Source of the DNA: Paramacrobiotus metropolitanus
Lineage: Eukaryota; Tardigrada; Eutardigrada; Parachela; Macrobiotidae
Reading direction: 5' to 3'
Length of the DNA: 64,000 nt
Assembly (NCBI RefSeq): GCF_019649055.1
Contig: NW_026570239.1
Coordinates: 434,001-498,000 of the forward strand
Shown here piece by piece: positions 1-64,000 of the stretch (within the stretch, counting starts at the first letter, position 1; every line of letters begins with the position of its first letter). A program made the translations under genes and the position numbers. The notes below the pieces were generated by a model that was not told the origin of the DNA, made no database searches, and saw nothing but the letters and a program-made list of their open reading frames with translations.

Positions 1-1290
1 ACTGTTTACCGAGGTTTATTTTAAACCTTTTTATAACCTAAACTTTAGGTGCGGCTGTTGTAACACCCCCGCACCCCCTTTTACTTAACTAGGGAAGTGC
101 ACCGCTGCAGGCTAGCACTAAAAGACCGAAGCGAAGCCCGAAATTTCCGTAAGATGGTCCATTTTGAACAAAATCTTATCCTGCATTACGAATTTTCGCC
201 ATAAATTATATTTACATATTTCTTTCAACATTAAAACCTGCTGCCTGTATTATGCAGTCAGGATGGTTTGTCAACAGGCTCAGAACGAAATTTTACAGTA
301 GAGGTACTCAGGAAAGAAGACTGACAAAAATTTCGCAGGTAAAACAGGTACGCGTATAGAGCACAAGCAGAGAAAAACTAACAAGTTGTTTTAGTTAAAT
401 ACAATAATTATTGTACTTCCTCTTAATTAAAGAATATACAGAAAAGTATAGGAATTACTTAACTATGGAGTACAACGTGTACTTTTTACAATTATAAATC
501 TTATTCCGCCCGTAAAAATGCATATTCACCCATTTGAGGGAAGTATGTCGGTCCCTGGTACCAATTAATTTCGGACACAAAACATTTCGTTTCTTACTCC
601 TAAACACTTTTTCTGGCACCAAACTTTTCTCCTTTCAACTTTTATCCCGACACTCATTCATCATTGTCGCCACACGCTTTCATCAGATTTCATCACTCAA
701 CTAACTAATTTAATATCTGACTGCTAACTTCGGCAACATGTGATTACACGGAAAAAATTTGCAAAATTATAGCTGTGTATAGGTCAACAGCACTTTGCCC
801 AGCCAAACAGAAATTATGCTCATTAATGATTAAGGTACATTAGTAGCCTAATGTGGGCCCCAAGAAACACGTTTCTACAGATACTACAGATATGTATACT
901 ATGTGCTGAGATAAATTTCCTCATTAATGCTCATATTATTGGGTGTTTTGGTCATCTTATAAGGCGAAAGCTTCCTGCTCAGGTAATTTTTGCATGAAAA
1001 CGAGGTTGCCCAAAATAAATAGCTCTCGTAGTAAAAGCTTCGCTCATGCAGTTCTAAGCATAAAAGATACTGAATTAAATCATTACAGTAAAATAATCAT
1101 TCAGCAAAATCAATAAATCACTACGATTTTCATAAAAGAAAAACACGAAGAACTGGAAACGGACCGTCTGCAATGTAAAAGAAACCGGTTTTTCACTTTG
1201 ACAAAATTCAACAATTCCAGATTTTTACAATCCCGATTTCTTTTAGTAATTACGGAGCAGTGAAAAACACATATATTTTCACATAATACA

Positions 1291-1506
1291 TATATGGGGC
1301 AAAACCAGTCTAGCCGAATCGTCTCCCCGCATTGCTGCCGTCACCCGGCTGGAGTTTTACGTTGTGGCTAAAGTCGCTAAACATGGTGCTATGTACCGCT
1401 CCTGATTTAACCATAATTATTTACTGCCGTAACGTCACATTCCAGCCGGATGACGGCAGCAGTGCCGTGAACCGGCTCCACTAAAACGGTTTTCATCCCT
1501 ATATAG
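1291..1506. repeat. Foldback (MITE-like) element, about 215 bp
   Basis: The two ends are imperfect inverted copies. The left side runs ATATGGGGCAAAACC, then GCTGCCGTCACCCGGCTGGA at about 1333-1352. The right side holds the reverse complement, with TCCAGCCGGATGACGGCAGC near 1441-1460, and closes with GGTTTTCATCCCTATAT. There is no coding capacity. A non-autonomous DNA transposon is the likeliest reading; no clear target duplication was found. Confidence 0.55.
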
Positions 1507-2828
1507 GTAGTAGGCTCACACTAATATATGCTCTCTGCTACTACTAAGTGCGTGAGCAGCGTGACCGACGGACAGATTACTGCGTGACCGACATGACCGA
1601 CAAAAACTCCTGTTATCTTGAACATAGAGGACCTTCGCTTCGCTTCGGTCGATTAAATTAAACACACCCTTAGGATATAGCCACAGACTTCTCAATCCCT
1701 TTGACTATTGCCACTCTTTGGTCATTTTTTATACGACAATGCTGCTAGGCTGACCTTTCCTTCAACTTAAATGAGATCATCTTAGTCCCCAGCTACGACA
1801 GATTCCTCGTGATGCTACACTGGTTGACATTAACCGGTGCCGGCGACTACGGGCTCCTGTTTTTGCGGAAAGAGGGGCGCAGCCGTTTGTTTATGACTCG
1901 GCGATGCCGGCGAAACGTCGGTACCACCTCTGTCGGCATCACTCATTAAGAAAGTGTTGAGATCGAACGGAAGCGTGAACACCGAAATTTCCTTTCCGCG
2001 CGTTCAGCAGCAAAGGCCAAAGGGAGGGTCATAATTGTGGACTTTTCGCGGTCGCATTCTGTACGGAACTCATTTGCAAAAAATCCTGAGAATGTCAAGT
2101 TTAATGTCAGAACAATGAGGCCGTATCTTAGCGATGCATTAAGTGTCAATCAGCTTCGCTTTGGTGCCTTTCCCTACCGGTGGTGGCAGGTGTACTAAGG
2201 AGGACAAATCCACGAACGAACGAACAACTACGAACAAAATAACTATGAACAAAAAACCCTTTTAATTAACTTAAGCTGTTTATTTACTCCGAATTCGTCA
2301 TTAGAAACTTAATTTAAACCTCCTAACAAATTAAAGAAGCACGAACTTGCAACTGCATATCATAAACCAAGGCAGACTGGCAGTAATTTGCTGCTGTAGC
2401 ATAGTACCGGTACGGATACTGACGGTCATGCATACGCAAGTACAAGAAAGCGAAAAGCCACACATAAAAACACGAAAATTCAACACGAAACTCAACACAC
2501 ACACGAACATTTCAACAAACTGTAGATTATTAGCTTCTGAGCACCGCCACCCTTATACCACCCATGCGGCGCTATGCGAATGCCAGCTTCCTGACATATT
2601 GGGCAATGCAAAATAAATAAAGTAAAAACGGTAACGTGGGCGGCTACTATACTGGCGACACGCTACTTTAAATAAATCGTTTGAGACCGGAAGACGGGAT
2701 AACTACTGCATAAATTTTTAGCTACCTATCAAAAAGCACTAAAAATTTGTTGTTTTTATTGTTTTTCTATGACTTTTCTGTGAGCTTGGAATTCCAGATA
2801 CAGGGAATCTGGAATTCCAAGCAAAAAT

Positions 2829-2922
2829 TGGAATTCCACGGATTTCCTAAATTCCAATTTCCAAATCCGAGCCGCCCGCGTGGAGCGCGGATTTGGAAAT
2901 TGGATTCCATCCGTGGAATTCC
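2829..2922. repeat. Inverted repeat, arms of about 35-40 bp
   Basis: The arm at 2829-2869 begins GGAATTCCACGGAT and ends CCAATTTCCAAATCCG. The arm at 2888-2922 is its near reverse complement, ending ATCCGTGGAATTCC. An 18-nt GC-rich loop lies between. Extra GGAATTCC copies flank the left side (about 2789-2820). The symmetry opens reading frames on both strands, which should not be mistaken for genes. Confidence 0.65.
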
Positions 2923-3329
2923 ATTTTCCTTGGACGGTCGTTCCTTAAGGTGTACATATGAACTGAAAGGTGGTGGCAGTAGCCAAAAGGGTGTGTGTGG
3001 CAAGGTGTGACATTAGTCAAAGGGAGTGTTTATTTCTTTTAATAAAAACAGAGGGGTGACAATACTCAAAAGTGGGGGTGCAAGGGGGTTTTTTATCTAT
3101 TTACCAAACTTTATATATTTACCAAAATTTCTTAATATCTTTGTGTGCTGAAATAACTAAAATCTTCAGTAGTAATTTACATGTTTTATCTAAAATTGTT
3201 ATTGCGTTACGGACGTGACCGACGAAAGTCCCATTTTCTTGACGTAAAGGACCTTCGCTTCGGTCGATTGTCTTCCCACCCGAAAGCCAAAGAATTCAAA
3301 TATACTAGTGGATTTTCTCCGAATTTTAC

Positions 3330-5463
3330 CCGTCTAATGGCGGCGCAGTTGTCGGAGTGCTCATTAAACCGCGCTTCCGCTGTAATCCACCGGGCCAATC
3401 CGAACACGTCCAACGGAATCTCCACCCACAGCCGCTCAAGCAGCTCATACAGACCCGTCTGCATTTCGAGCATCGTGCCGCGAATGGCGGTGACGTCGGT
3501 AGCCACAGTGCTCTCGTTCTGTTCACCACCGATCCCGCAGAACCGGCAGTTGCGCCAGAGGATGCGCTCCACGGCGGCTGCCGCATCGACACACGTCTTG
3601 GCCAGCAGCTGTACATCCGCGGGGAGACGATAATCACCCAGGTCCCAACAGCAACGATTAGCTACCACCTGAAGAACGCATTAGAGGACGCGCGGCCTAA
3701 AGTTTTACCCTGAATTCTGCACAAATTCCACCGCACTATGCGTATTTACCTGCAACTTTCTCGGTCGATTCCCGTGCAATTCGCTAACGGCGCTGATCAG
3801 GCGCAAGCAGTCACTGAGCTCCTGCAGCCTGAAACGCTGCTTGGCGTTGGTAATGACGACTATCTCCGTGGCGGGGGTTAAGTACCGGATGACGCAGACC
3901 CCCACCGAGGCGGCTGTCGTGCCAACGTTGTCAAAGTGGAGCATCAGGCTTTTTCTGGTGTCATCCTGCTGGATGATCGTATTCCACAGCGGACAGACGC
4001 GGCGATATGTCGGCAGCTCGTTGGTGTCGAAATAGGAGAGAATCTCGCGCAAGAGTTCCGGGGGGAGCGCGCTGAACTTGAGGCGGGAGCTATGTACCGT
4101 GGCGGCACGTAGAGGAACGTTCATATCGGGCTGTGTCCAGTGACCATCGGTGAAAGTCCACCCGGTCTGTAGACGCTTTGGCATCTCCGTTTTGGCCCAT
4201 TCATTCGCCCGCTTCTGTTAATAATATACATGGAAAATCAGATCCGGTGCAGGTCACCGGTATCTCGATGCGTCGGATGGGCAATCGTTGCAGAATGTAT
4301 AATTTTTATTAAGAAATAACCAGCTGCATTGCCAGCCTCCTTAGCGCGTGGCTTCGTGGACAATGGCAGGTGATGGAAGTCAGCTGTGTTTTTCGAAATT
4401 TTACTTTTAAATTATCAATACATAATAATAATTACAATATTCGCCTTCGCAGGAAAACCGATTTTTGCGGTGTGGAAGTGTGAAGCCTACCAGTTTGTAC
4501 CACTAATGTTACATTTGTTTTTTTATTCGTTGTTCTTGTGAAAAAAGAAAAGAAATTTAAAAATCTTCCGAACCATTACTAATCATTATAAAAATAACCC
4601 AGTTTTGAACCGACAAATCTTCCAGATAACCTACAATTTTTATCGAATAATTACTGTTACTGAACGTTCTAAGCATGACAGAATAGGGCGACATATATAT
4701 GTTGGAACAGGTGATTCGTATTATAAGGCCATACCAGTTCTTCCTTCGTAACTGGCATCAGCTTCGTTGGAGTCCAACCCATATTTTGGAGGTACAACAA
4801 GCTCTCGTTGAGTATACTGATGGGGAACGCCGTATAGTTGTGGTTGGTGTCCATCAGCCATTCCCACCACAGACGCCACAACGCCGGTTCCATCACCCGC
4901 CCAGTTCGATACTCGCGCGGCAGGATACACGCCCGCGTGACAAAATCATCCGCCCCGACAACCTTCACGGCCCGCTCCCACCGCCCCAACCGCACCACCA
5001 GGGGGTTGACATATTTCGTCACGACATTCCCATCTATCTCGATGCGGATATAAACGAATTTGTTCCACAGAACCCGGCGCACCAGGAACACCGCCGGATA
5101 CCAGGTCCACGGATGGTCGGCGGCCGTCCGCGCCAGGACCTGGAAGGTGGCCGGGGACGCGGGGTTGTTCAGCACATTGTTGTACTCCGCGTCCCAGTTG
5201 TGGGCCGGGGCGAAACGCTCCTGCTGCGAAGTGAGACAGTGCAGTGCCTTTTTAAACTGCACAAACTGTGAGCGCCGTCCGGGTACGCCAAAGTCCACGA
5301 TCAGACCGCCATGGACGGTGTTGATGACCAGACCGCGCTGGAGAAGTCCTTTGGAATTCACCACATCCACCGCATTCCACTGGTAGATGTCGGTGCCAGG
5401 ATAAATCTCACAGGAAGGCGATGAGTCCGCACAATCAAACGATCGTATTCGGTTTGTGTACAT
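3330..5463 (-). CDS. F-box-like family protein, copy A, 3'-truncated
   Basis: Three exons are clear: 5463-4735 (243 codons), 4214-3750 (155) and 3668-3330 (113), all meeting in phase 0 at GT-AG borders. Exon 1 has WNAVDV and GLIVDFGVPGRRSQFV, resembling a small SH3/Tudor-like barrel (inference). Exon 2 holds the F-box, LPPELLREILSYF to CPLWNTII. Exon 3 has WDLGD and WRNCRFCGIGGEQNE. F-box proteins usually recruit targets to SCF ubiquitin ligases; the target here is unknown. The start is ATG 5463, where the upstream FNTT-M context matches the other copies. The usual fourth exon (YQCEDPR) is not found downstream, where repeat sequence takes over, so the gene is probably truncated at its 3' end or ends differently. 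Confidence 0.7.
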
Positions 5464-6096
5464 TGTCGTATTGAATTCTGTAAATTGTGAGGCTTCCTTA
5501 TAAAGTGCGTATTAATTTCATAATAATCCAAGCTGTATTGCAGACAAAAATGTGTATCCACAAATGCACGACCGCGCTTTGGGCTTACTTTTTCATCTCA
5601 GAGGTGCTAATTTAACAATAAATCAATGTGTAAAGTTCCTAAACATTCTTGAGTTGGTGGCTAATATTTACGTGCATCCATAATATATTCTCTCCAAGTT
5701 GCACAGAGCGTGCTAAATGCGGGCTGAAATTATGTTAGCAATCAGCAGGCTGTCTGCTACTCTGTCCTTATCCAGACTTGCCACTCCGCTGCGTTCAGCT
5801 GACCAGAGGACAGCGAGAAAATGGGCGGAGCTGATACCGATTCAAAGTAGGCTAAGCGAGACAGACAAAGACGCCGGCAATACGAAGCGCTGTCGTTAAG
5901 ATAAACGCCGGGGCTATGCTTTGTCTTTGCTCTCCTTTTTGTGAAACGGAAGAAAGCCCGCAGGTGTGTACTGTGCGAAATGAAGACTGAGGTGGATAGA
6001 AGAGAGGGAGAGAAAGAGAGTAGGAAAAATGAATGACTTCGTGCAATAACTGCACTGACAGTACGAGCATAGAAAAGGATAATACTGTGGTACTGG

Positions 6097-6200
6097 GGTA
6101 CACAAGGCGGAAGCAGAAAATTGTTCATTTCGCCCTCGTACCATAGAAAAGAATAATACTGGGGCGAAATGAACAATTTTCTGCTTCCGCCTTGTGTACC
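6097..6200. repeat. Perfect 39-bp inverted repeat, 26-nt loop
   Basis: Arms 6097-6135 and 6162-6200 are exact reverse complements (GGTACACAAGGCGGAAGC... against ...GCTTCCGCCTTGTGTACC). The loop carries CATAGAAAAGAATAATACTG. A near copy of that loop, CATAGAAAAGGATAATACTG, lies just left of the arm at about 6068-6087. This suggests a recent inverted duplication rather than an old element. Confidence 0.85.
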
Positions 6201-6570
6201 ATGTAACGGCGATTATATACAGATACACACATTTTTAATCGAACAATCTGTTGATCAACCTGTTTTGTTATCACTTCAGTGATTATCGTCAACGAGAGAC
6301 TGCAAATTTAATACCCAACAAAACGCGTAATACTGTAATACTCCAGCAGTATTTCACGCCTTATTATTAATTTTACGTAGCTTGTTGCAGTATGAGATAC
6401 TGCAATGAGTGCAAACCCGGCATACCGTGTGATGTGGGCGCTATTTAATATTGCAGCATTTTCAGATTTTTTTAATACTGTATTACTTACTGCGTACAAG
6501 GACGTTTTTTTCACAGAGGGGGAATTAATTTTTATTCAGTACAAAAGTACATCATGCACAAGTCGTAGCC

Positions 6571-6648
6571 GCAAGTCGATCGATTTCGATCGTTATATAG
6601 ATATATAGCGATCAAAATCGATCGATTTGCGCTTTCATTTAAAAGCGC
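6571..6648. repeat. Two adjacent hairpins rich in CGATCGAT
   Basis: The arm GCAAGTCGATCGATTTCGAT (from 6571) pairs with CGATCAAAATCGATCGATTT (from 6609) across an AT-rich loop. It is followed at once by GCGCTTTCATTTAAAAGCGC at 6629-6648, a second small hairpin. No gene is attached. Confidence 0.65.
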
Positions 6649-6786
6649 AATATAAATCAAAATTTACAAAAAAGAAAAAAATTAGGATGTCCAGTCGTCA
6701 TTGCCCGGACGCTACTCACACTGATGTTTCTTGGATACAGAGCAATTATTATTATTTTAACCAAAAAAAAATGAACCATATCCCCC

Positions 6787-7079
6787 TCAACAGTCCAGCG
6801 GCGGATCAAACGCCCAGTGAAATCGTCGCGGATGGCCGAATGCTCGTGCCTGCCAGGCCAGATTGAGTACCCACAACGTCAGTGTGGACAGCCTCGTCAA
6901 TTCGAAACAGCGCAGCTCGGCCGCCGTCCAGCTGTATGTCCGACAGTAGCGGTTCGTCAAGCGGGGATCTTCGCACTGATTGCTTCGTAAAATCTGGAAG
7001 ATTTAAGTAATATTTCGACATTTGGAGTTTTCGACTCACTTCATTCCCAGTTCATTGAAAAGCCTACCCTTTTAATGGC
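6787..7079 (-). pseudogene. 3' remnant of F-box copy B (end of exon 3 and exon 4)
   Basis: The last 12 bases of exon 3 (7079-7068, encoding AIKR) precede a GTAGGC donor. Exon 4 is 6993-6787, 68 codons plus stop, with NQCEDPRLTNRYCR and LSTLTLWVLNLAW, matching exon 4 of copies D, F and G. The rest of exon 3 lies 16.6 kb away at 24068-23737, beyond the large transposon. Reading across the 6-bp duplication gives the family sequence SDVCA-AIKR, which shows directly that this was one exon before insertion. The pieces cannot now make a normal protein. Confidence 0.85.
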
Positions 7080-7085
7080 GGCGCA
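7080..7085. repeat. Left 6-bp target site duplication, GGCGCA
   Basis: GGCGCA lies directly outside the left end (TGTAGCCGGCAGG) of the large element and recurs at 23737-23742 outside its right end. Removing the element and one copy joins F-box exon 3, which confirms the duplication independently. Confidence 0.9.
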
Positions 7086-8345
7086 TGTAGCCGGCAGGAA
7101 GGTTGACGGGTTGATGGTTGACGTTCAATGAAGGTCATCAACCTTTCTGCCAGAGGTCATCAACCTTCCTGCCAGACGTCATCAACCTTTCTCAAAAGGT
7201 CATCAACCTTTCTGCCAGAAGTCATCAACCTTTCTCAAAAGGTTTGGTTTGATCAATAAAAACCGAAATCAGCTTATGTTAAGCAGCTTTCGCACGAACA
7301 TGAATTCAGCCTAATTCTGGGCACCTGACACCTTCTACGAGCATAGACACCAGTACAGTCGTCTCCCTCCGTCATTTCCCACTACCAATCCAAACCATCT
7401 CGCTCATTGCATTCCAATCATTGCAAAATCCAAAGTCCACGTTTTTGCCAATGTTTGTTTTGCACTTTTGCTTGCACTTTTGTATCACTTCCCATTACAT
7501 TTGTTCTTATATGCGTATTTGCTGTACTACTGTCCACTGCTGTAAAGGGGCACGACCCTCGCACGAAGACAATAAATTTCGTATTCCAAAGCCTTGCGAA
7601 AAACACCTTTAAAATCAAAGCAGCAGACTTCACAGACAATCAGAGATTGCAGACATTGGCAGATCGCTTGAGTTTGCATATACGGGACCAAGTTCAGAGT
7701 CTGAACGTCATACAGTTCTTTGCAGATATGCAGACAGTCCTTTGCAGATGGTCCGCCTTTGCAGTTAACTTAATATTTACGCATGCCCCGGGATAGGACC
7801 ATCGCGAACACTACCTCAAATTTTCTGATTCGTACTATCTAAAAATTTAATTCTTAGCCAACTGCAAGGCTGCCGAGTAGGAGCTCTACAGAAATACGCC
7901 TGTAAGGGCGCATTTGCAGATGTTATTCTGCAACAAAATAACCCCTCACTATTTTTGAGCTCACACGCATTTGCGCTTACGCTCATTACAGCCTGTTAAC
8001 ATTAAAACTGTGCTTGGCAATGGGCAAACGTTTGATTGTGGCAGTGCACCCTGTCGCCAATAGTCAATCAACCTTTCTGTGGCGGCCCTCAACCTTTCTG
8101 TAACGTTATCAAACTTTTTGTAAAAGTCATCCGCCTTTCTTAAAGGTAATCAGCCTTTTTTGAAGGTCATCAACCTTTTTATAAAGGTCATCAACCTTTC
8201 TCTAAAGGTCATCAACCTTTCTTTAAAGGTCATCAACCTTTCTTTAAAGGTCATCAACCTTTCTCTAAAGGTCATCAACCTTTCTCTGAGGGTCATCAAC
8301 CTTTTTCTAAAGGTCATCAATCTATCTGCTTGACATCGTCAGCCT
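7086..8345. repeat. Left terminal inverted repeat with minisatellite
   Basis: Two blocks of GGTCATCAACCTTTCT-type repeats (about 7110-7245 and 8045-8330, roughly 16-22-bp units) flank a unique spacer. The spacer at 7255-7655 is the reverse complement of about 23155-23525 in the right terminus. About 330 bp at roughly 7660-7985 have no counterpart on the right, so this terminus has gained an insertion or the right one lost it. Small frames here (for example 7407-7796) are shadows in repeat sequence. Confidence 0.85.
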
Positions 8346-9900
8346 TTTTGCCGAACGTATACATTATCGCTATGCTTGCTATTCGTCTGTATAAGCTTTC
8401 TTGTACAGCTCTGTATAAGCTTTCTTGAACAGCTTTCCTGTACAGTCATTGCTAGTGACGGAGAGATCAGTACGATAGGAGTAATTAACGTAATAATCTA
8501 TCCTACCGACCTACTCAACGGCAGAGTATGAGCTGATAATCTCAATGTGGCATAGCTAAGCCTACGAATCTACGCGAAGCGAGAACTGCATCTCCGACGA
8601 TAATTTAATTAATAACTCCGAACACTGCCAAACTCGTAATAAGAGAGCTGACGACGTAAAATACTGCCACTCAAGGACTTATATAGACACGGCGCATCCG
8701 TGTAGAAACCAAACCAAAAGTAGATGGTAAATGCTCAACTACACTTACTAGGAAGGTTCAGACTGTCATTGGCACTCTAGAGCGCAGCACTTTACAAGTT
8801 AGTGAAAGAAACGCGGCAGTGTCTTCGCTTTGGTTGCCGGGCTTGCGGCGCTACTCGTTAACTTTACCAGAAACAATTTTGGAAACCTTTCGGAATTCAA
8901 GATTACTGTAGCTGGTTTGATTAAGTGGCACCACAGTTTTTTGTACACCGGAAGCCAACACTTGCAAAGCGATAAATGCTCTAGTTTGATGCTCTTTCAA
9001 ATGGCAGCCACTTTTCTCTTCACTGGGCATACTGCTATTGTCAACAATGTTTGTGCTTTGATTATCCAAGGTGCTGCATTACTGATAGTAAAATATATTG
9101 AATAAGTTTAAAATGATTAGCTTTTGCCATGTTTTAGAAAGGTTTATTCGACAAAACATTTTACACGCAATTCTTCACAAAAATTTAGACAAGATTAGGT
9201 GATGGAACAGGACGATTATTTAAATGCCGGAACAAAATAAGATAAGAGCAAGAACAAAAAACGAATTGGCAGTTGTCAGTCTTTGAACATTAAATTCAGA
9301 TCGGAGAACATCATTACTTTCCAGCTTTGCAGAGATCGCATGCGAACGCCCCCGCTTTTGTGCGCTGCTTGGTCACACAAGCGCGATGAAATTGTTTGAC
9401 AGGACATCCAGGGTAGCGACATTTTACGATGTCCTTTGCCGAAGTCGGAGCCGGAAGTCAACAGATGCAAATAATGGGGAAGCGGTGAACAAACCTTTCT
9501 GGGTTAACACATGGTTCCAAGGCGTTGTTACATGAGGATGAACTCGGAAATGGAAGGATGTGCTTTTTAATGACGCAACCATGTAGGTGCTCTCGCATCT
9601 ATGTAAAAAGCGAAATATTCGCATGAAAGCATTGCGTGATCAGCTTGGTTGCTTGCAGTTGGACCTTGTTAAATTTCAATTTTGAGGAATATTTTTATTT
9701 ATCTGACGTAACATAGCGGAACCAAAAAATTTTACAGCGTAAAGCGAAACAGAAAATACTATTATACTTCTTCCTGGCAGTTATCACCTATTTACATATA
9801 TACTGCAGCAACTGCTAAGAACTGTTTAGCATTGTACGAATATCTGCGCTCCTACCTGACAGCAGTATGTATTTCACAATTATAAGCTAAATAAGTTTTA
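8346..9900. other. Unassigned interior of the large element
   Basis: This lies between the left terminus and the 3' end of the transposase gene. Only short frames are present (for example 8830-9105, +), with no motif I recognise. It probably holds the 3' UTR of the transposase and element filler. Confidence 0.4.
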
Positions 9901-12900
9901 TTAAAATAAATGGGTATTTATCAAGTCACTAACCAGGATACTCACATCAGATCGCACGAATGTAAGCGAGCGTAACTCTTGACCGTAGCAGACTGCTGCA
10001 GCAAACGCCGAAACGTAGATTCCGCAGTCCATCCCATTGGGTTGCTGATCGCAAGGTTGCAGGCGAATCTCGATCTCTGACGATGTTGCGTTAGCGAGTG
10101 CAGCACATAGAGCAATTAGATCAGGATCCTTTGCCTGGCCCATCTCTACCGCGAGACTATCGAAAACATTTACGATGAAAGGCGATCTCGTACCCTCTTC
10201 ACATCCTACTCCTTGCAGCAGAACAAAGTGATTATGGTGAATGTATACGATCTGGAGGAAGCGACGGTCCCGAAAAAACAGAGACTTCCGTGTAGCGGAT
10301 AATGCGTCCTTTTCGTTCAGAGATTCAAGGGATTCCAGTCCATCAATACTGGGAAACTGGGCTTTTAAAATTTCCAGTACCGCCGAAATAATAAACGTTG
10401 TCAATTGCCCTCTTGGGTTACGAATAATAGCTAAGTCGTTTTCAGTTAAATTCAATTCCTTTAAATTGGAACGCACACGAGAAGGGGAACAGTGCTCGGT
10501 CTCTGGTGATCCGTCTTCGGACTTCTCGCCAAGCATCACATCGATCTCCTATAAAAAACGAGTGCTATCTCAACGTGAATAGAGAATTTCTGCGCACTAA
10601 AATATAGTTAGCGCGATTGTTCTCGTAGTTCGTTTTCTTAAAAAATTACGTAGTAACGATGTCCACAGGTGGAAACGCTATTTTCGGCGATTTTGCCAGC
10701 TGCACTTATCTTTTGGTGTTTCTCAAACCAGTGAACATGTCGTACTTCGTTTCGTCTCAACAACTAGTCACTTCTATTATAAATTTTAAGCAACCGATCA
10801 CCGACACCTCGTAGACTACTCGATGGTGAACTGCTGATAAGGTGACAATTTTAATAATGTTTGCAATGGAAGTAAATAGTGATTTTAAAGTTATAACGGT
10901 TTCATAGCTATATCGTTGAGTAACTTAAGGGCGGAGCAAACTTAGAGACCAACATCGTGTTGACTATCGCTAAAAACGAATATTTAAAATTACCGGGTGG
11001 TGAGACGAACCTAGGTACAGTGGAACCTCCCGATCTTGAACACCCACTATATGTAATCTATTTTTCAAGGTTGAAAAGTGTTCAAGGCTAAGAGGTTTCT
11101 GCCAGTGTTTTTCATTGCGCCGGTACGGAAAAGTCTTTTCAAAATTCGGAGATGTTCAAACTCTAAGGTTCAACCGCAGCTTTTCGGCAGCAGTTTTGTG
11201 AGCTAACGCGGCATACTCAAATCGGTAACAAATTTCAGTGAAATAATACGCGATTTCTTACCTTCTGCTTTTGGTAAAAAGCCTTTTGAATAGCCATTTG
11301 CTGGTTATAAAGGTTTGTGGTAGCAGTTTCCAACCTTTCTTTATCGACAATAATTGTGATCTTTTTTGACATAACGGCAGGTTTTCGTGCCGCATGGACA
11401 TAAGGAGGCAAAGAAAAATGGCCGGCTTCCGCGCATTTTTTAAACCAGGTCATTAATGCATCCTTGGAAGCGTACTGAGAAGCCGCAATGGGAGCGGCAG
11501 CTAAACATTCAGCGGCAAACAATACGCTGTACAGTCCCGTACAATCGGGTGCAAGAGGTACGCTTTGGAACTGTATTTCCAGATTGGTCTCTTCGGATCC
11601 AAACAGCTCCCAATATCGTTCAACCATTTCATCACTTAACTGGGAATTGGAAGAATCGTAAACGGTAATTTTTCCCAAATTTGAACACACTGCTAGCAGG
11701 AACAACTCGTCATCAAAACGAATCAGTTGCACCCATCGTCTTCCATTTTCAAGCTCTTTCCTTGCATACTTGAACACTTGTCGGCTTAAGCCTCGGACGT
11801 CAGGATACAAAAATCCGCATACATTTCTGGGTGTGTTATTTGTCATGCAGTGGTAGAACGCCAACACCAGTTCCATTGAATCTTTCATCGTCAAGCTAGT
11901 TAGCTTTTCTGCGGCCACACGCACTGGCTGCTTTCTTGTAGCTCTTGCGTCAGTAACCAATTCAAAAAAGTCAGAATCCACTTCCTTTTTTTTCTTCGGG
12001 ATTTCGGGAAAGTCTTCGTGGTGAGAGTTATGTTTCGCGGAATATACCCGTGCCAGATCAATCACTTCCACATGGCTCGCTACCGATGCAACTGCTGTTT
12101 TCGCTTTTCTTGTCATTTGCCCGTACGGCGGCAAAAGCAGCTGCTTGTCCCGGATGCACTTTTCAAACCATTTCAACAGCTGATGCTCACTGGCATACCG
12201 CTGTTCAGCTATTGGTGATCGCGCTAAAGCTTCCAAAGCGAACGCTATACTTGTCAGAGCTGTATTATTGGAGGGAAAGGGAACGGTATGAAACTCCACT
12301 TCCAAACTGCCTGCATCTGGTCCAAACATCTGCCAGTAAGTGTCCACCATACTATGCGACATTTTAGCGGAATTTGTACAGTCATATACAGTGACCTTTC
12401 CAAGCCGATCACAAACTGCCGCAACGTAACGCCGATCATCACCAAGCAGGATTTGGACCCAGCGTCTACCGTTCATAACGGATTGTCGCAAGTCATAGAA
12501 TGAGCTACGAGGAAGTCCGATGACATCAGAGCGACAAAATGTGCACGCACCCTTCGGAAGAACGTTCTTTAACAGGCGATGTAACCAATCCACAAGGCTG
12601 GGTTCCTCCGATTTACTAAGAGAAACGGCTTCGCCTTCTGACGAGTGTGGAGAATTTGCAACTTGCTTCGAGACGTGAGGAGACGAAACCGCCATTTTTT
12701 TGCTTGTCATCGGTGTTGTGGTTTCGTTGCCGCGCTTGACAGCAACCCTTCCACGATTGCTCAACAGCGATGAAAGTTTTGGGAGCATCGTGGTCAGTTT
12801 TTGCTGAACCTAAAGATGAAGAGAACCAAATCAGGGTATTTATTGCAAATCTGTCACACTGCCAAAAAGACCGCCGGTAGCTATTTTGTCTCGGTTTCAG

Positions 12901-15900
12901 ACTACGCGACGGGAACGAGTTCGGTCATTTCAGTGATTCAATTTTACCCCTACTTGCGTTCTAGTTAAATTGAAATTTAATGGCTACTCAGTTTCAAGAT
13001 TTCGTAAAATATTGAAACCCTAAATGCGTTTGCGCAGTTAGCAGCTGCAACGTTTTTAAAAGTTCGGCTGTGAGAAATAACTGCAGAGTGGTTCAAGTAA
13101 ACATAATTAACTTTAGCACTCTCAAACACTTATCTGCCTCGGTTTATTGCATTCTACGAGTATAGCCAACTGATTGTGTAAGCCGTTTGTGTGCGCGTTT
13201 GCGTCGTTTGTGTACGCTGGTGTGAAACCGTCTGTGCGTGCAACATCGGGTTATGAAAAAAGATGATTACGAAAAGTTTAAACCCAACCAGGTGTGCCAA
13301 AAGTTCCATTAATGACCGGCGTCCTCCAGCGTTTGCTAAAGTCGTACGTAAGGATAGAGGTTGTTGTGACACGAAACAATTTTTCAACTATGTTTTCAAA
13401 CCAAAGAAAACCATACAGCACGTATGCAAGATAACGCGCTGCACAGCTCAGTTTTTTAACTTGTCCGTACTTACCTCAACAAATCATAACACAGGCACCC
13501 TACTGCACTGCACTAGCTGTATACCAGTCAGATGAAAAAGTTGTCTGATTTTGCGTAATGGCGCCGCAGACTGTTGCAAAACACAGCTACAGATATATAG
13601 CATCAAGTAAATACACTTTTTCTCTAAAATCACTATAGGTCAGTCGTCTACACATTTATAATTATTCGATTTTGATATGGATGCTGCATGTGTCCGGCAT
13701 GTTTTGCATATTGGTTTGCCCTGCTAAAAGCGTGTTTCAGTATACAGCGACATATAAATCTAAGCTCAATGTTACCGCATAGGCTTCGGAAACTACCCAT
13801 TTAAAATTTTTTGAATTAATTTAATAAATCGTAAGATATCATGGCATACCTTCACAGGTCCTCTTGAATCCGATTCTTCCGCATCCGTAGCATTTTTGTT
13901 AAGCTGCGCTGATTTCTGTTGTGTTAATAAAACATTTGTTGTTAATTACTGATCAAATACACACGTTTTTGTTTCATTTTTCTTGTGCATTCACATAATC
14001 TTCGCATTAGAACAGTGCTCACTTCTTTTTCGATTGCTTCTCCAATGTCATCGGCTGCTTCCTTTGTTATTGTAACTGGTGGAATCGAATTCTTTATCCG
14101 TCTCACGTGCAGGTCATCGTAACTTTCCAGACATTCCAGCTTGGACGACAGCAAGATATTCTCCACCCACTTCCGCAAGCCTTTAGGGTTGTAGTGCCGC
14201 TTGCAAGGATCTTCGGCAAACACTATCACATCCGCAGCGAATGCCATTGTAAAGAATCCACAGCTAACACCGTCCGACTGTTTCTGAACTGGCATGTAAC
14301 GAACTCGAATTTCTTTGCAACCGTGACCGTAACACCTCCACAGCTGATATTTAAGCCCATCCGTCAACTCCGCACCAAGAGAATCGTAAAGTTGAACTTC
14401 ATCCTCTTCAGCATCCCATTTGGAAAAACAGAAATGATTGACGTCGTTGAAATGTATCTGACAGCAAAGGCGTGCTGTTTTATCAAGTCCTGGAAACCTT
14501 GGTGAAAGCGTTTCCCATGTGTCCAACATTCCCGACACATCTTTGGCATTTTCTTTTATTACAGAGGAAATAAGATTAACGACATCTGGAGAAATGCTAC
14601 CATTATTCTTGATTTGGTCGATTTCGCTTTTTAGCACAAACTGTCCACAGCAAGGAATAGCGCGGTCACCATCGATTACCATTTTCGCAGAATCCGTGCT
14701 GACCTTCGTCTGACCTTTGGAAGTTAAAGCGTCGCTAACTGGCGCAGCGCATCTGTTTCCCTGTCGTAATAATCGATTGTGTAATGCAGAATAAGTTTTG
14801 CAGTTTATATACTGTCTTGGTAAAAGTCGCTTAACGGCCTTCATAAACTAGACCAGAGATAGGGTACGAGAGATTAACACTTGCAGGGGTGTTTTGTTGA
14901 ATCCTGGCATCAATATACGATCTTAAAAGTGCCACCTTTGCGTACGCTAACTAATGCACGATTACCGTATAAGCAATTCAGATTTCGAACTCAGTTATTA
15001 ACCACGCCTGGCAAGTCCCTGACAAGGTAATATTATTTCCCTGGGGATATTCGTGTGAATACATGACGCATATCGTCATTTAGAAAAACATTTGCTCTTT
15101 ATATTCGAAATTTTAATTGGGATATTTGTTGTAGCTATCATTTAACAAATTCGTACACATACATGTTTCAGAACTTAATGTTGTGTGTCTGTTCGCACTT
15201 CAAAGAAGCCGCAGATCGAGCATTTGAGATACCGATCTCCTGCAGCGCTGATTGCGGATATGCTTGTATATATTTTTTCTGATCCTACAAGCTTGCAGAT
15301 GTATAGTTTTAGGATCTTAGAATTTAGAAGTACGCGAAAATTTTAACAATCCGTATGTGATTCTTGTGAACGCAGAACTGAATGTCAAAGTTTCTTTTTC
15401 GCTCAAGTACATGTCGCAGGCCGGCTAGAGTTCACACTTCAATACAGGTCAGCATCTCGGGTGCGCGATGAGCGGCACCTTTGAACGACGCGCGGAAACA
15501 TCATGGGACGTTTTGCAGTACTAACTTTATGAACTACGCCCTTGTTATGTTTGCACAAAGTTGCGCATAGAACGTTTGTCTGCTTATGGGTTTGTGACTC
15601 GGTTCACAAAGAAAAACTGAGCCAGTAAGTCTTCTCCAAATGTCACGGCAAGTTGGTAGATATCCGGTAATCGGTTCTGTGACACCCTCTAGGCGCCGTC
15701 TGAAATTTGATTCTACAATTACATCGTGCCCACAATCGGTGCGGAACAATGAAGCTACGATCCTCACTGTGGTGCCTAGGATTTTGCTATGTATAGTGAA
15801 TGTTTACAGTGTTATGCCGGTACCTTCAGCGCTAGTACCTAGCAAAAATTTCAAAGACCAACCATGTCCACCAAGCGTCACGCCGATGATTACCGGCTTC

Positions 15901-18900
15901 GCTTCCGCTCCATCGCGGTTTTTTCCCTAATATCAGTTGTTCACAATTCTTGGGTTTGTGTTTAAAAATTTCCAGTAAGTTAGTGAGAGCCGAACTGCTT
16001 ACTCAGAGCCGAACTGCGTTCGTTCGTTCTGCCGGTTTTATCAATAATAGTTGCTATTAAGAAAATTCAGTACCTACAGTAAAACGCACCATGTCTTCGC
16101 TTCGCTTGTTTGGCTCCAATTTCGGTTCGCGTTTTGCGTTTTTTGGTACTCTGATATCATCGTTTGGTACAAACTTCAGCGTCGCGCCGTAACGAATTTG
16201 GGCATCACTTGCTCTTGTCGATACAACTGTCGCAGGGCCTTTCAATTTTCAACGACTTTTACCTTGGATTTTATTTCGTTTCACTTTGTCGTAGAAGTAC
16301 ACCCTGTCACCTGTAAATGCAGAATACGGATTGTAAAATTTTATTAACCTGAAACGTTTAGCAACGTTCTCAACTTTTCGAAAACTTTCTGCTGCAAATC
16401 GGAGTTTTAGCGTTAGTGCAGTTAATGTTCCATCACCTGGCTTTAGAATTTCACCCTTCCCGAGATTTCTTTTATCGAAGGCTTTCTTCTGGCGTTGCTG
16501 CTCTTTCTTAATGCCTGCCATTGTATCCGCCTCGACAGCCGCTCTCATTCCATCTAACCGGTCCATGATTGCTTCGCATTCATCGTTTATGACTTGCTCA
16601 ACTGCACTCGGTGGACCTTTCGCAAACAGCTCTATAAAATCGTCTTCTTCTCGTGAGAATTCTTCTCCTGGGTCAAACCGTAGCGCAAAAGTGTGGAACA
16701 ACTCGTGCGGTGAATACTGGGTCGTGGTATGCTTGCTTTGTCGAATCACGAAAAGCCCTTCGTTAATACACTGGTCCCATTCAACTGATCGCTGTTTCGC
16801 AGCCATCTCAATATGCCTAAAAAATTAAAATAACGTGAGCCAAGCTTCAATAGTTGTTCATGCTTGTTCAGTATGTACATGCATCTTCACCAGTAATTTC
16901 ACACTTTAAGTTACCGTTTTATTTCCCTATTGGTGCGTTCAATAATTCCGTTCGAGCGCGGTCGATACGGCCGAATTAAAGAATGTTTAATCCGCAGAGC
17001 CTTGTTTATCGCATCAATATCCTGAAAAAAAGGTGCAAGGTCGAACTTTGTTTCTGCGTATTGTGCTCATAAAAATTCTCTTGTATTTTGTTATATTTTA
17101 GTAGTTTTTTTAATTAGGCTTGATATTTGGTTACGGCCTTTGTGAAATGTACCGTATACCCATGAATGCATTTTACCGAGCTTCTTCCTGTGCGAACCAC
17201 GAGTTTGTTGGTTTCCTTAAGTAATAATGTGTTTTCTTAGGTACAACAATACGCTTCTTTAAGTAAAACACAATGTTCTCTAATGTTCTCTAATACTGTC
17301 AAATTACGTCGAATATTTTGCAAATACTTTACGCTAAGCCTGCACTTGAAAAGGACTGTACAACGTTACAAGTGTAGCGTGCAATTCTCTTCAAGTGCAT
17401 TCTTGGAGTACCGTATTTACAGAGTATTTGACGATGCCGGTATGCAAGCGCAACAGTTTCAAAATTATTCGACAAAGGCCACACCTGCTGTTACATTATC
17501 CAGAAGACCAGTTTTTCCGGCTACTGCATTAGGCAGATACTGAGCGCAGCAGAGAGAACTTTCCGTGAACGTAGACAAATACGGTACGGCGCGGTATGAC
17601 CTAGTATAGTGAAACTGTTTAAGAAGGGCTGGTTTCTTCATGCGATAAGAAGACGCGGTACAGCTACAGCGCTTTGGGTGGAAAAAAATACGGGACGCTG
17701 CTTTAATCGCCTATGGCTCGTTTCGTACCACTCCAAAAATTCGACCCATCATTTTTCGCTTCGTGTTCGGTATTCCTAGTATTCAGTATTCCCGCGTATT
17801 CCACCGGTATTCACTCGTGTGTGCCTTTATTCCGTCGTATCTGCTTCTATCCATTAAGTATCTCTTTACAACCTGCAACGTATTTCGCCAGTATTCCTTC
17901 ATGTTCTGCCTGTATGCCGACTTATCCGCTTCGTATCCCTTAAGTGTTACTCTGCATCGGGCGCTATATTACACGTATTCCACTGGTATTCGTTCGTGTT
18001 TTGCTTGTATTTTCCCGCATTCCCTGGTGTTTTAGTTTTTCTTATGCTTTCTTATGCTTTCTTAAGTTTCCTGGGTTTTCTTATGTTTTTCTTAGTTATT
18101 CATAGAATGCCGGTGGAATGCACGGAATGAGGGGCCGCTGCAGAGAGATACATACCGGATACGGGGCGGATAAGTCGGAATACTGGCAAAACACGAACGA
18201 TTACTGGGCGGGTACGCGGGAATACTAAGAACACGTATCGAAAATAATGGGTCGTTTTTTGGAGTGATACGAAATCGTCTATTTATCGCTTTAATTCGCC
18301 ATAGACGACGATTAGCGACAACGTCCTGTGCAGAACGCGGGACAAAACGATCAGCAATGCACTATGACGACTTTAGAGCGGAACCCAGCGGTAGGAAAAA
18401 TACAAAGCAATGCCGCAGCAGTGTACCGTTTATGGGATCTGGTATGCCAGTCAAATTATTGAACGCATGTGCGTACCGGCTTGTCGATTTCACTCCGGCT
18501 CGTGAAACCCCATTTATTTGGCGTCAGACAGATAACATAGAAACTAAGTCGGGTGTGGCAGGTGGAGAATAAATTATGCATGTAACAGCTAGCTTTGCAA
18601 AACAGAAATAAGCACCGATGAATCTGAAGTAAGTTAAAGGCCGTGCTGGCGCTCTATAACCATGGAGCGGCCGGTACAAACCAGATACGCTACATTAACA
18701 ACATTGAACGTTTTCAACTGGACAATAACTAACCTTATTGCGGAACTCTCCTCCATTATCTGTAATTATCCTTTCAGGAGCCCCATAGCGGCAGTATACA
18801 TTTTCGAATAACGCTGCGGCTACGGTTGCTGCCGACTTATTGGAAATTGCTATGGCTTCGGGATATTTTGTGTAGCAGTCAACAAGCGTTAAGAGGTACC

Positions 18901-19717
18901 GATTTCCCTTTGACGTTACACATTCCATATCAACCAAATCCATTGCTACAAGCCACCAGGCCTTAGCCTTGAGACCAATATGGCGATAAGAGTCGCGTAC
19001 TTTAGTTACTCCCTTGCCCTCCATGTGGCAAAGAGAACAAGAATTGATCTGCGACAATACGTAAACTCGTTGAAACATGAACAGACAAAATACCGAATCA
19101 AACACCACGTAGCGTTGTACAATAGCCCTGAAATTTAATTTTTGATTAGTGTAAATTTTAGATTGCATTTTCTTACGTAGTTCGTGACATCATCTCTCAT
19201 TGTCTTCCAGTAGAATTTTGAGGACAATCGCTCTAACATTCGCTCCCGGCGGAGATGATTGAACCTCCTCAAAAAAGTACCAAATATTTACTGAATTCCG
19301 GGCTATAGCAAATTGGTTCTCTACAGTATTATGACGAACTTTCAAACCGATTTCATCTGTTAAAAGATTCGTTCAAATTTTAAAGGTTTCATGTTGAATT
19401 TTCTGCCAAAAATGTAAAAAAACTTGCACATACTCGTGGCATTCCTTGATAGTTTCCAAACGCTGAGCCACGGTTTCAACGCACAGGCGTTCTTCCTTCT
19501 TCCGTGTTACAAAATAAAGTTTTTCGTTCTTTAACCGGTAATGAACAGCCTGTTTTTTGATAACCGTTTTTTCGCTGTTTGTTAGTCCTGGATAATGGCT
19601 CCGGTGCCTCGGATCAGAACGTAGATAATGTCGCAGAGCCCGAAAGTCTGGGTCAGCATGGTACATGCGATCTGGCAAATCTTCATCGAATTTTGATTGC
19701 TCCACCCGATGACACAT
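9901..19717 (-). CDS. Integrase-type transposase fused to four Ulp1-like domains (one in-frame stop)
   Basis: Proposed exons: 19717-19434, 19267-19177, 19048-18734, 17021-16915, 16816-16437, 16310-16078, 14847-13963, 13915-13850, 12809-11262, 10548-9901. All phases agree, giving 1,519 codons. The N-terminal part has a Zn-binding-like H-x4-H (HERFNH) and CSLC. The integrase core has its first Asp in AMDLVD, second in ITDNGGEF and Glu in NGIIERTNREIK, followed by a GPATVV module. Ulp1-like domains follow. Domain 1 has VNHFCF, QLYDS and VQKQSDGVSCGFF. Domains 2 and 3 are degenerate (RRWVQ, VYD). Domain 4 has HHNHFVLL, NVFDS and DQQPNGMDCGIY. It would cut and join element ends in the nucleus; the protease role is unknown. 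Weak points are the GTGTAT donor at 13962, the 16077-14848 junction, a possible earlier 5' start, and an in-frame TGA at 16251-16249 which implies inactivation unless recoded. Confidence 0.75.
16249..16251 (-). pseudogene. In-frame TGA in the integrase C-terminal module
   Basis: In the exon starting at 16310 the frame reads KIQGKSR, TGA, then KLKGPATVVSTRASDAQ in the same frame. The downstream GP motif is the expected neighbour of the chromo/GPY-like module of Gypsy-type integrases, so the stop interrupts real coding sequence. The only nearby GT...AG pair would leave a 24-nt intron, which is implausibly short. A recent nonsense mutation is the simplest explanation. Confidence 0.7.
17703..18298. 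repeat. Foldback insertion in a transposase intron
   Basis: The left end TTTCGTACCACTCCAAAAA (from about 17725) and right end TTTTTTGGAGTGATACGAAA (ending about 18269) are inverted copies, and extend through a CGACCCAT...ATGGGTCG pair. The inside is a degenerate GTATTCC/GGAATAC array, also inverted. Outside lie near-direct copies of GCTTTAATCGCCTATGG (17700-17716) and GCTTTAATTCGCCATAG (18278-18294), possibly an imperfect target duplication. It lies within the intron 18733-17022, so it is nested in the large element. Confidence 0.6.
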
Positions 19718-20575
19718 TTCTGTGGCTGCTGAATCACTCCCATCTTCTTCAATGTCTTTCGAATCATCGGTACTAGCTACATCGCTGTCAGCAGCTCGCG
19801 CATCTCCAGTTCATTTTGCCAGCTACCAAAAGACATTTCGTGCATACTGTTAGACATTTAAAATGCTTGCATTAATTCACATCGTGTCTTTGATGTCGCA
19901 ATAAGGATACTGGTTCTTCTATATTTTACAATGCTTTATATGAACTCCGACGCAGTTTTACAGTAAAGTTTAGTGCTTATAATGTTTGCCATAATAAAAG
20001 CCTTAATCATGGGAATTGGCGATGTTACCCAGCTTTGCATGTTTACTAATGTTACGTTACAGCCGCGTTGCTTTTAGTAGCCAAAAGCGTAGCAAAAGTC
20101 CTTTATGTCACCGCTAATGCGAAATGCGATGTCCTTTCGTCGGTCACCGCCACGAAATGCACATATGTCCTGCAGCCATAAATATGCATGCCCATGTCAT
20201 TCGTGGTATCCGTTCGTTGGTCACCACAACCAAACCGCACCAAATGCACATGCTTACGGTGGCCGCTATTCCTAACGACATCTATTGGCTACGTACGATC
20301 CTAAAGCGGTAAGATACTGTAGAAAACAGTAGCACAAAAGTGAATTATGCCACCTGGGAAAACTTTCAGGATAGAGACAGAATACGAGTAGAATACGTAA
20401 CAAAAGGGCAGATTCCATGCGGGTTGCATCAACCATGCTTGTATTTTTTTTATTTTTAGTATTCTGCCTACACCGGAACCAGACCAGTACAAGGTACACA
20501 GCCTGAAAAATAATATTTTATTATGTCTTTCGCATACCTTATACGCTCTCCGATAAGAAAAAGTTAAAAACCTTC

Positions 20576-21389
20576 TCATAGGTGTGTGGGATAGGTACTA
20601 GCCTTAGCTTGAATTTTTTTGTCGTTCACCATCAGTTGCCAGTCTCCATAAGGAAGCGCAGTTTTTTGGACAAACAGCCAAAATTCTTTGTACGAGACTG
20701 ATTTAAAAAAGGCTGCGTCGTTAAATGGTGTCATAGTCCTGACAAAACGGGGATACAAGCAATAAATACTGTAGCCATGGAGAACTGTTTACAGTAAAAC
20801 AGGTCAAAAGGGGATACAAAAATCCATTTGTAAAATTATTATTATCCAGCTAATCCTGCAACGCATCGGTCATACAGTTCCCGCAACAAGCGAGTGCACT
20901 TTCCTAGTGTATATGGTAACTTGTCTTTATTTTGCAATTTAGAAGCAGAACGTGTATATGGTAACTTGTCTTTATTTTGCAATTTAGAAGCAGAAACACG
21001 CACGCAAAAGGCCGAGATCTGAACGTAAGTGCGCAGAGGACCACCTGGCTTACCTGTGCAGCTGTTTCATGTGTAGATTTCGGACCATCGTCATTTTTGC
21101 GCGGTAGATTTTTCGCATCTGGCTCCTGTTTCAGAAAATGTTTGGCAATATCCAGTTGAAATGGGTTTGGCACCGGATTGTATCCAACATTCGGCGGAAC
21201 GGGACCGTATGGAAAATTCTGAACACCATGCAAATTGACTGGGTTGTTTACTGACGGAAAATAAAAGGGATAAGGATGGTTCTGCATCGGCAATGGGTAC
21301 TGAGCAGGGGGACCTGTTAATGAAGGAATCATAAACGAACCAGCATTCGCAGAGAAAATATTGGGGTATCCGGAACCAAACGGATACAT
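20576..21389 (-). CDS. Candidate 5' exons of the transposase gene or a separate element gene
   Basis: The frame from ATG 21389 to a clean GTAAGC donor after 21054 encodes a Pro, Asn, Tyr and Gly-rich segment (MYPFGSGYPN..., PPAQYPLPM, PPNVGYNPVPNPF), low complexity and probably disordered. A second open stretch, about 20734-20576, reads MTPFNDAAFFKSVSYKEF and has a plausible TTGTCAG acceptor upstream. The phases of these two pieces do not match, so either an exon is missing or they belong to different products. They lie upstream of, and on the same strand as, the integrase exons, which makes a 5' extension of that gene likely. No enzymatic family is recognised. Confidence 0.4.
20907..20995. 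repeat. Exact tandem duplication of 44-45 bp
   Basis: GTGTATATGGTAACTTGTCT... to ...TTTAGAAGCAGAA occurs at 20907-20951 and again at 20952-20995 with no internal difference seen. It lies just inside the presumed intron after the 21054 donor. The identity points to a very recent duplication. Confidence 0.9.
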
Positions 21390-21874
21390 GGTGTTGAGAG
21401 ATGCCCAAATCGCGCAGACGGATAAGCAAAAGAAATGCTCGCTGGCTTGGAAAGCAGTTACTCAAAGTCTCAAAATTCCACTTTCGCAGCACTCTACCGT
21501 TTTCGAAGACAGAATTGTGCGTTCAGTTTTCCTAACACAAGTCAAGGATGATTGCTGCGGCGTTAATATAGCTACCTACTCATTTGTGCTAACTACCACA
21601 AAATAGGCTGGTGCCTCAAAATGGAAATAATTAGTGCAGACCGCTAGGAATTAGATCGGACTTAAGCCTCGCAACACTATGCCACTATTCACATGCTAAA
21701 GTAAACTACAACGGTCATTTCGAGATTTGTAATCCCTTTAAGCCTGCAGTCGCATTTGTATGTCGTTGCACATCAAAAGAGACTCACTTAGAGTATGAAT
21801 ATGTAATAGCTTCGTTGTGGCTGTAATGATCGGTATCCCATTTTACTAATGACTGACATAATAATTTTTTAACA

Positions 21875-22057
21875 ACATATTTTCACTGCATGCACTGTTG
21901 TCTCACAACTGACAATTTCAAATCTTTTCTGCCAGAATTGCATCCACACTTCTGCTGAAGTCCGGCAAACCGTGGACGGCTCATCCGCCAATCTGCCGAG
22001 CCAACCCGCTAGTGTCGATTTATCTAACAATGACACCATTGAGTTCACACAGGCCCA
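21875..22057 (-). CDS. Candidate short coding exon
   Basis: After a good acceptor (GACTCTCATAG, ending 22058) about 60 codons stay open. They read WACVNSMVSLLDKSTL, then LGRLADEPSTV, then VWMQFWQKRFEIV, with balanced composition and many aromatic residues. It sits upstream of the element's other minus-strand exons, so it could be their first coding exon, perhaps starting at the internal Met. No family match is recognised and the downstream donor is unclear. Confidence 0.3.
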
Positions 22058-22861
22058 CTATGAGAGTCAATGAACGCCGTCACTGCTTCGGCAAAAACGT
22101 GGGTGCAGTTATACTGGTATTTGCTTGCTTACATGTCATCCAACTCTTTACACCTTGCTAATAAAATTTTCCTTCTAAAAATTCTGATTAAGCCCTTCAG
22201 GTAGACAATGAACGCGTCAAATCAATTTGCCAATCAGTTAGCCAGCTGGCTATCTCTACAGATTCGTGCGTCAAACTCCAGCCTATTTCTCTCGTTCACA
22301 CCTCGTTTAAACCTCCCGATGCACATACGAAAAAATGTTAAATGCTTCTAGAAGTTTTTTGGCGCCCAACAAGTTACTGTTCTTAGCGGATGACGTAAAT
22401 TAGAATGCTTTAAGCACCAGAAAACACAATTGGGGTGCTACGCAGAGAACTTACATGCCTGAAGTCTATCAAAACGTAAATGACTCTCAATAATTTTAAG
22501 TTATTTGCCACAAGCACCAATTTGTTTGGTATAAAAAAGCTTCAAAACGGTTTCTCTGCTTTTTGCACTGCAGTCGTGAGGTTTTGCCAAGACGTGTACA
22601 AAAAAACTGCTGGATCTGAATACTTAAGTCAACCAAGCTGATTGAGAACGTGGCTTGACGCGTTTCTCGTCTACCTGTAAGCTCTAATCAAAGTTTTATA
22701 ATCAATTTGATGGGAAAATGAAAAGTGGAGGATGACATGTAGGTAGAGTAATAAACATGTATATACGCCTTACTGCATCCAGTTTTTGGATGGGGTGAGA
22801 CAAAAAGAAAGGTGTTCACTACGTAATGTAAATAGGGATCACTTTTGCCGGAACGGTGGAT

Positions 22862-23736
22862 AACCTTTGTCGAACGGTTGGCGACAATCAACAAAAAGGT
22901 TTATGACCTTTTGAGAAAGGTTGATTACCTCTGGCAGAAAGGTTGATGACCTTTGCAAAAAGGTTGATGACCTTTGCAAAAAGGTTGATGACCTTCAGAG
23001 AAAGGTTGATGATTTTTACAAAAAGCTTTATGGCGTTACAGAAATGTTCAGGGCCGCCACAGAAAGGTTGATTGACTATTGGCAACAAGGCGGCCTGAAA
23101 CAATCAGACGTTTGCCCTTTGACAAGCAGTTTTAATGTTAACAGGCTCTGCGATCTCTGATTATCTGTGACGTCTGCTGCTTTAATTGTAAAGGTGTTTT
23201 TCGCACGGCTTTAGAATAAGAAATTTATTGTCTTCGTGCCCCTTTACAGCAGTGTACAGTGCAGCAAATATGCATATAAGAACAAACGTGATGGGAAGTG
23301 ACGCAAAAGTGCAAGCAAAAGTGCAAAACAAAACATTGACAAAAACGTGGACATGGGATTGTGCAATGATTGGAATGCAGTGAGCGAGATGGCTTGGATT
23401 GGTAGTGGGAAATGACGGAGGGAGACGATTGTGCTGGTGTCCACGCTCGTAGAAGGTGCCCAGAATAAGGCTGAATTCATTTTCGTGCGAAAGCTGCTTA
23501 ACATAAGCTGATTTCGGTTTTTATTGATCAAACCAAACCTTTTGAGAAAGGTTGATGACCTCTGGCAGAAAGGTTGACGACCTTTTGAGAAAGGTTGATG
23601 ACCTTTGGAGAAAGGTTGATGACTTCTGGCAGAAAGGTTGATGACCTTTTGAGAAAGGTTGATGACCTCTGGCAGAAAGGTTGATGACCTTCATTGAACG
23701 TCAACCATCAACCCGTCAACCTTCCTGCCGGCTACA
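22862..23736. repeat. Right terminal inverted repeat with minisatellite
   Basis: It mirrors the left terminus. AAAGGTTGATGACCTTT-type units occur at about 22893-23060 and 23540-23690, around a spacer inverted relative to 7255-7655. It ends in CCTTCCTGCCGGCTACA. Unit edges vary (CTGGCAG, TTTGCAAA and TTTTGAG linkers), so units have diverged while the TTGATGACC core is kept. Confidence 0.85.
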
Positions 23737-23742
23737 GGCGCA
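23737..23742. repeat. Right 6-bp target site duplication, GGCGCA
   Basis: It is identical to 7080-7085 and directly abuts the right end of the large element. It lies in the codons for the family's SDxCA stretch in F-box exon 3 (minus strand, TGCGCC). Confidence 0.9.
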
Positions 23743-24068
23743 CACGTCTGACTTTTCGTTAATTTGTACTTCCTCCGCAATCCACCGTCCCAATTCCGGG
23801 CCGGCAAATCCAGCGGAGTCCCAAGCAAATGATGCTCCAGCACGACATACAATTTCGTCTGCATCTCCAACAGCGTACCGTGGATGACGGTGACATCATT
23901 CGTTGCAATTTTCTGAATGTATTCGCCGCCGATACCGCAGAGGCGGCAGTTGCGCCAGACAATCCGATCCACGGCGGCTGCCACGTCCACACACGCCTGG
24001 GCCATCAGTTGCACCTCCAAGGGGAGGCGGTTATCACCCAGATCCCAGCGACAGCGGTTAGCCACCAC
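23737..24068 (-). pseudogene. 5' part of exon 3 of F-box copy B, interrupted by the transposon
   Basis: It starts after a TCTCGCAG acceptor at 24068 and reads VVANRCRWDLGDNRLP, WRNCRLCGIGGEY and LEMQTKLYVVLEHHLL, matching exon 3 of the other copies. After LDLPA the family frame (LGRWIAEEV, EKSDVCA) continues one frame over, so there is a single-base-type frameshift near 23800. The element then interrupts the exon at 23737. Exons 1 and 2 are not found in the 355 bp before copy C, so this locus was probably incomplete as well as broken. Confidence 0.85.
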
Positions 24069-24423
24069 CTGCGAGAAACGGAAAGCGGCACGTAACGCGA
24101 CTGAATTTCTGATAGATTCTTTACTTTATGTATGACTGTGGAAACCACGTTTTTTAAATTAGGACGACAACAATTAGTAACGCGTAACGGGCATGCAGTG
24201 CCCACGCTGGTACGGCCTAATATCTTCATATCTAATCTGTAATATATGCCACTATTGTAAAAAAATATTCATATTACAGTAATTTTTGTTGGTCATTTTA
24301 ATTAATGCACTTTTTTTAAACCTGAATCCGTAAGCTTAATGTTTACTATGAAAGCTCGGAAAATTTACGTTTTTCGTAAAAATCTGTCACCTATCGTTTG
24401 CTCCCGACTGTTTCCTGTGTAAA

Positions 24424-25789
24424 ATGTACGAGAGCGTCTCCTTCAATGGGGAACAGGAAAAGTTCGAGATAGCTTTGAACTCTCTGCCTAAGCGAGACAT
24501 CAGTAATTTTGTTTATAACTATCAGGATCAACTGAATCAAAAAGCCAAAGGAAAGATGAAACAGCGTCTTCAAAGCGGATGGTTTTACGCCGATGGCCAC
24601 TGGACACCGCCTACAATCCGACTGGCACCCAATCTCCTGCGTGTCACACTGGAGCAACAATCTAACCACTTGGCTGCGGCGCTCCCGCAGGAACTCCTGC
24701 GAGAAACTCTGTCGTATTTGGGCCTAAATGAGCGGCAGCTGTACCGCCGTGTCAGTCCGCTGTGGAATACGTTGATTATCCAAGATCAAACTAGAGAGCG
24801 TCTGGCGCTCAGCTTCGACAACGCCGCTACGAACGCGGGCTCTGTGGGCATGGGCATCATCTGGCACTTAACCGCCGCCACGGAGATTGTCGTCCTGATC
24901 AACGCTAAACAAAGCGTGACGTCGCAGTTACTTTGCGATGCCCTGCGCCTGATCAGCGCCGTATATGAGCAGCGCGGTAACCGTCAACGAAAGCTGCAGG
25001 TATATGTGCCGCTAACGCTGTGCGTCAATATATAAAATGTGTCCAGCGTTAATATCTAACGCTGTGCGTAGTACAACATTCAGTCGCACGACTTCCGCCC
25101 TTTTCGTTGCCCAGGTAGTGGCTAAACATTGTCTCTGGGATTTGGGGGATGACCGCCTTCCCGAGGAGGTACGGTTGCTGGCTACTACGTGTGTCAACGC
25201 ATCAGCCTCCGTGGAACGCATCATCTGGCGTAACTGCAGTTTCTGCAGTATCGGCGGCGAACAGAACGAGTTAATAGTGACTAGTGATGTCACCGTCGTC
25301 CGTGGCACGCCGATAGAGATGCAGACGGATCTGTACGAACTGCTGGAGCGGCAGTTGCTGCCGATTCCGCTGGATGTCGGCGGAGTGCAGCGTTGGATTG
25401 CGAAAGAAGCAGGGACTGACGGAAAACCAGACAACTGCGCCATTATTAAGAGGGTAGAATAGTTATTAAATAAATTTGGAATAAACACAAATATGCCGAA
25501 TATTTGGTGAGGATTCCGTTAATAGTTTTTACAGCTTTTGATGACCTACCAGAGCCAGGATCCCCGTGTGACGAACCTCCACCATAGAAGGTCCTTCCGG
25601 ACAAAGGGTGACCTGTGCCGATTAGATGTACGGACGTTGTCTCCGCTAACATTGTGGGTGTTGAATCTAACCATGCTGTCGGGTCCACAGTGGATTCGCA
25701 ACCATGCCGGATGGCCTGCCCGCACCATCCCAGCCGGCAGCAACCGCCAAATCGTTGAACACGATTTGAATGGACTATCTGTATGGTAG
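24424..25789 (+). CDS. F-box-like family protein, copy C, lacking exon 1
   Basis: Open from ATG 24424 to a donor after 24999, then exon 3 (25115-25453) and exon 4 (25535-25789), all in phase 0, for 389 aa. The F-box is LPQELLRETLSYL to VSPLWNTL. Exon 3 has WDLGDDRLPEEV and WRNCSFCSIGGEQNE. Exon 4 has YQSQDPR and a C-terminal tail about 30 residues longer than usual. The family acceptor for exon 2 (ACTATCAG, exon from 24526) is preserved, but no exon 1 lies upstream because copy B runs head-to-head 355 bp away. The first 34 residues are read from former intron sequence, so copy C may be a truncated gene using a new start, or a decaying copy with its frame still open. Confidence 0.7.
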
Positions 25790-26897
25790 AATAGCACGCT
25801 CAACAACATATCAAATCTCTATCAAACCCACATTTGGCAATGGTTTGATTTTTATATTAACTGTTTTGAATAAATGTGGGGAGGGTAAAAATGTCAAGTA
25901 CTGAGGATTTACTAATTTCCAAATTAAAATTGCTAACTCGGTTAATGATTTGATTAATTTCTGAATCTGACATACGATGCAGGTTACCACCGGCTGCTGT
26001 GGTTGTAAATGTTACAACGGTCAGCCGTTCATATTATCCTTTTCTGCAGTCCATTTCACTGCGAACGACATGCTACAAAATTTAAAAGGCAAAATTGATC
26101 GATACATTTACGGAGCTCTTTGGTACGGTTATATATATTATGCCAAGAGAGTTTACTTATATATTTTTCATTTCTGTCATTTTAAACCTAGGAACAAGGG
26201 GAGAAGATGAAAGGGATTGCGCGAAAGCAAAGGGACTTACTCACTTTTGGTGCTAGGTACCGGAAAATCCCCTTGAGCGGTGAGTTGCCACACAGAAAGC
26301 TCTCTGTATTAAAATATTTTCTGCTGCACCTGTGCCAAGGGTGTGAAGCAACATGGTGCCCAGTCCCACTTAAGAGTTCGCACACGCTACCCTGAAATAA
26401 ACTGTCAATTCCGTTCTGTATATGTCACAAAATTATCGACATTCGACATGTAAGCTCTACATAGCCAATATTCCACAGATGTCAGGAAACCTGAGCCTCA
26501 AACGGATTAACGAAACGATGTCCGTTACTTACGTACGCACTTTTGACACACAAACAGGATTTTCAAAGCGCCTGACATCCGGCAACCGTAAAAGACATCT
26601 GCGCTAGAATTAGTTGATATCAGTCTATATTCAACCACCCTGGCGCTCTGATTTCCTGACCAATGAAGCCATTATGAAGGTAGTCCAAAGGATGAAAACA
26701 AAGCGTAGCGGGAACAGTGCCATTTTTTCATGCTACTCAGGAAGGTAGCTCATTTAATTTAAAGAACGCGCCGCGATTCGTTCGTGCCGTGATTATTATA
26801 TGAGTCGCTTGGTCCAGAAGTACAACCATTAATAATTTTAACATCTCCCTTTGACGAAGAGTTTGTTTTGCCATCTCTTGACCGGTTTGCAGCAGTT
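25790..26897. other. Gene-free spacer
   Basis: No supported gene. Open frames are short (60-77 codons) and show no motif. It probably contains the 3' UTR of copy C and the 5' region of the receptor gene. Confidence 0.5.
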
Positions 26898-28361
26898 ATG
26901 TGTGCTCTAGCAATCAACAGCACATCAGCTAATTACTCTAGCAATACCTGCAGTGATAATCCGATGTCCTGGTCGTCAAATTCAATGATATCACTGACAA
27001 TGTCCGCTTTGATCTTTGCACTGAATGGAACTGTGCTGGCATTTTATCTCACCCACTGGCGCTTGCTTAGGGATTTCCATGTATACGTCTTCGCGCTTTT
27101 AGTCGCGAATTTCTTGTATCCAGTATGTTATGGCCCGCTGGATGTGATCAACAACATTTTCGCTGTCTGGTGTTGGGGTTCGCGCTGGTGCACTTTCTTC
27201 AATTATGTCGGCAATGCCATTCCCCTCGTGGAAATACTCCTCCACACAGCCATCGCCATCAGCCGCTTCTGCGCCGTGATATTCCCCATTCGATACCGCC
27301 AAATCCACAGTACGCGGATCGCTAGTGTGGTGTGCGGCATATGTTGGACTGCTTCTCATGTCATTGTCGTCCCGGTTGTTGTTGTGGATGCACTACTTTA
27401 CCGGCAACCGGAGGCTGCAGCAGGATGCGTAATCAACTTTACACTGGCGCCGGCTCAGCAAGCTTGGCTATACTTTGCTCAGGCTATCAGTCTTGCTGCG
27501 CTGGTCGTTGTGCTGGGACAGTATCCAGTTGTTTTTCACATACGACGGCAGCGTATGCGGAAACTGGGAGAACTGCGGCATGATGGCTCTCGCCCGACTG
27601 GTAAGTGGTTTCTTAGATTATTCATAATATTAGTCATTATCAACATTACTTCGGGATTTCGCAAAGATCGATCCCATTTATCAACCATTTCAAGCAACCT
27701 ACTATTTTGATGCATCAAACTGTGCTGTACTCCATTCGCTTTTCCTGTTTTGGTGTAAAATAAAAAAAGGTAAGTACTTCCTGTTTCAACGTTTTTGCAG
27801 TTTGGAACTGGAATCAGCGGTTCATCACAGTTCATCATGTTATGCCAAATGAAATCCCAGTTGTTAAAAAATGAAACCAGACGTTTCATTTGAAAGAGCA
27901 AACAAATTGAATAAAAACAATAAATTTACTACAAAAACAAAATTAAGAAGACCGGTTGACCGTTGTTAAGAAGCGACGTAGAAATTCGACATTTCGAAAC
28001 ATTAATTCGACTTGCAGAATAACAGCGGGTCTGATTTTTCGCTTGGTAGGTTCATGTTACTGTTGCTGTTGGCTTTGTAGGCGTCCCCTCACAATCCATG
28101 GATACGTCAGCGGCTTATCCAAACAAGCAGCAGAGAAAATCGGAAAGTAGCGCCTTTTTGCTACTAACGATACTGACGGTTAGCGTTGCGGTTTGCTGGA
28201 CGCCCTCCGCCATAGTGTTTCCCATCTATACCACTTCGCAAGATCAACTTCTCATGTTCTGGGTTTATGCTGTATTTGAATTCCAGTCGGTGATTGATCC
28301 GGTGATTTTCGCCTTATCACTGCCGGATGTCCGTCGGATAATGTTTCAGCGACATCGCTGA
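26898..28361 (+). CDS. Rhodopsin-like (class A) G-protein-coupled receptor
   Basis: Two exons, 26898-27600 and 28081-28361, are joined in phase 1 with a strong GTAAGT donor, giving 327 aa. Seven hydrophobic segments are visible. Segment 1 is near residues 30-50. Segment 3 ends SRFCAVIFPIRYR, in the place of DRY. Segment 5 ends before the basic loop RRQRMRKLGELRH. Segment 6 holds CWTPSAIVFPIY. Segment 7 ends SVIDPVIFALSLPDVRR, in the place of NPxxY. N-glycosylation-type Asn-x-Ser/Thr sites lie in the N-terminus. Exon 1 has an in-frame TTG extension upstream, but ATG 26898 is the first Met. It should act at the plasma membrane; the ligand cannot be inferred. The altered DRY and NPxxY motifs suggest an orphan or chemosensory-type receptor. 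Confidence 0.8.
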
Positions 28362-29530
28362 AAGGGATGGACAAAGTCTAAACCACGTATCCACCCGTTA
28401 TCTCCTGGATAATAACAGCAGCATGCATTCAGTGGAAAAAAAGCCTATCAGCCAAAGCGCCGGCACTGCTTTTTTAAAAGTTATCTAGTTGTTCCGGTTA
28501 TTCACGTTTTGCTGCTGACGTTTTCAATTTGCCGTTTTGTGTAAAATCCAAAAGGATGAATAATGATATTGTTAAGTTCCCGCAACGTTCGGATTCCCTT
28601 TTTACAAGCGTGGCGTTTACACCCGTAGGTATTCTCAAGTGTTCTGATTATTACTTAGATGTCTTATCATGATTTTTTAATCGTGTAAAAAACGTTATGT
28701 ATATCACAAAGTTGCCATAGCGCTGGCAGAAAAAGGAAATTAGTAGTTGGTACGAACACAAAGGAATTAAGTACGCACTGTAACCCACTGGCACTTTTAT
28801 TATACGCTGACGGCCGAATAATATAGAATAATTAACGAGCATAATTGAAACGAGTAGTTCCCACGCTGGCAACGCGTGGGAATTGCTTGTCAGTATGACT
28901 GTCCGGACATGAACAGCTGTTGCAAACAATACCGTGGAGAATTACTGCATCGAACTGATCACACGTTCGACTGGCCCCATTCCCAGGCAACAATGCGAGA
29001 AAGTGGAGGACCGTACAGTGCTTGCGCCAATTGCTGGCTTAAAAAGCCTCGCCCGTTAAATTTTATTACACAACTATTTATATTATTTTGCGAAGTTACC
29101 TTTTGCCTAGCAATCTTCGCCCTACTGGCTTGACATAAAACTTTTCTTGTAAAACTATTCTTGTAAAGAATGATCTTAACCGTTTTTGTTTCGGGTTTTC
29201 ATTTATACGATGATCCGATCCGATTACTCTGAATGCTGAGGCAGTAATTGAAATGCGAAAGGAGAGCTATTCAGGAGTGCTATTGCACTGATCATTGAAT
29301 ATAACCAATTACTAGTGCAATTGTACTTCGGAATACCACCTGCATAATATCCCATAAGGATTCCTACGCAGTATTCTACGCATCACACCATACCTGTGCT
29401 TATTCCATCAAAGCCTACAAACGAGAAATCGGTATGCGCTTTAAGCTTTAGTTAGTTAGTTATGCTCTTGCCTTCAGTTTGTAGTATTGCTCACCGTTAG
29501 TACTTCAGCGCAAACTGCGCTCTGACTGGT
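28362..29530. other. Gene-free spacer
   Basis: No gene is supported. Short frames at 28651-29133 lack motifs. The stretch leads into the terminal repeat of the element at 29531. Confidence 0.5.
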
Positions 29531-29923
29531 GTACTCAAACATTTTTTACGAACGGCTCTATAAGTTATAGATGCGATTTCTTTAAATTGGTTAATGATAA
29601 AACAGGTTTGAATGGGTGTTTACGCATCCAACTTCACAGAAGGACAGATAGTCTAAAACCATTGAGAACAAATTTCAGTACGTAGTCCGCAAAAGATATC
29701 TGCACATTAGATGTCAGAATCCGTTTCCGTTTGCACTAGCGATTTCCAACTCAGCGGGCCCTATACCGAAAAGTAACGATTTTGGTACTTTAAGTTAAAG
29801 GACTTTAAGTTAAAGAGAAGAAAATTATAGAGCCTTTCGTCCAATGGTAGTGCAGAGGCGGAGCCAAAAGTTAAAGGATCTGGCCCCTTTAAGTTATAGA
29901 GCCACTCGTAAAGGATGTTTGAG

Positions 29924-31895
29924 GATTGTATAACATTTCACAACCCGACATTTCATGACGTAACGTTTCATGGCGTAACAATTCACAACCTGGACTTTTC
30001 ACAACCGTAACATTTCGCAACTCAGACTTTTCACAACCATAACAATTCACAACCCAGACTTTTCACAACCGTAACATTTCGTAACCAGGACATTTCACAA
30101 CCGTGACATTTAGATCCGCTTTCCAAATCACGGATGTAAAGCCGAATATCTTTATGGAAAGTGCCTCGGCTTGAACACTGTAATTAGTTGGCATGGCTTG
30201 CGGTTGATGCCGCACATAATTTTTATTCACATTCAGTATAATATTATTGCTTCTTGTGGTACATTCGGTTATCTAGTTTTTTTGTCCTGTCCTGACCTCG
30301 CCCGTTCTGACGTTTGGATTGCAGATGGCACCTTCAAAACCTCACCAAAACATTTTCGACAAATTTATACTATTCACGGTTCCGTATGCGGCAAAATGTT
30401 TCCGTTGGTCTATGTGTTAATTGGCGGGAAGTGTATGGATTTATACCGGAAAGTGTTCCAGGCCTTGTACGATTCCTTAGCAAAACTGTGTGAAGACGGT
30501 CAAGACCCATCGGAACCGGCTTATATGCTCATCGATTTTGAACAAGCGGCATGGACAGCCTTTAGGAGAATCTTTCGCAAAACAACTGTTCAAGGTGAGC
30601 GTAAAAACAAAAATAAATTTGCAGTGAAAAACAGCGTACATTGTTTTGTTTAGATTAAGATTTTGAATGAAAATTTTGGCCTTACTTTACGCAGTGTAAG
30701 CACATTTCGGTATAAAATTATGAACGTTTTTACAGCCAACCAAAAATAACCGCATGGTATTTCATTTAGGTTGCCTTTTCCATTTTGGTCAAAACGTGTA
30801 CAAGCGTATCTTGAAGTACGGATTCAGCGAACGATACATTTCGGATTTGCAGTTTAATACGCAATGCAAAATGTTGTTGGCATTGGCATTTGTTCCTGTG
30901 GACGACGTGGTCAAGGTTTACGAAACTTTCATCCAGCATCCGGAATGCGTTCTTGAAAAGGATAGGAAATTAATCATGTATTTCGAGAGAGTTTATATCG
31001 GTCAGACAGTGAAAACCAGAAAAGGACAGGGGCGGAGGCCACCGTGTTTTTCGATCGCATTTTGGAACTGTCATAACCGTCTGCTTGGTGGAGTACAAAG
31101 GACCACCAACAACGCCAAAGGATGGCACAACGGTTATGCAACATCAAGCGGATCTGTCATACCGGATATCTACACATTTTTCGGCAAATTGCAATTGGAG
31201 CAGAATTTACAAGAAGGTCGTATTGGCAAGCTGAAAAAAGGTGAAAAACCGGAGCCACAGAGACGAGAGTTCAAAGAGCTGACTGAGCGGTTGATGGCGG
31301 TTGCTGTTATGTACAACGATATGGATCCATTGGAGTATTTGGAAAACATCAGCAGGAACGTGGAGATGTCTTGGAAAGATGGTGAGGACGAATCGGATTC
31401 GGATGGTTCGGAAGATTGGCGTTGTGGGAAAGCATGCTGTATAGGGCCTGTGGATTTTGCACTGTAATGATGGGTTTAACTAACAAACTGCCGGCTTATA
31501 AATATATCACTACTATATATTATTTATTCTTGTTGAAAAATTTAAATAATTCAAATTTTTTTGTAAATGCAAATTATTTGAGTAATTTGCGGTGTTACCG
31601 TAACCGCCAAGTCGTAGCTACAAGTCATCGATCAATGATGATAAAATCTATTTCACTGTTGACTTTCACTAATTCGAAATGAGAAATAGATGGCTAAAAT
31701 TATTTGTGGAACGCTGTGGTCATGAAATGTTACGGTTGTGAAATGTTGCGGACATGAAATGTTACGGTTGTGAAAAGTTGCGGTCATGAAATGTTACAGT
31801 TGTGAAACGTTGCGGTCATGAAACGTTACGGTCATGAAATATACGTTGTGAAACGTTACGTTGTGAAATGTCGAGTTATGAAATGTCGTGTAACG
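29924..31895 (+). mobile_element. Mutator-like (MULE) transposon, 1.97 kb
   Basis: It is flanked by the 8-bp duplication TGTTTGAG (29916-29923 and 31896-31903), the size expected for Mutator elements. Both ends are arrays of about 20-bp units of the type CATTTCACAACCGTAA, at roughly 29935-30110 and, inverted, 31715-31890. The left start GATTGTATAACATTTC pairs imperfectly with the right end. A MULE-type transposase fragment lies between. The short total length and missing N-terminal coding region suggest an internally deleted, non-autonomous copy. Confidence 0.85.
30207..31467 (+). pseudogene. MULE transposase, N-terminally truncated
   Basis: Two exons are proposed: open up to 30594, then 30770-31467, with a GTGAGC donor and TTTAG acceptor in matching phase, restoring VQGCLFHFGQNVYKR. 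MULE-family marks in order are the first Asp in VWIADGTF, the second in MLIDFEQA, the CxxH (GCLFHF) and the region RTTNNAKGWHN. In related transposases this last motif usually reads NNxxEGWH, so the third acidic residue appears replaced by Lys in a version one residue shorter. The N-terminal DNA-binding region (often FLYWCH or WRKY-like) is missing. ATG 30207 is only the first Met in the frame. The protein is probably inactive. Confidence 0.75.
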
Positions 31896-31906
31896 TGTTT
31901 GAGTAC

Positions 31907-33397
31907 CCTTACTGCAATTCGGATGGCCGCGTGTCGCCTGAGCTCAGTATCTGTCCATTCTCGCACCCAGTGTTAAGGTGAATTTCCACTCAAATTAGAC
32001 CATATTAAACTATACAGGAATCGATAGAGAATTCATTTTTCTATCTACTGATGTGAATTACGTCTTTGTGAAAAAATTGTACACAAGCAGTTATTTTAAA
32101 AACCGTCATAGGGTAGAAATCTTTAACAAGGTTTTAATACTGCGCAGTAGAGGAGAATATCTCTGTTCGGGATAGCGGCAAGTTTGCTGACCACAAGCCA
32201 CAAGAAGCTAACAAGCGGCAGCCGTGTTTATATAAGAATCAGAATACGCGCACTCTGTCATAAATGATCAGGTAGAACAATGAGATTTATTGCCCTGTTA
32301 GCATGTGCATCACCATTCCATGCTTGCGCTTGACTCACAAGTCATTGCCAGAAAGCCATTCCTGCTCAGCGGAACAATACGTGACCTGATGAGACCAGGA
32401 CACAACAGGATACGCAGCAGTCGCACCAAGAATAAGTCTGCTCTCCGGCCTATCTGGCCCAACACAAAAAGTTGAATTCCTCAAAGTTACAAATACGGAT
32501 CAAATAACTCAGCGTTTTCTCCGATTTTAAGTTTGACAACTCCATCTTATGGAGTATATTCCTGTACACATTCTGAACCAAAATAAAGGTTATCCGAAGT
32601 AGATTCACCGAGTTATACGAGTTTAAAGTATTTGAAAATTCGCTGCACCTTTGTTTTTTAAGATTACATCACGATATTGGTTCAGAATGTCCTTCATATG
32701 TGGTTTTATCATATGGGAAAGTTTCATAAAGTTCGGGTGGATAGCTGAGTTATTTGACGCGTTTGATTTTTTAAACGTTTTCCGGTGATAGCACAACACC
32801 CGGTTATTGCGCGCACATTTTGAGTTTAAATCAGTGTAGTTCAATGTTCTGAGCATTGAAAGCAGTAACGTACACTATGGAACTGTTTACGAGCCCTTCA
32901 TGGCTTTTTTTCTAGCAAAAGGGGTGCAAACGAGTAGTAACTCCGCTTAAAGGAAACGTGAGTTAAGGAGATTTTTTTTCGCATAAAACCCATTACACGC
33001 GATTACGCCGGGTTCGTGCAAAAGGAAAAATATATTATCATTATCAAAACAGAAAACGATGACTAACGAGTGTGTGATCTGCTGTACGGATGTCGTCGCC
33101 AACGCTGCAGCATGTTTTACGTAACGTATGCGATGCCCGGCAGGGGTGAGGCGGCGGCCGGAGCTGAAAGTGGTCCAATCTCCTCGCACGGCTTTAGTAA
33201 CAGGAATAGCCGAAAGGCGATTGCAAAAGTTATAGCAACAGCCAACAAATATAATTATACCGTGCTGCATCTATGCCCAGGTGAAGAAACTGTCATACAG
33301 CCACATAACGTTTCTGTGCGTTTCCACGCGCTGCCGAGCAAGCTTCCTCTCATAAAGCAATGAAATTATTCTAAACTACAATCAACTGGATTCTGCT
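31907..33397. other. Gene-free spacer
   Basis: AT-rich, with no supported gene. Short frames at 32623-33363 have no recognisable motif. Confidence 0.5.
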
Positions 33398-35914
33398 CTA
33401 CAGTTCATCGGGGCGCCAAACGCCACGCTGCACACTAGGTTGCTGATCCAACTGCCGCCGCGACAGCATGGTCATGTTGACTACCCACAACGTTAGTGAG
33501 GACACCGTCGTCAGATCTAAACCGCGCAGCTCCTCCACCGTCCAGAGATACTTTCCACGGTAGCGGTTCGTCGGACGGGGATCGCTGCACTGATACGTTA
33601 ACAAAATCTAGTCATGAGAGAATCATGAGAGAACACGAAACGTAACTCTGGCTTAACACGAAACGTAACTCTGGTATTGCCAAATTAATATCACAAACTT
33701 ACCGCGTTGATGGTGGCGAAGCTGTCTGACGTTTCGTTTCTCCACGCTGCGCCCGCAATCCATTGCACTAACCCGAAAGCATCCAGTGGAAACCACTGCT
33801 CCAGCCACCACAAGTTCCGTTCCAGTAGTTCGTACAAATTCGTCTGCATCTCCATCATCGTATTCCGCACGGCGGTGAAATCACTGGCCACAGTCAGCTC
33901 GTAATATTCGCCGCCAATACCGCCGAAGCGGCAGTTACGCCAGCCGATCCAGTTCATAGCGGATGCTGCGTCAGATAACGTTCTAGCCAATAGCTGCATC
34001 TCCGTCGGGAAGCGATCACCCAGGTCCCATCGACAGCGGTTGATTAGCACCTGGAAAAGAGTCTGTAGGATGCTGGGCACTTATCCATGTACATGTGCGT
34101 CAAAAACAGCCTTTAATTTGTTTAAATTCCGCAAAAAATGCTGGTATGCTGGTTCTCGGCCAAAGTGACCTTTAAATTTACGTATAAAAAAAATATAAAA
34201 AAATAAAAAAAATAAAAAAATAAAAAAATATGGAAAAGCTCATTTCGGGACATTAGTTTGACCGGTTATCAGATAAGAAATATAAAACGCTTCATAGTGC
34301 GGGAGAAAGATGGATTTAGTAAAGGCAAACATGCCCACAAAGTAACTGGTGCTATGTAACGGGGCGACTTTCTTTAATTCAACGAAGAAACTAACGCACA
34401 ACCCTACCTTCCGGCGCAATTACCTGTAACTTTTTCCGACGATTACCACGCTGTTCGTAAACGAAGCTGAGTAAGCGCAAGCAGTCGCTGAGTTCCGGCA
34501 GCGAAGAGGACTGTCTAGCGTCGCTAATGACGATTTCCTCCGTTAAGGTGGTAACATACTGGATGATGCACATACCAACGGAGCGGTTAGCCGTGCCGGC
34601 GTTGCCGAAGGTGAGCGTCAGGCGTCGACGGACGGCATCCTGCTTAATGACTGCGTCCCACAAGGGACTGACGCGGCAGTAAAAAGCCCGCTCATTCGTA
34701 GCGCAGCAGGAGAGAATTTCCCGCCAGAGTTCCGGTGGGAGTGCAGCGGCCAGCTGACTGGATATCTGTGCCGGTGCAGCACGCAAAGAAGCGCTAATAC
34801 TGAAATTAGTTTTAGGTCGTGTCCACTGGCCATCGGTATAGGTCCAGCCAGTCTGCAGACGCCACGCCATTTCCGCTTTGGCCATGCCGTTCAGTTGGTT
34901 CTGTATTTTTGCAAACAAATAATTACTTGAATATATGTATACAGTATATCGATATTGAAATCAATTTAGCGCTCCTGAGAACTGTAGTGCAACAGCAGAA
35001 AATAACGGTATTACAGCAGCTCATTTGCCGGAAAGTTTGCCTATGCAGAGTTTATCGAACACTATTTTTAGGCTCTGAGATGGGTATAGTAGGTCTTATT
35101 TGATAAAATCAACTAAAAAATTCCAATTTATCTAAACTAACTAGAAACAGCTGTTCGTAGTGGGATAAAATGCCTGCACATAAATCCTACTATCACAGTA
35201 TGGCCGTACCAGGGCATCCTCTGATACTGGTGCCAAATTCGCAGACCTACAGCGATCCTGGAGATACAGCAGGTTCCCGTTCGTTACGCAGACGGGATAC
35301 GCGGTGCAGTCAGGCGCCGACATCAGCCCTTCCACCCACAGACTCCACAACGCCGGCTCCAACGGCCACCCAGCCCGGTACTCCCACGGGAGAGCGCACG
35401 CCTGTGTAACGTAATCTCCCTCCAAGACAGCGCGCGCTCCACCAAACGGCTCCGCCAGACGGACGACCAAGATGCTAACGAGTTTGAGTATGATGCCATT
35501 ATCCAGATGAATTGCAACACAGGCATACTGGTCCCAGAGGACTCGATGCAACAGGTGCACCGCCGGGTTCCACGTCCACGGGCGATCAGCAGCGGTCCGC
35601 GATAAGACCTGAATGCCTATCGGCGCCCTGCTGTGCTCTGCCTTCCAGTCTGCGGAGAAAGGAATGCAAGACTCCTGAGAACGCAGATAGTGCTGCGCCT
35701 TTTTATATTCGACAAACTGCGAGCGTCGGCCGGGGACGCCGAAATCCACGAGCAGACCGCGGGGGACCGTGTTGATAACCTGGCCACGCTCCAGAAGTCC
35801 GTGGGCATTTTCCACATCCACCGCGTTCCATCGGTAGACATCGGTACAGGGAAAGATTTCACAAAAAGGCGATGAGTCAGAACAATCTGGCGACCGAATA
35901 CCGTCGCTGCACAT
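33398..35914 (-). CDS. F-box-like family protein, copy D, intact
   Basis: Exons 35914-35210, 34900-34424, 34050-33703 and 33607-33398 join in phase 0 to give 579 aa without stops. Exon 1 has CEIFPCTDVYRWNAVDVE, GLLVDFGVPGRRSQFVEY, DRPWTWNPAVHLL and LEPALWSLWVEGL. Exon 2 has the F-box, LPPELWREILSCC to VSPLWDAVI. Exon 3 has WDLGDRFPTEM and WRNCRFGGIGGEYYE. Exon 4 has YQCSDPRPTNRYRGK. An in-frame ATG exists 40 codons upstream (36034); ATG 35914 is preferred because all full copies align there after FN(S/T)T. It is probably an SCF adaptor acting on unknown targets. With F it is the best template for the family. A motif shared with E and F lies upstream near 36170-36195. Confidence 0.8.
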
Positions 35915-36052
35915 CGTCGTATTAAAAGCGAACCATGCTTCACAATGTGATACTAAAGAAGGCGGTTCAAGATTATAAATAAAAAAAAAACAATTCGGAC
36001 TTGGCTCCAACAAAAAACAGTGTGCATTAAACATTAAAAAAGCGTCAACCTT

Positions 36053-36709
36053 TTAAATTATACATTTTACTTTATCAAATGCATTGCAATCATCCCGCGG
36101 AAAAATGCAGTACAATACCGATAATGTACGAGTTGTACAATTACTGTGCGAGGTACTAAAAATGCAGTCGCACTTTTGCGATTGCTTTATTCGGCTTGCC
36201 CTTTCGATCAACCTAACAATATCCAGAGCCAATCGTTTCAGTCTAGCTGAACTTTCTGCCTGTTTTCTGTTCAGTTGGGCTACGGTCTGACTTATGGTAT
36301 TACCATAGAAAAGGAAAATACTGTACTTTCCTTTTATATGGTACAACAGTATACTGTCCAATGATATTATTACGTGTTCAAACTGCCTGGTAATCCTAAT
36401 TGTAACGCATACTCGCATATACCCAGGATATTCACTACAGGCTGGCCAGAGGGCAACGCGAAAAGAAGCAGATAACGGTGAATGATTTCCTTCAGCCAGT
36501 ACCCACAGGCAATAAAGCCGATCAATTCTTGAAAGTTGATGTATTATGAAAGCAGCGCACTGCTGGAAGTAAAGAAACGCACTGCGGGAATCCATTGAAT
36601 GTCGGCGATGAAAAGGGACAGGAGACTGCGAGCAGCCGATGCCACTACGTAGAGCGTATTGCATGGGGAGAGAAGCACAGCAGGATGCCATGTAGGTTTG
36701 CATCTGCAC
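36053..36709 (-). other. Unrecognised open frame, 218 codons
   Basis: It is open without a family match; Ser, Arg, Ile and Cys are common and no domain is evident. It overlaps two other minus-strand frames (36544-36762, 36645-37010) and lies upstream of copy D. It could be a chance frame in promoter-distal sequence. I would not annotate a product. Confidence 0.15.
36169..36195. promoter_or_regulatory. Upstream motif shared by copies D, E and F
   Basis: CTTTTGCGATTGCTTTATTC here matches CTTTGCGATTGCTTCATTC at 61563-61581 (upstream of E) and, inverted, GAATTCAGCAATCGCAAAG at 38097-38115 (upstream of F). Relative to each gene the orientation is the same. Distances to the ATG are about 260, 60 and 90 bp. 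It could be a core promoter or enhancer element, or simply conserved 5' flank from duplication. Confidence 0.4.
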
Positions 36710-38205
36710 CTATGGGCACGCGACGGGAACACCCGATGTCTTGCCCGCCTCGGTAATCCCACAGTATATCAAGCTCTTTCATCATGGGTTCCGTAATAAG
36801 AATAACGTAGTATGCGAAGCGGTAACAATATCTATTACGACTTTTATTATTCTGATTTTGGCGTGAACTGTCGCGGTAATAAACAAGCACACCAACTTGT
36901 AGAATTGTATTCATTTGACAAAAGGGGAAGCGAAGCTGTGTCCCGGATATAAAAACTAAATAGCATAGGTATTGCCGACGATTGGTGCACAGAAACTCAA
37001 CAGGTGCCAAAGATGTCCATACTACCTTATTACCTTAAATATGCAATAATGCATGTAATAAAAGACTGGGAGAATAAATATCTTCATAGACGAACGCATG
37101 TGCAGTAGCCGAGCACAACCATTACCACTAGATGCTTCAAGATCGCTTTTGTATGAAATAAAGAAATTATTTAAAATTAGAATAAATGTTTATCGAAACA
37201 ATTTCAAGCGAAGTAAATGAAAGGTTTAACAAAGGACAATAAACTCGCAAGTTAAACTAGTCAATAAACTAGTTAGGAACTCGTTTGTTCTAATTACTAA
37301 TATCTCAAAATTTAGGTGTTTTGAAAAAGTATATGTAAAATTATTTTCTTTAAGTTTCGAATCTCTTTGAATCCAATTTCCATCTACATACGATAAAGGA
37401 CTACGATAAATTTTGTTTCTCGAAGACACTCTAATTGTAGTGTTATACAGTTGTGCAGTATTTGCAGTCCACTGAATTTATTTGTGGTTACTGAAGGATG
37501 GAAAATATTTAAACGCATTTCATTTCGTTAGATCTTGCCCCAGCCCCCAAGTTAAGAATAATATCGCTCTTGTTAATTACGTACGACTACGGTATGAGTG
37601 CACAAACAATCCGGCTGGTTTGGCCGGTCCCTGTCCGGATCAGACAGGGAAAATAGCACAGGCATGCCGATTTATAGTCTCCAGGAAATTATCACCGCAG
37701 TACCGCACTGGATGTTGCGCCTATTGAAGGCTGAATGGGTGGAATTGATTACTGCGGATTTCCTTCTTCTCCCGTCCTCTCACTGCCGACTAATAAGCTG
37801 CAGTTGTGCCCTCCGGGGATTAATAATCGCTCAGTGGGCAACCAACTGCGCTGTTTTTGTTCTGTGTGTAACCGTACTCGATCGTATCGAATATACTGTA
37901 GCCAGCCCGAGCCAGAGCGACGTCGCCGCAGGCGTATAATCTGAAAACTATATCATTCTAATATACGATCCTACAGAAAATCTCAGCGTTGAAGAGAAAC
38001 GGATGCCGCACAGTATGTATATAATCAGCAGCCGGCGATTGCGAGCGTCAGGCATGGGCTTCTAGTTGACAGTGGCTTGACAGTACACAGTAAGCTGAAT
38101 TCAGCAATCGCAAAGTACTGTTATTCCGTGCCAGTGGTTAGTAATGGTTGCAGCATAACTTCATAAGCAGTCAAATAAACCCTATTTTTGGCATTTAATT
38201 CGACG
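36710..38205. other. Spacer between divergent copies D and F
   Basis: Copies D (-) and F (+) point away from each other, with this stretch and 35915-36709 between them. No gene is supported. Frames at 37482-37944 lack motifs. The 5' flank of F carries the inverted copy of the shared motif at 38097-38115. Confidence 0.45.
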
Positions 38206-41200
38206 ATGTTCACCAAGAGAATCCGATCTTTTAATTGTTCAGACGCGTTGCCATCCTGTGAGATTTATCCCGGTCCCGACATCTACCAGTGGAACGCGGT
38301 GGATGTGCAGAATGCTAACGGGCTGCTCGAGCGTGGTCTCGTCATCAATACCGCTAATCACGGCCTGATCGTGGATTTCGGCGTGCCCGGGCGACGCTCG
38401 GAGCGTGTTCCGTTCAAAAGGGCGCTGTACTGTCGCACCTCGCCAGAACACGATTTCGCTCCCATTCAAGACTGGGACGCAGAGCACAGCGCGGCGCTGG
38501 GCTTTCATGTCCTCGCTCGGATGGCTGCCGACCGCCCGTGGACGTGGTACCCTGCGGTGTGCCTCGTACGTCGGTTCCTGTGGAACAAACACGCCTATGT
38601 CCGCATCCAACTGGGTGAGAGCGCCGTCACCATGTTCCTCAGCGCTCTCGTGGTGCGTGTCGCGCGCAGTGACTGGAGGGGGTCCGCAGTCGGTGCAGGT
38701 GATTTCGTCTCCCAGACCAGCGCCCTGCCGGGTGAATATCGAGCTGGACAGCTGGTGGAGCCGGCATTGTGGAGCTTGTGGGTGGAAACGATGGTATCGC
38801 AGCATGACGCGTATCCCGTCTGCGCCATGAATGGAAGGCTGGTGTATCTCCAGAAGGGGTGCAATAACGCGAAGCCGGCAAGAGCATCTGGTAATCCTTA
38901 CCTATCGCCCGGATCCAATACTGCGAAACTGTCAGCAATATCACAGGACGAGTTGGTACGGACGTATAGCAATAGTTCTTGTTCGAAATGAAAAATATTA
39001 TTTGACCGTTCTGTTTTCAAATGCTATAGAAAATCTTTACATATTTACATTTAGTCGTATGAGATGGAAGAAACCCAGCCTAAGAATCAATACGTATACT
39101 GTGCTAAAGCTTCGGACTCAGTTCGGAGCACTCGAATAACTTATAACTGCTTGGTTCACATAAACTTCCAAATTAAATTAAGTTCGAGTTAAAGTAAGTG
39201 ACCTGGTAAATGGAAGCAAGTTCTGGATTGCACGAAACTGAAGGTTTTGTGAAGTTGTCTATACGAAACAGAAATTGGTACACGTAGTGCTGCAATTCCC
39301 TGACCATTAGCATGACACGGTAATAATCAAATAACGCATTAATTTTTACATAGAAACTTTAGGCCGTCTGTAATTACCAGTTTGTTTAGCTTTGGACCAT
39401 GCGTAATTACGTAGGTATAGAAAAAAATATTATAAATATCCAGGATCGGATGAACGGAAGGGCCAAAGCGTGTTTGGCACGGCGCCTGCAGGCCGGTTGG
39501 AACTACACCGAAGGCCGCTGGAAAAGGGCGGCGCCCAAAATTCAATCCGATATTAATGCTGAACTGGCACACCAGTCTCCTGAAATGGGAGCATTATTAT
39601 CACTGGAGCTACAGCGCGAGGTTCTCTCCTGCTTTGCTGCGAATGAGGGACCGTTCTTCCGTCGTGTTGGTCCCGTGTGGAACGCGATCTTCCAGCAGGA
39701 TGACACCAACCAACACCTGATTCTTAACTGCGACAACGCCGGCACTGCAACCGGCTCAGTGGGCATGTGCATCATCCGGCAGTTAACCGCTGCCACCAGG
39801 ATGATCATCCTTGCCAATGTCAAACAGCGCTGGATGTTTCAGGAATTTACTGACTGTATGCGTCTGATCAGCTACGTTTATAAGCAGCGCGGCAACCGTT
39901 TACGAAAGTTGCAGGTAGATATACGCCATCAACTGCTTTGCGTCAAAATATAGGGTAGATAGTTTAGGGGAATAGCCTGGTATTCTGTGCATTTTTTGAA
40001 ATCACTACTGCAGTATTGTTCCCGTATTATCACGTTATACAGATACGTACAAACCCAGCTCGAAATTTTTAGACCGCTGTAAGCGCGACGCAGTGAACAG
40101 CGCACAGTAAGGCTAGATTTTATCTACTCTTCACTGGACGCACTGGCGTAGAGCACTTTGTATGGCTCAAGCCCACGTTTCTCAAATATCCCGCTTACAG
40201 CGGTCTAAAAATTTCGAGCCGGGCTTGTACATGTAGACATCAGTGGCATACTACGCGAAAATCGCACCGCGAAAATGCACTCGTACCAACTGCACAAATT
40301 TGGTAGATTGGAAACCACCTGGAGCCGGTGAATGGGACATTTAAGTAAACCAACAAAAATTTAAAAAATTACTTTAATATTTTAAATTTTAAAATTTCTA
40401 AAGTGCACTTTAAAAATTCAAAAAAAAGTGTTAGAAAAATGGTAGTTTGCATACCGCACCATTTTTTTCCATAATAAAGCAGTTGGTGCAAGACTGCGAG
40501 TCACATGTTATAACTTATTATCACTGGTGTACAGATAGGTAGACAGATAGTACAGACTTTAGTCTATTGGTGTCAGCGTACTGCAGCGTGGCGTGTGTAG
40601 AATTACATAAAAAAACATTAGTAGTAAATTCACTGAACATTCAGTCACGCGGCGGCGCGTTTTTTGGATAGGTAGTGGCCAGCGGCTGTCGTTGGGACTT
40701 CGGTAATCACCGTTTTCTCACGGAGGTGCACATGCTGGCCAGGACGTGTGTCACCGGTGCCGCCGCCGTGGAGTGCATCGTGTGGCACAACTGCCGCTTT
40801 CGTGGTATTGGCGACCAACAGTACGATTGTATCGTAGTGCGCGACGTCATCGCTGTCCACGACTCGCTTTTGGGGATGCAAACGGAATTATATGCACTGG
40901 TGGAACGGAATTTATTTTGGAAGCCAGAGTGGATTCCGCTTAATGTCTTCGGCCTGATGCAGTGGATTGCAAACGAAGCGCGAACTGATGCGATATCATT
41001 CACCAGCGCCAAAATCAAAGGGGTAGGGAACTGCCATTTAAATTCGGAATACGATCACCAAAGAAAACGTCTGTGTTTCGTGATCGAATCATTATTCCTA
41101 CAGATCTTAGGGACCTACCAGTGCGCGGATCCTCGTCCGGCGAATCAGTACCGTAGGAAGCCGGACTGGACAGTCGAAGACCTGTGTCAGTTAGATATGA

Positions 41201-41271
41201 CGACGTTGTCCACATTGACGCTGTGGGTACTGAACTTGGCCATGCTGTACCGAGCGAAGGGGAATCGGTGA
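38206..41271 (+). CDS. F-box-like family protein, copy F, intact
   Basis: Exons 38206-38955, 39444-39914, 40672-41022 and 41104-41271 join in phase 0 to give 579 aa. Exon 1 has CEIYPGPDIYQWNAVDVQ, GLIVDFGVPGRRSERVPF, DRPWTWYPAVCLVRRFLW and VEPALWSLWVETM, plus an insert (ARASGNPYLSPGSNTAK) near its end. The exon 2 F-box is LSLELQREVLSCF to VGPVWNAIF. Exon 3 has WDFGNHRFLTEV and WHNCRFRGIGDQQYD; the family's FCGIGGE is altered. Exon 4 has YQCADPRPANQYRRK and LSTLTLWVLNLAM. The presumed role is an SCF-type adaptor. A Tc1/mariner-type MITE sits in its second intron, and a hAT remnant begins about 150 bp past the stop. Confidence 0.8.
40050..40227. mobile_element. Tc1/mariner-type MITE, 178 bp
   Basis: It is flanked by TA on both sides (40048-40049, 40228-40229). 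Terminal inverted repeats of about 36 bp begin CAAACCCAGCTCGAAATTTT on the left. The right end, read inverted, begins CAAGCCCGGCTCGAAATTTT, with two mismatches. It has no coding capacity. It lies in the intron between exons 2 and 3 of F-box copy F. Confidence 0.85.
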
Positions 41272-41424
41272 CCATTTCATCTGCACTCGTTGTGGGATAC
41301 GCGGAACTACTACTTTGGTGCAAGAACAAAGCTACAAGCAGCAATATAAAGTCGAAATCCATAAATATGGGACTATGTCCTTTCCAATCAGTTATAGTGC
41401 TGTCCGTAGTGTTGTGCTAGTTGC

Positions 41425-42544
41425 CAGGGGCTTAGGGAGGTATGGGGCCAAGGGGCCGTGGCCCCCCCAAAAGGCCAGGCAGTGTGTTACTGGCCCCCCC
41501 CAAAAGAAATGCATTGGCCCCGGGCGGCTTCGCCGCCCGGGGCCAGTGCATTTTTTTGGGAAAACGTAAAACTAATATTAACGCTGACATTTAATTTAAA
41601 CCTGACATTCTATGATAAAATTCTGATTCACTGTAAATAAATTAAAACACTGTGGCATCTTCTGTTAAAACTTAAAAGGTAGAAGTAGTCAACAATTGAA
41701 CGTCGGACGCCCAAATCAGCGGCGAATTTCAAGGGGGTAGGTACGGAACACGTGCCCCCTCCAGAATTTTTTCAAAAGTGGGTTTTTCAGAAAACTAAAC
41801 GGTAATGTTGATTGGTAACTAATTGGTAACTAATTGGTAACTAATTTGGTAACTAATTGGTAACTAATTTTGCATAAAATCGTTTAAATTCTTTTTTTTT
41901 CGTGGATTTCTAGAGATTTTGCAGTTAAATCGATTGCTAGCTTCGCGCTCCGCGCAAAAATAGCTCTTTATTGTACTTTCATACATTAATTTAGTCTCCG
42001 GCGCGAAACCAAAAAGTGTTTTACATTAAATTCGTAATATTCCGCTATTTTTTATAGAATTTCTAGGAATTTTCCCAGTAAAAACGTGCGTCACCTTCGC
42101 GCTTCGCGCGAAATTCACCTTTCTGAAGACCAAACATGATACAATATTACTTCATGCCCCTCTAACTTTCATTTCGCTTCAAAAAAATAAAGCTATTTCT
42201 ACTATTTTTAATAAAATTTCTAGCAATTTGGGCAGCAAAATCGCTCGTTGGCTTCGCGCGAAAATTAATTTTGATATAATTTTTGACCCTGCATCTTGCT
42301 TTACACACAAAGGTCACCAATTTACGCACAAAGGTCACGCACAGGCGTGCTGATACTCTGGACGCTCCCTCGCGTGTAGCAGAGGTGCACCCCCAGGTCT
42401 GTACACTTGGGGTGCTCCCCAGTGGTACGCCCCTTGGGTGACCCCCAGGTGTGCACCCCTGGAGTACACCCTTGGGGGCACCCTTAATATGTAGGTTCGG
42501 CTCGCCTTGGCCCCCTCCAAAAACGAAAGCTCCCTACGCCGCTG
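41425..42544. mobile_element. Non-autonomous hAT-type element, 1.12 kb
   Basis: The ends CAGGGGCTTAGGGAGG (left) and, inverted, CAGCGGCGTAGGGAGC (right) match the CAGNGGCGTAG style of animal hAT termini. The 8-bp flanks CTAGTTGC (41417-41424) and CTAGCTGC (42545-42552) differ at one base, as an aged target duplication would. Inside are a GC-rich hairpin (41507-41554), TGGTAACTAAT tandem repeats (about 41815-41870), and three degenerate units of about 155 bp, each TTTCTAG...CTTCGCGC (from about 41907, 42060 and 42215). No transposase is encoded. Confidence 0.75.
41507..41554. repeat. GC-rich hairpin inside the hAT element
   Basis: AAATGCATTGGCCCCGGGC pairs with GCCCGGGGCCAGTGCATTT around GGCTTCGCC. 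The stem is about 22 bp with one mismatch. It could fold as RNA or cruciform; no function is implied. Confidence 0.75.
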
Positions 42545-42552
42545 CTAGCTGC

Positions 42553-43606
42553 TACTAAATGAAATTAAATAACGGCTATTTACGTGTTTGTTAGTAAAAT
42601 CCGCCTATTCTTAAAAGTCTTGTGAATAGTATCGGTCCTTGTACTAGTAAAAGCTGAGTTTTTAGTAGCATAATCTACGTATTAATGTAGTAATATTAGA
42701 GCTGCCTCATTTGACTTCGTCGAATACGCATCGAGAAGCGAAGCTTCGCACTTGAAAAAATTTCGGCCGGTGATCTACACCGACGTCAATTGTGTTTGTG
42801 CCGAACGACCAGGTGCGCGGTAGTGAATATTATGTTGGACTTGCGCCTGAATCAGCAGTTGTCTTTTGCAAACAAATTTCTTAAAACTATGGGATTCTAC
42901 TTTCTAGTCGAGCACAAATAAAAAAGTTAAATTCGGCAGCATGTTAGTTAAAAATACTGGCGCTAAAGCGTCTAGCCGTACAACAGAGATGTGTAAAGAA
43001 GATGTGCAGTCCATTGCTGCTAGTTGAACAGGAAGCATCGGAATGGTAAGTTGGTCAAAATGTTCAGTTCTAGCATTTAGTTTGTGGGTTTTTGAAAATA
43101 TATTCCGAATGCCCGGAAATCAATTTTGCTTTTGTTCTTACCCATCCCTAGTTATTTCGGAGCAAAATAAAGATGCGCGTACGCGTTGAAGTTCATGCCG
43201 GTATTGGTTAATATGCTCGTAAGCACGACTGATTTATCTGGCAACTGGTTAGCATCATCGGCCCCATTGACGGACCATCCAACCTCCTGTTTTTTTGGCA
43301 CGGGTAAGTAACCCGCTCGTACGGTATAGTGGCAGCTTGCAAATTACCGTGGCAGTACCATATCCGGTAACGACAGGCGGTAGGCCAGCCGTCATCGAAG
43401 GAAACAATGCCGTCCACGTTTCTTGAAATTCGTTCAGGAAATAGCCGTTAATGCCGGAACCCTCTCAATGCAATGAAAACGTAATAAATGGTCACCCGGA
43501 AGCGCCATGACAAATTTAAAAAATAAAAGACAACCTATTCACTAAGTAAAGCGAAAGCAAATGGTTATTTTAGGCTTGCTTTTCTCTCACGGTCGAAGGG
43601 AGCCTT
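42553..43606. other. Gene-free spacer
   Basis: No supported gene. It includes the presumed 3' flank of the kinase-Kelch gene, whose stop is at 43607. Confidence 0.5.
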
Positions 43607-46600
43607 TTAGTCTGGCCTTTGCTGATTGCTGCCCAGTGTCAGCTTTACGGCATAAGAAACATCCATGTTTGGGTCCATATCAATATCTTCCATATCTGCC
43701 AGTGGGAAGCTCATCCACGATTCGTCCTTCGGTTGGTACGTTTCCATCGTTAGTGCGAGATCATCTCTACCTTCCACCCGTCCCCCAAACACATATATCT
43801 GATCTTCGGACACGAATGCGCAGTGACCTGATCTTGCCTGCAACAGGTCACATACCTTTTTCCATTCCCGAAGGGTGCGATCGAATCGAACACACGATTT
43901 CAACATTTGAGCGTCAGCACCGGAGCCACTGCGACCGCCCAGTAAATAGAGCTCTCCTTTGAAGACAACTGCAGCGAAGTTACGCCGATCTTCTGGCAGC
44001 TCCGCCACGAATGCCCACTTCTCGGAGTTCGTATCGAATCGCTCTACGACTCGACTATTCCCGTTGAACGGTGTACCGACGCAGAATAGGTGCTTCTTGT
44101 AACTAATTAAGCAATCCAATTGTCGAACCCTAAATAAAACACGTACCGATAATTAGCGAAATAAAAGCCGTCGAACTAAATATGAGCATTTATATCGCAA
44201 CCATCGTTATTAAACGTGTAATTACGTTGCAACGCGTCAGTTCAAGCTCAGTGCATATATTTCTAATATTACCTGACTCAGCGCTTAAATTTTCGTTTGT
44301 TTCAAACGTTTCCTGCTTACCATTTTGTCATAGGCAGTAGAGAAACGGATTTCTTGCTCCCTTTGAACAATCTAAAAGCTTTTTCGGGTTCTCGGTCGTC
44401 CCAGAAGTACACTTCATCATCTACCGTGACCGCATGTTTTGCAAATTGGCCCAGTTCTGGTTCGCCGATATAGTTCCATTTTGGCTCGCGTACATTTATT
44501 GCCACTGTTTGCAGACTGTGGCCGTCAGCATCGCTCTGGTTGTAAACCTGGCATATAACAACATCCTGAAGTGGGGTAAGACAGTGCTTGAAAAGCTTTT
44601 TGTGGAAATTATCACGAAACAAAAGCGGCCGAATTAAGCCAGTTAGTGGTTCAAAAACCTGTAACGACACCGGTGACATTTCGCGATCTTTACAGCCATG
44701 AAACAACACAACGATCTCTTTAGGGGCCTGTTTGTAAGCTTCGGCAAGACCGGTTAAAAGCTCGTCTGCTGTGGGTCTATCTTCGCTAACTTGGCGTAAA
44801 CACGGCTTGATGCAGCTTGAGAGATACGAAGGGATCGCGTCGAGAACCAACGGAACATAGCCGCTTTTTAACTTGTTGCCGAATTCATCGTCGGTAATAC
44901 TTTTTCCGGCAAGTATTCTCTCCGATCGGTTTTTTTCTGTCTTTTCCAGCCATTTTTCTTCTATGTTGACGACGCACTCAGCCAGATCCAAAATAACGCA
45001 ACCCAAACTCCAGATATCCATTTTCCTTCCGGTTCTGATCATTTCTCCATGTGACGGCTTAGCGCTATCTTTAAATCTTTTAAACATTTCTGGAGGAATG
45101 TAGCGAATAGTTCCATGGATGTTTGTGACGTCTTTTGGGCTTGTAATAGTTTCGCACATTTGAATATGCTCATCTAAATCACCGATAAGCATCCTCTTCT
45201 GTGTGACACCGAGTTGTTTGACAAGAATGTTCTTTGGTTTGATGTCTCCATGAATAATTCTGTTTTGATGCAGAAAACTTATTCCTTGGGCAATTTCTGT
45301 GGCATACTGAATAGCAGTAGTCGGTTTAAGGCAGGCTCTTGATTGTGTCAACAATGTATCGAGGGTGCCTAAAATTATATTGGATCTATAACATTTTAAT
45401 GAAAGTATGATGAATTTACTAATGGGGAACGTTGGTCGATACAAAATACACTCGAAGTGCTGTTATTCGCCGCACCTACCTTGACAAAAATCCATCATCA
45501 GTTCGTAGTAGGTCGTTCCGAGGTCGGCTTTTTTAACGCAAAACTTGTGATGCGGAAGTAAGGAGCCATGCCGAAAATTCACGACCGAAATTAATCGACT
45601 GCGCAGCTTTGGCCAGTTTTCTTTGGTGAACAGGTAACCTTTTGTGTCATCCAAATGCGTAACCTTAATAGCCACAGTGTCTTCACCCATGAAGTCTTCT
45701 CGCGACGTAATGGTTGCTTTATACACTTGGCCCATTGCGCCGCCCCCGATACGGTTTTGTATTTTGTAGTCGTATTCGCAGCAGCTTCCGAAATTTTCTT
45801 CTTTGATAACGGCTGATTGTTCGCCAACATGTGATGTGCCAATAACTGGTTGTGGAGTAGTTTCTGTCACACTCACCGAAGTCCCTTTGCAGTAATTTAG
45901 CAAGAGTAGTAGTTCGCTGGCAGAAATCCTTTGTTGGGGATCTGTGCACAGGCATTGCCTGATCCAGGCCGCCACATCTGGTTCGATAAAGTCTGCGACA
46001 AAAGGGACGTAGCCGTCCATTATCAAGCTGGCGTATTCCGTGTTTGTGTTTCTTTGGAGTGGTATTTTCAGTCCCCCTTTTTCAAGGAGTCGTTCCGAGT
46101 CAATGCAATATGAACACTCAGTTAGCTCAAGAATGATGCAACCCAGACTCCACATGTCCGTTTTTCTTCCAACCAATGCCCCTTCAAGTTGGGAAAACTT
46201 TTTCAGCATTTCCGGTGACATGTAACGAGCTGTTCCGCGCAGTTCGCTGATATCTCCGCTAACGGTAGCGTCCTCTTGCAGTTCCACAAGGTCGTCGCAG
46301 TCACTTATCAAAAGCCGTCTGTTATTGCTAATTACAATATTTTCCGGCTTTAAATCGCTATGTATAAAGCCGCAATCGTGCAAAAATTTGAGCCCCTCCG
46401 TAATATCGATGGTGAACGTGAGTGCTGTTGCCGAGTGGAGATGATTTTTTGCTTTTGCATGTTCTTTTAAAAATTTCGCTAGATCTCCACCTATGACAAG
46501 AAAACGCACAAATGCATTTCAAAAATTAGGTCGGGCGTCGTTAAAATATCTTTTCGTATGCCACTTACCGGCATGGTAGTCCATTAGGAATTCCAAGGTA

Positions 46601-46908
46601 GTGTTTGAAGCCAGCTTAATAACAGATACCTTATGGTATTCAACTAAACGAGGATGCTTCAACGTTAGCAAGCGATTTATTCTACGCAAAATAGTGTTTC
46701 CGAATGCTGTCCCTGATGTCTGCTCCATGTGTATCACTTTCACGGCAACAGCCTGGCTGCCAACAAAATCGCCGGGGTCTATAATTCTTGCTTGGTAAAC
46801 TATTCCAAAAGTTCCTCGCGCTACATATGCTGCAACATTGTAGGTGTAAGTGCACGATTTCCCGAGCGTGTAATTCTCCTCCATGTCGTGCTGAGTTAAA
46901 GAAATCAT
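43607..46908 (-). CDS. Tandem protein kinase-Kelch fusion protein
   Basis: Exons 46908-46569, 46490-45480, 45368-44321 and 44129-43607 splice with matching phases to 973 aa. Kinase 1 (about residues 10-300) has ARGTFGIVYQA, VAVKVIH, HSDLKPEN, SDCDD in place of DFG, and DMWSLGC. Kinase 2 (about 350-670) has IGGGAMGQVYKA, VAIKVTH, HGDIKPKN, GDLDE in place of DFG, and DIWSLGC. Kelch-type repeats follow to the end, with VVERFDTNSEKW, LYLLGGRSG and IYVFGGRVEG. Catalytic Lys and Asp are present in both kinases, and the LKPEN/IKPKN loops indicate Ser/Thr specificity. The metal-binding loops are unusual (DCD and DLD), so activity is uncertain. Exon borders fall inside domains, so the chain is one gene rather than three. 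The Kelch part may bind substrates or actin (inference). Confidence 0.85.
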
Positions 46909-47469
46909 ATACGTTTTAAAAAAATTACGCTATGGACGTTTAAGGCGTAAAGGAATTCTGTGAGATGCGTACCCGGAGTTAGTTGCGAAACTTCGCGAGC
47001 GACAAGTAAGGCACACCGGTGTGTTAAACTGAACGGAACGTTCGTCAGAAATAAAGCGCGATAAATTATTCATAGCATCTCTAGTTACTTATCACTTATC
47101 TCATGTACTAAGTAAGTATGCTTTAGGAACAGCTGATAAGTCTTCAAACTAGTGTGACCGTAACTGAGGAATCGCCGAGACGCCGACTAATCCTGATTGA
47201 CTTCAAAGGGCTGTATCATCCGTTATCTTCTCTCATATCAGTTCAAACAAGAGTCTTTTCTATACTGCAGTGGCTGACAGACCTGCGCTGTAAGCCTGTA
47301 ACTGCCAGAATGTAGTGCGCAATGCACGCGTACAACAACATGAAAACGTGCAATGTTTGAAACTTGTGAAATGGTCGCACTAAGACAGCGCTACCTTGAT
47401 ACCTTGTACTGTGTCCAGGCTGCTACCATGTAACTTGAATAATATTTATACCAAACATAAAAGTCTCGA

Positions 47470-47634
47470 AGTGGCTGATTTGCCGCAGTGTTTGCGGCTA
47501 AACAGCCAGTTGGCTATTTTGACGCACTAGGGTGGGCGAAATACCTTGTTGGCTACTGCGTTAAAACCGCTGCTCGGCAATCTGACTGCACCATGGCCGG
47601 CAAAATAGCCAACTGGCTCTTTTGCCGCACCACT
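47470..47634. repeat. Inverted-repeat (MITE-like) element, about 165 bp
   Basis: The left arm contains AGTGGCTGATTTGCC and AGCCAGTTGGCTATTTTG (to 47521). The right arm contains the inverse, CAAAATAGCCAACTGGCT then CTTTTGCCGCACCACT (47601-47634). The arms are imperfect and no clear target duplication was found. The end style (CAGTGGTGCGG inverted) hints at hAT. Confidence 0.55.
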
Positions 47635-48399
47635 GTTATGTAAGGTAACAACGGTATGTATTTGACTCTGCTCAAGTTGATAAACTTCACAACATTGCTA
47701 CTTGCCTACGTCCCAATTTGCATCACCGTTGGACGACGCGGCTAAACTAAGCGAAGTAACTGCAACACAGAGATAGTAAAACAAGATTAACGTTCTGGCT
47801 GTCTTCCTGTGGATGTCTCGCAATACGTTCGTTTTTTTGTGAGTCATTCCTCTGGTTTTTCGAGGAACAAAACATATTTAAAGTTTGAAATTTCACCCTC
47901 TTGCAGTACAACTTTAAAATATTGATGAGTTAGTATTTACTAAAAGAAACAGAACCGTTCGGGACCAGATATCAAAACGGTGTGTCCTGACAGTTCTAAA
48001 AAGTTGACCGACACTTTTTTAACATATTGTCATTATAGCGTGCTAGTGCTGCAAACAAAACGGTTTTCAGGCCGATATATATTTTTACTAAAATAATCTG
48101 GCTGCAGAATGTTGTAAACGATAGGAGAAGTAGCTACGTCCGGCAAATGTGTAAGTAAAATGTACGCAGTAACTCCAACAAGAGGCTTCGAAACCACCAG
48201 GGTTTTCGAAATCACCAGAGTTTGCGAACTCTGAAAGATGCTGTCGGTGTATCGATGCATTTACACTGGAGCATTTTGAATCAATCGGTGCATTTTCAGG
48301 CAACTCCGGTAAAATACATATATTTCTTCACGCAAAAGTTTTCACCTGCGGCACGTTTCGTACCAAAGAAAAAATTGAATCGTTTTCTCTCTTCCTGTA

Positions 48400-48640
48400 G
48401 GCACAGTAGACATCTGTATACAGGCTGTAGACACCCTGTAGACCTATCGGCAGACTGCAGTCACCTGGTTTGTTATGATGTACACAGCGTGTCTACAATG
48501 GTGTCTAGAGGCTGTCTACATATGTCTACCGCTGTGTACAGGGAGCCCTTCTTAGGTTCAGCTCGATGCTCTGCCTTTAGCCGTATACACCGGTAGTCAT
48601 CCGTAGACAGCCCGTAGACACCACTGTAGACATGGCATAA
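48400..48640. repeat. Block dense in TGTAGACA and TGTCTACA
   Basis: The octamer TGTAGACA, its reverse complement TGTCTACA, and one-base variants (CGTAGACA, TGTCTACC) recur many times within 240 bp, on both strands and without fixed spacing. Neighbouring sequence does not show this density. It could be a degenerate simple repeat or clustered binding sites. Confidence 0.5.
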
Positions 48641-49509
48641 GTAAACAATGCCGACCTTTCAGATTACTCTGGAAAAGACAGTCAGTGCATTCTCGCATCA
48701 ACTGGACATTGTGCAGAACAAAGAGATCGTAGTCACAGCGGCAGGATCAGTTGTGCGTGAGCCAAAAGAAAAGACACCGGGTTGACATAAGGACGTTCAC
48801 ATCAAATAACAGCCAAAATGATTGTACAGTATGCTCTACAAATCCTGAAAAAGGAAAAAATTGTATGAATGCTGCAAAGGAAACTGAATAATCGCCACTA
48901 CGAACTTTTAAAACGGAACAAAAATGCAACTGCATTATTGTAGAAAAGTTTCAAAATTCAAGCATAACAAATCGTACAAGAAAAGAAGTACCTACGAGAA
49001 GGGTTTTTTTTACCGGCAGTCACCACTATTTTTATTCACAAAGGTAAAGAGCACCCATCAATCTAAAAGCACCTACAAAATCGTTAACAAATAATTTCCC
49101 GAAAACTAATACAGCTGCACAGTGCGCATGTCATAGACTCTGAAATGCAATTAAAGACAAATGAGAATCTTTGTGCTTGTGTGCGCGTTTATCTATAACA
49201 GCTGCGATCGGCCTGATCTAGGAAAGGCACTCGTAACTTTAATTTACGAGGGTGCCTAATCAAGTAATGTCGTCCGTATATAAATTGTGAAATGAAAAAT
49301 ATGAAATCATTTTTAAAAAATAGGGCATTCATAACTGTATCAGTGGGCCGATGGCCGAGTCAATGCCCCCTCTCGGTGGCAGTCAGCATGAGTCAGAGCA
49401 CCCCTAACTTACATAAACTTTAATTACCAATTAAAAACTGGCGCACATTATCGTAACATGGGTTTTGCACTATTTTACATAAAAAATTCCCATAGACGTG
49501 GGACGCAAC

Positions 49510-49695
49510 CTATTGACTTTCTGACGCGCCGCTTGTGTTTGGGGATGAGCGTCGCTCTCTATAAACACATAAGCGTAGAGCTTCCCGTCTCCGTTCTGGA
49601 AATTTAACGAAGGACAACAGGAGATGGTCGGAACAGGCTACCTTTGGAGAAACCAAAACTTGAGCGCCATTGTAAAGCGTCCAGCTAAAAGCCAT
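49510..49695 (-). other. Short open frame, 61 codons, unassigned
   Basis: It starts with ATG 49695 and reads MAFSWTLYNGAQVLVSP, DHLLLSFVKFPERRREAL, then a Ser-rich end. The composition is more protein-like than surrounding frames, but there is no motif, splice context or neighbour to support it. Confidence 0.2.
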
Positions 49696-51147
49696 CCCCG
49701 CTAAAATATATCAGGTGGATAGCTCATCAAACACAGATTATTGGGGCAGCTTCGAAATCCTTTTTACTCATCTGTCTGATTTTTCGCAGTGTGGCGTACC
49801 TTGGGGTACCTCTTTTGCTGACTTTTGGTGGTACGCTTTCTCCAGTTTAACTCTCTAAAGCAAAGCCAAATTACTTTAAGGTAGCCATCGGCATAACATC
49901 TACACCCACGAAAGATTCTGGTTTTCTTACAGCGATGCATGATGGAAGCTGCAGAAGAGGACAGGGTTCTGATACTGATGTGCGAAGCCTCAATCGTGGA
50001 GCACTCCGAAGAACTTTTTTGCTTCTTTACAGCATAGCAACGATATTAGTAACAAAAATAATTTTGTGTCCTGAAACATTACAAATTAGGTATAACAATA
50101 TGCAAACATTTTGAAAACTTTCTTTGAAAAAATTCAAAAAAAAGGAGACAAGAGGTGATTTACTGGTGTAATTTGGCATTACGACGGACCAAGACCATTG
50201 CCTCTAAATATTAGAAAAATTATGCTGATAAGCGCGGTGTAAAGATACTTCCGCAAATAAAATTATTAATTGCACTAGACTTTCGCAGTTTAAAAAAAGT
50301 TCCAGATCTAAACGATTCTCTGCAGGGTAATTAGTTAACGAACAAAGACAAACTCGAAGAAAATTCTGATGGTCCATAACTAAAATAATTTCGTAACTTT
50401 TTTGCATCAACATTTCCAATCGGGACGCAGATGCGATCGATGTGTAGAGAGTGTATAAATAGTATTTTGAAAATGTTGGATTAATTGTATGAATCTGGGA
50501 ATAAATAAAAAATATACGACATGACTTGATTAGGTACCCTCGTATAACACAAGAGCAGAGAGAATCTGGCAACCCTGAAGCTGGACAGCAGAGATTGCAG
50601 TCAGCGTAAGCTAAAAAGAACCCGTGTCAGAAGTTTCTAGAGCTGATAGTGCCTTGATCTTCCACTTTTGCAAAAGTGCATACGTTAGCAACCTCGGTGG
50701 CGAAATTTAACAATGGCAGAAGAAAAATTCAGCTTTTTATTTCGGAAGTATAAATTTGGCCACGCATGTCGCATAAGTAACATGCACACCATTCATTTCT
50801 AAAAAAACAATAATTAGATGTCCTTTCAGAACGGTTCCGATGATTGCGATTCACGCCGCTTAAGTGGTTTTCTTTATTCTCATCAAATGACATAATTTTA
50901 CTAGCTTTTCTGAAATATGAAGTCAGGTTATACAAACAGTTAGTCAGTTAGAGTGTCCCTTTACAGCAGCGGATAATAAACTACAACTGCAGGAAAGAAA
51001 AAGCATGGTGCGATTAATATAGAACTACAAACAAACGGACTGTATACGTACATTCGTTGAACGTATACGATAATTGTTCTATATAAATGAAAGAAGCAAA
51101 TTTGTGTTTTTAGTATATTATCTTTATTCGGCGCAGTAGTGGCCGGC

Positions 51148-53567
51148 CTAAGACATGAAGTCCAGTTTTCCAACGAAAGCAGCCCAGGCATGTAGACAGT
51201 ACTTGTTTAGCTTCCTCACATCCAAACTGTCCAAATTGGACAAGGACCAATATCGACGGAAATAGCGCCCAGATGTCCGCGGATCCGGCATTTGGAAAGC
51301 ATTTAAAAGCGAAACAAGCAACGTAATTTGCTCTACTTTATTACGTACGATTATCATGAATTTTATTACTATCATGCCAGCAACGAGGTTAATAAAAAAC
51401 GGAGCGCCTACCTGAACTGCCTCAGCTAGCTTCGATTCGACCTGCTTCACCTGCCTGGTAATTAATTCGTTAGTCCAGTACTCCAGCAGCTCCATGTCCA
51501 GTGGTTCGCGGCAAACCAGACGTTGTTCAAAAAAATCCCAAATGCGTGGCGCATCGACACTGCGCAGAACGAAGCTGGCATATGGAATACGGAGCTCCAG
51601 CGGTGCAGACTCAAAGCGTAACGAATGGTCCTTCCAAATCACACGGTTGCAGCAGATCGCCAGGCCGGAATATAACTCGGCGACGCTATCAAGATATCCC
51701 ACGAAAGACCGATCATAGCGTTGGACGGATATCGACCGCTGGTAAATAATCAATTGGTCCAGACGGACACCGGTGTCTTTCAGTGCTTCTTTAACGGCGA
51801 TCATCGCTTTGCCGACGGACAGACTGTGCTCCAGTTCCATCCCCTCGTTAAGGTTTAACGGAGGATCGCCCCTGGAGGTTTGCACAGTTTCCGCTTTTCT
51901 ATTTATTTCAGGGGGGAGCAAGCAGATCGTTCGCGTGGCGGATGTTATGTTCAGGAAAATGCATGCGTACATTGCGTAATCCGCGCTCCGACAGCTCACC
52001 ACACGGGCGCCAAAACCGGGCTGCTGGAGCGATATGTGGACATTTTTGGACATGGCGTCCGAAGTGAGAATTTCCTCCCACAGATAACAGGTGCGTCGGC
52101 AATGCTGCCGCTCGACTGTGTCCAGCGATTGAAAGGTTTCCGTCAACAATTCCGGCAGCGCTGGGAAACTGCAAAAGTCTGGTCCGTCTGCTAGATTTAC
52201 CGAAACGTGGGCCCAGGGCGAATCCAGTCTTCTGGTATTACTGCGGAAGCCTACGCTCCTGGTCCTCAGTAAGCTTGCCTGCGTAAAACAACGGCCGGCT
52301 CTTTTCATGAGCTTTATTCGGCTTATAACTATGGAAATGGCTAGTGGGCTGTCGTTAATCATTAAACATTTAAGAACAGTCTTCAATTCTCATTATTAAA
52401 GAATTCTCTTTACCACAGATAGTCAGTTCTGCAATTCATACAAAGCCCGGCACTGTAGTGACTGTAGTGAGCTACTGCTAGTTTAATGTAGAATTCCAAA
52501 CTGGATTTTAAGAGTTTGATTTGCAAAACACAATCCACGATTGCTGAAAGACTTTGAGAGACTAAGCAAGAGCTGGGCAAGGCAAGTTTGGCACGTAATT
52601 AAAATAAGAATACTTGTATATGTTTATATTAAGACAAATTAGGTTATTATATATATTAAGTTATTATAGCCACGTTCTGATATACTGAAACCACCACAGT
52701 ACTCAGTACTGTATAATATCTGATGTCTCAGTAAGATTATCAACAGTGATTGAAGGCTGGAAATCTGTTGATTCTGATCTATGCACTTATTTTTACATCC
52801 AATTACATAACAGCTTGTTTCACGAATTTTGGGGTATACGGTTGAGGAGCGGCCAGCGCAGTCGAGAATACTGCCGTAAAATACGTTGCAAAAAATAGCA
52901 TTCACTCAGCAAATGGAGACTTACTGCGTCTCTGTTTGATAAAGGCGGATCAGTGATCCGTTGAAGGTAAAACATTTTGCCACGGATATTTGACAGCAAA
53001 CGAGAATGCGGCGACGGTGGTTTCCGCGGTAAATCCCCCCAGTTGCTACCGGGAAAAAGGAGTAATTGCCTGGAATGCCAGTCATTAACTGGGGACCTAC
53101 ACGTTCTGATCTGGAAATCACCGGGCTGGACAGTTCGCAACTGGAGCGCTTCGGCCGTCAGGCGCTGCCGAATCTGACTGGAGGGAAGCAGTACGCGGAC
53201 GCAATGCCCCACTAGCATTGCATCCACCAAGGCGTATTCACCCTCCACAACACTGCACTTCGACTTCGACTTCGACCGGAAACCATTTCCACGGTTGATC
53301 GGGATGGGTACGCAGCAGTGCCTCCACGGCGACGTGACGCTTTTCGAGGATTTTATCGTCCCGCGGTTGCATGCAGCCGTAAACCTTTCCGTAATTAACC
53401 ACTACCGCCCGTTGACCAGGACACCCAAAATCAACCATCAGACGCGACGGACCACCTTCGGTATTTGTTAGGCCAATTACCTGACCGTGCTGCAGCACTC
53501 CATCCACTTCGACATCAACCGCATTCCATGCGCACACCGAGCGCGTGGAATTTTCATACAGATACAT
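51148..53567 (-). pseudogene. Divergent F-box-like family member, copy H, with frameshift
   Basis: The layout matches the family: exon 1 53567-52925, exon 2 plus 3 fused at 52278-51412, exon 4 51330-51148. Exon 1 has WNAVDVEVDGVLQHGQVI, LMVDFGCPGQRAVVVNY and HPDQPWKWFPVE. The F-box region is LPELLTETFQSL to CYLWEEIL. The later part has CCNRVIWKD, and exon 4 has PDPRTSGRYFRR. Exon 1 totals 643 nt, not divisible by 3. The frame breaks at a GAAGTC hexamer run (about 53245-53270), after which VVEGEYALVDAM follows in another frame. The rest is open over 350 codons, so the break is probably recent. The intron separating exons 2 and 3 elsewhere is absent here. Confidence 0.7.
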
Positions 53568-54062
53568 TTTCCCCTATCCGCTCAAATTGTTAGAGCCCAA
53601 ACCGTCTCTAATTTTTTGCATTCACAGCGCAATGTGTTAATGAAGACTGAGGTGCTGGAATAAGTGATTCCGCGCCTTTGCATTCAGGTTGAGGAAAACG
53701 TGCGAAAGCGTGAAAAACGTTAAGTGCGCTGTTAATGGTGGTATTCGAAACTGAATACGCTGAATATTTTCACCGCGATTATCAGCGGACGTGATTCTTG
53801 ATGCATAAAAATATGAACCAGTAAACAAAAACTGATCATGCATCACACATTCCTTCACGCCGTCTTACTTCGAGAGCGCTAAACCCGACAGCTTTTCTTG
53901 CTTTTGCACTGAAGGACATCATTGTGGCAGCATGTGCTATACCGTCTACATCTACTTGTAAACTTATAATCAATAATTACGTGCGGTTATTTCAATATCG
54001 GGCCACCGCTTGCGATTGAATTTATTAATCTGTATTTAATAATTAAATTATAGTTTGCTAAA
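53568..54062. other. Spacer and presumed left flank of the Harbinger element
   Basis: No gene. The left terminus of the PIF/Harbinger element should lie here, but no inverted match to the region past 57103 could be found by eye. Confidence 0.4.
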
Positions 54063-55337
54063 ATGCCAAGGCGCAGTTTCCGTCAGTCAGCTGCCACATT
54101 ACTTGAGCACATTATATTGCGGAAAAAATCACAGGAAATTTTAAATTATCAGCTGAACGTCGAAAGCAGTAGCAGTGAATCCGATTCATCTGAAGATGAA
54201 ACCTGTACTGGATTGTTGGATGACCTAACCTCACCAATTATGTTGCGGTTGTATCTTGATCATGTAAAATATGTGGAGCGCCATTCTATCCCAAAATCCC
54301 ACGCTTTCTATGACGAACTACTTTTTAATTTGGACGATAATCGTTTCCGGCAAGAAATGCGAATGTCCCGTACAACATTTGATCAGATTCTTAACCGGAT
54401 TTCGAATCACAGAATTTTCACGAACAAATCTAACTATTCCCAAATGCCTGTTCGAAAGCAACTGGCAATTTCTTTATGCCGGTTGGGTTCACCCGGAAAT
54501 GCTGCATCTGTGGGATGTGTTGCTCGAAAGTTCGGCGTATCAGAAGGAACAGTGGATTTAAGCACAAGACGTGTAATACTGGCTTTAATTTCTATCGAAA
54601 AAGATGTAGTGCGGTGGCCGACATCAGCCGAAAAAAAGGAAATTAAACGCCGGATTAAGTCCAGTCACCATTTCCCAAGCTGCATTGGATTTGTGGACGG
54701 AACTGGCATCGTCCTGGCTGTCAAGCCGGCACTGAATGGAGAAGATTATTTCAGCAGAAAGAAAAGCTACTCCCTTTCCGCAATGGTAGTATGCGATGAC
54801 AACAAACGGATTACGTATACCTGTTGTGGTTTTACGGGAGCAACTCATGATAGTCGCGTTTACAAGAATACCGAGCTTTGGCGTAATCCGGGAAAGTACT
54901 TTAAAAAGGATGAATATATACTTGCCGACAGCGCTTATGCTGTAAGCACCACAGTTTTGCCACCACATCGGAAAGGCGAGAAAGAGAGAAGTATTGCCAA
55001 CCGGCGATTTAATAAGCAGCATTCCCGTCTTAGAGTAAAAGTCGAACATTGCATCGGTATGTTAAAAAACCGGTTTCAGTGCTTAAAAGGTTTACGTGTA
55101 TTAATTGCATGTAAAGCTGATCACGCCCGAGCAGTTATGTGGTTCCGTGCATGTACTGTATTACATAACATTTGTATCGATACAAGAGATCCTTATGATC
55201 CAACATGGGGTGAACTACCGAAACGGGCATCTGATGAACCCGGCAACGAAGCGGATGAAATCGTCCCTCTTGCGGAAGAAGGATCACAAAAGCGGGAACG
55301 AATGAAAAATGCTGTACTAACAAGCATGGCTGAGTAA
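54063..55337 (+). CDS. HARBI1-like: PIF/Harbinger DDE transposase, intact single exon
   Basis: The protein is 424 aa, starting at ATG 54063 and ending TAA. The N-terminus has an acidic Ser-rich stretch. A helix-turn-helix follows near residues 135-175 (RKQLAISLCRLG, ARKFGVSEGTVD). The DDE_Tnp_4-type core has its first Asp in IGFVDGTGI, FTGATHDSRVYKNT, its second Asp in ILADSAY, and Glu in KVEHCIGMLKNRFQ. All three acidic residues are present and no stop or frameshift is seen. The length suits the family. It cuts and pastes its element with 3-bp target duplications. A Myb/SANT partner lies convergently 250 bp downstream, as in autonomous Harbinger elements. It could be active or a domesticated gene; the partner favours an element. 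Confidence 0.9.
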   Translation: MPRRSFRQSAATLLEHIILRKKSQEILNYQLNVESSSSESDSSEDETCTGLLDDLTSPIMLRLYLDHVKYVERHSIPKSHAFYDELLFNLDDNRFRQEMRMSRTTFDQILNRISNHRIFTNKSNYSQMPVRKQLAISLCRLGSPGNAASVGCVARKFGVSEGTVDLSTRRVILALISIEKDVVRWPTSAEKKEIKRRIKSSHHFPSCIGFVDGTGIVLAVKPALNGEDYFSRKKSYSLSAMVVCDDNKRITYTCCGFTGATHDSRVYKNTELWRNPGKYFKKDEYILADSAYAVSTTVLPPHRKGEKERSIANRRFNKQHSRLRVKVEHCIGMLKNRFQCLKGLRVLIACKADHARAVMWFRACTVLHNICIDTRDPYDPTWGELPKRASDEPGNEADEIVPLAEEGSQKRERMKNAVLTSMAE

Positions 55338-55586
55338 TTTTTAATGTGGCAAATCAATATGTGTATGAAGAAATAAAAACACCGCTGTCATTTTCGTTAC
55401 GCTGTTAAGTACTGTAATATGTACCATTTTAACTGTAACTGTACGAGTATAAAAGCAGCGCAGATAAACAAAAATAAGAACTAATTATACAAGTACATAG
55501 CACAACGATTATAAAAAAACTGGTGCACAATAAGTCCACTCGTGTGCCGGAAATACAGACCTGCCACCTTGCGTTAAAACAGCATT

Positions 55587-57103
55587 TTATTCCATTCCTA
55601 ATTCTCGCATCCTTATGCGAAGCACCATCCGGCGCAGCTCTTGCTCCGCTTCCTTAATTTTTCTGTCCTTGTCTTCTCCCTCCAACTGTTTCCGCTGTAG
55701 ATCTATCCTATCTTGCTCCAGTTTAGCTTTCTGTTCAATGCGCATACGGGAAAGCTCCATTTGCTTCTCTATCTGGCTGGCATGAGTCTTGTCCAGTTGC
55801 AGTAAAGTCTCACTGAATGATAGCGGCGCCTTGGAAGCCGACTTGGTTTTGGCTTTCGATGTCTTCCCATTGATTTCTTTAGTATAGCGGCTTGGTCTAT
55901 CAGTGTCAGAATCAGAATCCATAACGTCGCCGTCCAACCGCATGTCGTTGTAGCTCTTGAACTCTTCGTCGCCCTGTTGCGCCTCAGCAGCCACGCGCGG
56001 GTCAGTTGATTTTGAAGATTGTGATGCCGCAGACTCATCTGAGTTATCGTCACCCGGTGATCCAGAGTCGCCAAGCAACATTCGTTCATCGTCCAGCGGC
56101 TCAACATCTGTTTGGCTTAGATAGGGTGGTTCAATGGCCGGGCGGCAGCCAAAAACAGGATCCAGTTCATAGAAGTACTTGAACATTTTCTTCACCGCAA
56201 CTAGAAGTCAAGATAACAGCTGACGCAAAGGCAACATGTATAAGTCTATAATAATGTCACACAATACTACTTGTTACAAAACGTTATGTTCCAAAAAATG
56301 AAAAAAAATATTTTTTAAAAAAATTGGGTTTTTGCTCATTTCCTATTTCCTCAGTAAAAGAAAACGATTTGCCATTGCAGATTTTAAAATCTGAAACTTC
56401 ACATTTTAAAGTTTTTAAAATGGTCTTAGACCATTAAGAAACCTTTTAATATATGTAAAGAACTTTTTCTACAGTAAAATCAAGACTTTTAAAATTTTAA
56501 ATTTTTTTAAAATTTGTTTTTTGTGAGTTTTTTCAGTTGAGTTGCAAATGCCAGCTTCCAGAAATCATTAAAGGCATGACACATACTGTTTTATATATAA
56601 GTACCTTCGATCGTCTGCTGTTTCAATCTGCCTTCGCGATCGAGGTTTGCATTAACAAGTCCCGCTCCGGTATTGTTCACCCAGTCGCTTGCTTTCTTGT
56701 ACTTGTCTTCCCAGGTTCCGATTTTGTCCTTCACTTGCTTAGCCGTTCTTCGTTCAGTGTTGCATTCCTTTGCCACGTGCTCCCCAATGACTGCAGCAAC
56801 ACGGATTTTCTTCTCTCCTCCCTCTTTCTTTTTCCCAGATGATTTCCATCGGTCGTAGTTTGCCTTCTCGCTAAGCCAGTCAGCTAAGGTTCTGTCTTCG
56901 CTCTCACTCCATGTATTATAGCCGCGTGGGCTAGTATCCCGAGTGGCTCGCTTGCGTGGCTTTGTGGTAGTAACAACAGGAGATGGAATGTTGGACACAG
57001 ATGGAGAAGGAACAATAGAGATACTGGGCAATGGAGCGATGGTAACTGGCTTTCCTCTGTCTGATTTCAGCTTCTTTTTAGAAGGCGCCGCAGTCGATGA
57101 CAT
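55587..57103 (-). CDS. Harbinger-associated Myb/SANT-like protein
   Basis: Two exons (57103-56605, 56200-55587), joined in phase 1, give 370 aa. The start is ATG 57103; the frame extends 7 codons further only through a TTG. Residues about 1-55 are Ser/Pro-rich with basic patches. A Myb/SANT-like trihelix follows (NTWSESEDRTLADWL, KQVKDKIGTWEDKYKKA). The splice restores VAVKKMFKYFYELDPVFG, a block typical of these element proteins. The middle is acidic and Ser-rich, and the last 70 residues form a charged coiled coil (QIEKQMELSRMRIEQKAKLE). In known Harbinger systems this partner carries the transposase to the nucleus and to element ends. It converges with the transposase gene. Confidence 0.85.
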
Positions 57104-57300
57104 GATTAACCGAGTGTTTTGCAAATTAATTATTAATTATAATCCCGTAATTAAATATCCATACGATAATACGATTACGGAAAGGTGGACATATATATAT
57201 GCATATACTACGCCGCAAAGAACCGATGTAAGTTGAGAAGAACTTGTTGAATTTATTCGGGGTTCTGTCAGATAAAGGAAATAAGCGCCTTTCGCGCCTA

Positions 57301-57326
57301 GAAAAGCTACTCGCGAGTAGCTTTTT
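57301..57326. repeat. Palindrome around CTACTCGCGAGTAG
   Basis: GAAAAGCTACTCG is followed by CGAGTAGCTTTTTC, a perfect no-loop palindrome of 24 bp. It lies beyond the Myb-like gene and could belong to the element's right end or to unrelated sequence. Confidence 0.7.
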
Positions 57327-58603
57327 CATTTTGACTTTTCGCGCGTTTTGAGGGCGTAACGCTTATGGCGTGATTGTGTGTCATCGATGAAATGATCCAG
57401 TTATGAATCGATTCCTTATCTCTGCAAATTTGTCACGTTTCGCGCTGTTGCACTTTCGCGGCTAATCTATGTCGCTTATTCAGTTTCGAATCGTCTTAAT
57501 GTAAACATGCAACAGCTATTCTAGCAGACGAATGTTGCTTATCAGCCAAAGCGGCTGTTATTGCAGCACCTGTACGGCTGTACGTAAACAGTCTATAAAT
57601 ATTAAGATCTCTTCAACTCGGGACTGTAATAGCAGCGAACTGCTTGCAGGCGTGTGTCAGGTAGTGTGTGCATACCGGTGTTAAGGCAGTAGGCACTACA
57701 GCCGGCAGCGCGTTCTACTAACGATAAATATACGAGTATAAAAGTTTTATGATACGTATCTGTAGTATCATTGTTTATACATACATAGTATGCTTGTTTA
57801 TTACTTAATACCATGACACTGTATAAACAAGCGCTCGTACCCTTTTTATGGCCAAAACAACACCCAGTAAAGAATTTAGCCGTGCAAAAAGATACGCGTT
57901 AGCTACAGAACCACCCACTACAGTCTGTTCTTGTTGAGGTTCTTCTTGTTGTGAGAACAGAGACGAGATTGTTATTTTTGTGACATCGACTAGGGAGATG
58001 GCCGTGATCGCGCATATTGGTACATGTAACCGGCATGAAGGTGGGTGGTGAATGGTGATGATGTATCTGTAACTCGCATTACACCTTCCTGTTGAAGCCA
58101 AGCAGAAGTGCTTTCGCTCTCGCGCATTTGCAAACAGTAATTTCTTTCGCATTGTTGTACATACGTCATTTTTGCAGTCCAGTAGTTTGTGTGCACTGGA
58201 TTCTCCTGTGCAAGTGGTAAAATCATTATCGACAAAACTGATAAAAAAACAGTAAGGGGCACATGCAATTTGTCATTTCTTTACTTGGTTTAATGCGTTC
58301 TATGGCAATTAAATCGTTACACTAAGGCACGATAACAGTTTCGACAAAGTACTGAAGCGCTGGCTTCTTCCACAAGTACTGAACCGCTGCGTACATTGGT
58401 ATTATAACACTACCAGTACCAAGCTTTAAGTACGTGTTGTAATGATGTTCTCAACGCGCTTCCAGCTGGTGCTTCGTAGTTCGTACTATGTAGCTTAATC
58501 CCGCATACTATTATACTGTATTAGAAGTAGAGCACTGTTATTATGCCCACAAAACATACAAACGTACGCTAATAAACAGTTAACAGCAGGATCAAACGCC
58601 GAC
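57327..58603. other. Gene-free spacer with a duplicated segment
   Basis: No gene is supported. From about 58184 the sequence resembles the spacer past copy G (see the repeat at 63235-63665). Several minus-strand frames at 57602-58268 lack motifs. Confidence 0.45.
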
Positions 58604-58620
58604 TCACTGATCCCGCTGCT
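58184..58620. repeat. Segmental repeat, copy 1 (3' flank of F-box copy E)
   Basis: In the same order as 63235-63665 it has GTTTGTGTGCACTGGATT, TTGTCATTTC, a GCACGATAACAG-like stretch, CTTCGTAGTTCGTACTATGT and finally GGATCAAACGCC...TCACTG. This reaches into exon 4. The order and spacing indicate duplication of the whole gene plus flank. Confidence 0.65.
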
Positions 58621-61500
58621 GTCGGGACATGACCAAGTGCAACACCCACCACGTCAGTGAGGACAGCCTTGTCACATCTAGACGGAACAGGTCTCACGTC
58701 TTCCAGCCAGTCTTCCCACGGTAGCGATTCGACAGGCGGGGGTCTTCAGACTGATAGGTCACCAGGATCTGGAAAAATTATTAACAGAAAAAGGAATAAA
58801 TCCAGGCTTTCGGAGTTTTCAATCTAATTAATATTCATACCCGTTTAATGGTGGCGCAATTGTCGGACTTTTCGCCAGCTCCCGCTTCCTTCTAAATCCA
58901 CCGCTGCAGCCCCAAGACATCCAGCGGAATCCAATGCTCCATCCACAATAAATGCCGCTCCAGCAGTGCATACAAATCCGTCAGCATCTCCAGCAGTGTG
59001 TCGCGAAGGGCGGTGACGTCGCTGGCCACATTACTCTCGTTCTGTTCGCCGCCGATGCCGCAGAAGCGGCAGTTGCGCCAGACGAAGCGCTCCACGGAGG
59101 CAGCAGTACCGGTAAAAGTTCTGGCCAGTACCTGCACTTCCGTGGGGAGTCGGTCATCACCCAAATCCCAACGCCAGCGGTGGATCGTGACCTGCAAAAG
59201 AAGGGCGAACCTCGATACATATTCGATCAATCTGCCCTACTTTAAATGGCCTAGGCCTAAGATAACTGGCACCGCACCTACGCTCTAGCTCAGACTTGGG
59301 TTACTATCACTTGGATTTGGACCACACATTAGCCGGACTTGGACCACTTTAACTTGGACTTCTTAAACTTGAGTTTCTTTACCTAGACTTCTGAACATTC
59401 AGTTACTTGACTTGGAGGTCTTAACTCGAACTATATAACTCGGAACTCGTAACTAGACTCAGTAGAATATTTATTTAGTTCCCTTACTTCAAGTAGGGAA
59501 CTTCTTCTGGGTCTGTTCAAATCAGAAAACCCGAGTTTTAGTGGCAAGGTAGTAAAATACGTAGGTAGAAAGGTACCAAAACACGTGTTATAATAATTCC
59601 ATCGGCAAAGGTTCAAAGGACCTAGCCAGATAAAAATAAATAAATTATAATCAAAACACACTATTATATGAAATAATGATTCATGTTACTCTGCAATGCA
59701 AAAAGGAAATGCATGCCTTTTTTAAGTAGATGTAATTCTATGTTGCGGACTGACCTGCAGTTTCCTGGAGCGATCACCGCGCTCTTCGTACACGGTGCTG
59801 ATGAGGCGCAGGCAGTCACTAAGTTCCGGCTGCGAACAGCACTGTTCGGCGTTAGTTATGACGACCATCTCCGTCGCGGCGGTCAAGTATCGGATGATGC
59901 TCACGCCCACTGAGCAAGCAGTTGTGCCGGCGTTGTCGAATTTGAGCGTCAGGCGTTGGTTGTTCTCGTCACGTTTGATCAGCTCGTTCCAAAGCGGACT
60001 GACCCGACGGTGGAGCGGTGACTCGTTTGTAGCGAAGCAGGAGAGTAGCTCTCGCATAAGTTCCGGCGGGAACCTTGCGGCCATTTGGCGGGATCGCTGT
60101 GTCGTTGTAATACGCAGTGGAGAAACAGCGCCGGACTGGATTTCGGGCGGTATCCACTGGCCATCGATGTAGGCCCAGCCGGTCTGCAGGCGCCCGGCCA
60201 TGTCCGCTTTGGCCTTTTCGTTCAGCCGATTCTGTACAATTATTAGCAAGACATAGTCGTATAATGTCACAGCTCCGTTAAAAATAATTAATTCAATAAT
60301 GATAATCATTGAAATTAATCTGACACACCATCTTAAGAAAGGTATGCCTGTACTCAGTGCGAAATTCGTGTACAGAATATGTGCGCAACATTTCGCTTTC
60401 GTCCACTACCGAACACGTGTTTGATGCTGGGCTTGTTTTTACTCAGAAATTGATTAAAAAAATAAACATAAAATGATTTATGTTTAACGTTATTTCTCTT
60501 TGGTACATGTTTTGTACATTTACCTGAATGTGGCACATGTACATGTACATATACAAAATACGTACATGTACATGTACATGAATTTGCACATCTTATACGT
60601 ACATGAATTATACATTTTATAAATGCAATGTACCGGCCAACTTCAATTGTGTGGGTCATAATCAGATGGTTGTTCCATTACGATATGGTCGTCGGAACTT
60701 TTTCCACAGATGAAACTGAATGTGAACTTTTTAGCAGTTTCTGCTAAAAAAGGCTTCTAGCTGTAATATGGCCTTACCAGCTGCTCTTCTGATACTAGAA
60801 AACGCTCCCCAGGCATACAGCTAGCCTGCAGACACACCAGGCTTTCATTCATAACGCAGACGGGATACGCAGGGCAGCTACGCACCGCCATCATGGCTTC
60901 CACCCACAGATTCCACAACGCCGGCTCCACCGGCCTCCCATTCCGATACTCCGCTGGAAGGGTATACGCTCGCGTGACGAAATCCTCGGCTTTGATCTCC
61001 CGCACCATAAACTCCTGGGGTGCCACACGAACCACGAGGGCGCTGACATACTTGATCACGGCGCTCTTACCCAGCCGGATGCGGATATAGGCATACTTAT
61101 TCCACAAGATGTGGCTCACCAGGAACACCGCCGGATACCACGTCCACGGACGGTCGGAGGCCGTCCGCGCGAGAACTTGATAGCCATTAGAGTGCGCGGG
61201 CTGACTCAAGGGCATGTTTGACTTTCCGTCCCAGTCGATGAAGGGCGCGATTTGGTGATGCCGGTAACTACGGCAGTACAAGGCCTTTTTGCGTTCGACA
61301 AATTGCGAACGGCGGCCGACCACGCCGAAGTCCACAAGGACCCCGCGGTCGACAGTGTTGATGACCCGACCGCGCTCGAGGAGCCCATCGGGATTCTCCA
61401 CATCCACGGCGTTGCAATGGTAGACGTCGGTGTCAGGATAGATCTCACAGGGGGGCGACGGGTCCGAGCAATTGAATGATCGGATTCCTTTGCTGCACAT
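58604..61500 (-). pseudogene. F-box-like family, copy E, with two in-frame stops
   Basis: Exons 61500-60778, 60231-59755, 59191-58841 and 58768-58604 all have family borders and phase 0. Exon 1 has CEIYPDTDVYHCNAVDVE (the usual Trp is Cys), GVLVDFGVVGRRSQFVER and DRPWTWYPAVFLV. The F-box is FPPELMRELLSCF to VSPLWNELI. Exon 3 has WDLGDDRLPTEV and WRNCRFCGIGGEQNE, then TAG at 58894-58892, after which KEAGAGEKSDNCATIKR continues in frame. Exon 4 has a TGA at 58696-58694 in the middle of an otherwise normal sequence. A truncated protein ending in exon 3 could still be made. Everything else is open, so inactivation looks recent. Confidence 0.8.
60536..60582. repeat. ACATGT simple repeat pair
   Basis: ACATGTACATGTACAT and a second GTACATGTACATGTACATG lie about 10 bp apart. 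Each is self-complementary. This is simple-sequence DNA just upstream of exon 2 of copy E, in its first intron. Confidence 0.7.
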
Positions 61501-63680
61501 CGTCGTACTCGAGACCAAAATGAAGACCGATGGATGGCACACACTGCAAGCAAGATACCGTACTTTGCGATTGCTTCATTCGGTTTCCCTTTACCGTAAC
61601 AACGAATCTAGAGAGAAGCCAATGGCAAACGTTTGGATCACTTACGGCTGTTTATGTGTTATACATAACAAGCTCTCGATGCTGAATTGTCATATAGGAT
61701 TTCACAGGCCTAGCGCACATCATTACGCTGCGCTCTGTGTGGGTAGAAGCCACGTTAGGAAATAAATGCAGTGCAGTCGAAATAATGCATTCCGAAATCA
61801 TCCTCAGGCGATAAGGAGCAACTGCAACTTACTGACCAAAGGACAGTGAGAAGAAGGGTGCTGCTACTCCATAGCAGTAAAGAATTCCACTCATTCAAAT
61901 ACGCGATATATGTACCCGCAGGCATGCACCGGCTAAAACAACTAACAAACTTTGCCCCGCTTTGTCTGTGCCCTGTTCCCTTACAGGCACCATTAGTGAT
62001 AATACCGGCAGACAGGCGCTACTGTAATGCAGTGACGGGCTGGTGAGTGCAAACAAAGCTTACAGCTGAGTGCTTCATATGAGGATGAATGTCTTGGCCT
62101 GCACAGTCACCCAACGGGCAATAAATCTAGAACTTTTCTCGACCTTCTTTTCTCACTGTTTATTTTTGCCAAAGTATGAAGATTTTTACTTGAACGCGGC
62201 GCTCTTGATAATTGCTTGCCTCATGAGCAATGTGGTTTATTACGCAAGCATTACTTCGTGCATCTTCCTTTTTTTCCTGCAGTTTGTGGAGCAAGGCTGC
62301 TTGATGTACGGCGTCTCGCTGTTGAAATAATGGTCGAGTGGGATATCTGGCCACTCGCAAAGCAGAAGCATCTAGCTGTTTTCCTAATTTACGATGTTAA
62401 CAAACACCCGATAAGCCAAGATTCCGTGATTTGGCATCACCCAGGATTTGCAGGTTGCATCGTTTTCCTTTTTTTGTGCTTTTCACACGACGCGGTGTCT
62501 CCACCTTTGTTGCCGTGCGCCTCGTATCGAGGAGGAGGGGCCTCTCATTCCATCAAAGACTGTGCAATTGCCATTCGCCAACGGCATTTGGAGCGGGGGG
62601 AGTTGTTACTACCTTTTTTGTTTTTGGCTTCGTTGTGATGTGCAGGTCGGCTTTCCTATACTTGCAGCGCCAAAATGTTTCCTTACTGCCAATTACGTAA
62701 AACTTTGCTTTGATCATTTTCGTGGAGCTGAGAAATATCGGCTGTCTTGTACTGTACCAAACAATTTGACAATAAAGGCTGTACGGATATGTTTATTACT
62801 GTTTTTTAATAATTACTGTTTATGTGCCTCACCAGTAACCACTCATGGTGGTAGAGTATGCAAAGCATTGAATTGTATTTGGGAATTTTAATGGGAGAAT
62901 ATACAGCAACGGAATACGATCGTTTGCGGGTTGGCGCACGGAACCAGCAGGAAGGTGGATGTTCCAAACGGGTTTGGAGTTTGGACACTACAGAGTACAA
63001 GAACTCTGTGAATGTTTTCGCCGGTCGGAGCAGCGCGACAACGCATTGAGATGAGTGTGCTGCGTAGTTTCTATCAAGGTCAAATGAGTAATAAGTACTA
63101 GACCATCATGATTCATGGCCCAACTTATCCCCGAAAGTTGAAGGGGCACCATGTAATACTTGTATCACATGTCAATTTTGTACTCGGGCAATGCAGTTAT
63201 GGCTCTCTCGCACTCTAAAAAATTAAATTGCTATTCGAATTGTTTTACCGTATGTCATTTTCTAACCAAGGTAGTTTGTGTACACCGGATTTTCCAGGGC
63301 AGGTCGCACGATAAATGCCGACAAAATTAATGAAAAAAGATTAGCCAGATTAACCTGCACCTTGTCATTTCGTTACGCGGTTTTGGGACGTTTTCTGGCA
63401 CAATAAATCATAACACAATGGCATGATAACTTAAGCGGTTAAAATGCCCTATTCAGGAATTCGTGCGTAGAATAGTATTACGAAAATGCCAAGCTGACCT
63501 ACGAGTAGTTGTAATATATAGACAGTCACATAAAGTTCTCAATGCGCTCCCACTGCTGCTTCGCAGTTCGTGCTACGTGGCTTATGCCCGTAGACAATGA
63601 TTATACTATAAAATATTATTATGCTCATAAAAAATACAACCTTATGCTGCTCAACAATTAACTGCGGGATCAAACGCGCG
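61501..63680. other. Gene-free spacer between copies E and G
   Basis: No supported gene. It has the upstream motif of copy E (61563-61581) and, from about 63235, the second copy of the segmental repeat. Plus-strand frames at 62070-63049 overlap one another and show no motif. Confidence 0.5.
63235..63665. repeat. Segmental repeat, copy 2 (3' flank of F-box copy G)
   Basis: It aligns with 58184-58620: GTTTGTGTACACCGGATT, TTGTCATTTCGTTACGCGG, GGCATGATAACTT, CTTCGCAGTTCGTGCTACGT and GGATCAAACGCGCGTCACTG. The repeat unit, flank plus gene, would be about 5.05 kb. Confidence 0.65.
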
Positions 63681-64000
63681 TCACTGCCGCTGTTGTCTGG
63701 ACACCATGGCCAAGTCCAGCACCCAGCACGTCAGCGACGACAGCGTGGTCACGTGTAAACGGCACAGGTCCTCTGTCGTCCAGTCGGTCTTCCCACGGTA
63801 GTGGTTCGGCAGACGGGGGTCTTCGCACTGGTAGCTCAGCAGGATCTGGAAAATTTATTAAAATAAAGTGATCAAAATCCGGGTTTTCACAGTTTCCGAT
63901 TTTGTGTGATAGTCCTACCCGTTTAATAGTGGCGCAGTTGTCTGACTTTTCGCCCGCCCGCGCTTCCCCAGCAATCCACCGCTGCAACCCGAAGACATCC
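63681..64000 (-). CDS. F-box-like family protein, copy G, cut by the window end
   Basis: Exon 4 is 63845-63681: ILLSYQCEDPRLPNHYRGK, LTCWVLDLAMVSRQQRQ, stop. The end of exon 3 (from beyond the window edge to 63919) reads VFGLQRWIAGEARAGEKS, then DNCATIKR before a GTAGGA donor. Both are open and match the family, without the stops seen in its neighbour E. The rest of the gene lies outside the window. Confidence 0.8.

Follow-up and report, generated by a model that had tools for sequence, protein, structure and literature searches.

In PMC2836005 (Bao, Kapitonov and Jurka 2010), Ginger1 DNA transposons are described as having 4-bp target duplications (CCGG in 75 % and CCGT/ACGG in 24 %, from 112 Hydra elements), terminal inverted repeats (TIRs) of 40–270 bp and a length of 2.6 to about 7 kb. 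Their transposase of 500–800 aa comprises an H2C2 zinc finger, a DDE core, GPY/F and YPYY motifs, a C-terminal Ulp1 or OTU domain and in some elements a PHD finger; the ends are of the TGTNR type and introns are present. The 4-bp duplication is also given in PMC10045372, in which the duplication length is taken as an indicator of transposon superfamily. Polinton integrases are described in both sources as having no H2C2 zinc finger.

The element and its target sites

The window analysed here is a stretch of 64,000 nucleotides from Paramacrobiotus metropolitanus, and its positions 7086..23736 constitute a 16.65-kb TIR transposon. The target duplication GGCGCA is present at 7080..7085 and 23737..23742, on both sides of the element, as stated in the first-pass annotation. 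TGTAGCCGGCAGG opens the copy at 7086 and its reverse complement closes it at 23736. The ends had been called identical; they are indeed inverted, but the outer 90 bp are 98 % complementary and thus fall short of full identity. The left terminus of about 1.26 kb (7086..8347, plus strand) comprises the TGTAGCCGGCAGG end, 22-bp tandem units at 7132–7235 and an inner 21-bp tandem array at 8067–8327. The right terminus (about 22836..23736, minus strand) is inverted and shorter, about 0.9 kb, with tandem arrays starting at 22836 and the main ones at 22891–23032 and 23537–23691; the lengths of about 0.9–1.26 kb proposed initially were borne out, also with the right terminus counted from about 22850 to 23736. 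Both arms carry the 21/22-bp tandem units and show piecewise complementarity of 80–98 %.

The genome of the host was searched for the 20-bp end pattern TGTAGCCGGCAGGAAGGTTG with up to two mismatches, which gave 115 + 118 = 233 matches, and none (0 + 0) for the reversed control. Thirty-eight end pairings of this family, referred to as family A, were tabulated. An exact 6-bp duplication flanked 26 of them and a 6-bp duplication with one mismatch a further five, one of which may also be read as an exact 4-bp CACG. The remaining seven pairings had no 6-bp duplication, one of them showing a 5-bp match, and no 4-bp duplication of the CCGG type was found among the 38. The target of family A is the palindromic NRCGYN, with CG central in 24 of the 26 exact cases (chance 1.2e-28 at a background CpG of 5.4 %). 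One pairing (C94) spans 27 kb between GGCGCA and GGCGCG.

A sister family (family B, C245) of 8.9 kb, whose integrase is 37 % identical to that of family A, also has repeat-bearing termini of approximately 950 bp and 6-bp, CG-centred duplications. These were exact in 6/11 pairings and contained one mismatch in 3/11; in the other 2/11 no 6-bp duplication was present. The 5' end is TGTAG in family A and TGTGA in family B, both in agreement with TGTNR. The end motif recurs in the 22-bp units of family A arrays (4 of 5000 shuffles), in family B arrays (0 of 5000) and, less markedly, in the inner 21-bp units of family A (101 of 5000).

A second full-length family A copy, C78, is 17.5 kb long and differs from the window copy in its site and in its duplication. 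A 13.7-kb C19 copy is flanked by GGCGCA. When C78 was compared with the near-identical C19 copy, the two had distinct insertions at one place, and neither an excision product nor a clean empty site was found in this sole comparison. Large pairings were also considered as possible carriers of more genes, and this was rejected for the 17.7-kb C22 copy, the interior of which is Gypsy-like coding DNA. Integrase matches of at least 66 % were obtained at 5 loci including the window, versus 233 end matches, and a few gene-bearing copies may serve the large number of short copies that have kept the termini.

A single gene with integrase and Ulp1 domains

The window copy and C78 have in common one gene of 12 exons, encoded on the minus strand; its part from E2 to E11 is interrupted by ten GT-AG introns. 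The dN/dS ratio between the two copies, 0.17 for the whole gene and 0.10 for the integrase part, indicates purifying selection. The predicted C78 chain has 1,566 residues without E1 and about 1,680 with it. Of its domains the integrase (H2C2, DD35E, GPY/F-like end) comes first, followed by an Ulp1, a pair of Ulp1-like units, a second Ulp1 and a PHD-like finger. The YPYY, GPY/F and DD35E motifs, the protease triads and the PHD-like finger were recognised by eye or as matches below the cut-off.

Exon E1 (21054..21389) starts from an ATG and encodes an N-terminal Pro/Tyr-rich stretch conserved in C78; its junction with E2 is provisional. The integrase is encoded by exons E2–E7 (16090..19768): E2 (19768–19434, with a provisional 5' start), E3 (19267–19177), E4 (19048–18734), E5 (17021–16915), E6 (16816–16437) and E7 (16310–16090). 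It shows a YPYY-like stretch, the H2C2 zinc finger, the DD35E core and the GPY/F-like end. The integrase core (rve) and one Ulp1 pass the Pfam cut-offs in the window itself, and in the C78 chain Integrase_H2C2 (58.7 bits), rve (59.2 bits) and Peptidase_C48 were all detected in one predicted protein.

The first protease, Ulp1a, is encoded by E8 (14760–14023) and E8b (13915–13850), together spanning 13850..14760, and has a His-Asp-Gln-Cys pattern by eye. No Pfam match above the cut-off was found for it among the window ORFs, its profile matched that of Ulp1b with an E value of 9.5e-7, and its structure model was set aside at a mean pLDDT of 33. Exon E9 (11262..12809) encodes two tandem Ulp1-like units in which, by eye, the Asp is kept and the catalytic His and Cys are absent. 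Profile comparison of E9 gave a probability of 32 % (E 4.7e-4) against Ulp1a and a weak 7 % (E 0.0051) against Ulp1b. The I7L and SENP proteases lead the Foldseek matches of the E9 model, which are supportive at most since the model is of low confidence (mean pLDDT 49.8). Ulp1b, encoded by E10 (9946..10548), gives a Peptidase_C48 match above the cut-off, shows His-Asp-Gln-Cys by eye and has a weak PDB sequence match to yeast Ulp1 (1euv, E 0.0068). Finally, E11 (9314..9598) encodes a C4HC3 PHD-like finger, seen by eye and as a weak Pfam PHD match below the cut-off, and the final stop. NCBIfam was uninformative for the four proteins compared with it, three from the window and one from family B.

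The Gypsy-type integrase joined to Ulp1 proteases that had been noticed in the first pass is confirmed by the Pfam rve and Peptidase_C48 matches, the two parts being encoded in one exon chain. Two premature stops interrupt this chain in the window copy, one in E7 and one in E11, and none in C78; with these stops the window copy has probably lost its autonomy.

Nested insertion into a short non-autonomous element, which places unrelated DNA between its termini, could also yield a large composite of this kind, and the C22 copy with its Gypsy-like interior is such a case. For the window copy the same explanation is hardly credible. It is contradicted by the content common to independent copies: the window copy and C78, which differ in site and in duplication, have termini of one kind that enclose one and the same gene, and beyond its first 3.9 kb the C19 copy contains this gene from the E5 region on.

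Relation to Polintons and Ginger1

The 6-bp duplication, the size of more than 15 kb in the two full family A copies, an integrase of the same fold and the long repeat-bearing termini are reminiscent of Polinton/Maverick elements. A degenerate Polinton, or the bridge between Ginger and Polinton proposed in the first-pass annotation, that never had or has lost the polymerase, ATPase and capsid genes would account for these features. In the integrase tree, which included two Polinton-type rows and no Ginger1 reference sequences, families A and B grouped together with support of 98/90. The two Polinton-type integrases were placed beside them, weakly supported at 80/87, and a tree uniting A, B and Polinton was not rejected (p-AU 0.217).

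The gene content nevertheless makes such an origin very improbable. In the window copy, 23 ORFs of 100 aa or more and two shorter ones gave no Pfam match to polymerase, ATPase or capsid families, as had been suspected from the sequence, and the same held for PolB, ATPase and capsid in all 23 ORFs above this length limit in the second full-length copy, C78. Among the PF03175 matches listed, of 169 in the host genome in all, none falls in either full copy. The host genome does contain separate Polintons with PolB. In the one that was read, Pfam was not fully sensitive, since the A32-like ATPase scored 22.6 bits against a cut-off of 22.8 and the capsid was not recognised; in its integrase Pfam detected no H2C2. 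The H2C2 zinc finger in the gene chain, absent from Polinton integrases according to the two sources cited above, also speaks against a Polinton, as do the CG-centred targets, the 8.9-kb length of family B and the many short copies. The bridge was accordingly rejected on the missing PolB, ATPase and capsid families and the presence of the zinc finger, and with it the tempting link between Ginger and Polinton is removed.

The resemblance to Ginger1 extends over most of the protein and the ends: a Gypsy-type integrase in which H2C2 is combined with a DDE core, what by eye seem to be a GPY/F-like end and a YPYY-like stretch, C-terminal Ulp1, PHD-like finger, TGTNR ends, introns and a CG at the target centre, which is also central in the CCGG of Ginger1. 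The element therefore very likely belongs to a lineage of DNA transposons related to Ginger1 and is no Polinton; cut-and-paste is its most probable mode of movement. It differs from Ginger1 in several respects. The duplication is of 6 bp and not the 4-bp CCGG/CCGT, the TIRs of 0.9–1.26 kb contain tandem arrays and exceed 40–270 bp, and the elements measure from 8.9 kb (family B) to 17.5 kb (family A, nested insertions included) in comparison to 2.6–7 kb. The predicted protein of about 1,570 residues without E1, or about 1,680 with it, compares with 500–800 in Ginger1, and family A has four Ulp1-like units. The lineage is thus outside the published definition of Ginger1 (4-bp CCGG, short TIRs, length up to 7 kb).

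These differences might still be a variation of plain Ginger1 yet to be tabulated, and the shared protein motifs, ends, introns and central CG make this a serious possibility, albeit one considered somewhat improbable. Against it stand the 4-bp duplications given in PMC2836005 and PMC10045372 and Table 1 of the former, in which no Ginger1 element exceeds 7.1 kb and no Ginger1 TIR 270 bp. The literature searched yielded no recognised case of a 6-bp duplication in a Ginger element. Protein searches returned no protein named Ginger1, and Ulp1 was absent from the Pfam annotation of the 19 + 81 proteins returned (approximately 8,000 word-sharing candidates scored in each search, among which intron-bearing eukaryotic genes may be under-represented).

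Two further groups share some features with the element and differ in their ends, targets or motifs. Ginger2/TDD elements are likewise integrase-type DNA transposons with H2C2 and TGTNR ends, but have 4- or 5-bp duplications, an AT-rich target and no GPY/F or YPYY (PMC2836005). IS3EU/GingerRoot elements share the 6-bp duplications and an integrase-type transposase, whereas they terminate in TA..TA (GingerRoot mostly) and lack HHCC, in contrast to the TG..CA ends and H2C2 found here (PMC10045372). A separate lineage near Ginger1, the other option raised in the first pass being a separate lineage, is supported by the grouping of A and B (98/90), the 6-bp CG-centred duplications and the long repeat-bearing termini.

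Proposed transposition mechanism and implications

Since the TG..CA ends join an NRCGYN target with a 6-bp duplication, strand transfer takes place at positions 6 bp apart. The DDE integrase-type transposase would bind the terminal sequence together with its degenerate copies in the tandem arrays, and the same protein would perform both cutting and joining. Ulp1a and Ulp1b, in which the catalytic pattern is intact, could strip SUMO off proteins of the host's repair machinery or chromatin. In E9 the Ulp1-like units, devoid of catalytic residues, may instead hold SUMO or a partner, and the PHD-like finger may read histone tails.

The chances appear evenly balanced that families A and B represent a third group of Ginger elements, or else a new superfamily, among integrase-type DNA transposons. 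In this reading the CG-centred target and the protein plan of Ginger1 were kept and the spacing changed from 4 to 6 bp, while family A came to have four Ulp1 units, two of which have lost their catalytic residues, within a single transposase about 1,680 residues long. Two related families with a Ginger1-like protein, a CG-centred target and 6-bp spacing suggest that the spacing is changeable while the target centre remains constant. The role of SUMO proteases for DNA transposons is left open in PMC2836005, and the repeated Ulp1 units of this lineage, partly inactive as judged by their motifs, constitute a natural test of that role.

Ends and duplications of family A

The giant Ginger-like transposon at window positions 7086-23736 ends in TGTAGCCGGCAGG and is flanked by a 6-bp duplication, GGCGCA. 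Its termini form an inverted pair, the left one approximately 1.26 kb and the right one about 0.9 kb long, and both contain 21/22-bp tandem units. The ends, the duplication and the repeat-bearing termini described in the first-pass annotation were all re-found. A solitary degenerate match to the end (up to 5 mismatches) lies at window position 58025.

The host assembly (169.8 Mb, 533 contigs) was searched with a 20-bp end pattern allowing at most 2 mismatches, which gave 115 and 118 matches in comparison to 0 and 0 for a control pattern. From the end matches listed, 38 pairings of this element and its copies (family A) were assessed, some of them probably false and two having a right end in common. 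The duplication was an exact 6-bp repeat in 26 pairings, which extends the six bases noted for the window copy to other copies, a 6-bp repeat with one mismatch in five (C19:4204 can equally be read as an exact 4-bp CACG) and a 5-bp match in one; the other six had no match of at least 4 bp. Position 3 of the exact duplications was always C (26/26) and position 4 was G in 24 and A in two, with a purine at position 2 and a pyrimidine at position 5 in 21 of 26 each. The central CG, present in 24/26, would be expected by chance with a probability of 1.2e-28 at 5.4 % CpG, the background being the host part of the window. In three of the five one-mismatch duplications the mismatch was G/A at position 4, the pattern that CpG decay would give.

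Two miniatures, C8:1219669-1219795 (127 bp) and C31:128112-128185 (74 bp), comprise little beyond the two ends and have exact 6-bp duplications. The copy at C22:1174173-1191871 (duplication CGCGCA) owes its 17.7 kb largely to internal Gypsy-like coding DNA.

The window also contains, by eye, another TIR-like element (29930-31900) with a MULE-like ORF and 16/32-bp tandem units in both termini, arranged as in the Ginger-like element; a 427-aa ORF resembling a PIF/Harbinger-type transposase (54054-55337); and four seemingly related ORFs of a local multigene family (4669-5511, 35141-36052, 38179-38991 and 60757-61575), the last 54 % identical to one P. metropolitanus protein, a single match on which a Paramacrobiotus tardigrade is the most likely host.

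The family A gene

The second full-length copy, C78:365914-383391, comprises 17,478 bp including nested insertions, with family A-type ends and the duplication ATCGGT. It shares with the window copy eight blocks of 74-82 % nucleotide identity that coincide with exons. In both copies GT opens and AG closes all ten introns of E2-E11; the phases are compatible, and some exon ends are slightly displaced from one copy to the other. The E2-E11 chain, counted without E1, is 1,566 residues long and free of premature stops in C78; the window chain has two. The dN/dS between the copies was 0.17 overall (integrase 0.10, Ulp1a 0.26, E9 0.21, Ulp1b 0.17, PHD-like finger 0.17). At one shared place between E9 and E10, different insertions are present in the C19 and C78 copies, whose DNA is about 98 % alike.

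Pfam matched Integrase_H2C2, rve and Peptidase_C48 in the single C78 chain, in line with the fusion of an integrase to Ulp1 proteases described in the first-pass annotation. A DD35E spacing, a GPY/F-like end, a YPYY-like stretch, His-Asp-Gln-Cys patterns and PHD-like cysteines were visible by eye in the spliced chains. The window integrase exon has four relatives in the genome at 66-70 %, five near 38 % and then weaker matches, which are taken to be mostly Gypsy.

Ulp1b reached the Pfam cut-off, and the top PDB sequence for its profile was yeast Ulp1 (weak match, E 0.0068). Ulp1a had no above-cut-off Pfam match; a profile comparison linked it to Ulp1b (E 9.5e-7), and BLAST, with composition correction off, linked it to the second unit of E9 (E 7.5e-7). 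The likeness between the two E9 units is 40-42 %; by eye, both retain the Asp and lack the His and Cys. Their profile comparisons gave weak matches, and the folds nearest to a low-confidence predicted model were I7L and SENP proteases. Since the C11 relative has one E9-like unit within the stretch read, the pairing of units in E9 may have arisen by duplication at a later time. At C43:631893-634964 a diverged E9-like tandem (34 %) accompanies an Ulp1b (61 %), with none of the integrase matches listed nearby; the locus is either an element that has diverged or a gene that has been domesticated.

A sister family and the terminal arrays

Family B, at contig C245, is 8.9 kb long, ends in TGTGACCGGCA and carries 42-bp tandem units in its inverted termini, which measure about 950 bp and are 96 % alike. 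It encodes an integrase exon 37 % identical to that of family A, a single Ulp1 and a PHD-like finger. Its rve, Peptidase_C48 and PHD matches all fell below the Pfam cut-offs, just under (rve 32.3 vs 32.6 bits, Peptidase_C48 20.2 vs 20.7 bits) or well under. Eleven end pairings were assessed, two additional likely pairs being excluded: six had exact 6-bp duplications (central CG in five), three had one mismatch, falling within the central CG, and two had none.

Both families have TGT..CCGGCA at the end. The likeness of array units to the end was reached by 4/5000 shuffles for the 22-bp units of family A, 101/5000 for its inner 21-bp units and 0/5000 for family B. The arrays are read as putative iterated transposase-binding sites.

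Relation to Polinton and Ginger1

The Pfam entry used for PolB, PF03175, had 169 genome matches; among those listed, none lay inside the window element or the C78 copy. Among the ORFs of at least 100 aa, 23 in the window element and 23 in the C78 stretch, integrase-core and Peptidase_C48 alone were at or near the Pfam cut-off, in agreement with the earlier reading, in which no polymerase, ATPase or capsid frame was seen. In a host Polinton at C53, used as a yardstick, PolB was matched and an A32-like ATPase was slightly below the cut-off. Its integrase had no zinc-finger match in Pfam and its capsid was unrecognised by Pfam, so a diverged capsid could escape the ORF scan.

The integrase tree (42 cores, 184 columns) was labelled from the listed domains of each protein; for seven Gypsy-labelled rows (P0002, P0003, P0004, P0005, P0009, P0010 and P0012) the listing shows no reverse transcriptase, and these may be of another kind. 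Support was 100/99 for each family and 98/90 for A+B, joined by an Ancylostoma protein with no reverse transcriptase listed (92/76) and then by two Polinton-type rows (80/87). Since the tree has long branches and its rows include no sequence named Ginger1, it shows A and B as one lineage, separate from the rows sampled, and does not address the position of Ginger1.

Ginger1, as described in PMC2836005, duplicates 4 bp (CCGG/CCGT), has TIRs spanning 40-270 bp, measures 2.6-7 kb and encodes a single transposase of 500-800 aa with Ulp1 or OTU and occasionally PHD. In passages of PMC10045372 the duplication is 4 bp in Ginger1, either 4 or 5 bp in Ginger2 and 6 bp in Polinton; IS3EU/GingerRoot usually has 6 bp, with TA..TA ends (occasionally TG..CA in GingerRoot) and no HHCC. 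The window element works like Ginger1 but departs from its description in duplication, TIR, length and protein size; the first-pass annotation had pointed out the mismatch in duplications and termini. That annotation had proposed a separate lineage or a bridge between Ginger1 and Polinton. A clade of A, B and Polinton was not rejected (p-AU 0.217). The separate lineage is supported and the bridge is not. By comparison with the published description, the element is classed here as a Ginger1-related lineage.
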